Of a stretch of DNA of 64,000 nt, positions 1 to 64,000 are shown piece after piece. Both the position numbers and the translations under genes were made by a program. A model generated the notes under the pieces. That model had not been told where the DNA came from, ran no database searches, and was given only the letters and a program-made list of their open reading frames with translations. The DNA comes from Desulfoferula mesophila. GTDB lineage: Bacteria; Desulfobacterota; Desulfarculia; Desulfarculales; Desulfarculaceae. Location: positions 1,379,501-1,443,500 of the forward strand of contig NZ_AP028679.1 of NCBI RefSeq assembly GCF_037076455.1, given 5' to 3'. Numbering within the stretch: the stretch's first letter is position 1; every line of letters starts with the position of its first letter.

Positions 1-1438
1 GGGTCTTGCGGGCCACGGAGCCGAACAGCCGGGTCTGGTCCGTGAAGGTGTAGGTGGCGCCGACCATGGGGTTGAAGCTGTCGCTGATGCTGGGGGTGGT
101 CAGGTCCTCGGTGTCGGTGTAGTTGCCCTTTTTATCGGTATTGACCGCCTGGGCCTCGGTGACATCGAACCAATCGTAGCTGATGCCCGCGACGATCACG
201 AACTTGTCCCAGACCGTCCAGTCGTTCTGCAGGCCCAGGGAGCCGGTGTAGGACATGCTTTCGGCATAGGGCAGATAGTCGTCGTCGCGCTCCTGGTGGT
301 TGTCGCCCCGGTAGTGGATGGAGAAACGCAGGGTGTCCTCGGGAACGATCTGCCAGTCGCCCAACAGCGAGCCGCCCGCCAGGTAGTCCTTGTAGGTGCT
401 GGTGGATATGAGCTGGCCATAGCTCTTGTCATAAAAAGAGTCATATTCGTCTTGGTGGTTGTGATAGAACAGCTTGCCGCGCAGGCTGAAGGTGTCGGTG
501 ATGGCCTGCTCGCCGCTCAAGTCCAGGCCCCAGTCCTGATATTCTCCCATGGTGCCGTATTGGGAAAAGGCGGGGGGATAGGGGAAGACGGTGTTGCTGA
601 TGGTGGAGGGGGGCATGCCCCAATTGGAGTCGATGTAGTAGGCGCTCAGGTAATAGGCCGAATCCTTGGCCACGTCCACCCCCGCCTTGAACCACACGCT
701 GGTCTGCTTGTAGCCTGAATTCAGGCGCTCGCCTTCGTCCTGGATAATTTCCTTGACCGTTTTGCCGGGCTTGTAAACGGTGGTGCCTTCCTTGGGAGTG
801 AAGTCATCGGAGAGCTCCCAGCCGTCGGCCTCGCGCTGGTTCACGTTGATCCAGTACTTGAACTTGCCCAGGCTGTTGCCGTGGGAGGCGCTCAGGTGGT
901 AGGCGCCGTCGTTGCCCACTTCGGCGGTGGCGCTGACCGAGGCCTTGATGCCCTGCTTTTTGGTGATGATGTTGATGACGCCTGCCATGGCGTTGGAGCC
1001 GTAGAGCACCGAGGAGGCGCCCTTGATCACGTCGATGCGAGCGATCATCTCGGTGGAAAGCTGCTCCAGGTTCAGCTTGCCGTAATTGGTCTCATAATAG
1101 GGCACGCCGTCGATGAGGATGAGGGCCTCTTGTTGGTTCATGCCCCGGATGCGGATTTCGGGCTCGTTCTTGCGCCCGGTGGTCACGGTCACGCCCGGCA
1201 CATAGGAAAGCGCCTGGGGCACGGTGAGGGCGTGGGCTTCGGAAATCTCCTCGGCGGTGATGCTGGAAACGTCGGTGGTCTGGTTTACCGCGTCGTTTTT
1301 GCCGGACACCACCACCTCGCCGAGTTCATATACTTGATAATCCTTGGCGGTCTCTTGGGTCTTGTCCTCTTCGGCCAGGGCGGGGCAGACCATGGCCAGT
1401 ACCATTAGGGCAGCAGAAAATAATCTGACCAGCTTCAT
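1..1438 (-). CDS. TonB-dependent outer-membrane receptor, C-terminus beyond window
   Basis: The gene is open from an ATG at 1438 to the window edge, so the last part of the beta-barrel is missing. The protein starts with a clear signal peptide (MKLVRLFSAALMVLAM, cleavage after CPALA). A TonB-box-like stretch (YELGEVVVSG) and a plug domain follow, with typical plug signatures (IRGMNQQEALILIDGVP, IDVIKGASSVLYGSNAMAGVINIIT). The rest is alternating barrel strands. Such receptors pull scarce ligands such as metal chelates, cobamides or haem across the outer membrane using TonB energy. The gene lies 45 bp downstream of the exported methylase fusion on the same strand, so the two are probably co-transcribed. 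The ligand cannot be read from the sequence; the neighbours suggest a metal or tetrapyrrole compound. Confidence 0.9.
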   Translation of the reverse strand, partial: MKLVRLFSAALMVLAMVCPALAEEDKTQETAKDYQVYELGEVVVSGKNDAVNQTTDVSSITAEEISEAHALTVPQALSYVPGVTVTTGRKNEPEIRIRGMNQQEALILIDGVPYYETNYGKLNLEQLSTEMIARIDVIKGASSVLYGSNAMAGVINIITKKQGIKASVSATAEVGNDGAYHLSASHGNSLGKFKYWINVNQREADGWELSDDFTPKEGTTVYKPGKTVKEIIQDEGERLNSGYKQTSVWFKAGVDVAKDSAYYLSAYYIDSNWGMPPSTISNTVFPYPPAFSQYGTMGEYQDWGLDLSGEQAITDTFSLRGKLFYHNHQDEYDSFYDKSYGQLISTSTYKDYLAGGSLLGDWQIVPEDTLRFSIHYRGDNHQERDDDYLPYAESMSYTGSLGLQNDWTVWDKFVIVAGISYDWFDVTEAQAVNTDKKGNYTDTEDLTTPSISDSFNPMVGATYTFTDQTRLFGSVARKT

Positions 1439-1483
1439 GTCTCGACTCAACCTTTCTTTACTCTCCGCTCGCTTGATTGGGGG

Positions 1484-3238
1484 TTAGCGTAAACAAGGCC
1501 CCACGTAAACGACTCCTAGCCAACGTTCACGGTCCTTGTTTTTATCGACCACCTGATCCAGGCGGCATTTGACAATTTGTTGGGTTTGCATGCCCGCCCG
1601 ATAGACCACCGCCGCCGGGGTTTCCGGAGGATAGGCGGCCTGCAGCGCCTGCATGACCTGAGAGAAGCGGGGCATGGCCATGAAGACCACCACCGTGGCG
1701 CCCTTGGCGGCCAGGTCCTTGAGCATGGCGCCTTGCTTGACCATGGTGAAGGGATCGGTAATGGCCACCGCGCCGTTGCAGGTTATGTCCTTGCCCAGGG
1801 CCGCCGAGCCCGCGTTGAAGGCGCTGAGTCCGGTGACGAAGCGAATCTGTTCGGTGGGGAACACGTCCTTGAGCCAGCGCCAAGAGCCGTAGACCATGGG
1901 GTCGCCCCAATCCAGGACGGCCACGCTCTTGCCTTGCTTCAGTTGCTCCCGAATGAGCCGGGCGGAGTCGCTGCTCTGTTGCCGGTCCATATGCCGCGCC
2001 TTGGCGTCCTTATGGGCCTCCATCTTCTTTTTCAGGGGCTTGTCATGGGCCGCGGCCATGGGGTCGAAGATAACGGGTTTGCCCACCAGGTAAGGGGCAT
2101 AGCGTTTCTGGATGTCCTTGGGCGCCACCAGCACGTCGGCCTGGGCCAGAGCGTCCAGGGCCTCCAGGGTGAGCAGGTCGGTGTCGCCGCAGCCCATGCC
2201 GATGACGCTCAGGCGGGGACGCGGGGCCAGGCGCACCATTTGGATCTTCGCGGCGGCCTTGACCCAGCGGTCCGCCCAAAGATCGTCGGGCAGGATAAGC
2301 GCGAAGCGCCCGTTGTCCTTAAGGGGCTTGCCGTCGATCTGGTCGGCGACCAGGATGCGCCGCCCCAGGGGGCCGCGATAAAGCTCGCCCCAGGAAACCA
2401 GGGAGGCGTAACCGTCCGGCGCGCTGACCACCAGGGCGCTCTGGTCGTCGCCGCTGATCTTGAAATGCTCCAGCAACTCGGCCAGGGCCACCCCGCTATA
2501 TTGAGGACGCCCATGATAGCCCTTGCCCTCGCCCACCTGGTTTACCAGGACGGTGGTCCTGGGCAGGGCCGGCAGCTTGTCCAGTGTCTGCTCCTTGCCG
2601 TCGGCTCCCACGAGGCTGATCGTGGGGGAGTAGAGAGTCTTGGGCCTGGGGCCCTGGGGAATGTCCACCGGCTCCACCACCCGCAGGGAGACCACGTTCT
2701 CCAGACAACGGTCGGCGGCGAAATCGCTGGTCAGCACCAGCTTGGGCAGGCCCACCTTGCGGTCGAGCTGCTCGAGCAGGTCCTGGTAAACGTCCGGCTC
2801 GTGGCAGGACTTGCAGTTCTTCTTGGGCCGCACCGGGGTGTAGGCAAGGGCCAGCACGGCCTCGCCGGGGTTGCGGTAGAAGATTTCGCCCCAACTCAGG
2901 GTTACTTGGCGGCCCTGGGCGTTTTTTACCACCACCGCCAAGTCGGTTGACTTGTTGAAGCCGTGACCGTCTTTGCCAATCTGGGCCAGCTCCAAAACGT
3001 CGCGCAGGGGCACCCCTTGCAGCCAGAAGCATCCGTGAAAAGAGCCGTCGTTATTGATGTCGTTGTATTTGACCCGCGCCTGGTTGAGGCGAGCGAGGTC
3101 CTCGATGCTCAGGCGTAGCGGCTGCTTTACCAGGCCGCTCACCGTAAGCACGGGGCCCGCGACCTTGGCGGCCACGCCGGCGGTCGCGGCGGCGAGAAAT
3201 ATCACTAAAATACTAGCCAAAATAGTTAGCTTGCGCAT
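1484..3238 (-). CDS. exported protein: two molybdopterin-oxidoreductase-like domains fused to a tetrapyrrole (corrin/porphyrin) methylase domain
   Basis: The ATG at 3238 is preferred over an in-frame start further upstream because it directly begins a signal peptide (MRKLTILASILVIFLAAATAGVAA). Residues about 27-195 and 203-340 each resemble the sulfite-oxidase-type Mo-binding fold and look like a tandem duplication. The first contains a CxxCH motif (CKSCH, residues 142-146), a possible c-haem site. Residues 342-584 are a SAM-dependent tetrapyrrole methylase of the precorrin-2 C20 type: GMGCGDTDLLTLEAL near 347, then GDPMVYGSW and a TGLSAFNAG segment. A methylase behind a signal peptide is odd, since SAM is cytoplasmic. 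Either the protein is membrane-tethered, or the domain binds rather than methylates a tetrapyrrole. The TonB receptor gene follows in the same operon. Confidence 0.8.
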   Translation of the reverse strand: MRKLTILASILVIFLAAATAGVAAKVAGPVLTVSGLVKQPLRLSIEDLARLNQARVKYNDINNDGSFHGCFWLQGVPLRDVLELAQIGKDGHGFNKSTDLAVVVKNAQGRQVTLSWGEIFYRNPGEAVLALAYTPVRPKKNCKSCHEPDVYQDLLEQLDRKVGLPKLVLTSDFAADRCLENVVSLRVVEPVDIPQGPRPKTLYSPTISLVGADGKEQTLDKLPALPRTTVLVNQVGEGKGYHGRPQYSGVALAELLEHFKISGDDQSALVVSAPDGYASLVSWGELYRGPLGRRILVADQIDGKPLKDNGRFALILPDDLWADRWVKAAAKIQMVRLAPRPRLSVIGMGCGDTDLLTLEALDALAQADVLVAPKDIQKRYAPYLVGKPVIFDPMAAAHDKPLKKKMEAHKDAKARHMDRQQSSDSARLIREQLKQGKSVAVLDWGDPMVYGSWRWLKDVFPTEQIRFVTGLSAFNAGSAALGKDITCNGAVAITDPFTMVKQGAMLKDLAAKGATVVVFMAMPRFSQVMQALQAAYPPETPAAVVYRAGMQTQQIVKCRLDQVVDKNKDRERWLGVVYVGPCLR

Positions 3239-3286
3239 GGTGGGTATCCCAGTTACTGATTGGCGAATGCGTAGATCATTGGTGGC

Positions 3287-3339
3287 ATATGTCAAAGAAG
3301 ACACGCATGTCATAAAAGACATATGTTGTTATTTATGTC
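3287..3339. promoter_or_regulatory. cluster of ATGTC/GACAT half-sites in a divergent intergenic region
   Basis: The 143-bp gap between the methylase fusion and the permease contains ATGTC at 3289-3293, 3307-3311 and 3335-3339, and GACAT at 3318-3322. ATGTC-N6-GACAT at 3307-3322 is a perfect palindrome, and ATATGTC (3287-3293) mirrors GACATAT (3318-3324). The arrangement looks like an operator for a dimeric regulator controlling one or both divergent genes. The regulator is not identifiable from the sequence. Confidence 0.45.
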
Positions 3340-3381
3340 AATATAAAAGCCCCTTAACTTCGCGCAGCAAAGGACGGCACG

Positions 3382-4749
3382 GTGAACGACGGGCACCGGG
3401 AATTGCGACGCAGCCTGGGTACCTTCAGCGCGGCCATGATCATCGTGGCCAACATGGTGGGCACGGGCATTTTCACGGCCAGTGGTTTCATCCTGGCCCA
3501 GACGGCCAGCCCCGTACTTTTCATGTCCTGCTGGCTGGCCGGCGGAATGATCGCCCTGGCCGGAGCCCTGAGCTACGCCGAGCTGGGGGCGCGCTATCCC
3601 CAGGCCGGCGGTGAATACGTTTTCCTGCGCCAGAGCCTGGGCCCCCTGTGGGGCTTCCTGTCGGGCTGGATATCGTTGGTGGTGGGCTTCTCCGCCCCCA
3701 TCGCCGCGGCGGCGGTGGCCGGAGCGGGCTATCTTTTGCGGGCCTGGCCCCAGGCGGCGGGCTGGTCCCTGCCCCTGGGCGTGGGTGGCCTGTCCCTTTC
3801 GGTGGAGACCCTGGCGGCCCTGGCTCTCTTGTTGGGCTTCACCCTGCTGCACGCGGCCAGCCTGCGGGTGGGTGTGCGGGTGCAAAACCTGCTCACTGGC
3901 TTCAAGCTGGTGGTCCTGACGGGCCTCATCGCCGCGGGCCTGGGCGCCTGGGACGGTCAGGGCCTTTGGGGCCAAAGCCTGGCCGCGTCCGGCTCGCCCG
4001 CCTCCCGGATGGCCGTCGCCCTGGTCTTCGTGTCCTTTGCCTACAGCGGTTTCAACGCCGCCGCCTATCTGGGCGGTGAGATCAAAAACCCCCAGCGCAG
4101 CCTGCCCCGGGCCTTGCTCCTGGGCACCAGCCTGGTGGTGGTGCTCTACCTGCTCATCAACCTGGCTTATTTGTCCGCCGTGCCCTTGCAACAGATGGCC
4201 GGGGTCAAGGAGGTGGGAGCCCTCACCGCCCAGGCCCTGCTGGGTCCCTTGGGCGGGCGGGTGTTCAGCCTGCTGGTGGCTCTGTGCCTGCTCTCCAGCC
4301 TGGGGGCCATGACCCTCACCGGCCCGCGCGTCTACTACGCCATGGCCCGGGACGGGGTGTTTTTCCAGGCCCTGGGTCGGGTGCGTCCCTCGTCCGGGGT
4401 GCCGGCCAACTCGGTTTGGCTGCAAGCGGCCATCGCCGCCTTTCTGGTGCTCACGGCCTCCTTTGAGGCGTTGCTTTTCTATATCGGTTTCACCCTGTCG
4501 CTTTTCGCGGCCCTCAGCGTGGTCGGCCTTTTGGTGCTGCGCCGCCGCCTGGGTCCGCCGGACACCTTCCGGGTTCCCCTCTACCCCTGGGTGCCGCTTT
4601 TGTTCATCGGATCCAACGCCTGGATCATTGTTTTCTCCCTGGCCGGAGACCCCTGGCGGGCCCTGCCGGGAGGGGTCACCCTGGCGGCCGGCGCGGTCTT
4701 GTACCTGGTTTTCCGCCGCCGCGGCCGGGGGGAGAGGGAAAGGGGCTAA
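3382..4749 (+). CDS. APC-superfamily amino acid permease
   Basis: The 455-residue protein has about 12 hydrophobic segments and the APC N-terminal signature (ANMVGTGIFTASGF near residue 25), followed by GALSYAELGARYPQAGGEYVFL. It probably imports or exchanges an amino acid or amine across the inner membrane; the substrate is not predictable. The start is a GTG at 3382 with AAAGGA eight bases upstream. It reads away from the methylase/TonB operon. Only three bases separate its stop from the ccsA-like gene, so the two are probably one transcript. Confidence 0.88.
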   Translation: MNDGHRELRRSLGTFSAAMIIVANMVGTGIFTASGFILAQTASPVLFMSCWLAGGMIALAGALSYAELGARYPQAGGEYVFLRQSLGPLWGFLSGWISLVVGFSAPIAAAAVAGAGYLLRAWPQAAGWSLPLGVGGLSLSVETLAALALLLGFTLLHAASLRVGVRVQNLLTGFKLVVLTGLIAAGLGAWDGQGLWGQSLAASGSPASRMAVALVFVSFAYSGFNAAAYLGGEIKNPQRSLPRALLLGTSLVVVLYLLINLAYLSAVPLQQMAGVKEVGALTAQALLGPLGGRVFSLLVALCLLSSLGAMTLTGPRVYYAMARDGVFFQALGRVRPSSGVPANSVWLQAAIAAFLVLTASFEALLFYIGFTLSLFAALSVVGLLVLRRRLGPPDTFRVPLYPWVPLLFIGSNAWIIVFSLAGDPWRALPGGVTLAAGAVLYLVFRRRGRGERERG

Positions 4750-4752
4750 CCC

Positions 4753-5511
4753 TTGCCAATTGAAGTAGCGGGTGCTTTGTGCGCGGCGGCCTTTGTCTGC
4801 GCCCTGGCCGGGTTCTGCCTGGCCGCGCTGGCCGGGGCCCTGGAATGGCGGCGTGTGGCCGTGGCCGCCGGCGGGGCGGGCCTGGCCGGTTGCCTGTTGG
4901 GCCTGGTCGTGGTGTCCTTGTCCACGGGCCGCATCGCCTTTTACGGCCCCTTCGAGACCCTCATGGTGGTGGGGCTGTGGCTGGGGCTCTTGGCCATGTG
5001 GGACGCGCTGGGCGGGCGTCTGGCCGTGGCCGCCTGGAGCTGGGGCCTGGGCGCGGCATTTCTGTTGTGGCTGTTCGCCGCGCCGCTCAAGGCGTCGCCC
5101 ATAACCCTTATCCCCGGCTATGTGTGGATGCCCATGTTCTTCGAGCTGCGTCTGGCCGCCCAGGCCCTGCTGCTCTACGCGGCGGCCTGCCATCTGGCCG
5201 CTTGGCGCGGCGGGGGACAAGGCGCGCCGCTGCGCGGGCGTTTGGCCCTGCTCGGCGGATGGGGCGCCTTCATGGCCGGTGAGCTGGTGGGGGCCTGGTG
5301 GAGCTATGGCTGGCTGGGCGACTTCTGGCAGTGGAACGCGGGCTTTCTTTCCTCCACCGCCCTGCTGCTGCTCATGGGTCTGGGTTTGCATCTGCCCCCT
5401 CGTTGGGCCGCGCGGCCCTGGTTGCGCCTCATAGTGGGGGCCGCCCCTGGGGTGGCCCTCAACCTGGTGGTGCTCAACCACCAAATAAATAATAAAAAAA
5501 TAAACAAATAA
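4753..5511 (+). CDS. CcsA-like haem-handling membrane protein, copy 1, 3' end altered by the integrated element
   Basis: The 252-residue polytopic membrane protein has a tryptophan-rich loop near residues 180-195 (WWSYGWLGDFWQWN) like the WWD region of CcsA/CcmC/CcmF haem-delivery proteins. Starting at TTG 4753, it follows the permease by 3 bp. It is paralogous to the protein at 41886-42638 (matching DYWCWN loop, then LPPxWAA). Its coding end runs through the left attachment repeat (5461-5483), so the last eight residues (INNKKINK) are element-encoded. On the far side of the element, at 37906-37946, the reading frame continues as NHQMGMRP and a stop that overlaps the resB-like start. The original protein therefore ended differently. 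Function is probably retained, as only the tail changes. Confidence 0.8.
   Translation: MPIEVAGALCAAAFVCALAGFCLAALAGALEWRRVAVAAGGAGLAGCLLGLVVVSLSTGRIAFYGPFETLMVVGLWLGLLAMWDALGGRLAVAAWSWGLGAAFLLWLFAAPLKASPITLIPGYVWMPMFFELRLAAQALLLYAAACHLAAWRGGGQGAPLRGRLALLGGWGAFMAGELVGAWWSYGWLGDFWQWNAGFLSSTALLLLMGLGLHLPPRWAARPWLRLIVGAAPGVALNLVVLNHQINNKKINK
5461..5483. repeat. attL core (direct repeat copy 1)
   Basis: This 23-bp sequence is identical to 37906-37928. It contains the dyad TGGTGGT-GCTCA-ACCACCA, that is two 7-bp arms with a 5-bp spacer, the usual layout of a tyrosine-recombinase core. It lies in the coding end of the ccsA-like gene. Three of the four bases before it also match the right copy. Confidence 0.88.
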
Positions 5512-5539
5512 AGCAACTTGAAACGGTGTGCGGTTTACT

Positions 5540-5557
5540 GGGAAGCGTAGGGGAAGC
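5540..5557 (+). repeat. left integrase arm-site repeats (GGGAAGC x2, 11-bp period)
   Basis: GGGAAGC occurs at 5540-5546 and 5551-5557, one helical turn apart and 57 bp inside the attL core. The same motif with the same period is found inside attR, which supports a role as integrase or accessory-factor binding sites. Confidence 0.7.
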
Positions 5558-5708
5558 AAAAGGATCAGTTTCGGACTGTTTTGCGCCCTGGGATTGTTGG
5601 CGCAACCGCGTCCCTAGAAATACGAATCCACTTAAAGAGAATTTGGCATGATCGGCCAGAGCGGGGCTTGGGTGTGGAACAGGCTTTGGAGTGTTGGGCC
5701 CAGGCGGT

Positions 5709-7931
5709 CTATTTTTTGGGTATGAATATCTGGGGCGGCTTGGTGGTGTTGCCCGTGGCCCCGGGGAAGTTGGGCGCCACGTAGGCCTTCTTGTTATCCT
5801 TGATGAGGCGGTCGGCCTCCTCGTGGAACTTGACGAAGCGCTTCTTGCACTCGTAGAAGCCGTGCCACCAGGAATAGTCCGGGGCCATCATGGCCGCGCC
5901 CATGCGGGCCCGGCGGCCCTCGTGGTGCCACAGCTCATAGAACTCGTTCCACAGGGGAGACTTGAAGAAGGCGTCCTTGGGCATCAGGCCCTTGGCATAC
6001 AGCTCGTCCAGCTTGGCCTTGGTGGGCTTTAAATAGACCTCGTTGTAGTCCTGGATCACCCCGTCCATCTGGGCGTAGTGGCTCTTGACCCACTCCTCGC
6101 TGTGGCACTGCTGGCAAACCGCTTGCATCTTGGCCCGTTCCTCTTGCCAGGAGCTTTTGGCGGGCCAAGGCTTGAAGTCCTGGGGCCGGATGGTCAGGGG
6201 GGCTTGCAGCTCCCAGGATAGGCGCTCGGTCACGTCGTGGGTGGTGAGCACCTTGCCCGAGCCGCTCATGTGGCAGGCGGCGCAGGTGGGGGTGCGGTAG
6301 TCCACGCCCGGCGTCCAGGTGCCCGGCGCGGCGGCGAAGTTCCACTTGGCCCCTTCGGAGTGATAGATGGCCCCGTGCTTGGACTCGTTCCATATCTCGA
6401 TCTGGGGATGGTCCGGGCCCAGGTGGCACTGGCCGCAGGTGTCGGGCTTGCGGGCTTCGGCCACCGAGAAGCGGTGCCGGGTGTGGCAGGCGGCGCAGGA
6501 GCCCTTGGAGCCGTCCAGGTTGAGCCGCCCCACGCCCACGTTGGGCCAGGTCATGGGATCGAGCCTGCCGTTCTTGTCCTGCTTGAGCACCGTGCCGTGG
6601 CAGTGGAAACAGCCGTTGACCCGCTCCAGGCCGCTGTTGAGGCCGAAGTTGAGCCAGGGGTCGATGGTCCAGATTATCTGCAAGGTGTTGGCGTGCTTGC
6701 TCACCGAATACTGCTTGGCCTCATCGGGGTGGCAGCGGGAGCAATCCTTGGGGCTGACCACGCCCGAGATGGGGGTCATGTACTCGCTTTTGGACCAGGG
6801 GTTGTCGCCTTTTTGGAACACCTTGGCGTGGCTGCGATCTAAGTCCGGGTCATCGCTCCCGGCTTGGTGGCAATGCAGGCAACTCACCTTGGCTGCAGCG
6901 TGGCGACTACGCATCCAGTCGGCATAGATTCCAGGTGTCGCCTTTTTATGGCACTCGACGCAGGCCCGAGCTATTTCAGGACGAAAGGGCTGGGCTGCGT
7001 TGGCCAGAGGCGGCCCCCAGTTCCACCAAGCTAGGCAGAGGAGCACTCCCAGCATTAGCCCCAGAACCACGTAGGCCAGCACCACCAGCATCCTGGCTGT
7101 GGGACCGAGGTCCTCGCTTGCCTCCTTTGCGGTCTCCACCGGCCCTAACTTGGGTAGGCGCTCCAGCACCTCGGGGCCGTGGGGTGCAGCCTCCAGGGCG
7201 GCTGTGAGGTCCCGGCCCGCCTGGTGGCGGCGCATATGTTCACCCTTGGTCCACAGCTTGCTTTGCGAAACATCATAGCCTTGGCCCTGATAGACGACAT
7301 AGGCAGGCCAGTCGGCATGGGCTTGCTGCTGCTTGGCCCGCATTTGCGCCGCTGCGGCGTCCAACTTCAGATGGCGGTGGATATAGGTGTTCACCAGGAC
7401 GGCAATGGCCACCATGGCCAGGAACAAACACACCTTGATTATGAGTACGATGCCAAAGGTGGTGTGGAACAGGGAAGCCCAGCTGGGTAACCGCAAACAG
7501 GCCAGCACTCCGCCGGTGACCGCCAGGGTGACCACCCCAGATATTCCCAAGATGCGCTCACCCCGGGGCACCCCCTTGGATAGTGATCGGGGGCCGATGA
7601 ATAAATGAATATAAAAGATGGCCCCGAACCAAATAACCGCGGCCAGGATATGCAAGAAGCCCGCTCCCAAGCCTAGAGACTCGCGCCAGAATGAGGGCCT
7701 CAGGTGAGGATCAAGGCTATATCCTCGGGCCCGGAAGTCGTAGCCCTGGGGGGTTAGAGTGCTACCGCCCGCTGAGTTTTCGTGACAGAATGCGCATGAT
7801 TCATTGGTCTGGGCTGAAAAATAGGGGGTTGCCTGGGCTTTGTGCGGATGGACCAAGAAGGTCAAGCAAGCCAACAGGCCAACTAGGAGCAAGGTTTCCG
7901 CCCAATGGGTTATAGGGTGACTTAACCGCAT
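5709..7931 (-). CDS. CopD-like / cytochrome b5-like / octahaem c-type cytochrome (HAO-family) fusion
   Basis: The 740-residue protein has four parts. An N-terminal signal or anchor is followed by a CxxCH at 46-50. A CopD-like bundle of about four membrane helices spans roughly 88-185. A cytochrome b5-like domain covers 211-262, with candidate haem ligands H236 (HQAG) and H251 (HGPE). After another helix (281-303), a C-terminal region has eight CxxCH motifs (CVECH, CLHCH, CSRCH, CFHCH, CAACH, CGQCH, CAACH, CQQCH) and a MAPDYSWWHGFYE segment typical of hydroxylamine-oxidoreductase-like octahaem proteins. It could pass electrons between the quinone pool and a periplasmic nitrogen or sulfur substrate. 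No haem motif is CxxCK. It is the first gene inside the left end of the element. The reaction and direction are unknown. Confidence 0.82.
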   Translation of the reverse strand: MRLSHPITHWAETLLLVGLLACLTFLVHPHKAQATPYFSAQTNESCAFCHENSAGGSTLTPQGYDFRARGYSLDPHLRPSFWRESLGLGAGFLHILAAVIWFGAIFYIHLFIGPRSLSKGVPRGERILGISGVVTLAVTGGVLACLRLPSWASLFHTTFGIVLIIKVCLFLAMVAIAVLVNTYIHRHLKLDAAAAQMRAKQQQAHADWPAYVVYQGQGYDVSQSKLWTKGEHMRRHQAGRDLTAALEAAPHGPEVLERLPKLGPVETAKEASEDLGPTARMLVVLAYVVLGLMLGVLLCLAWWNWGPPLANAAQPFRPEIARACVECHKKATPGIYADWMRSRHAAAKVSCLHCHQAGSDDPDLDRSHAKVFQKGDNPWSKSEYMTPISGVVSPKDCSRCHPDEAKQYSVSKHANTLQIIWTIDPWLNFGLNSGLERVNGCFHCHGTVLKQDKNGRLDPMTWPNVGVGRLNLDGSKGSCAACHTRHRFSVAEARKPDTCGQCHLGPDHPQIEIWNESKHGAIYHSEGAKWNFAAAPGTWTPGVDYRTPTCAACHMSGSGKVLTTHDVTERLSWELQAPLTIRPQDFKPWPAKSSWQEERAKMQAVCQQCHSEEWVKSHYAQMDGVIQDYNEVYLKPTKAKLDELYAKGLMPKDAFFKSPLWNEFYELWHHEGRRARMGAAMMAPDYSWWHGFYECKKRFVKFHEEADRLIKDNKKAYVAPNFPGATGNTTKPPQIFIPKK

Positions 7932-8138
7932 GGCCTCAAATTACATTTCTGGTTGCGGTTATGCAAGGCGAGTCGCTGAACCTAGTTCATAATGAACGTA
8001 TATGCTAATCTGGTCCTGGCCCCCAACCAAATTGAAATCGGGTGGGGGTTTGGCCCCTGGACTGCACCCCCCACGTGGTCCAGGGGCTTCTCGGTCTCTT
8101 CCAAAACCGGCACGCTTCCCAGGGTAAAGGAGCACCAC

Positions 8139-9020
8139 TTGATCAACCCCAGCGCAAATCGCAAACTGCTCATTGGGGCGGGGTGCATGGTTCTGGCCGC
8201 CTTTTTTTTCGCCCTGGTGGGGGTATTCGTCAAACTGGCCGGCCAAGAGGTCGGCGTGTGGCAGATCAGCTTCTATCGGGCCCTGGTCGGTATCTTGTTT
8301 ATGCTAGGGCTCTCTGGCTGTTTTCGAGTGGCCATCCTGGGCCCTAACCTGAGGCTATTGGTCATCCGCGGACTGTTGGGCACCATCGGTTTTCTGTGCC
8401 TGGTACTGGCCATGCGCCAGATCCCCCTGACAGAAGTAATGGTGTTGTTTTTCCTCTTCCCGGCCTTTGCGGCCATCTTCTCACCCTGGTTAAACGACGA
8501 GCGGGTGGCCAGGCGGGACTGGCTACTCATTGCCCTGGCCTTTACGGGCACGGTGGTGGTGCTGTACCCCGGCGGGGATCTGCACTTGCGCCTGGGCCAC
8601 TTCTGCGCGCTGATCACCAGCGTGGTGGCCGGCCTGAACATGGCCTTGGTGCGGCGCTTGGCCGGGCAGCACACTCCCTACTGCATTTACTTCTTCTTCT
8701 GCCTGGCTGCGGCCGTGGTCTCCATCTGGCCCCTGGCCCTGGGCGTGGAGCCGCTGCTCCCATCTGGCACTGGCCTGCTGTACCTGGCCGCCATTGGCGC
8801 GGTGGGTACCGTTGGCCAGGTGATTATGAACCAGGGCTTCTATCACCTGCCGGCTACCGAGGGCGGGGTGGTCCTCATGAGCCAAGTCATCATCGCGGGG
8901 GCGTGGGGTGTGCTGTTCTTCGGCGAGCCACTGACATGGCACCTGGTGCTGGGCGGGGTGCTGATCCTTACCGGCGGTGCGGGGCTGAGCCGCCGGGTCA
9001 AGGCCAAGGTCCTGGAATAG
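8139..9020 (+). CDS. EamA/DMT-family transporter
   Basis: The protein has ten hydrophobic segments in two EamA repeats (FFFALVGVFVKLAGQEVGVWQISFYRALVG at the start of the first; VVLMSQVIIAGAWGVLFFGEPLTW near the end). TTG at 8139 was chosen because AAAGGAG lies six bases upstream and the resulting 293 residues are the usual family length. An in-frame ATG at 7992 would add about 49 non-membrane residues and is less likely. It probably exports a small metabolite. A second EamA gene follows on the same strand at 9117, about 96 bp away. Confidence 0.82.
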   Translation: MINPSANRKLLIGAGCMVLAAFFFALVGVFVKLAGQEVGVWQISFYRALVGILFMLGLSGCFRVAILGPNLRLLVIRGLLGTIGFLCLVLAMRQIPLTEVMVLFFLFPAFAAIFSPWLNDERVARRDWLLIALAFTGTVVVLYPGGDLHLRLGHFCALITSVVAGLNMALVRRLAGQHTPYCIYFFFCLAAAVVSIWPLALGVEPLLPSGTGLLYLAAIGAVGTVGQVIMNQGFYHLPATEGGVVLMSQVIIAGAWGVLFFGEPLTWHLVLGGVLILTGGAGLSRRVKAKVLE

Positions 9021-9087
9021 CCCGCCATGCTTTTCTAATACAACTGAACCAAGTCCAAACATGAGGGCATCCAAGCTTGTAACAGGT

Positions 9088-9100
9088 AACTGTAACAGTT
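9088..9100. promoter_or_regulatory. small dyad before the second EamA gene
   Basis: AACTG-TAA-CAGTT is a perfect 5-bp dyad 16 bp before the EamA start. TGTAACAG occurs twice in the same stretch (from about 9079 and from 9091). It may be an operator, but the signal is short and could be chance. Confidence 0.25.
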
Positions 9101-9116
9101 TTGGTAAACTAACGTG

Positions 9117-10055
9117 ATGAAACAGGCGGCAGTAGCATCTCCGGGATCACAAACCGAGCAGAGCCTGAGCATAGGCATTGTCCTGACCATGCTGGTCCTG
9201 GCCCTGGTCTGGGGCGCCAACATGGCCGTGGTCAAGCTGGTCGCAGGTCAATTGCCCCCCATTTTCCAGGCCGGGATTCGCTCAGTGGTTGCCGCGGCCT
9301 GCCTGTGGGTGTGGATGGCGGTCAAGGGGGTGCCGGTATTTCCGAGCAGGGTGGTGGTTACGCACGGCCTGGTGCTGGGCCTTTTATTCGGCGCCGAATT
9401 TGGCGTTCTCTATCCGGGCATGGTGTTCACCAATGTCGCCCGGAGCTACCTCCTGCTTTACACGGCACCGTTTTTCGTCGCCGTGGGGGCCCATTTCTGG
9501 CTGCCGGCCGACCGCTTGACACGCCTGAAGGTGGCAGGAATGGTGCTGGCTTTCGGTGGACTGGTGGTCCTGTTGGGCCAAGGGCTAGACCGAATCACGC
9601 CAAGGGCCATGTTGGGCGATCTGTTTTCACTAACTGCTGGGGCCCTGTGGGGAGCCACCACCATCTACCTGAAGCGCTTCCTGGCCGAACGTGCGCAGGC
9701 CCTGCAAACGCTCTTCTACCAACTTTTTTTCTCAGGGCCCTTGCTGTTGGCGGCCAGTTTTTTCCTGGAAGACCATCTGTCGGCCAGCCTAACTGGCTTC
9801 GGGGCCTTCTCGCTTTTCTACCAGTCAGTGATAGTGGCTTTCATCAGCTACCTGGCCTGGTTCAACCTGATCCACCACCATCCGGCCAGCTTGGTGCAGG
9901 CCTTCACCTTCTTCACACCAGTGGCCGGCGTGTTCATCAGTGGGCTCTGGATTCTGCATGAAGACGTTGGGCTCAGGTTATTGTTGTCCTTGGTCCTGAT
10001 CAGTGCTGGCCTGGTGCTAGTCAACCGCCCGTCCCGCAAAGCGACGGCGGCATAA
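9117..10055 (+). CDS. EamA/DMT-family transporter
   Basis: This 312-residue protein has ten predicted membrane segments and the EamA hallmarks ALVWGANMAVVKLVAGQ near the N-terminus and HHPASLVQAFTFFTPVAGVFISGLWILHE near the C-terminus. ATG 9117 is used; a GTG directly before it is in frame. It differs clearly from the upstream EamA protein, so the pair is not a recent duplication. The likely role is efflux of a small organic solute. Confidence 0.85.
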   Translation: MKQAAVASPGSQTEQSLSIGIVLTMLVLALVWGANMAVVKLVAGQLPPIFQAGIRSVVAAACLWVWMAVKGVPVFPSRVVVTHGLVLGLLFGAEFGVLYPGMVFTNVARSYLLLYTAPFFVAVGAHFWLPADRLTRLKVAGMVLAFGGLVVLLGQGLDRITPRAMLGDLFSLTAGALWGATTIYLKRFLAERAQALQTLFYQLFFSGPLLLAASFFLEDHLSASLTGFGAFSLFYQSVIVAFISYLAWFNLIHHHPASLVQAFTFFTPVAGVFISGLWILHEDVGLRLLLSLVLISAGLVLVNRPSRKATAA

Positions 10056-10245
10056 CGTCTTTTCTGGGCGGCATATTTAAGTTGATTGCCCAATGCGATG
10101 CGCGGTCGCAGACTTCGATGTACGTTGTTTGACTCCGTACTCACCCGGCGCTAACATTCCCCATTTGTTGTGCAAGCCATTCGCGAGAGATTAGCGCATG
10201 ATTGAGGCCGTGACGTCCTCCCTGCATTTAGGTCCATTTTTGGGT

Positions 10246-11229
10246 TTAGGATTTGGCAGAATGAGGCGCTACCCGTTTCGGGTCCAGGTGAGATGAGAGA
10301 TTCCCATCATCTGAGGTGCTACCCGTTTCGGGTCCAGGTGAGATGAGAGATTCCCAGGTTTGCTTCTTTGGAGATGGAGCCATGGGGGAGGCCACGCAGG
10401 GGGCAGGTCCCACCTGCTTGGCATAGGCCTCCGGGGTCATGTTACCCAGGGAGCTGTGTGGCCGATGTTGGTTGTAATCCAGCCGCCAGGTGTCCAGCTT
10501 GTCCTGGGCGTCCACCACCGACACAAACCAGTTTTCGTTTAAGCACTCCTCCCGAAGACGTCCGTTGAATGACTCGATAAATGGGTTGTCCGTGGGCTTG
10601 CCTGGGCGGCTGAAATCAAGCTCCACCTTGTTCCAGTACGCCCACTGATCAAGGACTTTAGAGGTGAATTCGCTCCCGTTGTCCACTTTGATGGATTTGG
10701 GGGCTCCACGTTCAGCGACCAGCTGGTTGAGCACTGCCACTACATCATCGCCCCGTAGGCTCTGACCAGCCTTCAAAGCAAGGCTCTCACGACTAAAGTT
10801 GTCCACTATCGTCAGCACCCGGAGCTGATGCCCAGAATAAAGCTGATCGGACACAAAGTCCATAGACCAGCTCTCGTTGCTCCTCTTGGGCTTTGGCTGG
10901 CTGACCACCCGGCGGGTCGCGCTCACCCGGCGCCGGGGGCGCTTGCGGCGCATGGTCAGCCCCTCCTCGGTATAAAGGCGATAAACCCGCTTGGCGTTGA
11001 CCAGCCAGCCCTCCCGCCTCAGGAGCACATGCAGGCGCCGGTAGCCATAGCTGACCCGGACCGCGGCCAGGTCCCTCAGCCGCATGCGCAATTCGTCCTG
11101 CCTGTCCGCAATACTCTGGTAGCGATGGCTGGAGCGGGCAAACTTGAGCACCTGGCAGGCCCGCCGCTCACTGACCTTGAATACCTTCTCCAAATAGCCG
11201 GCCAGAGCACGCTTGCGGACAGGCTTCAT
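10246..11229 (-). CDS. IS3-family transposase OrfB (DDE integrase)
   Basis: The integrase core is clear: SWSMDFVSDQL (first Asp), VDNGSEFTSK (second Asp) and FIESFNGRLREECLNEN (Glu). The N-terminal part has the HTH_21-type SYGYRRLHVLLRREGW segment. It overlaps the end of orfA by four bases. The reading frame stays open through the terminal repeat, so the last 22 or so residues are encoded outside the element proper and the stop comes from the flanking repeat. The transposase core looks intact. Confidence 0.92.
   Translation of the reverse strand: MKPVRKRALAGYLEKVFKVSERRACQVLKFARSSHRYQSIADRQDELRMRLRDLAAVRVSYGYRRLHVLLRREGWLVNAKRVYRLYTEEGLTMRRKRPRRRVSATRRVVSQPKPKRSNESWSMDFVSDQLYSGHQLRVLTIVDNFSRESLALKAGQSLRGDDVVAVLNQLVAERGAPKSIKVDNGSEFTSKVLDQWAYWNKVELDFSRPGKPTDNPFIESFNGRLREECLNENWFVSVVDAQDKLDTWRLDYNQHRPHSSLGNMTPEAYAKQVGPAPCVASPMAPSPKKQTWESLISPGPETGSTSDDGNLSSHLDPKRVAPHSAKS
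10262..10311. repeat. orphan IS3-type terminal repeat (50-bp unit repeated next to the IS)
   Basis: Positions 10262-10311 repeat the left end of the adjacent IS3 element (10312 onward) with one mismatch over about 45 bp. It is an extra IS end outside the target duplication of the present copy, probably left by another copy or by a one-ended rearrangement. Confidence 0.7.
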
Positions 11230-11566
11230 AGTTTTCTTTTTATGACGTCCTGCAGCATGGCCTTGTCCAGGCTCAAGTCAGCCACCAGCTGCTTGAGCTT
11301 ACGGTTTTCTTCCTCAAGCTGCTTCAGGCGCCTGATCTCCGCCACGCCCATGCCCGCGAATTTTTTCTTCCAGCGGTAAAAGGTGGCCTCGCTCACCCCC
11401 ATCTTGCGCACGATCTCCGCCACCGGGGTGCCGCTGTCAGCCTGCTGCAGGGCAAAAACGATCTGGGGCTCGGTGTACCTCCTGCGCTTCATCCAGTCCT
11501 CCTGGTCAAATGAGAATTATGACGATTTTCTCATCCGATATGGACCAGAATTCGGGAAGCAGGTCA
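10312..11566 (-). mobile_element. IS3-family insertion sequence (IS407-like)
   Basis: The terminal inverted repeats are imperfect over 26 bp: 10312 onward (TGAGGTGCTACCCG) against the complement of 11541-11566 (TGACCTGCTTCCCG). The element is flanked by CATC on both sides (10308-10311 and 11567-11570), a 4-bp target duplication normal for this group. It carries orfA and orfB on the minus strand. Confidence 0.88.
11226..11492 (-). CDS. IS3-family transposase OrfA (helix-turn-helix, leucine zipper)
   Basis: The 88-residue protein contains an HTH_Tnp_1 domain (YTEPQIVFALQQADSGTPVAEIVRKMGVSEATFYRWKKK, split here only by reading) and a C-terminal heptad region (RLKQLEEENRKLKQLVADLSLDKAMLQDV). Such proteins bind the element ends and pair with OrfB. 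Its end overlaps the orfB start by four bases, consistent with translational coupling. Confidence 0.9.
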   Translation of the reverse strand: MKRRRYTEPQIVFALQQADSGTPVAEIVRKMGVSEATFYRWKKKFAGMGVAEIRRLKQLEEENRKLKQLVADLSLDKAMLQDVIKRKL

Positions 11567-11574
11567 CATCAGTG

Positions 11575-11617
11575 ACCCCCAGCTTGGCCCGGCGCTCCTC
11601 GATGAGCTTCAGAGCCT
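11575..11617 (-). pseudogene. 3' remnant of a second terminase small-subunit gene
   Basis: This stretch matches 30776-30818, the 3' end of the intact terminase small-subunit gene, with only a few differences. Nothing else of the gene remains, because an IS3 element abuts one side and a deletion plus IS21 follow on the other. It is the first of two fragments that mark a decayed second satellite copy. Confidence 0.6.
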
Positions 11618-11795
11618 ACACAGTGCCCAGTACCTGGTCCTGCTGTAAATGGCGGTCCAAAAGCGAGACGATTTTAGTGGCGGTTGAAAACCGTGACACA
11701 TTGATTCAGTTTTCTTCAGGTGTTTTGGTGCGATGGAGGCCATGGTGGCTTCCAGGCCAGGACTCTCTGGAGGAGCGGAAGGGGTGTACACGGAC

Positions 11796-13295
11796 ATGGA
11801 TCAATGGGCCCGGATCAGACTTGAGTTGCGCGATGGCCAGGCGAGCAAGCGCGAGTTAATGCGTAGAGAGGGCATCCATTGGGATACCCTGCAAAAGATT
11901 CAGAATTTTCCCGAGCCTCCCGGATACCGGCTCAGCACCCCCCGAGCCAAGCCCAAGCTTGGCCCCTACCTTGAGTTGATCGCCCGGATCATAAAAGAGG
12001 ACAAAAAGGTTCCCAAGAAGCAAAGGCACACGGCCACGCGCATATATCACCGCATCAAGGAGGCGGGTTATCAGGGCAAGTACACCCAGGTAAAGGAGGC
12101 GGTGCGCGCAATCAAGCGCGTGAGCCAGGAGGTGTACATGCCCCTGGTCCATCGTCCCGGCGAGGCGCAGGTGGACTTTGGCTATGCCCTGGCCAAGGTT
12201 TCCGGGGAGCTTCGCAAGATAGCGCTTTTTATCATGGCCTTGCCGTACTCCGATGCCTTTTTCGTGGCGGCCTTCGACAAGGAGTGCAGCGAGAGCTACT
12301 GGGAAGGGCATGCCAGGGCGTTCGAGTTTTTCGGTGGGGTGCCCCACCGGATCAGTTACGACAATAGCAAGGTCCTGGTTTCCAAGATCATAGGGCCTCA
12401 TGAGCGCAAGCTGACCGATGGTTTTCTCAAGCTGCAGAGCCATTACCTTTTTCGGGAGCATTTTTGTCGGGTGCGGCGTCCAAACGAGAAGGGCGTGGTG
12501 GAAGGGGTGGTCAAGTACGCCCGGCAGAATTTTTTGGTGCCAGTGCCCCAGGTGAAGGACCTGGCCGAGCTCAATGCCATGCTTTTAAGGCAGTGCCGCG
12601 ACGACATGAAGCGCCGTTTGCGTGGCAAGGGCGGTAGCAAGGCCGAGGTTTTGCAGGAAGACCAGACAGCCTTTGTCCCCCTGCCTCCCTCCCGCTTCGA
12701 TGCCTGCCGCAAACAGCCTACCCGGGCCAATTCATTGTCCCTGGTCCGCTTCGACGACAATGACTACTCGGTGCCGGTGGCTTGTGCCCACCATGAAATT
12801 GTGGCCAAGGGCTATGTGGATCGGGTGGTGCTCTGCCACCATGACGTGGTGGTGGCCCGCCACTCCCGATCCTGGGGCAAGGAAGGGGTGTTTTTCGACT
12901 ACCGGCATTATCTGCCCTTGCTGGAGCGCAAGCCTGGCTCCCTGGACCACGCCCGCCCCCTGGCTGACCTAGATCTGTCTGAGTGCTTTGAGGTCTTGAG
13001 GCGGCGGCTGGTGGCCGGGGAAGACATGCCTGGCCAGGGCACCCGTAAATACATAAAGGTCCTACGTTTGCTGGAGGACCACTCCATGGCCAGACTGAAG
13101 CGGGCGGTGGAGCAGGCATTGTACGCGGGAGCCTATGCCCCGGAGGCCATTGTCCACCTGCTGGAGCCGCCATCATCAGGGCCCGCGGCCACCTTCCTGC
13201 TGGACGGTCGTGAGCACCTGGGCCGAGTGAGCGTGGCCGGGCCCGATATCACAGTCTATGACTCCCTCCTCGCGCAGGGAGGGGCGCTGTCATGA
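11796..13295 (+). CDS. istA: IS21-family transposase IstA
   Basis: The protein has an N-terminal helix-turn-helix (SKRELMRREGIHWDTLQKI), then a DDE integrase core: GEAQVDFGYA, PHRISYDNSK and NEKGVVEGVVKYARQNF. A C-terminal Mu-type beta-barrel follows (RANSLSLVRFDDNDYSVP). ATG 11796 (MDQWARI) fits the family start; in-frame codons further upstream lie within the inner repeat area. Its stop overlaps the istB start as ATGA. Confidence 0.92.
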   Translation: MDQWARIRLELRDGQASKRELMRREGIHWDTLQKIQNFPEPPGYRLSTPRAKPKLGPYLELIARIIKEDKKVPKKQRHTATRIYHRIKEAGYQGKYTQVKEAVRAIKRVSQEVYMPLVHRPGEAQVDFGYALAKVSGELRKIALFIMALPYSDAFFVAAFDKECSESYWEGHARAFEFFGGVPHRISYDNSKVLVSKIIGPHERKLTDGFLKLQSHYLFREHFCRVRRPNEKGVVEGVVKYARQNFLVPVPQVKDLAELNAMLLRQCRDDMKRRLRGKGGSKAEVLQEDQTAFVPLPPSRFDACRKQPTRANSLSLVRFDDNDYSVPVACAHHEIVAKGYVDRVVLCHHDVVVARHSRSWGKEGVFFDYRHYLPLLERKPGSLDHARPLADLDLSECFEVLRRRLVAGEDMPGQGTRKYIKVLRLLEDHSMARLKRAVEQALYAGAYAPEAIVHLLEPPSSGPAATFLLDGREHLGRVSVAGPDITVYDSLLAQGGALS

Positions 13296-14068
13296 AGGAC
13301 CAGGACAAACCCACCGTGCTCTTGGAGTACCACCTCAAAAAGCTGAAGCTGCCCACCATTCTCCGGGAATACGCGGCCATGGCCAAGGTCTGCAGCCAAG
13401 ACCGCTCCGATTACATGACCTACCTGCTGCGCCTGACCGAGCGGGAGCTTCTGGACCGCGAGAAGCGGGCAGCCGAAAGGCGCATCAAGCAAGCCGCCTT
13501 TCCGGTGATCAAGACCATGGACACCTTTGATTTCAAGGCACAGCCCTCCATCAATCAGCAGCTGGTCAGGGAGCTGATGAGGGGCGAGTACATCGCCAAA
13601 AAGGAAAACGTGCTCCTGATCGGAAACTCCGGCACCGGCAAGACCCAGCTGGCCAGCGCCATGGCCTTTGCGGCCTGCGCCCAGGGAAGCAAGGTGAAAT
13701 TCTACAGCGCCACCGCCCTGGTCACAGAGCTCATGGAATGCCGCGAGGAAAGACGTCTGCAACGCCTGCAGAAACAGCTCCAGCGCCTACACCTGCTGGT
13801 CATCGATGAACTGGGCTATGTGCCCTTCTCCAAGATAGGCGCTCAAATGCTATTCGAGGTGGTGGGTAGGGCATATGAACAACAAAGCCTCATGATCACC
13901 ACCAATCTCCCTTTCCAGCAATGGACGGAGGTCTTCGGCTCCGAAAGACTCACCGGTGCACTGCTGGACAGACTGACCCATAGGTGCCACATCATCGAGG
14001 CCAATGGAGAAAGCTACCGGCTCCGCCAAGCCAAAAGACGATCCCAGGCAAAGCCCAAAACCAACTAA
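13292..14068 (+). CDS. istB: IS21-family helper ATPase IstB
   Basis: The 258-residue AAA+ protein has Walker A GNSGTGKTQLA, Walker B LLVIDELGY and the sensor region SLMITTNLPFQQWTEVFGSERLTGALLDRLTHRCHI. IstB works with IstA in target choice and strand transfer. Length and motifs are complete, so the element may be active. Confidence 0.93.
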   Translation: MKDQDKPTVLLEYHLKKLKLPTILREYAAMAKVCSQDRSDYMTYLLRLTERELLDREKRAAERRIKQAAFPVIKTMDTFDFKAQPSINQQLVRELMRGEYIAKKENVLLIGNSGTGKTQLASAMAFAACAQGSKVKFYSATALVTELMECREERRLQRLQKQLQRLHLLVIDELGYVPFSKIGAQMLFEVVGRAYEQQSLMITTNLPFQQWTEVFGSERLTGALLDRLTHRCHIIEANGESYRLRQAKRRSQAKPKTN

Positions 14069-14170
14069 GGCAAGATCATGATTGACAGCATGAACAACAG
14101 GACTATATCTCTAAAACAAGTGTCACGGTTTTAGACCGCCAACTGTCCCGCACTTACTCCGCCATTCACA

Positions 14171-14558
14171 CCTGCCAACTATCGCACCCGGGGCCGTTTA
14201 TTTTTCCGTCATCTATCCCCCAACCCCTCACCGGTCGGGATCGTTGATTCTGAAGTAGAAATTGGCCCGTGAGTCCCGGAGGAAAGTCTCTTTAAGGCTG
14301 CCCAGATTACCTTGTATATGCTCTTATGATTTTGGTTTGGTGGGAATTATTGAAAGGTATAGCCGATTACATTCACTCGAATAAATGTTCTTCGTTTTGC
14401 GGTTGCAGGGGCAAGATACACCGTAAGTAAACGCCGGCTACCCATTATCTGCTCATCCGAATAGGACGTCCTGGCAATTGTCGCCATCCCTCCCTAGGCC
14501 CAAATTTCCAACTTAAAATCTGGACCGTTTAAAAGAGGGCAGGTTAGTCACGGTCGGT
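14171..14558. other. gene-poor stretch containing a satellite remnant
   Basis: After the IS21 target duplication, positions 14239-14297 resemble 31584-31642 (about four fifths identical), the 3' end of the zinc-motif phage gene at 31572-31937. This is the second fragment of a decayed satellite. With IS21 removed, it lies about 90 bp from the terminase remnant at 11575, against about 766 bp between the same points in the intact copy. I see nothing else coding in the remainder. Confidence 0.55.
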
Positions 14559-14999
14559 TTAACCAGCCAGTTCGGCCTTGGCCTTTTGGTAAGCCTGCTT
14601 AAGGTTCTGTAAAGCCTCGTCGAACTCTACTTTGGCCTTTTCCCAGGCCTTGCCGCTGGACGATTGCATGACTTTCAGCTTCTCCTGCACCACCTCCTGC
14701 TTCTCTTGTAGATCGGCCAAGGCCTCCTTGGCCCTGTCGTGGCCGGCGGCTGCCTTTTCCTTGGCCTTGTCCATCAACTCAGAAGCCTCTTTTTCCAGTT
14801 CTTGGTACTGGGCCTGGGCTTGAGCCATCAACTTCTCTTGCTTCTGTTTGGTGTAGGCCACGGCAGTGCTTACCGCCTCCTTGGCCTCTTTCTTCACTTG
14901 TTGGGTGGTCACCTTCTGGTCGTCGTCACTACCGCACCCCGCCAAGGCTAAGACGCCCAGAGCGACGAGAGCGGTTAACGCCGCTAATGCCCTTTTCAT
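14559..14999 (-). CDS. coiled-coil lipoprotein
   Basis: The protein starts at ATG 14999 with a lipoprotein signal (MKRALAALTALVALG, lipobox LALAGC). About 120 residues of almost uninterrupted charged helix follow, with alanine, lysine, glutamate and glutamine heptads. It should sit in the periplasm anchored by lipid. No catalytic motif is visible. It leads a run of small minus-strand genes of stress-protein type (15032-16126) and probably acts in envelope protection, which is inferred from context only. Confidence 0.75.
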   Translation of the reverse strand: MKRALAALTALVALGVLALAGCGSDDDQKVTTQQVKKEAKEAVSTAVAYTKQKQEKLMAQAQAQYQELEKEASELMDKAKEKAAAGHDRAKEALADLQEKQEVVQEKLKVMQSSSGKAWEKAKVEFDEALQNLKQAYQKAKAELAG

Positions 15000-15031
15000 T
15001 GCCCTGCCTCCACCTACTTCTGGCATCGAAT

Positions 15032-15319
15032 CTACTGGAAACGAGACGCGGCCCGGTCCAAGGCCGATTTTAGGTCGCCGACCGCTCGACTTAATCCTTC
15101 CTTGAGTTCTCCCCAAGCATCTATTCCGGATTGATTTAGCGCGGACAGATAATCCTTAGCTGAATCACGTTTGGCCTTGAGTGCGGCAATCTGCTGATGA
15201 TACTTAATCTCTCCGTCAGCTTCAGATTTACGCGCCTTGGCCTCCAGCCCGTCCAACCGGGCCTGCAGCAGGTCGAGTTCGGCTTGGGCCTTTTTCACAT
15301 ATGCTTCCTTTTGGTCCAT
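15032..15319 (-). CDS. small cytoplasmic coiled-coil protein (stress-type)
   Basis: The protein begins MDQKEAYVKKAQAELDLLQ at ATG 15319 and has 95 residues, nearly all predicted amphipathic helix, with no signal peptide. It resembles the sll1863-type stress-response proteins in length and pattern. It lies directly after the coiled-coil lipoprotein region, on the same strand as DUF1328 and the Ala/Gly-rich protein. The exact function is unknown. Confidence 0.65.
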   Translation of the reverse strand: MDQKEAYVKKAQAELDLLQARLDGLEAKARKSEADGEIKYHQQIAALKAKRDSAKDYLSALNQSGIDAWGELKEGLSRAVGDLKSALDRAASRFQ

Positions 15320-15369
15320 TGAATTGACTTTTCCTCTCTGGATGAACCCCGGCACTGGCCAGGTAGGGG

Positions 15370-15555
15370 TTAAGGTCGGGAACTCCGCGCTTTGCGACGG
15401 GCCAGCACCCAGCCGATTGCGGCTATCACAAACAGAACCAGGAATGCGTAGAACAGTATCTGGGCAATGCCTGGTGCGGCTGCGGCGATATCAGTAAAAG
15501 CGAAGACTCCAGCCACTAGCGCGATGATCAGAAAAATAAAAGCAAACTTGAGCAT
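15370..15555 (-). CDS. DUF1328-family small membrane protein
   Basis: The 61-residue protein has two hydrophobic helices ([17 protein letters not shown] and [22 protein letters not shown]) linked by a short loop, the DUF1328 pattern. AAGGAGG sits just before ATG 15555, which rules out a GTG six bases further up that would overlap the Shine-Dalgarno. Members often occur with CsbD and BON proteins in stress-induced clusters, as here. Confidence 0.85.
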
Positions 15556-15616
15556 AATCACCTCCTTGGGTACTAGTTGCGACCAAACAAGTTGCCGCAG
15601 TCGTTACGTACCCTTC

Positions 15617-16126
15617 TTATTTGCGTGGCGGCGGCCCAATCACATCCTCCGCGCCTTTGATTGAAGTTATTAGGGCGCTCCTAACGGCCTGGGAAGCATC
15701 TGCCCCGATTGCGTCACCTGCTTCAAGAGCTCCGGTGACGGCTTCCTTGGTGGCGGTACCAACATCGGTACCAGCCTTGGCACCTGCCTTGATGGCCACC
15801 TCCGTCGCTGCGACAGCAGTCTTGCCCACGTCCGCCCCTACCTCGGAACCCGCCTTTACTATTCCAAAAACCGTGTTCTTGATGGCCACGTATAAATCAC
15901 CACCAATTTCGTTTGCAGCCGCGATGGTGCCGGTGACAATCTCTCCCACTCTTTTTTCTATAGCCACCGTCAAATCGCCCGCTCCCACAATAGTCGCTTT
16001 GACTATATCCGTAGTGCTCTCAACGATGGCTTGGGCCAACTCGCCTGTGCCCTTAAAGGCTCCAATGACCGCATTTTTGGTTACTCTGGTAATCACTTCC
16101 AGTGTGCTTTCTGTGTTTTCCACCAT
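15617..16126 (-). CDS. Ala/Gly/Thr-rich repetitive protein
   Basis: The 169-residue protein is built from degenerate repeats of the type GAxxAGxxVGxAxxxAVxGAxEA, with no Cys, no Trp and no signal peptide. The pattern suggests amphipathic helices that could lie on a membrane or on polymers, as in phasin- or LEA-like proteins. I do not recognise a named family. Its position in the stress cluster suggests a protective role. Confidence 0.6.
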   Translation of the reverse strand: MVENTESTLEVITRVTKNAVIGAFKGTGELAQAIVESTTDIVKATIVGAGDLTVAIEKRVGEIVTGTIAAANEIGGDLYVAIKNTVFGIVKAGSEVGADVGKTAVAATEVAIKAGAKAGTDVGTATKEAVTGALEAGDAIGADASQAVRSALITSIKGAEDVIGPPPRK

Positions 16127-16245
16127 ATCGGACCTCCACTTTACTTTTACCGTTGGAGAAAATTATAACTTGGAGATGTGCGGCTTATGCCACCTCTGTT
16201 CTGGCTTAATCCTTTTGATGCTTTTGTTAGCGTTTTCCTCCATAG

Positions 16246-17193
16246 CTAAAACGAGGACTGTCTATTAAAGGGCCTTAGATTAAACATCCCTCGAAGTCCG
16301 ACACACTTGCCTTGGCCATCAATGACCGGGGCTCCGTTAGTTTCCAAAACAACCCGTTCCCCTCCCTTGCGGAGATAGATGCTTTCCAAGCGCAGTATGG
16401 GCTCCTGGTTGTCCAAGGCCGTGCGAAACAGGGTACTGACCCGATCGGCTTCAGAGGGAGGCATAAGATCAAATAGAGTTTTGCCTACGATCTCCTCCGG
16501 CTCATAGCCCAAGAAATATTTGACGCTATTGCTGACATGCAGGCACCTGCCGTCCTGGTCAACCTCCCAAAACCAGGGAGTTATGGTTTTCAGCAGTGCC
16601 CGGTATTGTTCAGTTCTTTTCGTTACCTCTGCATAGCTTTTCTTGCATTCGGGGACCTCCAGCATGGCCAGGCGGTATCCTGTGGGCCTTTTCCATTGAT
16701 CAAGCGGGGCCATGATTTCCACGTGCATTAAGCGAGGAACTCCATGGGATGGTCTGAGTTCAAATTCACACCCGCGCTTTTTGCCGGTATTCCCGGTGGA
16801 TTTTAGGCAGTCATGCAAAACAAGCAGGCCCTCGTTTGCGGTAAATTGAAAAATGCTGACCCCGATCAAATGGCGGCGCTCCCGGCCCAACATGGCCGCA
16901 CCTGTCAAATTGACCTCGCTAATCGCGCCATTTAGCTCCAGGGAAATGAAGCCCATTGGAGCTAATTCAAACAAATCTAGATACTTGTCCTTGGCTGCGA
17001 CTAATTCGGCCTGGGACTGACGAAGTTGTTCGTTTTGGGTTTCAATCTCGTACTGGAAGGCCTCCAGATCCTCGATAAGATCCAAAGGGCTTCTTTTTGG
17101 CGAGGTGCCTTCCGTCCCCCTTTGCAACAGCAACAGTTTCGCAGTGCTTTGCCGCAGTTCTGCAAATTCGGCGGTGTTTTTCGATGTCTTCAT
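16246..17193 (-). CDS. PAS-PAS sensor protein without output domain
   Basis: After a short coiled coil (residues about 30-75), two PAS domains follow at about 75-190 (YLDLFELAPMGFISLELNGAI) and 195-310 (ALLKTITPWFWEVDQDGRCLHVS). The protein ends 5 residues after the second PAS with no kinase, GGDEF or HTH region. It may signal through heterodimers with the related PAS proteins at 18214 and 19911, with which it shares the pre-PAS motif of the form IETQNEQLRQSQAEL. Confidence 0.8.
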   Translation of the reverse strand: MKTSKNTAEFAELRQSTAKLLLLQRGTEGTSPKRSPLDLIEDLEAFQYEIETQNEQLRQSQAELVAAKDKYLDLFELAPMGFISLELNGAISEVNLTGAAMLGRERRHLIGVSIFQFTANEGLLVLHDCLKSTGNTGKKRGCEFELRPSHGVPRLMHVEIMAPLDQWKRPTGYRLAMLEVPECKKSYAEVTKRTEQYRALLKTITPWFWEVDQDGRCLHVSNSVKYFLGYEPEEIVGKTLFDLMPPSEADRVSTLFRTALDNQEPILRLESIYLRKGGERVVLETNGAPVIDGQGKCVGLRGMFNLRPFNRQSSF

Positions 17194-17244
17194 AAAATTT
17201 CCTAGCGGCGCACTTGAATGGACAAGGCCCCTATGGGTTTTTGT

Positions 17245-17490
17245 CTAAATCTCCAGGCTCATCCCCCCGCCCCAGATGTCTTCCCACCCAAGGCTTTCCC
17301 TGGTCGGGTTGTCCAGGCGAATGGGGCGCCTATTCTTGCGGTGCGCGCAGAACTCACAAGTGAAGTGCGGCCATTGGGCGGAAGCGACCCGATCCAAACA
17401 GGCCACATAATGGGGGCAGTCAAGATTGCGACGGCCGCTGTGGTTGATAGGGTTGTTACCCATTGGTACGTGACCAGCCTCCTTACTCAT
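17245..17490 (-). CDS. small cysteine-motif (putative zinc-binding) protein
   Basis: The 81-residue protein contains CPHYVACLDRVASAQWPHFTC and then EFC, that is C-x6-C-x12-C-x2-C with conserved His and Trp positions. The pattern is consistent with a zinc-binding knuckle. It is preceded by a GGGGGT Shine-Dalgarno-like run. I recognise the motif style from short conserved proteins of sulfate reducers but know no function. Confidence 0.6.
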   Translation of the reverse strand: MSKEAGHVPMGNNPINHSGRRNLDCPHYVACLDRVASAQWPHFTCEFCAHRKNRRPIRLDNPTRESLGWEDIWGGGMSLEI

Positions 17491-17557
17491 AACAGACCCC
17501 CTCTCAATCTTGATTCCTGGGGATGGCTGGCCATGGCGCGTTGGTCCGGCGGAAACT

Positions 17558-17965
17558 TCAGTGCTCCATCCGGGTTTGGCTGCTGGCCGCTCCCGATGAA
17601 TTATCCAAGCCCTGCCTGTACAGGACGTTCTCTACGACTTCGGGCAGCGCGTCGGGTAGGGGGACTTTCATCTCATAGTTACCGTCCTGAGAGACATACA
17701 CCGCTCCCCAGTAATTGGCATTCGTACTGAAAACCACTGGAAGACGAGGTTCAGGCAATGTCGTGACGGTTCGCCAAAGCAAATCAGCCGGGTCGTGTTC
17801 ACCAGACAGGTCGGCCACAATAACCTCGGGTCGGAAAGAAGTTATCTCTTCTGCCAACCGCGGCGTGAATCCGATGCTCTTTACCAAATGCTCACCGTCG
17901 CTGAGTTGGTAGGCGTGGAAAGCCCGGGCCCACTCAAAGCCGGCAACCAAGAGAATCCTGGCCAC
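17558..17965 (-). CDS. receiver-like protein, probably degenerate response regulator domain
   Basis: GTG 17965 has AAAGGAGG nearby and gives MARILLVAGFEWARAF, a beta-strand start like that of REC domains. The internal FRPEVIVADLSGEHD stretch corresponds to the phospho-acceptor strand, so D in VADLS is a candidate acceptor. The usual DD pair near residue 10 is absent (GFEW). No DNA-binding domain follows. With three PAS proteins around it, it may be a stand-alone or pseudo-receiver. Confidence 0.6.
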   Translation of the reverse strand: MARILLVAGFEWARAFHAYQLSDGEHLVKSIGFTPRLAEEITSFRPEVIVADLSGEHDPADLLWRTVTTLPEPRLPVVFSTNANYWGAVYVSQDGNYEMKVPLPDALPEVVENVLYRQGLDNSSGAASSQTRMEH

Positions 17966-18039
17966 GGGTCCTCCTTTCCTTAAGGTGTTAAGGGGACCAA
18001 ACAAAACTCTCGAGGCGTCGAACTAGTTGCCCAGTGAAA

Positions 18040-18435
18040 GATCACTTCTCAATGCTCGGTAGGCTTGCCTTGGCGAGGTTGGCCGAAGCTTGACCACAGG
18101 CGGCAAGTGGGAGCAAGCGGTGCCCGCTTTGTCTCTATTAAATTATCCCTTGGATTTCTGGAAACGCACAGATGAGATACAGTTTGAATAATGACTATAT
18201 TAAATCATCATTATCAAAGCTCGGATAAGCGGGAGCTCAAGCTGACCTTGCGTCCTAATATACCAATTTTACGGCGTATATTGTGCCTATAGGTGGCAAC
18301 AGTGTCGCCTGACACATTCAACACCTCGGCGATCTCCTTGCTCGCCAAGCCCTCTCGAATCATCATGGCCACCTGGATCTCTCTAGGCGTGAGGCCGAAT
18401 TTGGGGGAGTCCAGCCGCTGGGCAAAAGAGGAGGT
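18040..18435. repeat. direct repeat copy 1 (LuxR-type HTH end plus downstream region)
   Basis: This region, covering the end of the PAS-LuxR gene and about 170 bp beyond its stop, is closely similar along its length to 28430-28823 in the same orientation. The two copies lie 10.4 kb apart. They differ at scattered sites, so the duplication is not recent, or the copies were acquired separately. Confidence 0.75.
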
Positions 18436-19752
18436 GATCTGTTTCAGCTGAGATATCAACAGCCGCACCACTCTTTGCTGGTTCTGGTCGAGCCCAGATT
18501 CCAACAGCCCTTGCAGGCGGGGAACAAGAAGCCGGTGGGTCTGCTGGGTAATGGCGTTTTCCAGCTCTTCCCTGTCTTCTTCGCCCCGGCGCATCAAAAC
18601 CCGCAAAGCGGTGTTGGCCTCTTCCAATTCCACGGTCTTAAATTCCAGTTCGATCTTCTGCTCACGCAACTCCTCAGTCGCCTGTTTGCGCTTTTCCAGC
18701 CCCTCCCGCAGGTCCTGGTTGGCCTGGGAAAGTTCCAGGGTTCTCTTGTGCACCTCAGCTTCCAGGGTGTCGCGTGAGTTTCGCAAAGCCCGCTCATACT
18801 TCTTGCGCTTGGTAATGTCACGGCCAACCGCCCAGACACCGGCAACTTTGCCGAAATCAAATTCCGGCTCCACGATGAAATAAAAAATCAAGTAGTCGCC
18901 AGTGCTGGATAAAATCCTTGTTTCCTCGGCTATCCCTCCTTTTCCAGCCAGGGCGTTATGTATTGCCTTCTTGGCCACATCCAGGTCGTCAGGGTGAAGC
19001 AAGTCCCAAAAATTGCGCCCCAGCCAATCATCCCTAATAAAGCCGGTGGTTTTCTCAAAAGCCGGGTTAAGAGAGGCAATGGCCCCATCAGGCAAAAGGG
19101 TAAAGATCGCGTCCGGCATAGTCTCTATGAGGCGGCGGTAACGCTCTTTGCTCTTACTTAATTGGTTTTCAGTTCGCTTGCGCTCGGTAACATCGACAAC
19201 GGCCATTCTGAATTGCAGGGAAAGGTCATCATTAACCAGTTGCGGCGCACTTTCCACCTGGGCGTGGAATAGGGATGAGTCTTGCCGAATCATTTCGATG
19301 GCAAGGGTCTGCTTGCCGCTGCCTCCAGTCCTTGGCTTCAGGAGATCAAGCAAGGCCTTGTGATGGTCTCGGGCTACGAAAAGATAGAGGCTTCGCCCCA
19401 CCAGATTGCCGCGCGGCAGGGCCAGCATGTTGGCTATGGTCAGGTTGGCTTGAAGGATTATTCCCCGGGCATCGGTGCTGAGATAGCCCACCGGGGCCTG
19501 ATCATAAAGATCGAAATATTGGTCTCGCGAATCCTCAAGCTCCTTTTGGGTGCGGCGCAACTCCTCGTTCTGCAACTCCAACTCAACCTGATGGATTCGC
19601 AGCTCTTGGAGAATGGCGGAAAAATTTTCGGTCTGCAACTCGGAGTCGTCGGAAGGTTTTTTGCGCAGCTGTTTCTCGGCCCGTTGGCGCAGTCCTTGCG
19701 ACTTGCTGAGGTTTTTAGAAGCATCTTTCACGATTGGCTCTTTTCCGGCCAC
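18214..19752 (-). CDS. PAS-PAS sensor with LuxR-type HTH output
   Basis: The 512-residue protein has a coiled coil to about residue 75, PAS 1 (YFDLYDQAPVGYLSTDARG), PAS 2 (RLIETMPDAIFTLLPDGAI) and a long coiled coil (330-410). A C-terminal LuxR/GerE helix-turn-helix follows (FGLTPREIQVAMMIREGLASKEIAEVLNVSGDTVATYRHNIRRKIG). It is a one-component transcription regulator: the PAS domains sense a ligand or redox state and the HTH binds DNA. It is the best candidate regulator of the island's stress genes. A truncated duplicate of its HTH lies at 28611-28823. Confidence 0.88.
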   Translation of the reverse strand: MAGKEPIVKDASKNLSKSQGLRQRAEKQLRKKPSDDSELQTENFSAILQELRIHQVELELQNEELRRTQKELEDSRDQYFDLYDQAPVGYLSTDARGIILQANLTIANMLALPRGNLVGRSLYLFVARDHHKALLDLLKPRTGGSGKQTLAIEMIRQDSSLFHAQVESAPQLVNDDLSLQFRMAVVDVTERKRTENQLSKSKERYRRLIETMPDAIFTLLPDGAIASLNPAFEKTTGFIRDDWLGRNFWDLLHPDDLDVAKKAIHNALAGKGGIAEETRILSSTGDYLIFYFIVEPEFDFGKVAGVWAVGRDITKRKKYERALRNSRDTLEAEVHKRTLELSQANQDLREGLEKRKQATEELREQKIELEFKTVELEEANTALRVLMRRGEEDREELENAITQQTHRLLVPRLQGLLESGLDQNQQRVVRLLISQLKQITSSFAQRLDSPKFGLTPREIQVAMMIREGLASKEIAEVLNVSGDTVATYRHNIRRKIGILGRKVSLSSRLSEL

Positions 19753-19910
19753 CCATACGACCTTTATTATTATGCTTCCAAAACCACCGCCAAAACCCCA
19801 CTAATCTTCAACCGCCAACTACCGTGCGATACTCACCATTACCAAGTCCCAGCCGATAGCATCGAGACGCCCGGTGATTGGATGGCCGACTCCGCGCCAA
19901 AAGGCGGGGC

Positions 19911-22733
19911 TCATCCATCGCCGCTCTTCTTGCCCAGGAGGTCCCTGGCGTGCTCGAGTTCCTTGGTCTGTTCTTTAAAAAGCGCCTCTCGTTGGATGCC
20001 AGCCTTCTTCAGGGCGTCATAAAGTTCCCGCAACTCGGTCTGGGCCTGCTTTTGCTGATTGATATCGGTGAAGGTAATCACCACCCCGTCGATTAAGTTG
20101 TCCATGGTTCGATAAGGCAGGATGCGCATCTGGTACCAGATGCCGTCTTTGGTGCGCACCTCTCTCTGCTTGACCAACAAACTCTGCATGACCTCGCCGG
20201 CGTCGGCCTCCAGGTTGGCGTAGTCCAGGTTGGTCGCCAAGTGCTGCACCGGGCGACCCACGTCGCTGGGAATTAGGTTGACGAGCTTGCTGGCTTTGGG
20301 GGTGAAGCGTTTGACGCTAAGGTCGTTGCCCAGAAAGATCGTAGCGATTTCGGTGCTGGACAGAAGGTTCTTCATGTCGTCTTGTGCGTGGGCAAGTTCG
20401 TCGATCTTGGCCTGCAGTTCAGTGTTGACCGTGGCTAGTTCCTCGTTTAGCGACTGCTGCTCCTCCTTGGTGGCTTCCAACTCCTCGTTGGTGCTCTGCA
20501 GCTCCTCATTGGCCGACTGCATCTCCTCGTTGATTGATTTCAGCTCCTCGTTGGAGGTTTCCAGCTCCTCAATGGCCCCATGATGCCTCTCCCGGGTGTG
20601 TTGCAGCTCCTGCTCCAGGTCGCCCAGGCGCTTTTGAATCTCCGCGTTGGGCCCTCGCCGGGCCTTCCCCTTGGACCCGGCCGTTGGCTCCGCCACCTCC
20701 TGGATCACCACGGCCAATAGGCCCCGCAAGGCTTTGGACTGGGTGATGGGTTTTACCGTCAGATCCACGTATTGGTGGCCGCCGTTTATCTCGACCCGCA
20801 CGCCGGGGGAGTGCACTTCCCTGCCGCTGGCCTGGGCCCGGCGCATGACGGCGGCCAATTCAGGTCGAAGCCCCTCCCGGGCCATGGACGATATATTGAG
20901 GCTGGCCCGGCCCACGGCTGGCTCCAAGAACTTGCCGGTGTGGCCGTGGATGTATTGGATGTCGCCTTTTGGGTCGACGAGCAACAAGGCCGGCGAGAAT
21001 TCCGACAGCACCAGTTTCTGGGCTTCCCGGACAAGGTCTGCCTCCCCCAAAGCCAGGGCCGCGTTGGCGGCTTTGCCTTTCCCTCCTTCCCTGGTGACCG
21101 GGCCGGTGGGAAAGTCGATCATCAGGCGCATGGCCCCGGAGGCCGGCTTGCGGGAGTAGATCTTCCACTTCTTGTCCAGCGCTTTGAATAGGTCGGGAAA
21201 GCCTCCGATGGATTCCGAGGAGCCCAAAAACAGGATCCCTTGTGGCTTGAGTGTGTAGTGAAACAGAGGCAAAAGCTTCTTTTGGGCCGTCCCGTCCAGA
21301 TAGATGAGCAGGTTGCGGCAGCAGAGCAGGTCCAACCTGGAAAAAGGAGGGTCTTTCATCACATCTTGCACCGAGAACACCACCGGCTCCCGCAGCTCTT
21401 TCCTGACCCTGAAAAAGCCGGACTCCTCGGTGAAAAAGCGCCCGAGCCGCTCACGGTTGACCTCGGCGGCTATGTTGGCCGGGTATAGTCCGTCCCGGGC
21501 CTTGTCCACTGCCATGCTGTCGATGTCCGTGCCGAATACCTGCAGGGGCACATCCTTGCCGGCCTGGGCCATGCACTCCTTGATTACAATGACCAGGGAG
21601 TACACCTCTTCGCCGGTGGAGCAGCCGGGCACCCAGACCCGCAGGGCATCTTTGGGCTTCAACTGGGCCAGAAGTTCGGGGATCACCACCTTTTTGAGAA
21701 CTTCGAAGGCTTCCGGGTCGCGGAAAAATTCGGTAACCCCGATGAGCATATCCTTGAAAAGGGCGTCAAGCTCATCCGAGTTGGCTTGGACAAAGCGAAC
21801 ATATTTCTCGACATCGGGAATCTGCTGAAGGCTCATGCGGCGTTCGATACGCCTGATGATGGTGTTTTTCTTGTAATAGGAGAAATCATGCCCCACCCGG
21901 TCTCTCAGCAACACCAGAACCTTTTGCAGGGGCGCAAGACTAGGAGCATCATCCAAGATTGCTTCCGACGAGGCACCGCCCATCGAGCGGGATTGCGAAA
22001 AATAATAACTAAGCTTCGCGGGCATCTGTTCGGGGGGCAGTACCAGGTCCACCATCCCAGTGGCCATGGCGCTGGAAGGCATGCCGTCGTACTTGGCCGA
22101 AGAGGGCTCCTGGGCGATCACAAGGCCGCCCGAGCCCTTGATATCCCTGAGCCCCAAGGAGCCATCCGAGCCGGTGCCGGAAAAGATTATGCATCCGGCA
22201 TTCTCGCCTTGGTCTTGGGCCAGTTGCCGCAAGAAAAAATCTATGGGCAGGCGGTGGCCTCTCGGGGACTCGGGGTCCAAGAGTAAAATCTTGCTTTTCA
22301 GCAGGGCCAGATCCTTGTTGGGCGGGGCCACGTATACATGGTTGGGCCGAATCACCTTCTGATCCTCGGCGGTCTCCACCTTCATGGCGGTGCGCTTCTG
22401 GATCAGCTCGGGCAATATGCTGGCGTGGTCGGGGTCGAGGTGCACCACCACTAAAAAAGCCATGCCCTCGTCTGAGGGCATGGCATCGAAAAATTGCTGT
22501 AGGGCTTCCAGGCCGCCCGCTGAAGCGCCCAGGCCGAGGATGGGCAGACGATTTTTTTTGACGATAATGGGCCCCTTGCCGGGCTCCTGCGGATTCAGCG
22601 ATGCTTGTTTATTCGCAGGCGGGGACTCCTGGGCGCCATTGCTTGCGCGTTTTTTGGATGAGGCCTTGGTTGGCTTGCCCTTGGACCCGCCGGGATCACC
22701 CGCTTTATTGGGCTTGGCCTTGTCTGAGGGCAT
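19911..22733 (-). CDS. CheB-CheR-PAS fusion (chemoreceptor methylesterase/methyltransferase type)
   Basis: The 940-residue protein has a Lys/Ala-rich low-complexity start. A CheB methylesterase domain covers about 62-245 (Ser in GLGASAGGLEAL, His in VVVHLDPDH, Asp in FSGTGSDGS). A CheR domain covers about 265-540 (TEFFRDPEAFEVL, VWVPGCSTGEEVYS for SAM, FSVQDVMKDPPFSRLDLLCCRNLLIYL). A long Glu-rich coiled coil (about 690-785) and a C-terminal PAS follow. Such fusions occur in atypical signalling systems, often with PAS kinases and LuxR regulators, where receptor methylation may be only one role. It lies 158 bp upstream of the PAS-LuxR gene on the same strand. Confidence 0.9.
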   Translation of the reverse strand: MPSDKAKPNKAGDPGGSKGKPTKASSKKRASNGAQESPPANKQASLNPQEPGKGPIIVKKNRLPILGLGASAGGLEALQQFFDAMPSDEGMAFLVVVHLDPDHASILPELIQKRTAMKVETAEDQKVIRPNHVYVAPPNKDLALLKSKILLLDPESPRGHRLPIDFFLRQLAQDQGENAGCIIFSGTGSDGSLGLRDIKGSGGLVIAQEPSSAKYDGMPSSAMATGMVDLVLPPEQMPAKLSYYFSQSRSMGGASSEAILDDAPSLAPLQKVLVLLRDRVGHDFSYYKKNTIIRRIERRMSLQQIPDVEKYVRFVQANSDELDALFKDMLIGVTEFFRDPEAFEVLKKVVIPELLAQLKPKDALRVWVPGCSTGEEVYSLVIVIKECMAQAGKDVPLQVFGTDIDSMAVDKARDGLYPANIAAEVNRERLGRFFTEESGFFRVRKELREPVVFSVQDVMKDPPFSRLDLLCCRNLLIYLDGTAQKKLLPLFHYTLKPQGILFLGSSESIGGFPDLFKALDKKWKIYSRKPASGAMRLMIDFPTGPVTREGGKGKAANAALALGEADLVREAQKLVLSEFSPALLLVDPKGDIQYIHGHTGKFLEPAVGRASLNISSMAREGLRPELAAVMRRAQASGREVHSPGVRVEINGGHQYVDLTVKPITQSKALRGLLAVVIQEVAEPTAGSKGKARRGPNAEIQKRLGDLEQELQHTRERHHGAIEELETSNEELKSINEEMQSANEELQSTNEELEATKEEQQSLNEELATVNTELQAKIDELAHAQDDMKNLLSSTEIATIFLGNDLSVKRFTPKASKLVNLIPSDVGRPVQHLATNLDYANLEADAGEVMQSLLVKQREVRTKDGIWYQMRILPYRTMDNLIDGVVITFTDINQQKQAQTELRELYDALKKAGIQREALFKEQTKELEHARDLLGKKSGDG

Positions 22734-22899
22734 GACAAATCTCTCGGTTTTGCGTTTGGGCGAAAGGTGGGATATTTAAGCGTAATGCTCCCGACCTAAT
22801 CATCAGGGTATCACAGTTTGATCTTCGTCCGGCCAGACAGGCTCAAACGAAATAATGGGCAAGTTTGCCCCCATCGTTCGCGAGTTTTCTACGTATTCG

Positions 22900-24003
22900 C
22901 TAGTCCGGTTGCCCCATTTTTCGCAGCCATCGGTAGTGGGCTGCGATACCTGACAGCAACGTTTTGTGCTCCTTGTATTGCAAACCGTGGTCTTTACAGG
23001 CTTTCTCCACGATACTTGAGATGGCCGGGTAGTGAATATGGCTAATTGTGGGGAACAAATGATGTTCCTTATGGAAATTCAATCCGCCGAACAACCAACC
23101 AACAATTGGATTGCGGCGCGCATAATCCAAGGTAACCCTCACCTGATGGACCGCCCAAGGCTCTTCAATTTGTGCCGTGTCCGGCCGTGGCAACGGGAAA
23201 TCCGCTTCGGACACGCAGTGCGGCAGTTGAAAAATAATACTTATAGAACCGCCCAAGACTAGGACCCCGATGGCATAATAAAAAAGAACTACGTACCAAG
23301 GATGGAATATCCAGGGTATCAACAAGGCCCATCCGAAGAACACAACCTTACCCGCTATTAATACAACTAAGTCACCTGTTGTTGGTCGCGGAAAGCGGTG
23401 CTTGCCAACCCCGCCCAAGATCATTTTTTGGAAATCTCCTACAAACTCCCATTGAATGGCTAAAAAACCGTAGACGAACCAGAGATAAAAATGTTGCCAG
23501 CGATAATAAGGGTGCCACGTTTGATGGGGAGAAAGACGTCCCAAAACTCCCAAATCGATATCAGTATCATATCCCGTTATATTGACGTAGCGGTGATGGA
23601 TCACAACGTGTTTCCAGTACCACATGTAAGAACTTCCGCCAACTAGGTCCATGGTTTTGGCCATGACATCGTTGACCCAGGAAGTTTTGGAAAATGCTTT
23701 GTGTCCCGCATCGTGAGCAATGTTGAACCCGATACAGGCAGTGAATAAACCGAGCAATACGACCAAGGGCAGACCTTGCCAAATATTTTCTGCCACAAAC
23801 ACCAGAAGCACATACGAGATCGCAAAACAGGTAAGGATAATCGCCGCCTTCAAATGTAGTCGCCAATTGCCGGCCTTAGACTGCCCATCACCCTGCTGAA
23901 AGTATTGGTTAACCCTTTGTCGCAGGTCAGTTTCAAAAGTTTTATCTTTGCCGAACTCCAATTTCAGGGGTGATCTCCTGGCCTTTTTTGACTGGTCTGG
24001 CAT
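22900..24003 (-). CDS. membrane fatty acid desaturase (acyl-lipid type)
   Basis: The 367-residue protein has four membrane helices and the three histidine boxes of the di-iron desaturase family: HDAGH (97-101), KHVVIHH (131-137) and HKEHHLF near residue 317, plus HQVRVTLDYARRN. Such enzymes insert a double bond into a membrane lipid acyl chain using oxygen and an electron donor. An oxygen-dependent enzyme in a likely anaerobe fits the stress cargo: it may serve microaerobic conditions or have been acquired laterally. The N-terminus is basic and cytoplasmic. Confidence 0.88.
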   Translation of the reverse strand: MPDQSKKARRSPLKLEFGKDKTFETDLRQRVNQYFQQGDGQSKAGNWRLHLKAAIILTCFAISYVLLVFVAENIWQGLPLVVLLGLFTACIGFNIAHDAGHKAFSKTSWVNDVMAKTMDLVGGSSYMWYWKHVVIHHRYVNITGYDTDIDLGVLGRLSPHQTWHPYYRWQHFYLWFVYGFLAIQWEFVGDFQKMILGGVGKHRFPRPTTGDLVVLIAGKVVFFGWALLIPWIFHPWYVVLFYYAIGVLVLGGSISIIFQLPHCVSEADFPLPRPDTAQIEEPWAVHQVRVTLDYARRNPIVGWLFGGLNFHKEHHLFPTISHIHYPAISSIVEKACKDHGLQYKEHKTLLSGIAAHYRWLRKMGQPD

Positions 24004-24189
24004 TTCTAGGCTTTCCTCATGGCTTAGTAATATCTACAACGGTAACCAAATAATCATATTTTACTGAAAAGCGAAACAAAATTGCAATATTGCCCAACGC
24101 TGAACTATTTCTAACTTATTATGCCAAGTGCCGTTCCAACCGAGGGTGCGGACCCAGAGTTTCACGTATTCGACGACTGAATTTGGTTT

Positions 24190-24925
24190 GGGCCTAGACT
24201 AGTTGAGAGGTTTCTCCCTGAGCATCTTTAGCAAGATAGCATAGAGGTCTTGCCCTCGGTAATTGAACCTGAGCTCGGACTCCTTCAGATGCAGGTAAAA
24301 GGTGGAAGAAGGGAGCCCGTTGAACTTCATGAGCCTAGCCTTGGCAAAGGACCAAAAGGACTCGATGCCATTTATATGGTTTCGTCCCTTGGCGAACTGG
24401 TCTTGGCCATGCTGGACGCGATAATGTTTTTTGTATCCCAGGTCCACCAATCCGTTGTAGCCTCTCCAACCGTCGGAGTGAATTACGCTCTTGGGATCTA
24501 CTTTTCCTCTGATGATGGCTTGTAGAGTGGCTTTGGCGCAATCGGGCACGATCTCAGTGTAGACTCGGCCACCCCTCTGAAGGATGCCGAAGACCGGAGT
24601 TTTGCCATAAGCGCCGCGCCCCCTTTTTCCCTTTACCCGCCTTGCTCCGAAGTAGGATTCATCGACCTCGATCTCCCCCTTGAAAGGCGACTCCTGCTCA
24701 CACAGCTCGGCAATGCGCTGGCGGATCTTAAAGAGGTAAAGGTTGATTGTGTTCCGGTTTAATCGCGTCAACGATGCGATTTTGTTGGCCTCCAGGTCCA
24801 GTGCGAAGAGCCTGACTAGATCCCTAAATTTGGCCTCCGAAATCCTTGCACGGCGAACATACTTGTTTTTCATGCCCATACAGCTAGTTAGAGTAATTCA
24901 TCATACTCCCAACTAGTCAAGGGCC
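24190..24925 (-). mobile_element. IS1595-family insertion sequence, copy 1
   Basis: The ends are GGGCCTAGACTAGTTG (24190) and, on the opposite strand, GGCCCTTGACTAGTTG (ending 24925). The element is flanked by an 8-bp target duplication TTTGGTTT (24182-24189 and 24926-24933), the size usual for this family. It is nearly identical to the copy at 35619-36354. Confidence 0.92.
24199..24873 (-). CDS. IS1595-family transposase
   Basis: The 224-residue DDE-type transposase (ISXO2-like) has GEIEVDESYFGARR (first Asp), SVIHSDGWRGYNGL (second Asp) and HINGIESFWSFAKARL (third acidic region). The N-terminal HTH is LNRNTINLYLFKIRQRIAEL. ATG 24873 is shared with the second copy. It differs from that copy by only a few residues (for example L versus R after NTIN, and H versus R in the GRNHIN stretch). 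Confidence 0.92.
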   Translation of the reverse strand: MKNKYVRRARISEAKFRDLVRLFALDLEANKIASLTRLNRNTINLYLFKIRQRIAELCEQESPFKGEIEVDESYFGARRVKGKRGRGAYGKTPVFGILQRGGRVYTEIVPDCAKATLQAIIRGKVDPKSVIHSDGWRGYNGLVDLGYKKHYRVQHGQDQFAKGRNHINGIESFWSFAKARLMKFNGLPSSTFYLHLKESELRFNYRGQDLYAILLKMLREKPLN

Positions 24926-25254
24926 TTTGGTTTTTATTATCCATAGAAGTCGAATAGGCTGCAAAAGCATATGCGGTGGGGCAATTCGAGGTGTGCTAAG
25001 TACCTTGCACTGCTCTGATGGGCGACACGATGTTGGATAAGAAATCCTAGGTTAACTTCTATCAAATCCGCCGGACTTAAAATTTAAGCCGATACCCATC
25101 ACTAGGCCAAATTGGATTAAATTCATACGAGGATTTGTTGGTTCAAATCTGGGGTCACGATATATGCCAATCAATGATGGATTTTTATTTTTGCATCAGG
25201 GTCTCTAACACCAAACACTTGGCCGTCCCCATGTTTTCGGCAAGCACTTACCAC
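24926..25254. other. gene-poor AT-richer stretch
   Basis: About 330 bp between the IS1595 copy and the stop of the radical SAM gene. It starts with the 8-bp target duplication. I see no convincing ORF, RNA gene or terminator hairpin. Confidence 0.5.
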
Positions 25255-26757
25255 CTACAGACTCGCCCGGAAGACTTTGCGGAAGTGATAGCCGTAAATG
25301 GCGAAGGTCACGGCCATGGGGAAGAGGCTGGGCCGCCGGAACAGTGACCACAGCAAAAGCTTCCAATACTGCCAGCGGGCCCGGTCCTTGACCCCCAGCA
25401 CCACCAGAGTCTTGGGAAAGGCCCAGGCATAGCCGGAGTGCAGCCGCACGTATCGGGGATGGAAATGAAGTTTGTTCCCTTTCGGGGGGTGATACTCCCG
25501 CAGGTATTCCCGCACTCGCTTGAAGTAGGGTTTGGGAGAGTAGATGCCGCTGATAACTTCGCTGTAGCCCCGTAAAAGGGCCTCCAGGCCCATGCGCGGC
25601 ACGATGTTGGTGGAGAAGTCGGTGTTGTCGCCGGTGACCTCGGTGATTAGACGGCCCTCCTGGGTTATGCGCTGGTATAGCCGGCTGCCCCGGGGTGCGT
25701 TCAGCAGCCCCACCATGGCCGTGACGATGCGGCTGCTTTGAATCATCTCGATCTGCTCGTTGAATACCGAGGAGGTGTCGCTATCAAAACCGACGATGAA
25801 GCCGCCGCGCACCTCCAGACCAAAGCTCTGAATCTTCCTGACGCAGGCCACCAGATCGCGGTTGCGGTTCTGCAACTTGCTGCACTCGGCCAGGCTGTCT
25901 TCGTTGGGGGTTTCGATGCCCACGAACACGCCGTCGAAACCGGCCTGCACCATCATCCTCATCAGCGTTTCGTCGTCGCTCAGGTCTATGGAGGCTTCCG
26001 TGGAGAACACGAAGGGATGCCGGTGCTGGCCCATCCAGCAGATGACAGCCGGCAGGACCTCCTCCTTGAGCTTGGCCCGGTTGCCGATGAAGTTGTCGTC
26101 CACGATGAACAAGGCCCCCCGCCAGCCCGCGGCGTAGAGGCTGTCTAGCTCATCCAATATCTGTTTGGTTCCCTTGGTGCGCACCCGGCGGCCGAACAGC
26201 GAGGTTATGTCGCAGAACTCGCACTGGAAGGGGCAGCCCCGCGAGTATTGCAGGCTCATGGAGGCGTAGCGCCGGAGCTTGAACAGGCTCCACATGGGCG
26301 GGGGAGTACCGGTCAAGGCGGGGAACTGGTCGGTGGTGTACAGGGGCAGGGGATGGCCGGCATCCAGGTCGCGCAGGAACTGGGGCAGCGTCACCTCGGC
26401 CTCGCCCAAGACAAAGTGATCGATCCCTTCGAACTCTTTATGGCAGGTGGTGAACAAAGGGCCGCCGGCCACCGTCTTGACCCCCATGGCGCGGCATCGG
26501 GCCACCACCCTCCGCACGGACTTGCGCTGGATGGCCATGGCGCTGATGAATACGTAGTCCGCCCATTGCAGGTGTTTGTCCCTGAGGGGCTCCACGTTCT
26601 CATCGATGAGTTTTTTCTCCCAGGAGGTCGGCAGCATGGCCGCCACGGTGGCCAGACCCAGGGGCGGGTGCAGGGCTTTCTTGGAGATGAACTTAAGTGC
26701 GTGCTTGAAGCTCCAGAAAGTTTCCGGATTTTGAGGGTATATCAGAAGCGCTCTCAC
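25255..26757 (-). CDS. B12-binding radical SAM protein
   Basis: The 500-residue protein has an N-terminal cobalamin-binding-like Rossmann domain (about 1-130, YPQNPETFWSFKHAL at the start). The radical SAM core carries the CxxxCxxC cluster motif at C175, C179 and C182 (SRGCPFQCEFC). A C-terminal extension of the DUF4070 type follows (YHPPKGNKLHFHPRYVRL). Relatives include hopanoid C-methylases and other C-methyl or C-C bond enzymes acting on lipids or pigments. The product cannot be fixed here. Next to a desaturase and envelope proteins, lipid modification is a reasonable guess. Confidence 0.85.
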   Translation of the reverse strand: MRALLIYPQNPETFWSFKHALKFISKKALHPPLGLATVAAMLPTSWEKKLIDENVEPLRDKHLQWADYVFISAMAIQRKSVRRVVARCRAMGVKTVAGGPLFTTCHKEFEGIDHFVLGEAEVTLPQFLRDLDAGHPLPLYTTDQFPALTGTPPPMWSLFKLRRYASMSLQYSRGCPFQCEFCDITSLFGRRVRTKGTKQILDELDSLYAAGWRGALFIVDDNFIGNRAKLKEEVLPAVICWMGQHRHPFVFSTEASIDLSDDETLMRMMVQAGFDGVFVGIETPNEDSLAECSKLQNRNRDLVACVRKIQSFGLEVRGGFIVGFDSDTSSVFNEQIEMIQSSRIVTAMVGLLNAPRGSRLYQRITQEGRLITEVTGDNTDFSTNIVPRMGLEALLRGYSEVISGIYSPKPYFKRVREYLREYHPPKGNKLHFHPRYVRLHSGYAWAFPKTLVVLGVKDRARWQYWKLLLWSLFRRPSLFPMAVTFAIYGYHFRKVFRASL

Positions 26758-26852
26758 TACGCACCATCCTTTGAAATTACAGCCCTAAACGCCAACATTT
26801 CAATTCATACGCTGCTTATTAACCTCAAACTCACGCTTGGCATCGACATCAT

Positions 26853-27062
26853 CTAGCGCTTCCTACCCACCAATACCAGCAGCAACCCGGCCACTGCCGC
26901 AGCCGCCCCACCCACCAGGTAAGCCATGGTGTTGTTGGTGTAGCGCCCGGTGAAAGTCTTGGAGGCTGAATCCACCAAGGAATCGGTGGCGGTAAAGCCG
27001 TAGACGAGCAAAATCACTCCCACCACCAAAAGTACGATGCCCGATATTTTCCAAAGATTCAC
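26853..27062 (-). CDS. DUF3185-family small membrane protein
   Basis: The 69-residue protein starts at GTG 27062 behind GGAGG. It has two membrane helices (ISGIVLLVVGVILLVYGF and YLVGGAAAAVAGLLLVLVG) separated by a polar loop with SKTFTGRYTNNTM, the DUF3185 pattern. The function is unknown. It sits among DUF3309, BON and CsbD genes, a set typical of envelope stress responses. Confidence 0.8.
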   Translation of the reverse strand: MNLWKISGIVLLVVGVILLVYGFTATDSLVDSASKTFTGRYTNNTMAYLVGGAAAAVAGLLLVLVGRKR

Positions 27063-27120
27063 GTGGTCGCCTCCGCCTAAAAGTATGGATCATGTCGACT
27101 TGCGGTGACTTCGCTGAATA

Positions 27121-27276
27121 TCAAATACGTCCCAATAAAAAGAGCACTATAACGATAACAAGGATCACTCCCAGGATGGAGCTTGGATAATATCCCCACC
27201 CCCTGCTGTGCTGCCAGGAAGGGAACGCACCTATAATGAAAAGGATCAAAACAATTACCAGTATTGTTACTAACAT
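27121..27276 (-). CDS. DUF3309-family small membrane protein
   Basis: This 51-residue ORF begins MLVTILVIVLILFIIGAFPSW and continues with HSRGWGYYPS, then ILGVILVIVIVLFLLGRI. The two short helices around a W-S-x-x-W-G-Y-x-P turn are the DUF3309 signature. It is below common ORF length cut-offs and is easily missed. It lies 58 bp before the DUF3185 start, on the same strand. Confidence 0.85.
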   Translation of the reverse strand: MLVTILVIVLILFIIGAFPSWQHSRGWGYYPSSILGVILVIVIVLFLLGRI

Positions 27277-27362
27277 CCCCGCCTCTCTTTCTTGCACATG
27301 CTGGAAGTTTGAAAGCCGTTAACCATCCCGGAGATAGCTACAGACCCTCCTGATTCACCAAG

Positions 27363-27677
27363 CTATTTTACGAGCAGATCATTTTTCACCGACACGACAC
27401 CCTCGACGCTGCGGGCAACTTCCCCCGCCCTTCTGACGCTCTCCGCGGAATTAACAAAACCGCTTAACTGAACCTCTCCCTTGTAAGACTCGACGCTGAT
27501 TTGCATCGTTTTAAGCATAGGATCGTTAAAGATTGCGGCCTTTACCTTGGTTGTGATGGCGGAGTTGTCGACATACTGCCCGGTGCTTTCGCTGGTTTGC
27601 GTGGCAGCGCACCCCAGGAATATTGTCATCAGCCCGATAACAACCAGTAAGCCCAAACTCTTTTGCAGCTTTCGCAT
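27363..27677 (-). CDS. BON-domain lipoprotein
   Basis: The 104-residue protein has a lipoprotein signal (lipobox IFLGC) and one BON domain (AITTKVKAAIFNDPMLKTMQISVESYKGEVQLSGFV, then RRAGEVARSVEGVVSVKNDLLV). BON domains bind membrane lipids or peptidoglycan-associated surfaces and are common in osmotic-stress proteins such as OsmY. It is probably tethered in the periplasm and protects the envelope. Confidence 0.88.
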   Translation of the reverse strand: MRKLQKSLGLLVVIGLMTIFLGCAATQTSESTGQYVDNSAITTKVKAAIFNDPMLKTMQISVESYKGEVQLSGFVNSAESVRRAGEVARSVEGVVSVKNDLLVK

Positions 27678-27807
27678 GACTTATTCCTTTATCGTTAAGT
27701 TGACCCAGTCAGTTGCTCAAGTGCATTTTCCGGCCACCCGATATATTGCTTTATGCAGCTCCTCGGCGCAGATGACGGGACAAGCTTGCTTGCAGGCCTA
27801 GGGCTGG

Positions 27808-28110
27808 TTAGCCGCTGGGGTTGCTGCCTGCCGGCATCCTGGTGAAGCGCTGGGCCACCCAGCCGAACTGGTCATTGGGGGCCTGCATGTAGAGCCATCC
27901 AGGTGACTGACCGTAAATAGTCAGGTTTAAGCCTTGAGACACAGTGGCCGTCACTGGTGTAGTTGCGGCCGGGGCCCGAGCGAACGTTTAGCAGGGGAGA
28001 GGTCACCACCGCCATGCCCTGCAGAGTGGCAAGGCCAGGGTGCTGGCCAGAACCAAGCAGCCCAACCGGCCTGCCCAGCGCGATATTACGGTTCGTTTGC
28101 TATGCAACAT
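27808..28110 (-). pseudogene. frameshifted SH3b-domain exported protein
   Basis: From ATG 28110 the frame gives a signal-like start (MLHSKRTVISRWAGRLGC, then LVLASTLALPLC) but stops after 35 residues. Moving one frame gives VTSPLLNVRSGPGRNY, and another shift gives VSQGLNLTIYGQSPGWLYMQ and FGWVAQRFT, ending at TAA 27808. Together these make one bacterial SH3 (SH3_3) domain. Two frameshifts separate the pieces, so the gene is inactive unless the sequence has errors. Confidence 0.65.
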
Positions 28111-28181
28111 ATCTCAATCCCTTTCCGGGATTGCTCTTAACGTGGATGCAGGTTCTAGGTTCCCGACGCGCGACCGTCGCC

Positions 28182-28361
28182 CTATTTCCCCGCAACCTTC
28201 TCGATCTCGCCGACCTTTTTCTGTATTTTGCCGGCCCTTTTTTCGTCTTTACCTGCGCCTTCCAATTCAGAATTCATGCTGGCTTTACCGGCGAGTTCCT
28301 TGACCTTGCCCTTTACTTTGTGAAGCGTGCCTTCCGCTTGATTCTTAGTGCTGGATTTCAT
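28182..28361 (-). CDS. CsbD-family stress protein
   Basis: The protein starts MKSSTKNQAEGTLHKVKGKV at ATG 28361, with GGGAG seven bases before it. It has 59 residues, is Lys/Glu/Gly-rich, and carries the CsbD motifs GxxHKVKGKVKELAGKA and AGKIQKKVGEIEKV. CsbD proteins are induced by general stress in many bacteria; their mechanism is unknown. An in-frame ATG four codons upstream is possible but has a weaker ribosome site. Confidence 0.88.
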   Translation of the reverse strand: MKSSTKNQAEGTLHKVKGKVKELAGKASMNSELEGAGKDEKRAGKIQKKVGEIEKVAGK

Positions 28362-28429
28362 GAGTTCTCCCATCCTTGTTAGTTTGAGAAGGGCCGCAAA
28401 GGACTTTCGAACCGTCGAACTATTTGTCC

Positions 28430-28823
28430 GACGGAGAGCCGCTTCTCAGTGGTCGGTAGGCTTGCCTTGGCGAGGTTGGCCGAAGCTTGGCCGCGAGCGG
28501 TTAGAGGGAGCAAGCGGTGCCCGCTGTGTCTTTATTAAATTATCCCCTGAAATCCTGGAAACGCACAGATTAGATACCGTTTAAATAATGACTATATAAA
28601 ATCACCATTATCAAAGCTCGGATAAGCGGGCACTCAAGCTGACCTCGCATCCTAATATACTAATTTTACGACGTATATTGTGCCTATAGGTAGCAACCGT
28701 GTCACCTGATACATTCAACACCTCGGCGATCTCCTTGGTCGCCAAGCCCTCTCGAATCATCATGACCGCCTGGATCCCTCCAGGCGTGAAACTGAATTTA
28801 GGAGAGTTCAGCCGCTGGGTAAA
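28430..28823. repeat. direct repeat copy 2 (matches 18040-18435)
   Basis: The sequence follows copy 1 closely, including the 3' flank of the PAS-LuxR gene, and then breaks off abruptly after 28823. Recombination between the copies would delete about 10 kb of cargo. Confidence 0.75.
28611..28823 (-). pseudogene. truncated LuxR-type HTH (C-terminal fragment of a PAS-LuxR gene)
   Basis: The minus strand still reads as the HTH end of the 18214-19752 protein. It keeps EIAEVLNVSGDTVATYRHN, then RRKISILG and a conserved final LSEL and stop. The N-terminal sensor part and start are missing. Several helix residues are altered (TPGGIQAV in place of TPREIQVA). It is a dead fragment carried with the duplicated region. 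Confidence 0.75.
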
Positions 28824-28851
28824 GGTGCCATGCGTATAGGCTCAACAACAG

Positions 28852-29043
28852 TTACTTCCCCACGCGGATACTGGATAGCGAACCGATAACTCCAAAAACG
28901 CTCAAAAGCCACAAAACGACGACAATCACCACGACGGCATTCAAGATCGTCTTGATGGAGCCCGCCATCGGGATGAATCGGTTGATGAGCCAGAGAACAA
29001 CACCGACTGCGATCAGGACAAGCAAAACTTGAAGTAAAGGCAT
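28852..29043 (-). CDS. Thivi_2564-type small membrane protein
   Basis: The 63-residue protein has two hydrophobic helices (LLQVLLVLIAVGVVLWLINRFIP and ILNAVVVIVVVLWLLSVFGVIG) with the INRFIPM turn seen in the Thivi_2564 group. The function is unknown. Members commonly neighbour CsbD and BON genes, as here. The ATG at 29043 has GGAGGG ten or so bases upstream. Confidence 0.8.
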   Translation of the reverse strand: MPLLQVLLVLIAVGVVLWLINRFIPMAGSIKTILNAVVVIVVVLWLLSVFGVIGSLSSIRVGK

Positions 29044-29295
29044 GATCTAACCCTCCATGATTTGTTGATGAAAGCAGGCAAGGGTGCTCCGCTCTTGCTT
29101 ATGCGCTGCTCTGAGCGCAGCTGATTTTCGGTTCAAGCTCTCCCTTATTTCTGCCGACTACTAATACCATTATGCTTGAAAGCTGCCGCTCAGTTCGTCG
29201 GTGCAAACCGGACATTGCGATGGGCTCGGGAGTATCGAATGCAAGGGAGGTGCGGCAAGCTGCGGGTCGGGCTGCAAAAATGGGGTCCAAGTAGT
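29044..29295. other. stretch without recognised gene
   Basis: About 250 bp between the Thivi_2564-type gene and the IS110 left end. Only short open frames without family features are present. Confidence 0.4.
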
Positions 29296-30518
29296 GCTAA
29301 GATGAGATGAGTGTGGTCATCCCCCCGCTTTGGGACAATGGTCTTGGGTACTTAGAGACCATTAAAGGGAGGGTTGACCATGATTTATGTTGGCATGGAC
29401 ATTCACAAGAAGACCACGACTTTTTGCGCTTTGGATCAGGAGGGCAAAGTCATCCACCGGGGTACGGTTCCCAGCGGTGAAACTGGATGGCTTGATGCAA
29501 TCCATCGTTGGCCCAAAGACGAAATAGCGGTTGCTCTTGAAACTGGCTCCATGACCTGGTGGGTGGTGGATGTGTTGCGTGAGGCTGGAATTGAGCCCAT
29601 CGTGGTCGACGCCCGTCAATTCAAAATGATCGCCGACAGTAAGAAGAAGAGCGACCGCCACGATGCCCGGGCCCTTGCCGATGGGCTGCGAGGTGGCTTG
29701 GCTGAGCGAATCGCGGTCAATGTGCCTAGAGAAAAAGCACGTCGGGCCCGCTCTTTGATGCAGACTCGGCAGCAAATTCTCAAGCAGCGCAATATGACGG
29801 TAAACGCAGTAAAGGCCATGCTGCGTTCGGTTGGGGTGGAGATGAAAAAGGCCCAATGGCCCAAGGATAGCCACTGGGAAAAAGTCCTTGATAATCCGGC
29901 GGTGCCCATTTGGATGAAGCCATTCCTGATCACCCAACGCAGCATCTGGGACCACTTGGAGCAGCAAAGGCAGGAGTTTGATGCCTTGGTCCATGAGGAG
30001 TTGAGCTGTTGGCCTGAGGCGCAACTGCTTCTGGAGATGCCCGGTTTCGGCCCCATCGTCACCCTGGGCATTCTCAGCGGCATAGATGACATAAAGCGTT
30101 TCAGGCGCTCAAATCAGCTGGCCAGTTATGCCGGTCTGATCCCCTCGTCCCGTGACAGCGGAGCGGTGCAACGCCGGGGAGGGATAACCCGCCAGGGACG
30201 AAGTCTGATGCGCTATTTCGCGGTGCAGGCCGCCTGGGCGGCCATGCGCAGTAAGAATCTCACGATCCCTTTGCGTAAATGGTCCCGCAGGCTGATTGTG
30301 AAGCGGGGAAAGAAGGTGGCTGCAGTTGCCTTGGCCAGAAGACTTCTAGTCCTGGCCCACAAGCTATTGACCACCGGAGAAGTTTATAACTCCAAATACC
30401 CAGTCGTGGCCTGAGCAAAAAGGAGATTGTTGGCCTAAAAAAAGCGAACGCGCTATTCGAGGATTGGCGTCGAACCTGAAATACTTGCTTGTGGCCGGGA
30501 CCACGTTGCTAAGATGAG
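29296..30518 (+). mobile_element. IS110-family insertion sequence (approximate limits)
   Basis: The 11-mer GCTAAGATGAG occurs at 29296-29306 and 30508-30518, bracketing the transposase gene. IS110 elements lack long inverted repeats and often end in such short direct repeats, so the true ends are probably within or next to these 11-mers. About 75-85 bp of non-coding DNA precede the gene and about 90-105 bp follow it. One of these may encode the guide (bridge) RNA. Confidence 0.65.
29380..30414 (+). CDS. IS110-family transposase (DEDD recombinase)
   Basis: The 344-residue protein has the DEDD/RuvC-like N-terminal catalytic domain (YVGMDIHKKTT, ALETGSMTWW, KSDRHDARALADGL) and a C-terminal transposase_20 domain (LLLEMPGFGPIVTLGILSGI, ASYAGLIPSSRDSG, GGITRQGRSLMRYFAVQAAW). 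ATG 29380 has GGGAGGG just upstream. Related enzymes use a bridge RNA to pair target and donor. The protein appears complete. Confidence 0.93.
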   Translation: MIYVGMDIHKKTTTFCALDQEGKVIHRGTVPSGETGWLDAIHRWPKDEIAVALETGSMTWWVVDVLREAGIEPIVVDARQFKMIADSKKKSDRHDARALADGLRGGLAERIAVNVPREKARRARSLMQTRQQILKQRNMTVNAVKAMLRSVGVEMKKAQWPKDSHWEKVLDNPAVPIWMKPFLITQRSIWDHLEQQRQEFDALVHEELSCWPEAQLLLEMPGFGPIVTLGILSGIDDIKRFRRSNQLASYAGLIPSSRDSGAVQRRGGITRQGRSLMRYFAVQAAWAAMRSKNLTIPLRKWSRRLIVKRGKKVAAVALARRLLVLAHKLLTTGEVYNSKYPVVA

Positions 30519-30636
30519 GGGCGCCAATTCTCGATCCACATCCATGCGCCGGGTCTTAACTGAGCGCGAAGAGAAGCTTGAAAGCGCGATCGCCCTTAAA
30601 CTGGCTTTGTCCGGAAAAAAGGAAAAGGCCTATTGA
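30514..30636 (+). other. short ORF fragment after IS110
   Basis: An open frame from ATG 30514 encodes 40 residues, including RRVLTEREEKLESAIALKL. It starts inside the IS110 end repeat, so it may be the C-terminal end of a gene broken by the insertion. I do not recognise it. Beyond it, to 30765, I see nothing. Confidence 0.25.
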
Positions 30637-30765
30637 TAAATTTTGCCCTTGACCAGAATGACCACACTCAGAGAAGTAAGCTAAACTACGAGATTGCGTT
30701 CGCAACAGTCGGCTTGCATATCCTCTATTAATTTTGGGCCCACCGATATTGCTGCAGAACCCGCT

Positions 30766-31308
30766 TTAACCAACCACCCCCAGCTTGGCCTGGCGCTCCT
30801 CGATAAGCTTGAGGGCCTCCTCGATGCTGTTATTGACGTTGACTTCGATGTCGGCGCCGATCACGCCCGTGTGCTTGGCCAGCAGCTCCAGGGCCTTCAC
30901 CTTGACCGGGCTGCCCATGCTGATCTCTACGGTCTCAACCTCTCCGACCTTGCTGGTCTTGACCTTGCCCACCCCGGCCTTGCCCTTATCGCCCAGCTCC
31001 TCGGAGGTGAGCAGGGTAACGCCCTCCGGGCCCCAGGAGCAGACATCAGTCAGGCGGGCGAAGCCCACCGCAGCCAACTCGGCCACCACCTGGTCGGCGG
31101 TTACGCCGGTGCGCTCGCATCGCTTGGCCTTGGCCTTTTGAATTGCTTTCAGAACGTATGTTTTCGTAACTAGCTCTCGCCCATAGGCCGGACTTTTGAG
31201 CCCAGCCCGCAGGGCAGCCTGGCTGGCGTTGAGATCCACCATATACTCATCGACGAAACGCTCCTGCTTGGGGGTGAGATCATACAAATTAAATACCTCC
31301 AAGGTCAT
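30766..31308 (-). CDS. phage-type terminase small subunit
   Basis: The 180-residue protein matches the small terminase pattern: LTPKQERFVDEYMVDLNASQAALRAGL (N-terminal HTH), then VLKAIQKAKAKR and a C-terminal oligomerisation part with VKVKALELLAKHTGVIG. It would recognise element or helper-phage DNA for packaging. No large terminase subunit or capsid gene is present, as in satellites. ATG 31308 lies in the loop of a perfect inverted repeat. A TTG at 31287 with GGAGG eight bases upstream is a plausible real start. Confidence 0.85.
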   Translation of the reverse strand: MTLEVFNLYDLTPKQERFVDEYMVDLNASQAALRAGLKSPAYGRELVTKTYVLKAIQKAKAKRCERTGVTADQVVAELAAVGFARLTDVCSWGPEGVTLLTSEELGDKGKAGVGKVKTSKVGEVETVEISMGSPVKVKALELLAKHTGVIGADIEVNVNNSIEEALKLIEERQAKLGVVG

Positions 31309-31328
31309 TATCTTTGACCTTGGAGGTA
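31294..31328. promoter_or_regulatory. perfect 14-bp inverted repeat at the terminase start
   Basis: TACCTCCAAGGTCA (31294-31307) and TGACCTTGGAGGTA (31315-31328) are perfect complements with a 7-bp spacer. One arm contains GGAGG (read on the minus strand within the gene start). As DNA it is an operator-like palindrome; as RNA it would fold and hide the ribosome site. A further TGGAGGTA lies at 31346-31353. The pair at 34635-34675 uses the same TACCTCC/GGAGGTA core. Confidence 0.65.
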
Positions 31329-31356
31329 ATGTCGCCTTACATATATGGAGGTATGG

Positions 31357-31548
31357 TTAAAGCCTGCATAATCTACCGGCGCAATCAAAGGAGGTGCCCT
31401 CGCGAGGGGGTTCCTCCTCTATTATGCGCTCCTCGGTAGTCCAGCGATGGCCACAGGTTATGCACTCCCGGCGCCGGCGCACCCGGTCAGAGTAGCCCTC
31501 GGTGGCCACTACCCGGTCCTGGTTGCTTTTGCACTTTTGGCAGTCCAT
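31357..31548 (-). CDS. small zinc-ribbon protein (NrdR-like N-terminal motif)
   Basis: The 63-residue protein has CQKCKS and CITCGH, two CxxC pairs separated by the basic RRRRE stretch, closely resembling the zinc ribbon of NrdR (C-x2-C ... RVRRRREC-x2-CGHRW-TTEER). The ATP-cone is absent. It may be a DNA-binding regulator of the element. GGAG precedes the ATG by about ten bases. Confidence 0.65.
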   Translation of the reverse strand: MDCQKCKSNQDRVVATEGYSDRVRRRRECITCGHRWTTEERIIEEEPPREGTSFDCAGRLCRL

Positions 31549-31571
31549 TTAACTGCGCTCCTATCTCTGCC

Positions 31572-31937
31572 TTAATTGGCCGAGATCGTCGATTCTGGAG
31601 GATAAATCGGCCCGTGAGTCCCGAAGAAAAACTCTTTTGGTGGCCGGCCGCCGATGCCTTTCCGCCGGGGGTTGGTGCCCATTCTGAATTTGTGCAAGCA
31701 ACAATCATCAGAGTGGAGCATGCGGCCGGTGCATCGCGCTGCCTCGGCCGCGGAGCCGGCGCAATCTATGCAAAATTTTTGAATAGTCTTGAGCCGGCTG
31801 ATTTTTACCCCATCGGGGAGGTGGTTGAGGCGGGAACCATGTAACTGGCAGTTGATGGACTGACATTCTTTAACAAGGGCACGGCCGCCACCCATACAGA
31901 AAAGACAATGTGTTCTAATCGCTTTTTGCGGTGTCAT
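31572..31937 (-). CDS. Cys-rich phage/satellite protein (putative zinc-binding)
   Basis: ATG 31937 has GGAG nine bases upstream. The 121 residues contain several metal-ligand pairs: CLFC, ECQSINC, CIDC, C-x8-DDCC, then the tail HKFRMGTNPRRKG, a pattern known from small prophage proteins of sulfate-reducing bacteria. The function is unknown. A decayed copy of its 3' end is seen at 14239-14297. Confidence 0.65.
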   Translation of the reverse strand: MTPQKAIRTHCLFCMGGGRALVKECQSINCQLHGSRLNHLPDGVKISRLKTIQKFCIDCAGSAAEAARCTGRMLHSDDCCLHKFRMGTNPRRKGIGGRPPKEFFFGTHGPIYPPESTISAN

Positions 31938-31966
31938 ACTCAGATCTCCTTTCCTATGGTGCTCGA

Positions 31967-32080
31967 TCAATACCGCGTTGGTGTAATGGCCAGCAGGTTA
32001 AGCTCTGGCAGGTGACGCCGGGCCTCCAGGGTCCAGGCCATGAGGGCCGCCTGGATGGCATATTCCTTTTGCTGGGGCAT
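31967..32080 (-). CDS. possible 37-residue small protein
   Basis: ATG 32080 follows GGAGG by five bases and opens a frame of 37 codons (MPQQKEYAIQAALMAWTLEA, then RRHLPELN). It lies between the candidate origin and the Cys-rich gene, on the same strand, with a strong ribosome site. No family is recognised, so it is supported only by its start signals and position. Confidence 0.4.
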   Translation of the reverse strand: MPQQKEYAIQAALMAWTLEARRHLPELNLLAITPTRY

Positions 32081-32095
32081 CAAAACCTCCTAAAT

Positions 32096-32332
32096 AAACC
32101 CATAGCAGGCCCTGCTACGGGTTTGCGCGAGTTGTTCTTGAGTGATCTCAGCCAGTTGGGGGGTAAACCAGTACCTGTAGCAGCCCCCCCTATAAATAAA
32201 AGGGTCCAGGGGCCCCCAGGGGGGGAAATATATATTTTTATATACTTATATATATAGTTACTAATTAACATATAAGTAGCTTGATTTCCTTGGGAATAAC
32301 CCGTAGCAAACCAGTAGCAAACACGTTGCTAC
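32096..32332. other. candidate replication origin: GTAGCA repeats plus AT-rich tract
   Basis: A 29-bp near-perfect palindrome (32096-32124, one mismatch in 14-bp arms) carries TGCTAC at 32113-32118. GTAGCA follows at 32177-32182, 32303-32308 and 32314-32319, with TGCTAC at 32327-32332. The last two form CAGTAGCAA-ACACG-TTGCTACTG. Between them, 32226-32276 is almost pure A/T. Repeats plus an easily melted tract directly after the primase-polymerase gene fit an origin used by that protein. A promoter/operator region is the alternative. Confidence 0.5.
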
Positions 32333-32334
32333 TG

Positions 32335-34425
32335 CTATTGGTTCTTTGCCTGGCAGTAGATGTCGCAGCCAGGGCCCCGAGTCGGGGTGTATTTCATAAT
32401 CACCAGCACCCCGTTGCTCACCATGGTCTTGAGCAGGGAGTCCCTGGTCTGCATGCTCTGATGCAGAAAACGGCCCACCTCGGCCGCCGTCAAACCCGGC
32501 CTGTCCACAGTTGACTTCTTCTTGATCAGGGCCAGCACCCTCTTTTCCTGAGCCTCCCATTCGTTGTCCGAGATCTGATCCTGGGTCCGGTCCACCAGCC
32601 CGGCCACCAGGTTGTCCACCAGCCCGGCCGCCCAGCGTAGGGACTCCATGCCCACCTCCTTCTCGATTACCCCGGCGCCGTACAGGCTCACCGCATGAAC
32701 CAGGGCCAGCTTGGCCGCATGCTCCACGGCCCGGCCGTAAATCGATCCCACGGCCTCCTTGCGATGCTCGTTGCGCAGTTCAAAGTAGGTGTCCCCCCAC
32801 CGAGCCATCTCATCCTTGGCCTCGCGGGACATATCCACCTTGAAGGGCACCGGGATCCGGGCCAGATTGCCGCCGGTATGATCCACCGGGATGTTCCAGA
32901 CATGGTCCAGGGCCTCCACCAGGGCCTCGGGCACCGAGGTGTCCACGGTCTCCTTGGGCCGGGGCGCAGGGCGATCCGAGGAAAACATCAGGAGGCGGGC
33001 CAGGAAGCCGTCAGCCACCTCTGAGGAGGTCATCCCCCCCCAGAAGGTCTCTGGGGTCCCGGTTCCGTAAAGGCCCAGCAGGTGCCAGTGTAGGACCACT
33101 GGGTCCTTGGTCGCGTAGCTCTTGGTGTAATGGTGGCCGGCCCCGCTGAACATCTCCATCAAGGTCTTGGGGATCTCGGCGCCGGGGGAGTGGGGCTTTT
33201 TGATCGCCTGGTAGAGCAGCCCCACCTCATCGATGGTCAGCATGGTGCGCTGCTGCCCCTCCTTGGAAAGCCAGTGCATGATCGCCGAGGCCGAGGTGGG
33301 ATCGTTGGGGCCCATCACCCGATGGCACTCGCCCCCCATCAGCAGGGTGGGCAGGGCCTGGTGGGCGGCGTTCTTGCCGCAGCCAGAGTAGCCCAGGCAG
33401 ACGCAGTACATGTTGGTGCGCAGCCCGGTCTCGGTCATCACCCGCTGCCCGGCGATGGAACCCAGGACGGTGATGGCCGCGGCCAGGTTGAACGGGGCGT
33501 AACTCACCGCCGTGGAGCGCTCGATGTAGGCCATGATCTCACCCAGCAGGCCGCCGGGCTCGAGCAGCTCCGCGGGGAACTCCTCGGCCGGGGCGCAGGG
33601 CTCGGGCACCGCCGCCGTCAGGCCGGGCAGGTTCTCCACCGGGGCCCGCTCGGGGTGGTTGCGCCGGTCCAGCCTGTAGACCGACCTGACGGTAGTCTCC
33701 ACCTCCCGGGCCCCCATGGGGGGTTGGCATATCTTGCGGTTCCAGCCCTCGGCCAGGAGCAGGGCCTCATCGATGTCGAGCCCCTTGGCGATCCACTTGC
33801 CGGCCATCTCGGCCAGGGCATGGTTGCGGCCGCCCTTGGGGACCGAGGCCCGGGACTCGGTGCTGACCTGGATCCCGGTGAGATCCACGCCGGCCAGGTT
33901 GCCGCGGCGCGAACTGTCAGGGAGGGCGGGCTGACAGTTATCCGGAGGCGCCCATTCGGTCAGGCCGTCCCAGCCATCGAGGCCCGGGATGAACTTCCAC
34001 TCGTAGGCCACGCCGCTGGGGTGGATCGATGGGGGGCAGACCACATAGCCGCCTTCTGCCCGGATGTCGATCTGGTCGCGCCAGCCCACTGCGTTCTTGA
34101 TCTCCACCCCGGCCGGGATCTTGTAGAAGGCATGAAAGGCGCTGGGCTTGCCCGTCTTGGAGTAGACCGAGGTTTTGGGAGCGTTTTTGCTGAACCATTC
34201 CATCCCCTCTGGCCCGTCTACGTCCATGGCCCAGATGCCAGAGATGGACCCACAGACGATGGCCAGGTTGGCGTCAGGCCATCGCTCGAACCAGGCCTCG
34301 ACTTCCTCCTCGGTGGCCCGGCGGTGTTGGAACTCCTCCCACCTGACCAGGGGCTTCTTGCCCTTGGGCTCGATGGGGATCACCGAGATCCCACGGTCCA
34401 GCAGTTCGAGCGCGGTGTTAAGCAC
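32335..34425 (-). CDS. primase-polymerase / DUF3987 helicase-like replication protein
   Basis: The 696-residue protein begins with a bifunctional primase-polymerase (Prim-Pol/AEP) domain (residues about 1-180: LDRGISVIPIEPKGKKPLVRW, IVCGSISGIWAMDVDG, QIDIRAEGGYVVCPPSIHPSG). A DUF3987 P-loop part follows (Walker A GYSGCGKNAA, Walker B MLTIDEVGLL, then GLYGTGTPETFW). It would initiate and drive replication of the element, like the alpha protein of P4-type satellites. The start is GTG 34425, overlapping the AlpA-like gene by eight bases. Confidence 0.85.
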   Translation of the reverse strand: MLNTALELLDRGISVIPIEPKGKKPLVRWEEFQHRRATEEEVEAWFERWPDANLAIVCGSISGIWAMDVDGPEGMEWFSKNAPKTSVYSKTGKPSAFHAFYKIPAGVEIKNAVGWRDQIDIRAEGGYVVCPPSIHPSGVAYEWKFIPGLDGWDGLTEWAPPDNCQPALPDSSRRGNLAGVDLTGIQVSTESRASVPKGGRNHALAEMAGKWIAKGLDIDEALLLAEGWNRKICQPPMGAREVETTVRSVYRLDRRNHPERAPVENLPGLTAAVPEPCAPAEEFPAELLEPGGLLGEIMAYIERSTAVSYAPFNLAAAITVLGSIAGQRVMTETGLRTNMYCVCLGYSGCGKNAAHQALPTLLMGGECHRVMGPNDPTSASAIMHWLSKEGQQRTMLTIDEVGLLYQAIKKPHSPGAEIPKTLMEMFSGAGHHYTKSYATKDPVVLHWHLLGLYGTGTPETFWGGMTSSEVADGFLARLLMFSSDRPAPRPKETVDTSVPEALVEALDHVWNIPVDHTGGNLARIPVPFKVDMSREAKDEMARWGDTYFELRNEHRKEAVGSIYGRAVEHAAKLALVHAVSLYGAGVIEKEVGMESLRWAAGLVDNLVAGLVDRTQDQISDNEWEAQEKRVLALIKKKSTVDRPGLTAAEVGRFLHQSMQTRDSLLKTMVSNGVLVIMKYTPTRGPGCDIYCQAKNQ

Positions 34426-34630
34426 GCCGCCCCGCCTGGCCGGTATCGCTGGTGGAGGTGCGCAACCGCTCTACGATCCAGGCCTCCAGATCAGCTATCC
34501 GGTACCTGACAGATCCTCCGAGCTTAGCGTGACGGGGTCCATTACCTCGCAGGCGAAGTCCCTCAAGCGTCCTGTGCGATAGCGAGAGATAGGCGGCAGC
34601 TTGTTTGGTTGTGAGAAGCGAATCCTGCAT
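34418..34630 (-). CDS. AlpA/excisionase-like helix-turn-helix protein
   Basis: The 70-residue protein has the MerR-like HTH_17 fold of AlpA and excisionases (LLTTKQAAAYLSLSHRTLEGLRLRGNGPRHAKLGGSVRYRIADLEAW, in outline). It probably regulates the element's early promoter or bends DNA for excision. Its ribosome site lies in a 10-bp inverted repeat (34635-34675). It overlaps the primase start, so the two form one operon. Confidence 0.85.
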   Translation of the reverse strand: MQDSLLTTKQAAAYLSLSHRTLEGLRLRGNGPRHAKLGGSVRYRIADLEAWIVERLRTSTSDTGQAGRRA

Positions 34631-34634
34631 AAGT

Positions 34635-34675
34635 TACCTCCAGAAAACCTGCGTCGGTTGTAGTATCTGGAGGTA
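34635..34675. promoter_or_regulatory. inverted repeat covering the AlpA-like ribosome site
   Basis: TACCTCCAGA (minus-strand reading, 34666-34675) and TCTGGAGGTA (34635-34644) are perfect 10-bp complements 21 bp apart. The second arm includes the GGAGG six bases before the ATG. In RNA the hairpin would mask the ribosome site; in DNA it is a split operator. The TACCTCC core is shared with 31294-31328. Confidence 0.6.
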
Positions 34676-34725
34676 TTTTTGGTTCGGTAGGCTGTAAAAG
34701 TCACATAATTAGGGCGTGGGAAATA

Positions 34726-35445
34726 TTACGGTTTTTTTTCTTTATTTTCCACGTAAGTTAACGCTATAAAATCACTCAAGGTTTTGTCTGGTTCATGTTG
34801 GTACCCCAAACCCAAAAGGCACTCTTTTATAAAAAGAAATCCACGTCCGGTACACTCTATCCATTCTTTGTCTGCCCCAGCTCTGTATTTCTCGCCAGTA
34901 GCCCCCTCATAAAAACGTAAGAGCCTTGAAACTGCGTCCTTTTTTTGAATGCGATCTGTGGTCTCCCCGGTTGGTCGCCCCTGCTGGGCCTTAGGTATTT
35001 GGTCAAGCACAGTTTCGGCACCATCTACTACATAACCGATTAATTTTTGCATGTTGTATAAAAACATTGAGAGACCGTCAGCACCGACGAAACCGCGTAT
35101 ATCATTTTTCTCCTGAACGGCACGCTCCACTTCGATCCACCCATCAGCGTGCAGGTTGTCCATAGCAAGAGAAAAAGCTCGGCCAGTTTTAATCAAGCCA
35201 TCAAGCCCCTCTTTAAAAGACTTTGGCCCCATGCGATTTTGTAACCACATGCTCAAAAAAATGTGATCTAGGAGGAGTTCTTTTAATTGATTTTTTTGGT
35301 GGTCCTTAAGGGCAAGGTTTATCACGTTTTGTTTCGCAATGATCTCATTAACTCCCGCCTGTATCTTTGCCAACTCCTCGTGAGGCATGCCGGCGGCTAC
35401 AGGACTTATCCCTACTAATTTTTGACCCTTGATTTTTATTTCCAT
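34726..35445 (-). CDS. hypothetical protein of the element
   Basis: The 239-residue protein is mostly predicted alpha-helix with no signal peptide or membrane segment. Visible stretches include LKDHQKNQLKELLLDHIFLSMWLQNRMGPKSFKEGL and DGAETVLDQIPKAQQGRPTGETTDRI (in outline). I do not recognise a family. Its A/T-richer codon use differs from the genes outside the element. It sits between the IS1595 copy and the AlpA-like gene. Confidence 0.6.
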   Translation of the reverse strand: MEIKIKGQKLVGISPVAAGMPHEELAKIQAGVNEIIAKQNVINLALKDHQKNQLKELLLDHIFLSMWLQNRMGPKSFKEGLDGLIKTGRAFSLAMDNLHADGWIEVERAVQEKNDIRGFVGADGLSMFLYNMQKLIGYVVDGAETVLDQIPKAQQGRPTGETTDRIQKKDAVSRLLRFYEGATGEKYRAGADKEWIECTGRGFLFIKECLLGLGYQHEPDKTLSDFIALTYVENKEKKP

Positions 35446-35618
35446 TTTAACTGCCTGATAGTGTTGCAGTGAATGTCAACATGCGGCACCGAAGTATAAG
35501 CATCATATTGATTGATAATTTTCATAACACGGGCAGCGGTGCCAAAAGCCCTCGTTCAATCAGTATTCTAAAATGACTAGACACACTTAGCGCTAGGGCT
35601 GATATGGTTTAAAAATTA

Positions 35619-36354
35619 GGGCCTAGACTAGTTGAGAGGTTTCTCCCTGAGCATCTTTAGCAAGATAGCATAGAGGTCTTGCCCTCGGTAATTGAACCTG
35701 AGCTCGGACTCCTTCAGATGCAGGTAAAAGGTGGAAGAAGGAAGCCCGTTGAACTTCATGAGCCTAGCCTTGGCAAAGGACCAAAAGGACTCGATGCCGT
35801 TTATACGGTTTCGTCCCTTGGCGAACTGGTCTTGGCCATGCTGGACGCGATAATGCTTTTTGTAACCCAGGTCCACCAGGCCGTTGTAGCCTCTCCAACC
35901 GTCGGAGTGAATCACGCTCTTGGAATCCACTTTTCCTCTGATGATGGCTTGTAGAGTGGCTTTGGCGCAATCGGGCACGATCTCAGTGTAGACTCGGCCA
36001 CCCCTCTGAAGGATGCCGAAGACCGGAGTTTTGCCATAAGCGCCGCGCCCCCTTTTTCCTTTTACCCGCCTTGCTCCGAAGTAGGATTCATCGACCTCGA
36101 TCTCTCCCTTGAAAGGCGACTCCTGCTCACACAACTCGGCAATGCGCTGGCGAATCTTAAAAAGGTAACGGTTGATTGTGTTCCGGTTTAATCGCGTCAA
36201 CGAGGCGATTTTGTTGGCCTCCAGGTCCAGTGCGAAGAGCCTCACTAGATCCCTAAATTTGGCCTCCGAAATCCTTGCACGGCGAACATACTTGTTTTTC
36301 ATGCCTATACAGCTAGTTAGAGTACTTCATCATACTCCCAACTAGTCAAGGGCC
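35619..36354 (-). mobile_element. IS1595-family insertion sequence, copy 2
   Basis: The ends match copy 1 (GGGCCTAGACTAGTTG at 35619; complement of the right end GGCCCTTGACTAGTTG). AAAATTA flanks both sides (35612-35618 and 36355-36361), a 7-bp target duplication. Length is 736 bp, as in copy 1. Confidence 0.9.
35628..36302 (-). CDS. IS1595-family transposase
   Basis: The 224-residue protein is almost identical to the one at 24199-24873 and keeps EVDESYFG, HSDGWRGY and GIESFWSFAK. Both copies appear intact. Two copies in the same orientation 11.4 kb apart give a further route for deletion of the cargo between them. Confidence 0.92.
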   Translation of the reverse strand: MKNKYVRRARISEAKFRDLVRLFALDLEANKIASLTRLNRNTINRYLFKIRQRIAELCEQESPFKGEIEVDESYFGARRVKGKRGRGAYGKTPVFGILQRGGRVYTEIVPDCAKATLQAIIRGKVDSKSVIHSDGWRGYNGLVDLGYKKHYRVQHGQDQFAKGRNRINGIESFWSFAKARLMKFNGLPSSTFYLHLKESELRFNYRGQDLYAILLKMLREKPLN

Positions 36355-36539
36355 AAAATTATTAGATGATATCGTAGTCAGGTTCCAAAAGTCACGGCAG
36401 GATGTTAAGGATTTAGTTGAACTGGCTGACTAAAGAGAAGGCACCAAAAGAACTGGGAAAAGCCTCTGGCCATTCATGGTTGCCCTGCCGAACAGTGAAA
36501 GTAGGTCCGTACTACTGCCAATAGCTCAAAAAGTTATCC
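36355..36539. other. short non-coding stretch before the integrase stop
   Basis: After the IS1595 duplication there is a 25-codon open tail (LLDDIVVRFQKSRQDVKDL and on to a stop near 36433) with no start. It may be the end of a gene broken by the IS. Nothing else is visible. Confidence 0.3.
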
Positions 36540-37751
36540 TCAGGTGCGCCGGTCATCCCTCGCGTCTATACTCATCACCTTTTGCTTAGTCGGTGCCCTC
36601 ATGGCGCCATCAATTAGGCTGGCTACCTGGTCGGCTGCTTGTTTTACCGGGTCCTGGGCCAAGTGAGCGTAACGCTGAGTGGTGGCCGCCTGGGTATGGC
36701 CCAGCAGGGCCCCAATCACCGGCAGGGACAGGCCGGCAGCGGCCCCTACGCTGGCGAAGGAGTGCCTCAAATCGTGGAGCCGCACATCCTCCAGCCCCGC
36801 CCGCTCCCTGATCCGGCGCCAGGGCTGTTGCAAGTTAACTAGCGGCCTCATGGGCCGTGCGCCCGGGCATACAAATGGATTGCCGGCCTGGCGGGGCGTG
36901 CTCTCAAGTAGGTCCAGGGCGACTTGCCCCAAAGGAACAAATCGCTGTCCGGTTTTGCTGTCCAGCAGGTTAAGGCACCCACGATCCCAATCAACGTCAT
37001 CCCACCGGAGAGTTAGGACTTCAGAGAGCCGGCAGCCGGTAAATATCAACAGCCGCACGGCGGTGACCACGGAGGGCAGCCCCGAGTCCTCACGCTCAAT
37101 CTCGACCAGCACTTTACCCAGCCGAGCCCATTCGTCCTTGGACAAATAGCGCTGCCGCTTTTTCTCTTTGTACTTCTGGATGTGCCTGGCGGGGTTGCTG
37201 CCATCAGGCCGTAGACCCCACGCCTCGGCCAGGTTGAACATTTTGCGCACCACCTCTAGGACGCGGTTGGCCTGGTACGGCTTTTCTCGCAAGCTGTGAT
37301 GCAGTTTCGCGATCTGCTCGCGGGTAACCTCATCGACGTTATAGCGGCCCAAGGCGGGCAGGATGTACTGATCAACGAGGAAACGATCCTTGCGGATGCT
37401 CTCCGCCTTTTTTTTAACCTCGCTATGCTCGGCCATGTATCGAGAGGCCAACTCTGAGAACGCAGGAGCGCTCCTGCCGGCACTTTTAGCCTCGGCGGGG
37501 TCCTGGCCCCGGGCCACCTCTCCAAGCCGCTCCTTGGCCAATTTACGGGCCATGTCGACGGTTAATTTGCCGTAGGCCCCCAGGGTCAACTTGCGGGTGC
37601 GGCCTTGAGAGTTGCGGTACTGGCAGATGAAAACCTTGCCTCCAGAAGAGCGCACCCTCAACCCGAAGCCCGGGAGTGCCTCATCCCAGTAAACCCTCTC
37701 CTTGTCCTGTGGAATCACGCTATCGACAAAACGTTTAGTCAACTTCGGCAT
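36540..37751 (-). CDS. tyrosine recombinase (P4-type integrase)
   Basis: The 403-residue protein has the DUF4102 arm-binding N-terminus (LTKRFVDSVIPQDKERVYWDEALPGFGLRVR, in outline) and a phage_integrase catalytic domain: Arg in FTGCRLSEVL, HDLRHSFAS (His, Arg), GHTQAATTQRYAH (His and the nucleophile Tyr). It ends about 30 residues after the Tyr. It sits 154 bp from attR with three arm-like repeats between, the usual int-att layout, and should integrate and excise the 5461-37928 element. Confidence 0.95.
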   Translation of the reverse strand: MPKLTKRFVDSVIPQDKERVYWDEALPGFGLRVRSSGGKVFICQYRNSQGRTRKLTLGAYGKLTVDMARKLAKERLGEVARGQDPAEAKSAGRSAPAFSELASRYMAEHSEVKKKAESIRKDRFLVDQYILPALGRYNVDEVTREQIAKLHHSLREKPYQANRVLEVVRKMFNLAEAWGLRPDGSNPARHIQKYKEKKRQRYLSKDEWARLGKVLVEIEREDSGLPSVVTAVRLLIFTGCRLSEVLTLRWDDVDWDRGCLNLLDSKTGQRFVPLGQVALDLLESTPRQAGNPFVCPGARPMRPLVNLQQPWRRIRERAGLEDVRLHDLRHSFASVGAAAGLSLPVIGALLGHTQAATTQRYAHLAQDPVKQAADQVASLIDGAMRAPTKQKVMSIDARDDRRT

Positions 37752-37777
37752 GGTGGTTATCCTTTCCAGGTCCTGCC

Positions 37778-37806
37778 GGGAAGCCTATGGGAAGCAGGCG
37801 GGAAGC
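37778..37806 (+). repeat. right integrase arm-site repeats (GGGAAGC x3, 11-bp period)
   Basis: GGGAAGC occurs at 37778-37784, 37789-37795 and 37800-37806, exactly 11 bp apart, between the integrase start and the attR core. The spacing puts the sites on one face of the helix. The same motif and period occur inside attL. The sites may also allow integrase to repress its own promoter. Confidence 0.75.
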
Positions 37807-37905
37807 AATTGCCGGGTAGGATAGCGTAGGGCGAGGTATCATAGCAAGCATTAACTATGCTAATTAACGCAGAGTAACGTTTTAGGGAGTAGCCGAGAGG
37901 CCCTT

Positions 37906-37928
37906 AACCTGGTGGTGCTCAACCACCA
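37906..37928. repeat. attR core (direct repeat copy 2)
   Basis: This 23-bp sequence is identical to 5461-5483. To its right the original end of the ccsA-like frame resumes (QMGMRP, stop) and overlaps the resB-like ATG at 37944. Confidence 0.88.
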
Positions 37929-37943
37929 GATGGGGATGAGGCC

Positions 37944-38738
37944 ATGAAGTCCTTGTCCAGCCTGCGTCTGGCCGTGGCGCTCATGGCCTCTTTGGTGCTG
38001 TGGGCCGCCTGGGGAGTCCAGATGGCCGCCAGCCCTTCCCTGGCCCCCCTGCTGCGCGCCTTGGCAGAGGGGCATCTGTTGCTGCACCCTTCCCAGTGGG
38101 GGCAGGCCCCTGGGTTGGGTTTGTTGTGGGTCGCGGGCCTGTTGGGCCTCAGCGCCCTGTTGGCCCTCAACCTGCTCTGTTGCAGCCTGAGCAAGCTGGT
38201 GCGCAATTGGTCTTGGCGCAACGTCTTGCTCCTGGGCCTGAACTTGGCGGTGCTGCTGGTCATGCTGGCCCACGGCGCCACCTTGGTGGTGGGCTACCAG
38301 CGCCAGCATCAGCGCCTGCTGCCCGGCCAAAACCTGAGCCTGCCGGACGGCGCGGTACTCAAATTGACCATGGCTCACCTGGAGCCCGAGGCCCTGGCCG
38401 CCTGTCTGCGCCAGGCCTCCGCCAAACAAACCAGCCGCCGTCCGCGCTTTCCCCGGGGGCCGGGCTGGGCCGAGGTGTCTCTGACCCGCGACGGCCTTGA
38501 CCTGGGGCAGGGCCGGGTGGCTTTTATGCAGCCCTGGCAGGCCGACGGGCTGCGCGTCAACCTGGTGGGCTACTTCTGCCTCCCCGGCTCCGCGCATACC
38601 CTGGGCGCGGTGCTCAACGTGACCCGCCGTCCCCTGGCCGTGCCCTTTTTCATCGCCTACGCCGCGGCTATGGGTTGTTGGCTGCTGCTGCTCCTGTGGG
38701 ACCTGCGCCGCAAGCGGGGAGGTCCGGCCCAGGACTAG
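37944..38738 (+). CDS. ResB-like membrane protein, copy 1
   Basis: The 264-residue protein has three N-terminal membrane helices, a periplasmic beta-rich part (LLPGQNLSLPDGAVLKLTM) and a final helix before RRKRGG. It is a shortened relative of ResB/Ccs1, about half the usual length, and a paralog of 41053-41886 (both share LLGH/AHGA and MLPGQxLxLP segments). ResB partners CcsA in haem transfer to apocytochromes. In the uninterrupted locus its ATG overlaps the ccsA-like stop (ATGA). The element now separates them, so its transcription must come from within the element's right end. Confidence 0.78.
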   Translation: MKSLSSLRLAVALMASLVLWAAWGVQMAASPSLAPLLRALAEGHLLLHPSQWGQAPGLGLLWVAGLLGLSALLALNLLCCSLSKLVRNWSWRNVLLLGLNLAVLLVMLAHGATLVVGYQRQHQRLLPGQNLSLPDGAVLKLTMAHLEPEALAACLRQASAKQTSRRPRFPRGPGWAEVSLTRDGLDLGQGRVAFMQPWQADGLRVNLVGYFCLPGSAHTLGAVLNVTRRPLAVPFFIAYAAAMGCWLLLLLWDLRRKRGGPAQD

Positions 38739-38751
38739 CGGCCGGGTCGCC

Positions 38752-39459
38752 TCAGCTAAGCCACAGGCGCTCCTTGGGCCAGGAATCCAGCAGGCGGCGG
38801 AAGCTTTCCATGTCTTCCGCGCCCCGCGCCCGGCCGCGCTCCACCCGCACCACCTCGTCGGCCAGGCGCAAAATTTCGCCGGGCTGGTGGCTCACGTAGA
38901 TCACCGGGATGGCCAGGTGCTTGGTCAGCCGCCCCAGGTAGCCCAGCACCTCGTCCTTGCGCTGGGCGTCCAAAGAGGCCAGGGGCTCGTCCAAAAGCAG
39001 CAGGCGGGGGCTGGCCAAAAGGGCCCGGCCCATGGCCACCCGCTGTTTTTCGCCGCCCGAGAGCTTGGCCGGACGCCGCTCCAGCAGGTCCTCCAGGCCC
39101 AACAGCTCCACCACCTGATCCCAGGAGGCCCAGCGGTTCGCCGGGGGCACCAGGCGCTGGCCATAGGCCAGGTTGCCCTTCACCGAAAGGTGGGGGAACA
39201 GGCGGCCCTCTTGAAACACGTAGCCCACCCGGCGGCGTTGGGGCGGCAGATCAATCCTGGCCTGGGAGTCGAAAAGCACCCGGCCCTCCAGCTCGATGCG
39301 CCCCTGATCAGGGGTGAGCAGCCCGGCCAGCATGTTGATCAGTGAGGTCTTGCCCGCCCCCGAGGGCCCGAACAAGGCGGTGACTCCGGGCCCGCCCCGG
39401 CCGAAAGAGGCCTCCACCGTGATGTCGCCCAGGCGTTTTTCGAGCTTCACCGAGAGCAT
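38752..39459 (-). CDS. modC: molybdate ABC transporter ATP-binding protein, lacking the Mop domain
   Basis: The protein has Walker A GPSGAGKTS, the signature LSGGEKQRVAMGRALL, Walker B LLLLDEPLASLD and the H-loop YVSHQPGE. It is 235 residues, while typical ModC is about 350, because the C-terminal TOBE/Mop molybdate-binding part is missing. Transport should work, but intracellular molybdate feedback through ModC is unlikely. It starts four bases after modB ends. It converges with the resB-like gene, with 13 bp between the stops. Confidence 0.9.
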   Translation of the reverse strand: MLSVKLEKRLGDITVEASFGRGGPGVTALFGPSGAGKTSLINMLAGLLTPDQGRIELEGRVLFDSQARIDLPPQRRRVGYVFQEGRLFPHLSVKGNLAYGQRLVPPANRWASWDQVVELLGLEDLLERRPAKLSGGEKQRVAMGRALLASPRLLLLDEPLASLDAQRKDEVLGYLGRLTKHLAIPVIYVSHQPGEILRLADEVVRVERGRARGAEDMESFRRLLDSWPKERLWLS

Positions 39460-39463
39460 GGCC

Positions 39464-40174
39464 TCACCCCTTCAGCCGCCGCTGCACCCGGCGGGCCAGC
39501 AGCTCGGAGACCAGCAGGGCCGCCAGGGCCAGGACGATGGAGATGAGGCACAGGCGCTGGGCGGCGGCCTCCCCGCCGGGCGATTGCAACACGCTGTACA
39601 GGGCCAGGGGCAGGGTGCGGGTCTGGCCGGGGATGTTGGAGACAAAAGTGATGGTGGCTCCGAACTCGCCCAGGCCCCGGGCAAAGGCCAGCACCATGCC
39701 GCTTAATATGCCCGGCAGGGTCAGGGGCAGGGTGACGGTGAAGAACACCCGCCAGGCTCCGGCCCCCAGGGTGTGGGCCGCCTGCTCCAGGCCCCGGTCC
39801 ACCGCCTCCAGGCTGAGGCGGATGGCCCGCACCATGAGCGGGAAGGCCATCACCCCCGCGGCCAGGGCCGCGCCCTTCCAGTTGAAGGCAAAGGTGATGC
39901 CCAACTGGTCGTGCAGCCAGGCCCCCACCAGGCCCCGGCGGCCGAACACCACCAAGAGCAGGTAGCCGGTGACCACCGGCGGCACCACCAAGGGCAAATG
40001 CAGCAGGCCGTCGAAAAGGGTCTTGCCCGGAAAGCGGCGGCGGGCCAGGAGCCAGGCCGCGCCCACGGCCAGGGGCAGACTGGCCAGCATGGCCCACAGG
40101 CTGACCCACAAGCTGAGGCGCAGGGCCTCGCTCTCCAGGGGGGTCAGACTGATGGCGCTCCAAATGCTTTCCAT
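39464..40174 (-). CDS. modB: molybdate ABC transporter permease
   Basis: The 236-residue protein with about five to six helices matches ModB closely: FPGKTLFDGLLHLPLVVPPVVTGYLLLVVFGRRG, EQAAHTLGAGAWRVFFTVTLPL and ARGLGEFGATITFVSNIPGQTRTLPLALY (segments). ATG 40174 aligns with the usual family start; an upstream TTG would add unneeded residues. It forms the inner-membrane channel for molybdate/tungstate with ModA and ModC. Confidence 0.93.
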   Translation of the reverse strand: MESIWSAISLTPLESEALRLSLWVSLWAMLASLPLAVGAAWLLARRRFPGKTLFDGLLHLPLVVPPVVTGYLLLVVFGRRGLVGAWLHDQLGITFAFNWKGAALAAGVMAFPLMVRAIRLSLEAVDRGLEQAAHTLGAGAWRVFFTVTLPLTLPGILSGMVLAFARGLGEFGATITFVSNIPGQTRTLPLALYSVLQSPGGEAAAQRLCLISIVLALAALLVSELLARRVQRRLKG

Positions 40175-40243
40175 GACGTTTTCCGTGGCCTCGGGCGCCC
40201 TCACCGGCCAGGGGAGGGCTTGGTTCAATGCCGGTCCGCGCGC

Positions 40244-41023
40244 CTAACGCACGCTGAAGCCGTATTTCTTGAATATGAGTTTGGCCTGATCGCTCTGCAG
40301 GAAAGCGTAAAAGGCCTTGGCCGCCGGGCCGGCCTCGCCCTTGATCAGGGCCAGGGGGTAGACGATGGGCCGGTGGCTGCCCTCGGGAAACACCCCCACC
40401 ACCGTCACCTTGGGGGTGATGGCCGCGTCGGTGGCGTAGACGATGCCCAGGGGGGCTTCGCCGCGCTCCACCAGGGCCAGGGCGGCGCGCACGCTGGCCG
40501 CCCGGGCCAGGCGCGGTTCGGCCTTGTCCCACAGGCCCAGGGATTTGAGCGCCTGCTTGGCGTAGATTCCGGCGGGCACGTGGTCCGGGTCGCCCACGGC
40601 CAGACGGCCGTCGCCCAGCCACTGCATCAGCGGCATGCCCTTCTTCAGGGGGCCGCGTTCCTTGGCCCCCGCCGGGGCGATGAGCACCAGCTTATTGCCC
40701 AACAGATCCACCCGGCTGCCCGGCTCCAGGAGCTTTTTGTCGGCCAGGTAGTTCATCCACTTCACGTTGGCCGAGAGATACACCGCCGCCGGGGCGCCGG
40801 TGGCGATTTGTTTGGCCAGGGTGGAGCTGGAGGCAAAGGAAGCCACCACCTTGCCCTTGCCGGACGCCTCGTAGGCTTGGATGGCCTCGGTCACCGCGTT
40901 GGTGGTGGAGGCGGCGGCGAAGATCATCACCGGCTCGGCGGCCTGGGCCTGGCTGGCGGCCAAGCCCAGGCAGCAGGCCAAGGCCAGCATGGACAAGCGG
41001 CGTAAAAGGTTGTTCAGCGGCAT
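40244..41023 (-). CDS. modA: molybdate-binding periplasmic protein
   Basis: The 259-residue protein has a signal peptide (ending SQAQAAEP) and ModA motifs: FAAASTTNAVTEAIQAYEASGKGKV, FASSSTLAKQIATGAPAAVYLSA, VGDPDHVPAGIYAKQAL and LGIVYATDAAI (segments). It captures molybdate or tungstate for ModBC. GGAG lies just before ATG 41023. It follows resB-like copy 2 by 29 bp. Confidence 0.93.
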   Translation of the reverse strand: MPLNNLLRRLSMLALACCLGLAASQAQAAEPVMIFAAASTTNAVTEAIQAYEASGKGKVVASFASSSTLAKQIATGAPAAVYLSANVKWMNYLADKKLLEPGSRVDLLGNKLVLIAPAGAKERGPLKKGMPLMQWLGDGRLAVGDPDHVPAGIYAKQALKSLGLWDKAEPRLARAASVRAALALVERGEAPLGIVYATDAAITPKVTVVGVFPEGSHRPIVYPLALIKGEAGPAAKAFYAFLQSDQAKLIFKKYGFSVR

Positions 41024-41052
41024 GTGGGCTCCTCGCGCAAAAAAAGTTTGGC

Positions 41053-41886
41053 TCAAACGGCCGTCGCCTGGGCGGGGCGCGCCGCGCCGTTGGCCGGGCC
41101 GCCTCGCCAGGTGAGCACGGCCAGGGCGGCATAAAGCACCACCCAAGCCCCGTAGGCCACGAAAAACAAGGTGGTCATGGGATTTTTCACCAAGGCCAAG
41201 CGTACGCCCACCTTGGCCGGTTTGGCCCCGTCCTCGGGAGAGTAGAACCCGGCCAGGGTGAGACGCAAACCTTCTATGTCCATGGGCTGCAGGATCTTCA
41301 GGTCCCCCTGGCGCAACACCTTGCCCTCCCGGCTGATGACTACCTGGGCCCAGTTTTCCCGGGGTTTGAAGTTGGTGCTGGTCCAGGTCCAGCGGGCCTC
41401 GCGGTAGGGCAGGTTGATCACCGAGGTGTCGCTCAGAAAGCGCACCGACTCCAGGTGCAGTTTGAGCCCGCCGGGTAGCTCCAGCGTCTGGCCGGGCAGC
41501 ATGCGCAGTTCTTCCTGTTTATGCCCCAGGGCCATCTCCGCCCCGTGTCCCAAAAGCACCACCAGCATCACCAGGTGCACCAGGGTGAGCAGCCAGCCCC
41601 TGAGGGCGTTGCCCGCCCGGAGGCGAGGGAGTAGGCGGGTGAAGGTGCAGCAGCCAAGGTTCAACAGCATGACTCCCACCCCCAGGCACAGGCCCAGGAA
41701 CCATAAGGGGGCCAGGGGGTGCTCCCAGGCCGGGCCCAGGAGCCAATCCAGGATGAGCATGCGGTTCATGTCGAAGAAGGCGGCGGCCAACAGTTTGGGC
41801 TGGCCAATGAACACCCCCAGGCCCAGCCAAATCATCAGGGCGCCCAGGCTGCCCAGGGTGAATTTCAGAGAAGACAGGCGCTCCAT
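41053..41886 (-). CDS. ResB-like membrane protein, copy 2
   Basis: The 277-residue protein has three helices at the N-terminus (FTLGSLGALMIWLGLGVFIG and two more), a periplasmic domain with EELRMLPGQTLELPGGLKL, and a last helix near 250. The start ATG (41884-41886) shares one base with the ccsA-like stop. It is a short ResB relative and paralog of 37944-38738. Its place before modA suggests the haem/redox pair is co-expressed with molybdate uptake. Confidence 0.78.
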   Translation of the reverse strand: MERLSSLKFTLGSLGALMIWLGLGVFIGQPKLLAAAFFDMNRMLILDWLLGPAWEHPLAPLWFLGLCLGVGVMLLNLGCCTFTRLLPRLRAGNALRGWLLTLVHLVMLVVLLGHGAEMALGHKQEELRMLPGQTLELPGGLKLHLESVRFLSDTSVINLPYREARWTWTSTNFKPRENWAQVVISREGKVLRQGDLKILQPMDIEGLRLTLAGFYSPEDGAKPAKVGVRLALVKNPMTTLFFVAYGAWVVLYAALAVLTWRGGPANGAARPAQATAV

Positions 41887-42638
41887 TACGGCTCCAAGAG
41901 CATGAAGGTCATGAACAGGCAGATCATGAACAGGCCGGGAAAGGCCTGGGCGGTGATCCTCAGGCGAGGCTTGGCGGCCCAGGACGGGGGCAGGTGGGCC
42001 GCCGCGGTGACCAGGAGGAAGAAGAGGGTGGCCTCCAGGAAATTGGCGTTCCAGCACCAATAGTCGCCCATCCACTGCATGCGCCAGGTGAAGCCGGAAA
42101 ACTCCCCGGCCAGAAACACCGCCGTGCCCAAAAGCAGGAAGTTGCGCGACCAGCGCAAAAGGGTGGTGCGCACCTCGGGAGCGGTACCCACGGCGGCCAG
42201 GGCGGCCAGAGAAGCGTAGAGGAACACGGCCAGGGAGGCCATGCGCAGCGTAAAGAACAGCCGGCTCCAAATATACTTGTACATGTACCAGTCGGGGTAG
42301 AAGCGGTCCGAGGCCACCAGGAACAGGGCCATGAGCGCGGTTCCCGCCCACCAGCACAGGGCGGCCAGCCGCCTTTGCCCCTCGGCGGCGCCACAGGGGA
42401 TCAGGGCCAGCACGCTGAGCCACAGGGTGAACATAACGGCCGCCTCAAAGGTCCCGGCCAGGGGCGGGCGGTTCAGGATGACCGCCGACACCGTCGCCTG
42501 GGCCAGGGCCAGAACCAGCACCAGCCAGCCCATCCAGCGCCATCGGTCACCCTGACCGAACCAGGCCATGGCGCCGGACAGCGCGGTGACGCCCAGCAGG
42601 GCGTAATGGACGCATTTGAGTAGAGCCAAAAGAGTCAT
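41886..42638 (-). CDS. CcsA-like membrane protein, copy 2
   Basis: The 250-residue protein has about eight hydrophobic segments. The Trp-rich loop (FTWRMQWMGDYWCWNANFLEATLFF) corresponds to the haem-binding region of CcsA-type proteins and matches copy 1 (GDFWQWNAGFLSS). It is the first gene of the operon ccsA-resB-modA-modB-modC. A 19-nt hairpin just before its ATG covers the likely ribosome site, and a ModE-type box lies about 190 bp upstream. Confidence 0.78.
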   Translation of the reverse strand: MTLLALLKCVHYALLGVTALSGAMAWFGQGDRWRWMGWLVLVLALAQATVSAVILNRPPLAGTFEAAVMFTLWLSVLALIPCGAAEGQRRLAALCWWAGTALMALFLVASDRFYPDWYMYKYIWSRLFFTLRMASLAVFLYASLAALAAVGTAPEVRTTLLRWSRNFLLLGTAVFLAGEFSGFTWRMQWMGDYWCWNANFLEATLFFLLVTAAAHLPPSWAAKPRLRITAQAFPGLFMICLFMTFMLLEP

Positions 42639-42645
42639 GGCCTGG

Positions 42646-42664
42646 CTCCCGTGGTCAACGGGAG
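42646..42664 (-). promoter_or_regulatory. hairpin over the ccsA-like copy 2 ribosome site
   Basis: CTCCCG (42646-42651) and CGGGAG (42659-42664) are perfect complements around a 7-nt loop. On the minus strand the second arm supplies the GGGAG Shine-Dalgarno seven bases before the ATG. With a long leader (from about 42830 to 42639) this could be the expression platform of an RNA switch. A Moco/Tuco-type riboswitch is conceivable in this setting but was not matched. Confidence 0.35.
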
Positions 42665-42755
42665 GGCCTTGATCAGAACCGGCGGGGTGGAGAAGCGACC
42701 GTGCATGAGCCTGTTGTCCCTGGGCAGCGAATTCCTAGTCGTTTGCTTATCAAGA

Positions 42756-42764
42756 ATATAACGC
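42756..42764. promoter_or_regulatory. isolated half of the ModE-type box
   Basis: ATATAACGC repeats the inner half of the palindrome at 42831-42868. No partner arm is present, so it may be a weak second contact. Confidence 0.35.
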
Positions 42765-42830
42765 TTCGCCGATAAACGGCGCCGAGACCGAAAAATAGGC
42801 CATGGACGCCGCGAACGGGGCGTTAAATTA

Positions 42831-42868
42831 TTGGTAGCGTTATATCACAAAAAATATAACGCTACCAA
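42831..42868. promoter_or_regulatory. ModE-type operator (perfect 15-bp inverted repeat)
   Basis: TTGGTAGCGTTATAT (42831-42845) and ATATAACGCTACCAA (42854-42868) are exact complements with an 8-bp spacer. The GCGTTATAT/ATATAACGC core matches known ModE boxes (CGTTATAT-type arms). It lies upstream of the molybdate operon and just past the stop of the ModE-like gene. Molybdate-bound regulator should repress the operon here. As an RNA hairpin it could also end modE transcription, though no long U-run follows. Confidence 0.75.
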
Positions 42869-42884
42869 AAAAATAATGGCGGGT

Positions 42885-43274
42885 TTATTGGACCTTGCGG
42901 GAGTCGACCCAGGTCTGGAACTGCTTGACCAGGCGCCAGAACTCCTCGCGCGCCTTTTCACCGGCCGGGGTCAGGCTGGCCCCGCCGCCGGTCTTGCCCC
43001 CGGCCTGTTTATCCACCAGGGGTTCTGGGGCCATGCGGTTCATCTGCTCCACCAGATTCCAGGCGTGGCTGTAGCTCATGCCCATGGAACGGGCGGCGGC
43101 GGCCAGGGTGCCGTGCAGGGCGATGCGCTCCAAGAGCACGGCGCGACCCCAGGACATGTAGGTGTGGCCGTCCTTTTCCAGCCAAATGCGCCCCTTGAGC
43201 TGCAGGCCTTCTGCCGCGTGCTCCGGGCCTTTGGCCATGGCGTTGCGCTCCGGCGGGGCTTTGGGCTTGGGCAT
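42885..43274 (-). CDS. ModE-like molybdate-responsive regulator (DNA-binding domain only)
   Basis: The 129-residue protein carries the ModE N-terminal winged helix: AVLLERIALHGTLAAAARSMGMSYSHAWNLVEQMNRM (segments), followed by GGGASLTPAGEKARE. Full ModE has two further Mop domains for molybdate; they are missing here. Short ModE-like proteins of this kind occur in many anaerobes, where sensing must occur differently. Immediately downstream lies the perfect ModE-type box and then the molybdate operon. Confidence 0.82.
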   Translation of the reverse strand: MPKPKAPPERNAMAKGPEHAAEGLQLKGRIWLEKDGHTYMSWGRAVLLERIALHGTLAAAARSMGMSYSHAWNLVEQMNRMAPEPLVDKQAGGKTGGGASLTPAGEKAREEFWRLVKQFQTWVDSRKVQ

Positions 43275-43461
43275 GGTACGTCCAGTCTGGGTTCGGGTAA
43301 TACAGGCTGGCCGGTGATTGGCCGTTAATTATAGCCCGTGACCGCAGGAGGCGTGGCCGGGGCGCTCGCCTGGTCTTGCGCCTGGCCTTGGCGGCCGTTT
43401 GCTGCTATTTTGCCCTATCGTTCATCCAATAAATATCATGCCATCGCCAAGGAGTCCAAGC

Positions 43462-44322
43462 ATGGAACTTTTACATACCACCTACCAGGTGCAGGACCGG
43501 GTGGGGCTCATCACCCTGAACCGCCCCGAGCGCATGAACGCCTTCACCGTGCAGATGCGCAACGAATTGCTATATCTGCTGGGGGAAGCGGACCAGGATG
43601 ACCAGGTGCGGGCGTTGGTGGTCACCGGGGCGGGGCGGGCCTTTTGCGCGGGCATGGACCTGGCCGCCGGGGGTAGCACCTTTGACTATACCTCCCGCTA
43701 CCCCCAGGAGGACTCCCTGTCCCGCCACCGCGACGGCGGGGGCCAGGTGGCCCTGGCCGCCTACAACTGCCGCAAGCCGGTTATTGCGGCCATGAACGGC
43801 CCGGCGGTGGGAGTCGGGCTCACCATGACCCTGGCCATGGACATGCGTCTGGCCGCCGAGGACGCCAAGATGGGCCTGGTGTTCACCCAGCGGGGACTGG
43901 TGCCCGAGGCCTGCTCCTCCTGGTTCCTCACCCGCCTGGTGGGGGCGGGCAAGGCCCTGGAACTGGTCTGCACCGGCCGGGTGTTCCGGGCCGGGGAAAT
44001 GGCCGACAGCGGCCTGTTCAACCACCTGTTGCCCGCGGACCAGGTGTTGCCCAAGGCCCTGGAACTGGCCCGGGAGATCGCGGCCAACACCTCGGCCACC
44101 TCGGTGGCCCTGGCCAAGGCAATGCTCTGGCACGGCCTGGGCGAGCCCGATCCCCAGTCGGTCCACCTCATCGACTCCAAGGTGTTCTACTGGGCGGGCC
44201 GGCAACCCGACGCCGCCGAGGGCATCCAGAGCTTTTTGGAGAAGCGCCCACCGGAGTTCAAGCTGAGCCCCACCAAGGATATGCCTGATTTTTATCCTTG
44301 GTGGAAAGAGCCCAAGGTTTAA
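43462..44322 (+). CDS. enoyl-CoA hydratase/isomerase (crotonase family)
   Basis: ATG 43462 follows AAGGAG. The 286-residue protein has crotonase motifs: ITLNRPERMNAFT, VVTGAGRAFCAGMDL (oxyanion hole) and AAMNGPAVGVGLTMTLAMDMRLAAEDAKMG (second oxyanion segment). It keeps the acidic residue region in RGLVPEACSSWFL, so it should act on 2-enoyl-CoA thioesters. It stands alone between modE (opposite strand) and the arsenic cluster, so the pathway is not set by context. Confidence 0.88.
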   Translation: MELLHTTYQVQDRVGLITLNRPERMNAFTVQMRNELLYLLGEADQDDQVRALVVTGAGRAFCAGMDLAAGGSTFDYTSRYPQEDSLSRHRDGGGQVALAAYNCRKPVIAAMNGPAVGVGLTMTLAMDMRLAAEDAKMGLVFTQRGLVPEACSSWFLTRLVGAGKALELVCTGRVFRAGEMADSGLFNHLLPADQVLPKALELAREIAANTSATSVALAKAMLWHGLGEPDPQSVHLIDSKVFYWAGRQPDAAEGIQSFLEKRPPEFKLSPTKDMPDFYPWWKEPKV

Positions 44323-44544
44323 TTCGGCTGCGCCAGGCGCGGCTGCGCCAGAGGCCCGTGGGCTGTGTTGCCGGCATCGCTTGGGCCTCGGCGTATGTAA
44401 GAATACGCCTGCGGTTCGCGCTCGCCGGACGCCTTGCCCACGAACATCTGGCTGTGCCGCAAGATGGGGTGGCTGTAACGTACGCAAATGTAAAGTAAAA
44501 GCCAATTAATGAAGGGCGGCGGTCGAAAAAATCGGCCGCCGCCC
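44323..44544. other. intergenic region with hairpin repeat
   Basis: GGCTGCGCCAG-type short repeats (about 44336-44352) and a perfect dyad GGCGTAT-GTAAGA-ATACGCC (44390-44409) are present. I see no ORF with family features. It has the look of an intergenic repeat unit. Confidence 0.35.
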
Positions 44545-44580
44545 TTGACAATTTGGGGTATTTGGCCAATATTGCAAATA
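44545..44580 (+). promoter_or_regulatory. arsR promoter with overlapping ArsR-type operator
   Basis: TTGACA (44545-44550) and AATATT (44568-44573) are 17 bp apart, a good sigma-70 pair. The dyad TATTTG (44559-44564) ... CAAATA (44575-44580) lies over the -10 box, as expected for an ArsR repressor site. TTGGCCAA inside it recurs at the second site, 44949-44960. Confidence 0.75.
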
Positions 44581-44592
44581 GGAGGTGGTCAT

Positions 44593-44913
44593 ATGGACGC
44601 CGAGCGGCAAAAAAGGTTGGAGGCCAGGGCCCGCATCCTCAAGGCGGTGGGCAACGCCAGCCGCCTGCTCATCCTGGAGGAACTGGCCTCGGGTGAGAAG
44701 TGCGTTGCCGATCTGACTCAAGCGGTGGGCAGCGATATCTCCACCGTGTCCAAGCACCTGTCCCTACTCAAGTCGGTGGGCTTGGTCAAGGACGACAAGC
44801 GGGGCAACCAGGTCTTCTACTCCCTGCTGGCCCCCTGCGTGCTCAATTTCTTCGACTGCGTGGAGTCGGTGTTGCAGGCGCGGGTGCAGGCCCAGATCGA
44901 GGTCATCGGCTAG
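44593..44913 (+). CDS. arsR: ArsR-family metalloregulator
   Basis: GGAGG precedes ATG 44593 by a few bases. The 106-residue protein has the winged helix of ArsR/SmtB repressors (ILKAVGNASRLLILEELASGEKCVADLTQAV, SDISTVSKHLSLLKSVGLVKDDKRGNQVFYSL, in segments). The usual ELCVCDL motif is changed to EKCVADL, leaving one Cys there, with further Cys at APCVLNFFDC. Arsenite could be bound by that set. It probably represses itself and the permease. Confidence 0.88.
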   Translation: MDAERQKRLEARARILKAVGNASRLLILEELASGEKCVADLTQAVGSDISTVSKHLSLLKSVGLVKDDKRGNQVFYSLLAPCVLNFFDCVESVLQARVQAQIEVIG

Positions 44914-44948
44914 GGCAAAGGGAAATTTTTTTGGGATATTCATTGGTC

Positions 44949-44960
44949 ATTTGGCCAAAT
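44949..44960 (+). promoter_or_regulatory. second ArsR-type operator
   Basis: ATTTGGCCAAAT is a perfect 12-bp palindrome 14 bp before the permease ATG. It shares TTGGCCAA with the site at 44559-44580. Confidence 0.6.
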
Positions 44961-44974
44961 AGTTGAGTATAGCC

Positions 44975-46147
44975 ATGAAAGAACGTTACAAGCTTTTGAT
45001 GATCGTGGCCCTGTTCGCGGCGGCCTATTTCGTGCCCTGGGACAGCGAACCCATTCGGCGCTCGGGCCTGGAAGCCTTCATGATGCTCCGGGAGTACGCC
45101 CGCGAGCACGTGCTGACCTGCCTCATCCCGGCCTTTTTCATCGCCGGAGCCATCTCGGTTTTCGTCAGCCAGGCCTCGGTTCTCAAGTATTTCGGGGCCC
45201 AGGCCAAGAAGTTCCTCTCTTATTCCGTGGCCTCGGTCTCCGGCGCGGTGCTGGCGGTGTGCTCCTGCACCGTGCTGCCCCTGTTCGCGGGCATCTATTC
45301 CCGGGGCGCGGGCATCGGCCCGGCCACGGCCTTCCTCTACTCCGGCCCGGCCATCAACGTGCTGGCCATCGTGCTCACCGCCCGCATCCTGGGATGGGAG
45401 CTGGGCCTGGCCCGGGCCGTGGGGGCGGTGGTCTTCGCCGTCATCACCGGCCTGCTCATGGCCCTGATCTTCCGCAAGGACGACGCGGCCCGCGCCGCCG
45501 GGCAGGTCTATCTGCCCGAGGACGAAGCCAGCGGCCGCTCCCTGGGTCAGGAAGCCCTGTTCATGCTCACCCTGGTGCTCATCCTCATCTTCGCGGCCTG
45601 GGCCCGTCCGGCTGAGGGCGTCCAGGGCCTGTGGGCGCTGATCTTCGGGCTCAAGTGGTGGATCACCGCCGGGCTCTTGGTAGCCCTGGTGTTTTTGCTC
45701 AGGGCCTGGTTCACCAAGGAGGAACGGGTGGAATGGGTGGAGTCCACCTGGGGCTTCATGAAGCAGATATTCCCCCTGCTGGGGGCCGGGGTGCTGGTGG
45801 CCGGGTTCATGCTGGGCCGCCCTGGGCATCCCGCCCTTATCCCCCAAGAGTGGGTCAGCGCCTCGGTGGGCGGCAACTCCCTGGGAGCCAATCTGTTCGC
45901 CTCGGTGGCCGGGGCCCTGATGTACTTCGCCACCCTCACCGAGATCCCCATTCTCCAAGGCCTGTTGGGCGCGGGCATGGGCAAGGGCCCGGCCCTGGCC
46001 CTCCTGTTGGCCGGCCCGGCCTTGAGCCTGCCCAACATGCTGGTGATCGGCGGGGTGATGGGCTGGAAAAAGACGGCGGTGTTCAGCGGCATCATCGTGG
46101 CGATGTCCACCATAGCCGGTCTTATCTATGGCGCGTTCCTGGTCTGA
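44975..46147 (+). CDS. ArsP-type permease (COG0701/DUF318 family)
   Basis: The 390-residue membrane protein has the family motifs AVCSCTVLPLFAGIYSRGAGIGPATAFLYSGPAINV (segments) near residue 95 and SLPNMLVIGGVMGWKKTAVF near the end, with an FATLTEIPI segment between. Members export organoarsenicals or act with thioredoxins in arsenic clusters. ATG 44975 lies right behind the ArsR-type operator and has no clear Shine-Dalgarno; a TTG at 44963 is in frame. It shares an operon-like run with genes to 50734. Confidence 0.85.
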   Translation: MKERYKLLMIVALFAAAYFVPWDSEPIRRSGLEAFMMLREYAREHVLTCLIPAFFIAGAISVFVSQASVLKYFGAQAKKFLSYSVASVSGAVLAVCSCTVLPLFAGIYSRGAGIGPATAFLYSGPAINVLAIVLTARILGWELGLARAVGAVVFAVITGLLMALIFRKDDAARAAGQVYLPEDEASGRSLGQEALFMLTLVLILIFAAWARPAEGVQGLWALIFGLKWWITAGLLVALVFLLRAWFTKEERVEWVESTWGFMKQIFPLLGAGVLVAGFMLGRPGHPALIPQEWVSASVGGNSLGANLFASVAGALMYFATLTEIPILQGLLGAGMGKGPALALLLAGPALSLPNMLVIGGVMGWKKTAVFSGIIVAMSTIAGLIYGAFLV

Positions 46148-46187
46148 CCCTCCGGGGAAGGGCCCTAACCGTATAGGGGTGAGTAAG

Positions 46188-47378
46188 ATGCAAAACAAAA
46201 GCATAGTCGCCTTGCTGGGAATGGCCGGTTTCGTGGTCATGGCCGACAACTGGGTGGTGTCGCCCATCCTGCCCGCCATCGCGGGCAACCTGCACGTGGA
46301 CGTCACCAGGGCGGGGCTGTTGATCTCCGCCTATATGTTGCCCTTCGGGCTGTTCCAACTGGTGTTCGGCCCCCTGGCCGACCGTTACGGCAAAAAGCAG
46401 GTGATCACCCTGGCCATGGTCCTGTTCACCGTGGCCACCGGCCTGTGCGCCCTGGGGACGGGTTTGTCCGACCTGGCCCTGTACCGCGCCCTCACCGGCA
46501 TGTTCGCGGCCTCGGTGATGCCCATCTCCCTGGCCTTGATCGGCGACCTGTTCCCCATCGAAAAGCGCCAGGGAGCCATCGGCTCCTTTATGGGCATATC
46601 CTTTTTGGGCCAAGGCCTGAGCATGGCCATCGGCGGGGTGACCGCCTACTTCCTTAGCTGGCGGGGGGTGTTTTTCCTCTACGCCATGCTGTCGGTCATC
46701 CCCACCCTGGCCCTCATCAAGGCCTACAAGTCCATACCCTCCAGCAAAAACCCCCAGGCCAAGCTGCTGGCCCCCTACGCCAAGCTGCTGGCCCACACCC
46801 GCAGCCTCTACACCTACATCCTGGTGCTGCTGGAGGGCATGTTCATCATCGGCAGCTTCTCCTATCTGGGTGCCTACATCTCCGCCAACTACCACTACAA
46901 CTACCTGCAGATCGGCCTGATCATGACCGCCTTCGGCCTGGCCACCGTGGTGGGCGGCAAGCTGAGCGGCAAGCTGTCCCAGCGCCTTAGCCCGCGCGGC
47001 ATCCTGAGCCTGGGCCTTTTGGCGGCCACAGCCGCCGAACTGACCTTCGCTTATCTGGGAGACAGCCTGGGATGGCTCATAGGCGGGGTGGCGCTCTTGG
47101 GCTTCGGCTTCATCTTCACCCATTCCACCCTGCTTACCCGGGCCACCGAGTTCGCCATGAAGGCGCGCGGCGCGGCCATGTCGCTGGTGGCTTTCTGCTT
47201 CATGGGCGGCGGAGGCCTGGGCACCGCCCTGGGTGGGGTAATAATTCGCTACGAGGGCTTCAGCGGGCTGTTCTTGATATACGGCGGCTGCCTCCTGGTA
47301 AGCTGGCTGCTCAGTTTCGTCCTGATTCGCCACCACATCATCCAGAAAAACGAACTGGCTCTGGAGGTGGCGGAGTAG
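46188..47378 (+). CDS. MFS efflux transporter
   Basis: The 396-residue protein has 12 helices and the MFS motif A loop (GPLADRYGKKQVI) after helix 2. A GGGGTGAG site precedes ATG 46188. Its placement between arsP-like and redox genes suggests export of an arsenic species or a conjugate, but the sequence looks like a general drug-type MFS and not clearly ArsJ. Confidence 0.82.
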   Translation: MQNKSIVALLGMAGFVVMADNWVVSPILPAIAGNLHVDVTRAGLLISAYMLPFGLFQLVFGPLADRYGKKQVITLAMVLFTVATGLCALGTGLSDLALYRALTGMFAASVMPISLALIGDLFPIEKRQGAIGSFMGISFLGQGLSMAIGGVTAYFLSWRGVFFLYAMLSVIPTLALIKAYKSIPSSKNPQAKLLAPYAKLLAHTRSLYTYILVLLEGMFIIGSFSYLGAYISANYHYNYLQIGLIMTAFGLATVVGGKLSGKLSQRLSPRGILSLGLLAATAAELTFAYLGDSLGWLIGGVALLGFGFIFTHSTLLTRATEFAMKARGAAMSLVAFCFMGGGGLGTALGGVIIRYEGFSGLFLIYGGCLLVSWLLSFVLIRHHIIQKNELALEVAE

Positions 47379-47454
47379 GGGAGCGGCGTCCGAAACAGCC
47401 GCGAAAGCAATTGTAATCAAAATATCATCCAAAAAACCGACGGAGATGGTAGAC

Positions 47455-47688
47455 ATGGAAATCAAGGTATTGGGACCCGGCTGCGCCAAGTGCAAAAAGG
47501 CCGAGGAAGTGGTCAAGGAAGCGGTGGCCGAGGCCGGCGTGACGGCGGAAGTGGAAAAGGTCACCGGCATGATGGACATCGCGGCCTACGGGGTGTTGGG
47601 CACCCCGGCGGTGGTGGTGGACGGCCAGGTCAAGCTGGTGGGCAAGGTGCCCACCAAGGAGCAGGTCAAGTCCTGGCTGGCTGAATAG
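47455..47688 (+). CDS. thioredoxin-like small redox protein (CxxC, MTH895-type)
   Basis: The 77-residue protein begins MEIKVLGPGCAKCKKAEEVV. The CAKC pair is the active site, and VLGTPAVVVDGQVKLVG is the cis-Pro region. An ATG nine bases upstream is also in frame, but the GGAG spacing fits 47455 better. Proteins of this kind occur beside ArsP permeases and may reduce the arsenical or the permease. Confidence 0.9.
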   Translation: MEIKVLGPGCAKCKKAEEVVKEAVAEAGVTAEVEKVTGMMDIAAYGVLGTPAVVVDGQVKLVGKVPTKEQVKSWLAE

Positions 47689-47711
47689 GCTGCCGTTTCG
47701 AGGGTATGCTC

Positions 47712-47897
47712 ATGCGCTACTCCCAGGACATTCTCAGCGCCCCCGACGAGGAACTGGTCTGCTATTGCTCCGGAGTGAGCAAGGGCGAGATTCGGGCGGC
47801 CATGCGGGCCGGAGCCAAGACCCTGGCTGAGGTCAAGGCGGCCACCGGCGCCTGCACGGTGAGCCGTTGCCAGGAGTTGAGCCCTAGGGGCAGATGA
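47712..47897 (+). CDS. BFD-like [2Fe-2S]-binding protein
   Basis: The 61-residue protein has the four-Cys BFD pattern CYC-x31-C-x4-C (VCYCSGVSKGEIRAAMRAGAKTL, then TGACTVSRCQEL). It can carry one [2Fe-2S] cluster and pass electrons. An ATG at 47706 is in frame. It follows the thioredoxin-like gene by 23 bp and precedes arsC, so electron supply to arsenate reduction is plausible. Confidence 0.85.
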   Translation: MRYSQDILSAPDEELVCYCSGVSKGEIRAAMRAGAKTLAEVKAATGACTVSRCQELSPRGR

Positions 47898-48011
47898 TGC
47901 TCTCGGGAGATAAAGATCCTCCTCGGGCAGGGGGAAGGCGTGGGAAGCGAGATCGCGGGGCCGTTTTGAGCGCCGCGAGGCAACTTTGAACTCAAGGCGA
48001 GGTTACGACGC

Positions 48012-48452
48012 ATGAGCGATTTACCCAAGAAACGCATCCTTTATCTGTGCACCGGAAACTCCTGCCGCAGCCAGATGGCCGAGGGCTTTACCAACGCCCT
48101 GCGCGGCGGGGAGTTCGAGGCCCATAGCGCCGGGGTGGCCCCCGGCCGGGTGGACCCCCGGGCGGTCAAGGCAATGGCCGAGGCCGGAGTGGACATCGCG
48201 GGCCAGCAGTCCAAGGCCGTGGACCCCTTCATCGGCCAGGACTGGGACTGGGTGGTCACCCTGTGCGACAACGCCAACGAGGCCTGCCCATTTTTTCCCG
48301 GCCCGGTGACCCGGGTGCATCGCGGGTTTGACGACCCGCCCCTGCTGGCCCAAGGCGCGGCCGACGAACAGGAGGCCCTGGCCCCCTACCGCCGGGTGCG
48401 TGAGGAGATCAAGGCCATGGTGCTGGGGCTGCCGGGCAGCCTGCAAGACTGA
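48012..48452 (+). CDS. arsC: arsenate reductase (thioredoxin-linked, low-MW phosphatase type)
   Basis: The 146-residue protein has the P-loop [13 protein letters not shown] (C13, C18) and the later redox pair in [15 protein letters not shown], with HRGFDDPP. This is the ArsC class that reduces arsenate with an internal disulfide relay and thioredoxin, matching the thioredoxin genes nearby. The N-terminal [10 protein letters not shown] start is normal. Confidence 0.93.
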
Positions 48453-48475
48453 CCATCAGAGCGGAGGCCGCGAAG

Positions 48476-49567
48476 ATGCCCCCTTCGGAAGTTAAAAAGC
48501 TTTCGTTCCTGGACCGTTTTCTCACCCTGTGGATCTTCCTGGCCATGGCCGTGGGCGTGGGCTGGGGCTACTTTTTCCCCGGCGTGCGCCAGGTCATGGA
48601 CCATTTCTCCGTGGGCACCACCAACCTGCCCATCGCCGTGGGCCTGGTGCTCATGATGTACCCGCCCCTGGCCAAGGTGCGCTACGAAGAGTTGGGTCAG
48701 GTATTTCGCAACGTGCGGGTGCTGGCGCTCTCTTTGGTGCAAAACTGGGTGATCGGCCCGGTGCTTATGTTCGCCCTGGCGGTGGCCTTCCTGGCCGATC
48801 AGCAGGCCTACATGGTGGGGCTGATCCTCATCGGCCTGGCCCGCTGCATAGCCATGGTCATCGTGTGGAACGACCTGGCCCAGGGCGACCGGGAGTACTG
48901 CGCCGGTCTGGTGGCCTTCAACAGCATCTTCCAGGTGCTGTTCTTTTCGCTCTACGCCTGGTTTTTCATCACCGTGCTGCCGGAGTGGCTGGGCATGAAA
49001 GGCATGGCCGTGGAGGTTTCCATGGGCCAGATCGCCCAGAGCGTGTTCATCTACCTGGGCATCCCCTTTATCGCGGGCATCCTCAGCCGGTTTATCGGCC
49101 TGAAGCTCAAGGGCCGGCAGTGGTACGAAGAGGAATTCATTCCCAAGATCAGCCCTATCACCCTGATCGCCCTGCTGTTCACCATCCTGGTGATGTTCAG
49201 CCTCAAGGGCGAGTATATCGTGGCCCTGCCCCTGGACGTGGTGCGGGTGGCCATCCCCCTTTGCATTTATTTCGTGGTGATGTTTCTGGTAAGCTTTTGG
49301 CTGTCGCTCAAGGTAAAGGCCACTTACGAGCAGGCCACCACCCTTTCCTTCACCGCGGCCAGCAACAACTTCGAACTGGCCATCGCCGTGGCCGTGGCCG
49401 TGTTCGGCATCGACAGCGGCCAGGCCTTTGCCGCGGTAATCGGCCCCCTGGTGGAGGTGCCGGTGTTGATCGGGCTGGTGAACGTGGCCCTGTATTTCAG
49501 GCGGCGCTATTTCCCTTATGTCGCCCAGGGCCCCACCGGAGTGTGCCACCTGAGTTGCGAGCCCTAA
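48476..49567 (+). CDS. acr3: ACR3-family arsenite efflux pump
   Basis: The 363-residue protein has ten helices and the ACR3 signature around the essential Cys ([21 protein letters not shown]), plus [22 protein letters not shown] with the conserved Asn-Asn-Phe-Glu. It exports arsenite made by ArsC. It starts 23 bp after arsC. Confidence 0.94.
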
Positions 49568-49597
49568 CCCTTAACCATCGAAAAGGTTTTAACTAGT

Positions 49598-49999
49598 ATG
49601 CGACGCCCAATTTTTGTCTGTTCTCTGGCCTTGGTGCTGAGCTTGGCGCTGCTTTGGGCCGTGCCCAACGCGGCGCGGGCCGATCAAGAGATACCGGTCA
49701 AGGGCATGGTGACCATGTTGGAGCTGGGCGCGGACTACTGCATGCCCTGCCGCATGATGAAACCCATCGTGGCCGAGGCCAAAAAGGAATACCAGGGGCG
49801 GGCGGCTTTTGTCTTTGTGGACGTGCAGGAGAACCGGCTCGCGGCCATGGCCTACGGCCTTCGGGCCATTCCCACCCAGATTTTTTTCGACAAGCAGGGC
49901 AAAGAGGCTTGGCGCCACGAGGGCTATTTGAGCAGGGAGAACATCGACCTGGTGCTGGCCAAGCTCGGGGTGGAAAAGCCCAAGGCGGCGACCAAGTAG
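49598..49999 (+). CDS. exported thioredoxin-fold protein
   Basis: A signal peptide (MRRPIFVCSLALVLSLALL, ending AARA) precedes a thioredoxin domain with the active site CMPC (GADYCMPCRMMKPIVAEAKKEY) and a cis-Pro in RAIPTQIFF. It probably works in the periplasm with the CcdA-like protein that follows after 30 bp. Confidence 0.9.
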   Translation: MRRPIFVCSLALVLSLALLWAVPNAARADQEIPVKGMVTMLELGADYCMPCRMMKPIVAEAKKEYQGRAAFVFVDVQENRLAAMAYGLRAIPTQIFFDKQGKEAWRHEGYLSRENIDLVLAKLGVEKPKAATK

Positions 50000-50029
50000 G
50001 CAACTGGCGAGGCGGCCGGGGGAGGCGTA

Positions 50030-50734
50030 TTGGATCAGCTTTTCATAGCCCTGAACGCCTGGATAACCTCGGGGAGCCTGGTCGCCCTGGCCGGGGCCTT
50101 TGGCTGGGGCGTGGTCAGCGTGGCCCTGAGCCCCTGCCATTTGGCTTCCATACCCCTCATAGCCACCTACGTGGCCGGTCAGGACGACGGCGTCCGGCCG
50201 CGTAGCGCCGCGGTCTACGCCTTCGCCTTCACCGGCGGCCTTTTCCTCACCATAGCCCTGGTCGGCGCGATCTGCGCCTGGCTGGGCCGCATGCTGGGCG
50301 ACGTGGGCCCCTATTGGACCATCCTGGTGGGCGCGGTGCTAATCTGGGTGGCCCTGGACATGCTGGGAGTGGGCAGGTTTTCCCTGTCCGGTAGCCTCAT
50401 GAACCGCCTCCGTCTCCGGGGCCTGGGCGGGGCCTGGGTTCTGGGCCTGGCCTATGGCCTGCTTTCCGGCTCCTGCACCTTCGGCTTCATCGCCCCCATC
50501 CTGGCCATCATCACCGTGCAAAAGGACTTCGCGGCGGGCATGGCCATGATCCTGCTCTTCGGCCTGGGCCACGCCCTGCCCATAGCCCTGGCGGGCAGCT
50601 CCACCGCCCTGGTGGGCCGGGTGTTGGACAACGGTTCCTTCCAGCAAGGCAGCCTGTGGTTCAAGCGGGCGGCCGGGGTGGGCATCGGCCTGTTGGGGGC
50701 CTACTTCATTTTCTCGCCATTCACCGGCGTCTGA
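50030..50734 (+). CDS. CcdA/DsbD-type transmembrane electron carrier
   Basis: The 234-residue protein with six helices has the two essential Cys regions of the CcdA family: VALSPCHLASIPLI and LLSGSCTFGFIAPILAI. It carries reducing power from cytoplasmic thioredoxin to the periplasm. TTG 50030 follows GGGGGAGG. With the preceding exported thioredoxin it forms a unit often found in arsenic and mercury clusters. Confidence 0.9.
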   Translation: MDQLFIALNAWITSGSLVALAGAFGWGVVSVALSPCHLASIPLIATYVAGQDDGVRPRSAAVYAFAFTGGLFLTIALVGAICAWLGRMLGDVGPYWTILVGAVLIWVALDMLGVGRFSLSGSLMNRLRLRGLGGAWVLGLAYGLLSGSCTFGFIAPILAIITVQKDFAAGMAMILLFGLGHALPIALAGSSTALVGRVLDNGSFQQGSLWFKRAAGVGIGLLGAYFIFSPFTGV

Positions 50735-50767
50735 GCGTACTCAGAGCTCAAGGAAAGAAGCGGCATT

Positions 50768-51994
50768 ATGAAGCCTTTGCCGAAGCTTACAAAGGTGCTG
50801 GCCCTGGCGGTTACGGCCGGGTCGCTTTTGTTTTGGGGCGCGTTCCCCGCTTGGGCGGCGGGCGAGCATGCGCCGGCCAAGAGCCTGGCCGAGCTTTTGG
50901 AGCGCAACGACTCCAAGCGCTGTCAGGAGTGCCACTCCGAGATATATGAGCAGTGGTCGCGTTCCCATCATGCCCGCTCACTAATGGGCCTGAACGGCTT
51001 CAGCTTCATGTCCAAATACCTGCGCAAGGGACCGTTGGCCGTTAAAAAGCCCCAGGACGCCACCATGGACAATTTCCCCTGCGCCAAGTGCCACCTGCCC
51101 CAGCTTGTCGGCACCGAGCCCCAGGTGGCCCGGGAACTGGCCGAGGTGATTTGGCGTGACGACAAGGCGGTGGTGAGCCGCCTGAATATCGGCTGCCTGG
51201 TGTGCCACCAGGACAAGGCCGTGGTGCACCATCGTCCCGAGCCCGGCGTGCTATACGGGCCCAAGACACTCACCGAGCATGAGGGGACCGTCAAGGTGGT
51301 GCGCAAAAGCTCCTTCATGGCCTCGCCCGCCTTTTGCGGCCAGTGCCATGGCATGGGGCCCAACTTCGAGTTCACCCCTCCGGTGCAATGCGCCACCCTC
51401 TACGGCAGCTATCTGCACGCCTACGTGGCTGACGGCGGCTCGCGCACCTGTCTGGATTGTCACATGTCCGGCCGGGACCATACCTTCCCGCCGGATTTCA
51501 GCGATCAGAAGGCTACGGCCCAGCTCTACCGCGCCGCTCTGCCCATGGAGGTAGAGGTCCTGCCCTACACCTTTCATCCGGGCCACAAACAGGACTCACC
51601 CCGGGTGGTCGTCGGTTTGACTATTGAAAACCGGGCGGGCCACCGTATCCCCGATGGCTGACCGTCTCGGGCGCAGGTGGTCCTGGAAGTGACCGCTAAG
51701 GATGAAAACGCCAAAGAGATATACAAGCAAAAACGCATCTTCATGCCCCAGTGCACCGACAGCCTGGGGCCGGTGATGGTGTTGGGACCTGATCGCAAGC
51801 TGGGCATAATCCGCGACACCACCTTTCAGCCGTTCAAGCCCAAGCGCGAGAGTTTCGTCATCCCGCTTAATCAGCCCTGCCGTGAACTGGCCTTGGGGGT
51901 GAAGCTTTACTATGAGCTGCGTCCCGGTCAGGAAATACCGCTGCATATCTGGGAGAAGAGGGTGGCGGTGGACGGCCTTTTCGCCTCGCAATGA
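50768..51994 (+). CDS. exported pentahaem c-type cytochrome interrupted by in-frame TGA (51659-51661)
   Basis: From ATG 50768 the protein has a signal peptide (ending AWAAGEH) and five CxxCH motifs: CQECH, CAKCH, CLVCH, CGQCH and CLDCH. The frame meets TGA at 51659 within GHRIPDG-TGA-PSRAQVVLEV. It then continues in the same frame for 110 codons to TGA 51994, keeping the beta-rich C-terminal part seen in related cytochromes (GHxIPxGxPxR pattern). The TGA could be a nonsense mutation, a sequencing error, or a selenocysteine codon. A 7-bp hairpin with an 8-nt loop begins about 16 nt downstream of the TGA. It follows the arsenic cluster and may be its redox partner or independent. Confidence 0.65.
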
Positions 51995-52135
51995 CCTGCC
52001 GTCTCGCTCCAAGAATAATTCAGGGTCCGGTTGTCCGCTTTACTCACGGGCGCCGGGCTCTCATAATTTATAGACAGCTAGGGCGAACGCGCTCTGCCAG
52101 ACAAACTATCAACCAGGGGGGAGAAGCGTAACTTC

Positions 52136-54478
52136 ATGGCTAAAGCTCTAAAAATAATAGTGATCGTATTGCTGGGCCTGGCCGGGTTGGCGGCGCTGGC
52201 CGTCACCTTCCTGCCCAAGTTGCTGCCCCTTGATTCCATGGTCACCGAGGCCATGGAGGAAAACCTGGGGCGCAAAGCCACGGTCCAGGAGGTGTCGGCA
52301 AGCCTGTGGGGCGGCCTGGAGGTGCGGGTGAAAGGCCTGACGGTGCAGGACAAGGCCGCCTACGGTGACCGACCCCTGCTCAAGCTGGGCTCCCTGCAAA
52401 TGGAGGCCAGCCTGTGGCCCCTGGTGAGCGGGCACATGGTGGTGGACCGGATCGCGGTGGACGGCCTGGAGATTTCCCTGGTGCGGGCCAAGGACGGCCG
52501 CCTGAACTGGCAGGATCTGCCGGGCAAGAAAGGCGCGGCGGGCGGCAAGGGCGGGGAGGGCCATGTGGAGGCCCCGGACGAGGGCAAGTTCATCTTGCGC
52601 CAACTGGCGGTCACCAATTCCGCGCTGTACCTGCTGAACCAGGCCAACGGCAAAAGCAGCCAACTGCCCCTGGAGCGCTGCCAACTCAGCAGCGATCTTT
52701 CCATGGATGCCTCCTCGGGCAGTTTCGACCTGGCCTTGCCGGGCCTCGGCCTGGTCGCCGGATTCAAGAGCCGGGGCTATGGCGACGATTTCAAGCTGGA
52801 CCAGGGCAAGCTGAATTTCAAGCTGGATCTGGCCCAATTGGCCTCTCGCCTGGCTCCCTTGGCTCCCGCCATGCAGGCGCGGGGAAGCATGGAATTCAGC
52901 GGGCTGGCCATGGGCGACGCCAAGGCCCTCAAGGTGCAGGCCCAGGCCCAGGCCAAGGGCTTGGAGGTGCGCGCCGGGACCATGCGCCGCCCCTTCCTGG
53001 TCGGCGACGCCTCCTGGGCCGCCCAGGCCACCCTGAACCTGGCGGCCCAAACCGTGGACATCGCCCAGGCCCAGCTGCGCATCCCCCAGGCGGGCATGGT
53101 GCAGACCCTCAAGGGCGTGCTGGGTTGGGGCAAGGCCCTGGGCAAGAGCCAGGCGGTGTACGACCAGCAGACCGACCTGGCCAAGCTGGCCCATTTCATC
53201 GAGCCCCTGCTTCCCTGGCCGCTCAAGGCCGGGGGCCAGGCCAGCAAGCACGTCCTGTTCAAGGGCGCCGGTCCGGGTGTGCTGGAGATGAGCGGCCAAG
53301 GTATGGTGCGCAACGCCATGGTGGAGAGCCCGGCCTTGCCCAAGGTCTGGAGAGAGTCCGAGATGCGGGCTGACTTCAAGTTCCTGGTCAAGGACGAGGG
53401 CCGGGAGCTGGACATCCGACAGATGGATTGGAACGCCTCCATGGCCAAGCTGGGCCTTACCGGCACGGTCAAGAGCGACGGCGACAAGAGCAAGCTGCGC
53501 CTGAAGGTGGCGGGGGAATATCTCGACCTGGACCGTTTGATCCCGGGAGTCTCCGCGCAAGAGCGGGGCAAGGCCCCGACCCCCGAGGCCAAGGCGGCCC
53601 AGGCCAAGGCCGCGGCTCCGGCGCCCAAGGCGGCGGCCGCCGCCCCCTCGGCCAAGGCGGTCGAGGCCCGGCGGAGCCTCAAGGGGCTGGATGCCGAGCT
53701 GGAGATCAAGCTGGGCCGCCTGGTCATGCGCGGCTATGAGATGAAGAACCTGCGGGCCCAATTGGAGGTCAAGGACCAGAAGGCCCGGATCAAGGAATTC
53801 CAGACCGGCTTCCTGGGCGGCGAGGTCCAGACCAAGGCCGCGATGGATTTCAAGCCCGCCGCGGCGGCGGGCGACGTGGACGTGCGGGCCAAGAACATCA
53901 CCATTACGCCCGAGGTGTTTCGTAAGCTTAAATACGATTTCCCCATGTTCTCCTTGCCGCTCAGCAGCCTGGAGGGGGTGTTCTCCCTGGACAGCCAGAT
54001 GGCCTGGCAGGGCTTGGAATCCGAACAAGTGCGCAGCACCCTCAAGGGTAAGGGCCTGCTCAAGGCCGAGGACGGGGTGACCATCGGCATGGACTTCTTG
54101 GACAGCGTCCAAGCGGTGGCCGTTTTGATGGGCAAGGATTTGTCCCGGGACCTGCCTCGGCGCTTCGAGAAGTTTGAGGGCAAGTACACCATGGGCCAAG
54201 GCAAGGTGAACTACGACATCGCCCTCATGGCCAGCAAGGATCGGGTAGACGCCCAGATCGTCGGCTCCACCGGGCTGCTGGACGACTCCCTGGACGCCAA
54301 TATCAAGTTCAAGGCCGACAGCGTGGGCCGCGACCTGCGCCAGTTCCTGGACAAGGACGGCACCTTCCCCATCGGGGTGGGCGGCACCATTCAAAAGCCG
54401 GTGGCCAAGGTGGACCTGAGCGGCAACCTGATTCCCGCGGCGGAGAAGTTGTTCCAGAACCTGTTCAAGCGCAAATAA
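52136..54478 (+). CDS. AsmA-family envelope protein
   Basis: The 780-residue protein has an N-terminal membrane helix (ALKIIVIVLLGLAGLAALAVTFLP) and the AsmA start region (GRKATVQEVSASLWGGLEVRVKGLTVQD, in segments), then long beta-rich repeats. A low-complexity Ala/Lys/Pro linker lies near 480-515, followed by a typical AsmA C-terminal half. AsmA proteins span the periplasm and move phospholipid to the outer membrane. A strong terminator follows at 54498. Confidence 0.88.
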   Translation: MAKALKIIVIVLLGLAGLAALAVTFLPKLLPLDSMVTEAMEENLGRKATVQEVSASLWGGLEVRVKGLTVQDKAAYGDRPLLKLGSLQMEASLWPLVSGHMVVDRIAVDGLEISLVRAKDGRLNWQDLPGKKGAAGGKGGEGHVEAPDEGKFILRQLAVTNSALYLLNQANGKSSQLPLERCQLSSDLSMDASSGSFDLALPGLGLVAGFKSRGYGDDFKLDQGKLNFKLDLAQLASRLAPLAPAMQARGSMEFSGLAMGDAKALKVQAQAQAKGLEVRAGTMRRPFLVGDASWAAQATLNLAAQTVDIAQAQLRIPQAGMVQTLKGVLGWGKALGKSQAVYDQQTDLAKLAHFIEPLLPWPLKAGGQASKHVLFKGAGPGVLEMSGQGMVRNAMVESPALPKVWRESEMRADFKFLVKDEGRELDIRQMDWNASMAKLGLTGTVKSDGDKSKLRLKVAGEYLDLDRLIPGVSAQERGKAPTPEAKAAQAKAAAPAPKAAAAAPSAKAVEARRSLKGLDAELEIKLGRLVMRGYEMKNLRAQLEVKDQKARIKEFQTGFLGGEVQTKAAMDFKPAAAAGDVDVRAKNITITPEVFRKLKYDFPMFSLPLSSLEGVFSLDSQMAWQGLESEQVRSTLKGKGLLKAEDGVTIGMDFLDSVQAVAVLMGKDLSRDLPRRFEKFEGKYTMGQGKVNYDIALMASKDRVDAQIVGSTGLLDDSLDANIKFKADSVGRDLRQFLDKDGTFPIGVGGTIQKPVAKVDLSGNLIPAAEKLFQNLFKRK

Positions 54479-54497
54479 CCCAACCGGACCAAGCCAC

Positions 54498-54532
54498 GCC
54501 CCCTGCTTCCGGCCTCACCGGCGGCAGGGGGC
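54498..54532 (+). terminator. rho-independent terminator after the AsmA gene
   Basis: GCCCCCTGC (54498-54506) pairs perfectly with GCAGGGGGC (54524-54532), with an inner CCGG dyad in the loop. TTTGCTTTG follows. It lies 20 bp after the AsmA stop. Confidence 0.85.
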
Positions 54533-54603
54533 TTTGCTTTGCGCGCGGCGCCGAACGATCTATTGGGGCACCCGCGTTCGAGGCTTGGGGCAGGGTGGCG
54601 CGA

Positions 54604-55089
54604 TCAACTGAAGCGTTCGTCGGCCTTTTGGGTGGGCGCGTCCTGGGCCTTGTCGGCCAGCCAGCCGGTGCGTATCGGCCCGGCCGGCGCGTCGAAGCGC
54701 GGTACGTAGGGTTTCAGGTCGAGGAGCGGGCTCTGGTCCACCATGTCCACCCCCCTAAGGCGCAGCACGTGGCCTTCCACCCCCAACAATTCCACCACCG
54801 AAAGCCCTATGGGGTTGGGGCGGGCCGGGGCGCGGGTGGCGAACAGGCCGTGCTCGTGGTCGTCCAGAAAAGGGCGCACCTTGGGCTTGAAGGCCGCAGC
54901 CCGGTGGCAGTGATAGAGCAAGATGACATGGCTGAAACCATCCAGGCCCTCCAAGGCCGGGGCCAACTCGGGGCGCAGTTCGGCCCGGCCCAGGGCGTCC
55001 TCCGCGCCGCAGGGTTGGATGGGCGCCCCCTTGGGCTCGGCGAAGGGGGTGTGCAGCAGGCCTATGGGTTGATAGATAATCTCGTTCAT
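54604..55089 (-). CDS. trmO: TrmO-type tRNA m6t6A37 methyltransferase
   Basis: The 161-residue protein of the TsaA/UPF0066 family has LEGLDGFSHVILLYH, RPNPIGLSVVELLGVEG and LRLRGVDMVDQSPLLDLKPYVPRFD (segments). The family methylates t6A at tRNA position 37 using SAM. Full TrmO proteins often have an additional C-terminal domain; this is the short core form. It is convergent with the AsmA gene and lies 50 bp downstream of glgB. Confidence 0.85.
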   Translation of the reverse strand: MNEIIYQPIGLLHTPFAEPKGAPIQPCGAEDALGRAELRPELAPALEGLDGFSHVILLYHCHRAAAFKPKVRPFLDDHEHGLFATRAPARPNPIGLSVVELLGVEGHVLRLRGVDMVDQSPLLDLKPYVPRFDAPAGPIRTGWLADKAQDAPTQKADERFS

Positions 55090-55139
55090 GATCAGCCTCG
55101 GTTTTTATTCTCAGCGTTGCGATGACGGCGGGCAGGACT

Positions 55140-57062
55140 CTAGGACTCTCGCCCTCCCGGGCGCAGGAACACCGCCCCCAGGGGAGGCAGGGTCAGCTCC
55201 AGGGAATGGGAGCGGCCGTGGGCCCCGGTGGTGGAGGCTTCCAGCCCCCCGGCGTTGCCCACCCCGCCGCCCCCGTATTCCGGGGCGTCGCTGTTGAACA
55301 CCTCTTGCCAGAAGCCGCCCTGATCCACCCCCACCCGGTAGTGGTGGCGGGGCACCGGGGTGAAGTTGAGCACCACCAGCATGCTTTGGCCCGCCGCCGG
55401 GTTGAGGCGCAGCATGGAGAGCACGCTGGCCTGGGTGTCGTTGCAGTCCACCCAGGAAAAGCCCTCGGGCTTGAGGTCCACCTGCAGCGCGGCCTCGCGG
55501 CGATACATGCGGTTGAGGTCGCCCGTCAGGCGCTTGATGCCCTGGTGGGGGGCGAACTCCAAGAGGGCCCAGTCCAGGGTCCCTTCGTTGTTCCACTCCG
55601 ACCACTGGGCGATCTCGCCGCCCATGAACAGGAGCTTCTTGCCGGGCTGGGCGTACATGTAGCTGTAGAGCAGGCGCAGGTTGGCAAACTTCTGCCAGTC
55701 GTCGCCGGGCATCTTGGAGATCAGCGAGGCCTTGCCGTGCACCACCTCGTCGTGGCTCAGCGCCAGCACGAAGTTCTCGGTAAAGGCGTAGAGCATGCGA
55801 AAGGTGAGCTTGTCGTGGTGAAACTTGCGGTGGATGGGGTCCTGGCGAAAGTAGGCCAGGGTGTCGTGCATCCAGCCCATGTCCCACTTGAGGCCGAAGC
55901 CCAGGCCGCCCAGATAGGCGGGCCGGCTGACCATGGGCCAGGCGGTGGATTCCTCGGCGATGTTGGCGATGCCCGGATTGACCGCGTAGGTCTCCACGTT
56001 CATGCGCTTCAACAGCTCCACCGCCTCCAGGTTTTCGTTGCCGCCGTACTGGTTGGGAATCCACTCCCCGTCCTTGCGGGAGTAGTTCAAATAGAGCATG
56101 GAGGCCACGGCATCAACCCTTAGGCCGTCGGTGTGCATCTCCTTGAGCCAGAACATGGCGTTGGAGAGCAGGAAAGAGCGCACCTCGTCGCGGCCGTAGT
56201 TGAAGATATTGCTGCGCCAGTCGGGGTGGAAGCCCTGGCGGGGGTCGGCGTGCTCGTAGAGATGGGTGCCGTCAAAGAAGTCCAGGCCGTGGGCGTCGGT
56301 GGGGAAGTGGCTGGGCACCCAATCCAAGATCACCCCCAGGCCCCGCTGGTGCAGGTAGTCCACCAGGTATTTGAAGTCCTGGGGCGAGCCGAAGCGGGAG
56401 GTGGGGGCGAAATAACCGGTGATCTGGTAGCCCCAGGAGCCGCCGAAAGGATGCTCCATCACCGGCATGAACTCCACGTGGGTGTAGGCCAGCTCCTCCA
56501 GGTAGTCGGCCAACAGGGGGGCCAACTCTCGATAGCCCAGGGCTTCGCCCGCCGGGCCCTTGCGCCAGGAAGCGGGGTGCATCTCGTAAATGGCCATGGG
56601 CCGGTCCAGGACGTTGCCCCGGGCCCGCGCCTCCAGCCAGGCCTCGTCACCCCATTCGTAGGACGGGTCGACCACCACCGAGGCGGTGAGGGGAGGCACC
56701 TCGGCGGCCTGGGCCAGGGGGTCGGCCTTGTCCACCTGATAGCCCAGGTTCTTGGACTCGATGTGGTATTTGTAGCGCTGCCCCGCGCCCACCCCGGCCA
56801 CGAAGCCTTCCCATATGCCCGAGTCCCCCCTAAGCCGCAGGGGATGGGTGTGCTGGTCCCAGCCGTTGAAGTCGCCCATGACGAAAGCTGCGTGGGCGTT
56901 GGGGGCCCACACCGCGAAGAAGGTGCCTTGCTCCCCATCCACCTCCACCATGTGGGCTCCCAGCTTGTTGTAGAGCTGCAGGTGGCTGCCCTGGTTGAAC
57001 AGGTACAGGTCGTCTTCGCTGAGCAGGGAAAAGGGGGGTCTCCGGGCTTTGGCCTTGGCCAT
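55140..57062 (-). CDS. glgB: 1,4-alpha-glucan branching enzyme (GH13)
   Basis: The 640-residue protein has a CBM48 N-terminal part (FAVWAPNAHAAFVMGDFNGWDQ) and a GH13 catalytic barrel: VILDWVPSHFP, the nucleophile Asp in GLRVDAVASMLYL, the acid Glu in IAEESTAWP and LALSHDEVVHGK (third Asp). It makes the alpha-1,6 branches of glycogen. Length is close to that of short bacterial GlgB. Confidence 0.95.
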   Translation of the reverse strand: MAKAKARRPPFSLLSEDDLYLFNQGSHLQLYNKLGAHMVEVDGEQGTFFAVWAPNAHAAFVMGDFNGWDQHTHPLRLRGDSGIWEGFVAGVGAGQRYKYHIESKNLGYQVDKADPLAQAAEVPPLTASVVVDPSYEWGDEAWLEARARGNVLDRPMAIYEMHPASWRKGPAGEALGYRELAPLLADYLEELAYTHVEFMPVMEHPFGGSWGYQITGYFAPTSRFGSPQDFKYLVDYLHQRGLGVILDWVPSHFPTDAHGLDFFDGTHLYEHADPRQGFHPDWRSNIFNYGRDEVRSFLLSNAMFWLKEMHTDGLRVDAVASMLYLNYSRKDGEWIPNQYGGNENLEAVELLKRMNVETYAVNPGIANIAEESTAWPMVSRPAYLGGLGFGLKWDMGWMHDTLAYFRQDPIHRKFHHDKLTFRMLYAFTENFVLALSHDEVVHGKASLISKMPGDDWQKFANLRLLYSYMYAQPGKKLLFMGGEIAQWSEWNNEGTLDWALLEFAPHQGIKRLTGDLNRMYRREAALQVDLKPEGFSWVDCNDTQASVLSMLRLNPAAGQSMLVVLNFTPVPRHHYRVGVDQGGFWQEVFNSDAPEYGGGGVGNAGGLEASTTGAHGRSHSLELTLPPLGAVFLRPGGRES

Positions 57063-57212
57063 GGGCTCCTCGCATAATTAAGTGCTGAGTATAGCCTATC
57101 ATTATGGCAGCGTGCCGTGGGCATGCAAGGGGCCTGGCCCGGGGCCGTTGTTTTTCGCCGTCCCAGGGCCTAGGATATTAGGCGTATATATCATTGGAGG
57201 CGCCGACGGGCC

Positions 57213-58103
57213 ATGGGTTTGGATCAGCAAAATCAAAGCAAGGACGGCCGCCGGGTCACCTGGGTGGGGGCCCTGGTCAACCTGCTCCTGGCCCTGGGCA
57301 AGCTCTTGGCGGGCGTCTACGGCAACAGCCAGGCCATGATCGCCGACGCGGCCCACTCCCTGAGCGACCTGGTCACCGACGCGGTGGTGCTTTTGGGCCT
57401 CCGGTGGGGGCGCAGCGATCCCGACGACCGTCACCCCTTTGGTCACGGCCGCATCGAGACCTTCTCCTCCCTGGTGGTGGGGGCGGTGCTGGCCGCTCTG
57501 GCCGTGGGCCTGGGCTACGACGCCATCTCCCAGCTCATCCGGGGGGACGAGCATCACCCCAACTGGTTGGCCCTGGCCGCCGCGGTGGCCTCCATTTTGG
57601 CCAAGGAGGCCCTGTATCATTACACGGTGCGGGTGGGCCGGAGAATCAAGAGCCAGGCAGTCATGGCCAACGCCTGGCACCACCGCTCCGACGCGCTGAG
57701 CTCGGTGGCGGTGCTTGTGGGGGTGGCCGGAGCCATGATCAACCCGGCCTGGCACAGCCTGGACGCCTGGGCCGCCCTGGTGGTCTCCCTGCTTATCCTC
57801 AAGGTGGGCGGCGCGGTGCTCTGGGACGCGCTCAAAGAGATGGTGGACACTGCTCCCTCGACCGAGGTTTTAGAGCACATCAAGCAGTGCGCCCTGGGCG
57901 TGCCGGGGGTGCAACAGGTGCACGATCTGAAGGTGCGCAGCCTGGGCGGCCGCTATCAGATGCAGGTGCACGTGGTGGTGGACGGCAACCTGAAGGTGAT
58001 CCAAGGGCACGACATCGCCAAGGAAGTGGAGCGTTGCCTGGAGGAGGAATTGCAGGACGTGGACGAGGTGATCGTGCACGTGGACCCCGCTGCCGGGCAA
58101 TGA
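57213..58103 (+). CDS. cation diffusion facilitator (CDF) transporter
   Basis: The 296-residue protein has six helices with the metal-site residues of CDF exporters: ADAAHSLSDLVTD (helix II) and NAWHHRSDALSSV (helix V), plus HPFGHGRIE. The cytoplasmic C-terminal ferredoxin-like domain is present (VHDLKVRSLGGRYQMQVHVVVD). It exports divalent metals (Zn, Fe, Co or Mn) against protons. GGAGG lies 13 bp before ATG 57213. Confidence 0.92.
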   Translation: MGLDQQNQSKDGRRVTWVGALVNLLLALGKLLAGVYGNSQAMIADAAHSLSDLVTDAVVLLGLRWGRSDPDDRHPFGHGRIETFSSLVVGAVLAALAVGLGYDAISQLIRGDEHHPNWLALAAAVASILAKEALYHYTVRVGRRIKSQAVMANAWHHRSDALSSVAVLVGVAGAMINPAWHSLDAWAALVVSLLILKVGGAVLWDALKEMVDTAPSTEVLEHIKQCALGVPGVQQVHDLKVRSLGGRYQMQVHVVVDGNLKVIQGHDIAKEVERCLEEELQDVDEVIVHVDPAAGQ

Positions 58104-58142
58104 GCAAGCGGCGCGCCGCGCCGGGGAAGGTTTAGAGCGAAA

Positions 58143-59048
58143 ATGAGCCGAGAGAGCTTTGACGTGGTGATCCTGGGCACCGGCCCGGCCGGGCTGCAGG
58201 CGGCCATCCACGCGGCCCGCAAAAAGGTCGCCGTGCTGGTGTTGGGGCGCCAGCCCCAGAGCAGCCTGTACAAGGCCCACGTGGAAAATTTCTGCTGCTT
58301 GGGCAAGATAGCCGGTGGAGACCTTCTGGGGGCGGGACGGGAGCAGGCCCAAAAGTTCGGGGCCCAGATGTGGGACGAGGACGTCTTGGAAGTGACCTCC
58401 GGCGGCGAGGGATTCGTCATCAGGACCGAAAGCGGCCGGGAGGTGGCGGCCAAGTCCCTGGTGCTGGCCATGGGGATCAGCCGCAACAAGCTGGGGGTGC
58501 CAGGCGAAAAGAAGTTGTTGGGCAAGGGGGTCAGCTACTGCGTGGACTGCGACGCCGGCTTTTATCGCGGGACCAAGGTGGCGGTGGTGGGCGAAGGCTC
58601 CGCGGCCTTCAGCGGGGCCCTGACCATGCTCATGGTGGCCTCGGAGGTGCATTTGATTTATGACCAGGCCTCGGTGGAGCCCACCCTGGCCGGGCAGGTG
58701 GAGGCCGGTGGCATCTTTGTCCACTCCGGCCGCAAGGTGAAGGCCATCCTGGGCGAGAAGCTGGTGGAGGGCCTGGAGTTGGACAACGGCGAGATCCTGG
58801 AGGTGGAGGGGGTGTTCATCGAGTTGGGGGCCAAAGGCGCGGTGGCCCTGGCCGGTACCCTGGGGGTGATGATGGATCCCGAGAGCATGCAATATATCGC
58901 CGTGGACAAAAAGCAGGCCACCAACCTGCCCGGGGTGTACGCCTGCGGCGACATCACCGGGCCGCCCTGGCAGGTGGCCAAGGCGGTGGGCGAGGGTTGC
59001 GTGGCCGGGTTGGAGGCCGCCGCCTACGCCAAGGACAGGCGGGGGTAG
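58143..59048 (+). CDS. thioredoxin-reductase-like FAD flavoprotein
   Basis: The 301-residue protein has FAD-binding ILGTGPAGLQAAIHAAR, the second dinucleotide fold VAVVGEGSAAFSGALTM and GVYACGDITGPPWQVAKAVGEG. The active CxxC is CVDCDA in place of the usual CATCDG. GxGxxA is altered to GEGSAA in the NAD(P) site, so the pyridine nucleotide preference may be unusual. It may reduce thioredoxin-like proteins or glutaredoxins. It lies 39 bp after the CDF gene. Confidence 0.88.
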   Translation: MSRESFDVVILGTGPAGLQAAIHAARKKVAVLVLGRQPQSSLYKAHVENFCCLGKIAGGDLLGAGREQAQKFGAQMWDEDVLEVTSGGEGFVIRTESGREVAAKSLVLAMGISRNKLGVPGEKKLLGKGVSYCVDCDAGFYRGTKVAVVGEGSAAFSGALTMLMVASEVHLIYDQASVEPTLAGQVEAGGIFVHSGRKVKAILGEKLVEGLELDNGEILEVEGVFIELGAKGAVALAGTLGVMMDPESMQYIAVDKKQATNLPGVYACGDITGPPWQVAKAVGEGCVAGLEAAAYAKDRRG

Positions 59049-59216
59049 GGGCGCTCCCCGCCAAAATACGGGTTTCCCCCCATGGCGGGTAGGTAGGGAT
59101 TTTTCATAAGATATATCGAATGATTAAGGACAGAGGGCCCCTGAAGGGCCGGTGAGGCCGGGCAGGGCCGAACCGGAACCGGGCCCGCCTGACTATCCTG
59201 CTTGCGGCGAGGTGGC
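59049..59216. other. intergenic region, weak hairpin
   Basis: CCCGCC (about 59057) and GGCGGG (about 59083) can pair, with a T-rich run (ATTTTT) about ten bases beyond. This is a weak terminator candidate for the flavoprotein gene. Nothing else is visible. Confidence 0.35.
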
Positions 59217-61142
59217 ATGAGCGATTTTCCTCTGCCCCGCATAAAGGATTTTTTGCAGTCGGTAGTCCCCTTCGACACCATGGAGGAGACGGAACTGCAG
59301 CGGGTAGTGGGCCTGATGGACCTGGCCTATTTCCCCCGCGGCGAGGTGATCATCCGGGCGGGCGAGGAGCCTTCCAAACACCTTTACGTCATCATGAACG
59401 GTTCGGTGAGGGTGACTTTGCCTCGGCCCAGCGGGGAGGAGTTGCTCATAGACGTGCGGGGGGAAGGCGACACCTTCGGCGCCTTGAGCCTCTTGCAGGG
59501 CGAGTTGGCCTTGTTCACGGTCACCGCCCAGGAAGACCTGCTGGCCTTCACCTTGCCCGATGAGCCATTCCGGGCCCTGGTCAACGACAACCCGGTCTTC
59601 AAGCGCCACTTCAGCTTTTCCCTGGCCCGCAACATAGACGCGGTGCGCCGGGCTTCGGACCGCCACACCACCCAGATGACCGGCACCGAATCCCTGGGCC
59701 TGGACGCGGTTCTCACCGGCAGCCGGGTGCACGAGCTGATGAGCAAGAACCTGCTCACCTGCCTGCCCTTTACCCCGGTGAAGGCGGCGGCCATCCAGAT
59801 GACCCAGCGCAAGGTGGGCTCCATCATGGTCTGCGAGCCGGGGGGGCGTCCCGTGGGCATCCTCACCGACACCGATCTGCGGGTGCGGGTGCTGGCCGCC
59901 GGGGTGGCTCCGGACGTGGATGTCTCCGAGGTGATGAGCCCATCGGTGAAGTCCATCTCGCCCCAGGCCTTCGCTTTCGAGGCCATGATCGAGATGGCCC
60001 GCCACGGGGTGCATCACCTGGCGGTCACCGAGGATCAGCGTCTGGTGGGAGTGATCAGCGACCACGACCTAACCATGGTCATCGGCTCCTCTCCGGTGGG
60101 GGTGATCAAGGAGGTCTACAAGGTAAGCAACCTGGAGGACCTGGCCGGGTTGCCCCGGCGCATGAACCGGGTGATGGAGACCCTGCTGCGCCTGGGGGGC
60201 AGCGCCGAGTACACGCTGGACGTGCTCAGCGAGTTCAACGACCGGCTCAACACACGCCTGATCCGCCTCACCCTGAGCGACATGGAGCACAAAGGGCCGG
60301 GGCCGCCGCCGGCGCAGTTTTCCTGGCTGGCCCTGGGCTCGGCCGGGCGGCGGGAGCAGGCCCTGGACCAGGGGCAGGACTACGCGGTGGTCTATGCCAA
60401 CGTTCCCGAGGAGCGCGAGCCGGAGGTGCATGCCTGGTTCAACGAGTTCGCTCGGCGCATGGGCGAGGGGCTGTCCTCCTGCGGTTTCCAGGGCGGTCCG
60501 GAAGCGGTGATGAACGACGACCTGGTGTGTTGCCGCAGCGAGGCCGCCTGGGAGGAGTCGTTCCTGGCCTGGATAGGGGGCGGCCAGCCCCCGGCCCTGG
60601 CCATGGCGGCCAAATATTTCGATATCAGGGCCGTGTACGCCGAGACCGATTTCGTGGAGAGGCTGTGGCATAAGATTTTCGAGGCCGTGGAAAGCGAAAA
60701 GGGCTTCTTGGGGCGTCTGGCCTTGGCCGGGGAGCGGCGCCGCCCGCCGGTGGGATTTTTGCGCGAGTTCGCGGTGGAGTCGGACGGCTCCTACGCGGAT
60801 CGCCTCAACCTTGAGGAGGTGGCCCTGGAGCCGGTGGTCAGGGCGGCGCGTATCTTGGCCCTGGACCAGAAGCTGCCCCAGACCAACACCCTGGAGCGCC
60901 TCGGCGGGGTCACCAGGCTGGGCCTGCTCAAAGACCGCATGGCCGAGGACCTCTACGAGGCCTTCAGCTTCATCACCCTGCTCAGGATAGCCCGCCGCCT
61001 GGATAGCGCCCAAAACGGGGCCGGCGAAGGGGCTTTCCTCGATCCGGCCAGCCTGAACAGGGTGCAGCGCAAGATGCTCAAGGAGAGCTTCCAGGTGGTG
61101 AACAAGCTGCAGGAATTCATCAACCAACGCTACGGCCAATAG
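59217..61142 (+). CDS. cNMP-binding / CBS pair / DUF294 nucleotidyltransferase protein
   Basis: ATG 59217 (MSDFPLPRIK) follows GAGGTG. The 641-residue protein has a cyclic-nucleotide-binding domain (about 15-130: YFPRGEVIIRAGEEPSKHLYVIMNGSVRV), two CBS domains (about 175-290: MSKNLLTCLPFTPVKAAAIQM, VGILTDTDLRVRVL, VMSPSVKSI) and a DUF294 nucleotidyltransferase-like part (LGSAGRREQALDQGQDYAVVY, near 365). A substrate-binding end follows. Such proteins sense cAMP and adenylates and sit beside acetate-related genes, as here upstream of acs. Confidence 0.9.
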   Translation: MSDFPLPRIKDFLQSVVPFDTMEETELQRVVGLMDLAYFPRGEVIIRAGEEPSKHLYVIMNGSVRVTLPRPSGEELLIDVRGEGDTFGALSLLQGELALFTVTAQEDLLAFTLPDEPFRALVNDNPVFKRHFSFSLARNIDAVRRASDRHTTQMTGTESLGLDAVLTGSRVHELMSKNLLTCLPFTPVKAAAIQMTQRKVGSIMVCEPGGRPVGILTDTDLRVRVLAAGVAPDVDVSEVMSPSVKSISPQAFAFEAMIEMARHGVHHLAVTEDQRLVGVISDHDLTMVIGSSPVGVIKEVYKVSNLEDLAGLPRRMNRVMETLLRLGGSAEYTLDVLSEFNDRLNTRLIRLTLSDMEHKGPGPPPAQFSWLALGSAGRREQALDQGQDYAVVYANVPEEREPEVHAWFNEFARRMGEGLSSCGFQGGPEAVMNDDLVCCRSEAAWEESFLAWIGGGQPPALAMAAKYFDIRAVYAETDFVERLWHKIFEAVESEKGFLGRLALAGERRRPPVGFLREFAVESDGSYADRLNLEEVALEPVVRAARILALDQKLPQTNTLERLGGVTRLGLLKDRMAEDLYEAFSFITLLRIARRLDSAQNGAGEGAFLDPASLNRVQRKMLKESFQVVNKLQEFINQRYGQ

Positions 61143-61168
61143 CCTGCGGCTATATTGAGGGGGAGGCG

Positions 61169-61888
61169 TTGAAGTTGTGGCAGGCCAAACTGTTGAACCA
61201 GGCGACGCGCGCGCGCATGGCCGGCCGGCGCCTGCCCGAGGAGGCGCGGGCCAACCTGGCGGTGCTGGACGGGCTCAACGGTCGGGCTTCGGCGCTGGCT
61301 CAGCGTTTCGTGGTGGTGGACCTGGAGACCACCGGCCTGGACCACACCAAGGACCGGGTGGTGAGCGTGGGAGCCTTCCGGGTGGTGGAGGGGCGCATCC
61401 GTTTGGGGGAGGTGTTCAGCGAACTGGCCAACCCGGGGCGGGGCATCCCGGTGGAGTCCATAAAGGTGCACGGCATCACGCCGGACAACATTCGCGACGC
61501 CCGCCCGGCCTGGGAAGTGTTTCGCAATTTTCTTAATTACCTGGGCCGGGACATCGTCGTGGCCCACTATGCGCGCTTTGACATGTTTTTCTTGAATCGG
61601 GTGATGCGGGCCCAATACGGCATGCGCCTGCAAAACCTGGTTATGGACACGGTGTTGATGTGCCGGGCCGCCCTGATCGAGCCCGACCCCTATGGCCAGA
61701 AGAAAGGCGCCAAGCGCTGTAGCCTGGACGCCCTGGCCGCCCGTTACGGTTTGGAGGTCCCGGAGCGGCACACCGCCCTAGGCGATGCCATGGCCACGGC
61801 TTTGATCCTCCAGCGCCTGCTGCCGGAATTGTCCGAGGCGGGGTGGAAAACCTTGGGTGATTTGGTGCAGGTAGCCGGGGTGCAATAA
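61169..61888 (+). CDS. DnaQ-type 3'-5' exonuclease
   Basis: The 239-residue protein has the DEDDh motifs: VVVDLETTGLD (Exo I), HGITPDNIRDARPAWEV and VVAHYARFDMFFLNRVM (Exo II), and ERHTALGDAMATALI (Exo III with the His and final Asp). TTG 61169 follows GGGGGAGG. It lies 27 bp after the DUF294 gene, so the two are co-transcribed, a pairing seen in many proteobacteria. The substrate is unknown. Confidence 0.9.
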   Translation: MKLWQAKLLNQATRARMAGRRLPEEARANLAVLDGLNGRASALAQRFVVVDLETTGLDHTKDRVVSVGAFRVVEGRIRLGEVFSELANPGRGIPVESIKVHGITPDNIRDARPAWEVFRNFLNYLGRDIVVAHYARFDMFFLNRVMRAQYGMRLQNLVMDTVLMCRAALIEPDPYGQKKGAKRCSLDALAARYGLEVPERHTALGDAMATALILQRLLPELSEAGWKTLGDLVQVAGVQ

Positions 61889-62003
61889 GGATGGAGGAAA
61901 TTTGCTATCCTGTTCCAAGCTGAGAAAAAACGCGCTTGAGGGCGCTTGATCCAGTTTGGGCCGGTTTGGTACCCGTTGTGCGATACGGGAGAAAGGACGC
62001 GTA

Positions 62004-63992
62004 ATGGCTGACGATAAGGTTTTGGAGAAGAACGGGCTGTACTACCCTCCCCAGTCCTTTGTGGATAAAGCCCACATCAACAGCTTTGAGCAGTACCAGC
62101 AGATGTACAAGCGCTCCATCGACGATCCGGAGGGCTTTTGGGGGGAGATGGCCCAGGGCTTCCATTGGGAGAAAACCTGGGACAAGGTACTGGAGTTCAA
62201 CTATCACCGCAGCAAGGGCCCCATCAGCATCGAGTGGTACAAGGGCGCCAAGACCAACATGACCTATAACTGCATCGACCGCCACCTGGAGACCAGGGGC
62301 GATCAGCCGGCCCTGCTCTGGGAAGGCAACGAACCCGGCGAAGACCGCATCATCACTTATCGTCAGCTTTATGAGCACGTTTGCAAGTTCGCCAACGTAC
62401 TCAAGGGGTTCGGCATCAAAAAGGGTGACCGGGTCACCATCTACCTGCCCATGATTCCCGAACTGGCCATCTCCATGCTGGCCTGCGCCCGCATCGGGGC
62501 CATCCACAGCGTGGTCTTCGGCGGTTTCTCGGCCGAGTCCCTGAAGGACCGCATCGTGGACTCCAAGTGCAGCCTGGTCATCACCAGCGACGGCACCTAC
62601 CGCGGCGGCAAGGCGGTGACGCTCAAGCAAATCGCCGACGAGGCCATGGACCACTCCGAGAAGGAGGGGGTCACCGTGCCCAAGGTGGTGGTGGTGGAGC
62701 GCGTGGGCGCGGGCAAGGGCATCGAGTGCCCCATGAAACAGGGCCGCGACCAGTACTGGCACGACCTGGTGGCTACGGCCGAGGGCGATTGCCCGGTGGA
62801 GTGGATGGACGCCGAGGACCCCTTGTTCATCCTCTACACCAGCGGCTCCACCGGCAAGCCCAAGGGAGTGCAACACACCACCGCCGGCTACATGGTCTAC
62901 GTGTCCCTGACCCACAAGTACGTGTTCGACTATCACGACGGCGACGTGTACTGGTGCACCGCCGACATCGGCTGGGTGACCGGCCACAGCTACATCCTCT
63001 ACGGGCCCCTGCTCAACGGCGCTCAGAGCCTGATGTTCGAGGGCGTGCCCACCTATCCCGACTCGGGCCGCTTCTGGGACGTGGTGGACAAGTGGAAGGT
63101 GGATATTTTCTACACCGCCCCCACCGCCATCCGGGCGGTGATGCGCATGGGCGACGACTTCGTCACCAAGTATAGCCGCAAGAGCTTGCAGTTGTTGGGC
63201 ACGGTGGGCGAGCCCATCAACCCCGAGGCCTGGCGCTGGTACAACGAGGTGGTGGGCGACAGCCACTGCCCCATCGTGGACACCTGGTGGCAAACCGAGA
63301 CCGGCGGCATCCTTATCACCCCCCTGCCGGGAGCCATCCCCACCAAGCCCGGCTCGGCCACCTTGCCGTTCTTCGGCGTGCAGCCCTGCCTGCTGGACGA
63401 CGAGGGCAAGGAGGTGGAAGGCAACGGGGTGAGCGGCCGTTTGGCCATAAAGGCCCCTTGGCCCGGTCAGCTGCGCACCACCTACGGATCCCATGAGCGC
63501 TTCGAAACGGTGTACTTCAGCGACTTCGACGGGTTCTACTTCACCGGCGACGGCGCCAAGCGCGACGAGGATGGCTACTACTGGATCACCGGCCGGGTGG
63601 ACGACGTGATCAACGTCAGCGGCCACCGCATGGGCACCGCCGAGGTGGAGAGCGCCCTGGTGAGCCATCCCACCGTGGCCGAGGCCGCGGTGGTGGGCTT
63701 CCCCCACGAGATCAAGGGCCAGGGCATCTACGCCTACGTGACCCTCAAGGTGGGCGAGGAGTACAGCGAGCAGCTCAAGAAGGACCTGGTGCTGCACGTG
63801 CGCAAGGAGATCGGGCCCATCGCCTCGCCGGACGTCATCCACTGGGCTCCCGCCCTGCCCAAGACCCGCTCGGGCAAGATCATGCGCCGCATCCTGCGCA
63901 AGATGGCCGCGGGCGAGAGCGACTTCGGCGACACCAGCACCCTGGCCGATCCCAGCGTGGTGGGCACCCTGGTGGAGATGAAAGGCAAGTAA
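62004..63992 (+). CDS. acs: acetyl-CoA synthetase (AMP-forming)
   Basis: The 662-residue protein has the ANL adenylation motifs [57 protein letters not shown] and the catalytic Lys in [11 protein letters not shown] (segments). It activates acetate with ATP and CoA. GAAAGGA precedes ATG 62004. Regulation by Lys acetylation at the final Lys is known in the family. The gene ends 8 bp before the window end. Confidence 0.97.
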
Positions 63993-64000
63993 CTCATAAG

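Follow-up and report, generated by a model that had tools for sequence, protein, structure and literature searches.

Predicted hairpins over the ribosome-binding sites of alpA and terS in a satellite-like element of Desulfoferula mesophila

We found that two genes of a satellite-like element of Desulfoferula mesophila, encoding an AlpA-like regulator and a terminase small subunit (TerS), each have their Shine-Dalgarno (SD) sequence within one arm of a perfect inverted repeat, and that both repeats are predicted to form stable hairpins in the mRNA. It appears fairly probable that, in this element, hairpins of this kind cover the SD and thereby reduce translation of AlpA and TerS; the mechanism is already known, and this would be a new instance of it. 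The features concerned (Table 1) lie in the window, i.e., the whole analysed stretch of 64,000 nucleotides of contig NZ_AP028679.1 (positions 1,379,501 to 1,443,500).

Table 1. Features of the element and of the two leaders (window coordinates).
Feature	Position	Strand	Remarks
Dyad T over terS ribosome site	31294..31328	-	arms 31294-31307 and 31315-31328, 7-nt loop
Dyad A over alpA ribosome site	34635..34675	-	arms 34635-34644 and 34666-34675, 21-nt gap
terS SD (GGAGG), inside 3' arm of dyad T	31296..31300	-	8 nt before TTG 31287
alpA SD (GGAGG), inside 3' arm of dyad A	34637..34641	-	6 nt before ATG 34630
Third TGGAGGTA copy near terS	31346..31353	+	TACCTCCA in terS-strand transcript; 52 bp from first arm
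Favoured terS start codon TTG	31285..31287	-	in frame with ATG 31306-31308
Terminase small subunit gene terS (PF03592)	30766..31308, probably 30766-31287	-	
AlpA-like regulator	34418..34630	-	HTH_17 PF12728; PHROG 66 excisionase and transcriptional regulator
Prim-Pol / PriCT_1 / DUF3987 replication protein	32335..34425	-	ORF overlaps alpA end
orf132, cysteine-rich	31572..31970	-	sub-threshold Pfam match only (DUF2321)
Small NrdR-type zinc-ribbon protein	31357..31548	-	PF22811; directly upstream of terS
orf239, no family	34726..35445	-	integrase side of alpA
Tyrosine integrase of element	36540..37751	-	
IS between int and orf239	35628-36302		
Sigma70-like promoter match GCGACA-17-GATAAT	31307..31335	-	weak, 9 of 12

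Dyad A, in the alpA leader, reads TACCTCCAGA-21-TCTGGAGGTA (34635-34675; 10/10 complementary) and is thus the 10-bp inverted repeat with GGAGG that the initial annotation had reported for the AlpA-like gene. Dyad T, in the terS leader, reads TACCTCCAAGGTCA-7-TGACCTTGGAGGTA (31294-31328); its 14-bp repeat (14/14 complementary) and the core shared with dyad A likewise held up. Common to both dyads are the 8-mers TACCTCCA/TGGAGGTA. The window contains six copies of TGGAGGTA, five in the terS and alpA leaders and one at 51546; the fifth copy of the two leaders, at 31346-31353, had been missed initially. The arrangement TACCTCCA-N5-35-TGGAGGTA was detected twice in the window and never in 100 shuffles, and TACCTCCA-N6-35-TGGAGGTA twice in the whole 4.48-Mb genome, at dyads T and A (backwards control, 1). 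The bare core is not special, since its 7-mer-only version gave 3 occurrences in the genome vs. 4 in the control. Perfect arms of 10 are no great rarity (the window has 7 vs. 1-4 per shuffle, five shuffles), and arms of at least 12 are rarer (3 vs. 0-1 per shuffle, five shuffles). The unusual feature of the dyads is their position over the SD: among 150 strong-SD starts, taken from 504 ORFs of at least 100 aa in 575 kb (alpA being too short for inclusion), terS is the only one with an SD that falls within a perfect arm of at least 7.

The proposal that the terS gene starts inside dyad T fared less well, as it probably relies on a wrong start codon. Read from ATG 31308, TerS has 10 residues before LTxKQ and only AAGG upstream; read from TTG 31287, it has 3 residues before LTxKQ and begins 8 nt after the GGAGG of the 3' arm. 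Among 20 terS relatives, three (L034, L046, and L103) have an SD-supported start 2-5 residues before LTxKQ, and in two (L035 and L043) an ATG lacking an SD stands 2 residues ahead of this motif. Four near-identical relatives (L047-L050) start 11 residues and one (L042) 26 residues before LTxKQ, and ten are without any accepted start. From these comparisons, TTG 31287 is the probable terS start, favoured over ATG 31308. If it is taken, terS and alpA have the same geometry, the 3' arm containing the SD at 6-8 nt from the start codon. No dyad over the SD was found among the 20 terS relatives, their folds being judged by eye.

The element can be described as a PICI/P4/CP4-57-like satellite. Its int, alpA, primase-rep, and terS genes form one cluster, as in a Gram-negative PICI or a P4-like satellite, and no virion structural gene other than terS was found among the eight proteins searched (30766-37751). 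The search for att-site repeats gave no exact common word of at least 12 between 37701-38000 and 22001-31300, and no tRNA genes were detected in the window. The position of orf239 matches that of orf287 in an element of the same genus (G007) and of orf193 in G198.

For dyad T the predicted RNA hairpin has a free energy of -23.5 kcal/mol (z -8.35) and for dyad A of -17.5 kcal/mol (z -5.17), and none of the 200 shuffles was as stable. Judged by sequence and predicted folds, the SD of both genes falls in one strand of a stable helix with the upstream leader. We propose that both mRNA leaders, of alpA and of terS, form hairpins in which the SD makes up the 3' strand; because of this, the 30S subunit would be unable to bind as long as the hairpin stands. 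Transcripts arising by leakage or read-through would then yield little of the activator AlpA, of the product of the replication gene behind alpA, and of the packaging protein TerS. Release might come from transcripts starting inside the dyad, and so lacking the 5' strand, as in T4 gene e, or from an opening factor. The hairpins would be a plausible lock against early or accidental expression, of a type already described in other phages; this purpose, like the loss of translation itself, we infer.

Two options had been put forward initially, namely folding of the mRNAs over their ribosome sites and binding of a regulator to both dyads as operators. The former is the better supported, by the SD in the 3' arm at both genes, the strong predicted folds, and SD-covering dyads with different arms at other alpA genes; the latter is weakened. 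We surveyed AlpA-family leaders, retaining 80 from 132 matched frames after dropping those with no SD, with too little upstream DNA, or duplicated, and found an SD-covering dyad (score of at least 8) in 11 of them, against a shuffle expectation of 0.87. Control leaders carried one in 5/371 cases without terS and 6/372 with it (expectation 3.8), and AlpA-family leaders differ from controls in Fisher's test (6e-6). Among 60 leaders collected once the hypothesis had been formed, seven have the dyad (expectation 0.82, p 3e-4). Grouped by closeness to the AlpA profile, dyad leaders number 6/18, 1/13, 1/30, and 3/19. Predicted SD accessibility is lower in AlpA-family leaders than in controls (mean 0.33 vs. 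0.40, p 0.003). Perfect arms of at least 8 covering the SD from upstream occur in 4/80 leaders vs. 0.2 expected (controls, 4/372 vs. 1.25). L215 enters this count, yet stays below score 8 in the survey; L083 and L102, with 8-9 at first look, do not score in the final survey, which used a different start or SD for them. For dyads situated wholly upstream, the excess is about equal in both sets (16 vs. 5.65 in the AlpA family; 55 vs. 22.4 in controls).

The pairing arms of AlpA leaders mostly differ between elements (e.g., L179, L259, L074, and L078), whereas the alpA arms of the closest element, G007, are identical to ours at 20/20 bases. Because of this identity, window and G007 arms show no compensatory changes. 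Loop and flank of the window and G007 alpA dyads match no better than shuffled letters (10/21 and 20/47, respectively), and the AlpA proteins are 45-47% identical. The further claim that alpA and terS are switched together gained no direct support: the G007 element carries a dyad at alpA, but the part of it that we read showed no recognisable terS, and the only terS match in G007 is a partial one on another contig.

SD hiding is by no means universal. A scoring dyad is missing from 69/80 AlpA-family leaders, from all seven follow-up leaders of two families (L270 would reach 9 with a 45-nt gap allowed), and from all 18 weaker AlpA-like genes, fetched last under a looser profile cut and scored in the same way (controls, 0/42), which rules out that all alpA leaders hide their SD. 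The dyad is also absent at L104, L106, and L108, whose AlpAs are 55-62% identical. An exact 10-base-arm scan of genome contigs returned 15 stretches, with AlpA behind the dyad at L134 only; L134 carries the same dyad as G007 C187, and another match, L122, lies inside a coding region and reads as chance. The exact 9-base-arm scan of viral contigs gave 33 stretches, and by eye no AlpA was recognised behind those with a start. Looser SD-dyad scans returned 91 stretches in viral contigs and matches in 10/395 genomes (control, 1), three of the latter (window, L356, and L365) with an ORF of at least 40 aa opened at ATG; among the 35 distinct ORFs of this kind from the looser scans, the AlpA profile is matched by just two, those of the window alpA and of L356. 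No primase relatives were confirmed by peptide patterns in genome contigs, nor AlpA relatives in viral contigs.

Possibly, though we doubt it, the 5' arm doubles as part of a promoter. RNAs made from the element's promoter would then begin within the dyad and be translated, and read-through RNAs with both arms would stay silent; T4 gene e offers a precedent (PMC3014915). The best terS promoter match has the 5' arm of dyad T in its spacer and its second hexamer starting in the loop. In 11/16 dyad leaders, the start predicted from the best match lies within the 5' arm (4 leaders) or past it, in the loop or the 3' arm (7 leaders); in the other five (L103, L078, L215, and the non-alpA L199 and L200) it falls upstream. 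Promoter scores, which use sigma70 weights, are weak, and among 67 hairpin-less leaders 52% likewise have a predicted start between -45 and -16, so promoter placement does not discriminate. With a background that looks so similar, a promoter in the dyad is no more than a possible general rule.

It is rather unlikely that TGGAGGTA half-sites in the promoters of alpA and terS are bound by a regulator (AlpA or some other protein) that switches the two genes, although the exact 8-mer, its five copies in two leaders, and the genome-wide restriction to two such dyads would fit. In the PICIs of E. coli, AlpA stimulates its own expression (PMC6092414; PMC11773190). The left arm of dyad T sits in the spacer of the terS promoter-like match, and the alpA arms are conserved in G007 while the loops are not. 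Of 125 control SDs of the GGAGG type, 29 have a T in front and 9 have TA behind (both together expected in ~1.7%, if independent), and the only TGGAGGTA among them is terS itself. L356, of another family, has ACCTCCAG-14-CTGGAGGT at an integrase-linked AlpA-like gene, with half-sites spaced as in L103. Yet, start-to-start distances of 25 (L103 and L356), 28 (terS), 31 (G007), and 34 bp (alpA) lack the constancy of an operator pair for one dimeric regulator; the half-sites do not keep one helix face. Nor do the arms follow the AlpA recognition helix, whose DNA-reading residues we presumed from the fold: that of G007 is clearly diverged beside identical arms, and L104 and L109 have similar helices without these arms, which weakens AlpA as their reader. 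Moreover, every one of these 3' half-sites overlies the SD, and the 8-mer need not be a site, because TGGAGGTA is the SD of L184 alpA, which has no scoring dyad.

Arm conservation beyond what the SD needs, together with the third TGGAGGTA copy upstream of terS, is more than a plain hairpin needs and makes a sequence-specific binder possible. We would likewise advance only tentatively that the conserved TACCTCCAG...CTGGAGGTA of int-orfX-alpA satellites in these bacteria might be both a DNA- or RNA-partner site and an SD-hiding hairpin, a device copied to terS to give one two-layer lock for activator and packaging gene. The site could be a promoter or regulator site in DNA, or the target of an RNA partner.

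Intrinsic terminators or attenuators are very improbable: dyad T is listed as terminator-like with the tail TTTAATTTGT, but this tail is poor and lies in a translation start, dyad A has no T run, and the 7 terminator-like sites compare with 6.5 in shuffles. Chance repeats are hardly credible, for although ten-base arms can arise fortuitously in a stretch like the window and GGAGG is dictated by the SD, the 14-base arm, the exact SD placement at two genes of one element, and the alpA dyad conserved in G007 stand against them. As for known RNA families, the single, sub-threshold Rfam match (36787-36901) lies away from the dyads.

The SD-hiding hairpins that we favour resemble those in the T4 gene e, soc, 49, and I-TevI leaders, in which, according to the available part of PMC3014915, the SD and/or start is sequestered in an RNA helix, and late gene e transcripts starting without the 5' part are translated. 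There the genes and the phage are different, and our case is built from sequence and predicted folds. In the accessible portions of PMC6092414 and PMC11773190, AlpA of the Gram-negative PICIs EcCICFT073 and EcCIMP1, which like our element also have a primase gene, acts as an activator that is induced by a helper and stimulates its own expression. Forced AlpA expression led to uncontrolled replication and harm to cells (PMC6092414, same portions). Since AlpA wakes the PICIs studied, a hairpin over its ribosome site carries weight: if real, it would give AlpA positive feedback a translational threshold, a layer unmentioned, like the leader hairpin, in those portions (PMC6092414; PMC11773190), which deal with transcriptional control. 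In the open-licence literature we found no paper on a hairpin over the alpA ribosome site. In CP4-57 of E. coli K-12 (alpA - yfjI, DUF3987) and satellite phage P4 (vis, alpha), a DUF3987 gene comes after alpA, an order shared with the window; unlike the window, K-12 alpA has no strong SD dyad (one 100-nt fold) and the P4 vis leader only a weak long-range fold. In elements of the IS10/IS50 type, the transposase SD is hidden in read-through RNA, the hairpin arising only when transcription enters from outside, which makes them an analogy to the window hairpins rather than a relative.

The minus strand of the window carries a satellite-like element in which the ribosome sites of the AlpA-like regulator gene (alpA) and the terminase small subunit gene (terS) each lie within an inverted repeat (dyads A and T, see table). 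Both repeats were confirmed at the positions reported in the initial annotation; both are perfect and both contain TACCTCCA/TGGAGGTA. In the whole 4.48-Mb genome (G000, one contig) from which the window derives, this 8-mer pair, spaced 6–35 nt, occurs twice, as dyads T and A (one pair for the backwards control), while the pair of 7-mer cores was counted three times, not above the control (4). A fifth copy of the shared 8-mer (31346-31353) falls in the gap that separates terS from the zinc-ribbon gene, and a sixth window copy lies at 51546. Perfect arms of at least 10 bp were found seven times in the window vs. one to four times in each of five window shuffles, and those of at least 12 bp three times vs. 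none or once.

Genes and dyads of the satellite-like element
Feature	Position	Strand	Remark
Tyrosine integrase (int)	36540-37751	-	
IS	35628-36302	-	named by eye
orf239		-	between IS and alpA
AlpA-like regulator (alpA)	34418-34630	-	
Dyad A	34635-34675		10-bp arms, 21-nt gap
Prim-Pol/DUF3987 replication protein	32335-34425	-	
orf132		-	between replication protein and zinc ribbon
NrdR-type zinc ribbon, small		-	between orf132 and terS
Terminase_2 small subunit (terS)	30766-31308	-	
Dyad T	31294-31328		14-bp arms, 7-nt gap

The IS transposase gene, inserted between int and orf239, is near-identical by eye to another at 24199-24879. A decayed second copy is present at 2.64 Mb in the same genome (L105, 15200-16100); it comprises an orf132 relative (66%) followed by a C-terminal terS remnant (89% over 35 aa) and adjoins DNA resembling the window stretch downstream of the transposase-like gene 29374-30414.

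Folded in isolation, dyads T and A are predicted to reach -23.5 kcal/mol (z -8.35) and -17.5 kcal/mol (z -5.17), respectively. The same helices are predicted in the 95-nt terS and 91-nt alpA leaders (z -4.74 and -3.09), whose fold stability was reached by 0/200 shuffles.

To place the terS start, its distance to the LTxKQ motif was compared among 20 relatives. Three have a start supported by a Shine-Dalgarno (SD) sequence 2–5 residues before the motif (L034, L046 and L103, the latter also using TTG). In two more (L035, L043), an ATG stands two residues ahead of the motif and lacks an SD. The start lies 11 residues ahead in four near-identical relatives (L047-L050) and 26 residues ahead in one (L042); for the remaining 10 the script accepted no start. 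In the window, ATG 31308 lies 10 and TTG 31287 three residues before the motif, and the GGAGG in the 3' arm of dyad T precedes TTG 31287 by 8 nt. We favour TTG 31287, which would give both leaders an identical layout: 5' arm, loop and SD-bearing 3' arm, followed by the start, 8 nt on in terS and 6 nt on in alpA.

SD-covering inverted repeats were scored in AlpA-family leaders that had an SD and sufficient sequence ahead of it; 132 matching frames yielded 80 distinct ones, and 372 further leaders at these loci served as controls. A score of at least 8 was obtained for 11/80 alpA leaders vs. 0.87 expected from shuffles. The controls gave 6/372 (3.8 expected); these six include the window terS, whose removal leaves 5/371 (Fisher 6e-6 vs. 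alpA). The idea arose from first-look loci holding 20 of the 80 leaders and 4 of the 11 scoring ones; among the 60 fetched later, seven score (0.82 expected, p 3e-4). Perfect arms alone give SD-covering dyads in 4/80 alpA leaders (0.2 expected) and 4/372 controls (1.25 expected), whereas perfect dyads lying only upstream show a similar fold excess in both sets. The arms vary between elements, the outcome that pairing-based selection would give. By closeness to the AlpA profile, 6/18, 1/13, 1/30 and 3/19 leaders score. Weaker AlpA-like genes admitted by a looser profile cut gave 0/18 (controls 0/42), and leaders from two family searches 0/7, one of which (L270) scores only when a 45-nt gap is permitted; thus, SD-covering dyads are a minority feature, chiefly of close AlpAs. 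Pooling the 80 and 18 leaders, with the family-search seven left out, gives 11/98 vs. 5/413 in controls (p 1.5e-5).

In a congeneric genome (G007), an element ordered int-orf287-alpA-primase-like gene (the last named by eye) has its alpA SD covered by TACCTCCAGA-18-TCTGGAGGTA. Its AlpA is 45–47% identical to that of the window and 20/20 arm bases match, as opposed to 10/21 in the loop and 20/47 in the upstream flank, neither of which exceeds the shuffled-letter means (10.5 and 23.9). No terS was recognised in the stretch inspected there; a partial match (query residues 77–177) is found on a different contig. A second element of G000 (L103) bears a decayed dyad, TACCTCCAG-14-CTGGGAGTA. Across 395 genomes of the phylum, ACCTCCAG-N8-30-CTGGAGGT-N3-9-ATG matched once in each of 10 (control, one match). 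Three matches lead into an ORF of 40 aa or more: the window alpA, L365, whose ORF has no AlpA likeness, and L356 (G198), where an integrase-like gene (by eye) and orf193 precede an AlpA-like gene, an order matching the window and G007 elements. The distant AlpA-like leaders of L103 (near 7565-7600) and L356 (near 1500) have dyad position and spacing in common, and their loops share the letters ATCAAATTTT at the same offset.

Other inverted repeats were noted. A perfect 15-bp one at 42831-42868, TTGGTAGCGTTATAT-8-ATATAACGCTACCAA, which resembles a ModE box, separates the end of a gene that we take from its sequence to be ModE-like (42885-43274) from the next minus-strand ORFs. At two AlpA loci (L199, + strand ~1940-2010; L200, - strand ~1936-2006; G347), related sigma-factor-like genes (by eye) have their SD inside a conserved dyad, GGGACACCTCCA-9-TGGAGGT(G/T)TC. 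Dyads of TACCTCCAG or ACCTCCAG type cover the SD of genes at L129, L133, L306 and L349 that resemble AbiEi antitoxin genes. In eight viral contigs (L284, L285, L288, L291, L292, L293, L317, L339), a ACCTCCAG...CTGGAGGT dyad overlies the SD of a zinc-finger primase-like gene (by eye), while ten others (L142, L143, L146, L148, L149, L150, L152, L153, L159, L161) have in common the nearly identical dyad TACCTCCAGC(G/A)TGTAAAGAGTTCTGGAGGTA.

The initial annotation had proposed either mRNA folds hiding the ribosome sites or operators for one regulator. We favour the former, and SD-hiding hairpins at alpA and terS are rather probable; the readings considered here overlap in part and do not compete for a single total. 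An attractive refinement of the hairpin reading, albeit a doubtful one, places the promoter within the dyad. The left arm of dyad T falls in the spacer of a promoter-like match ahead of terS and the second hexamer starts in the loop, so that native transcripts would begin at the 3' arm, in the manner of T4 gene e (PMC3014915). The 16 dyad leaders are indistinguishable from background in this respect. A regulator binding half-sites at both leaders is only possible, and on balance unlikely; half-site distances of 25, 28, 31 and 34 bp are unsuited to one rigid dimer. AlpA itself as the reader is argued against by G007, which keeps the arms despite a diverged AlpA recognition helix, and by AlpAs with similar helices at loci without the arms (L104, L109). 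Still, arm conservation exceeds the needs of the SD and its complement, and TGGAGGTA occurs in 1/125 GGAGG-type control SDs, namely that of terS; it is likewise the SD of one alpA whose leader has no scoring dyad (L184). The arm conservation, the third copy near terS (31346-31353) and L356 leave room for a sequence-specific partner.

We treat joint switching of alpA and terS as a hypothesis. The element carrying them has the same alpA-DUF3987 gene order as CP4-57 of E. coli K-12.
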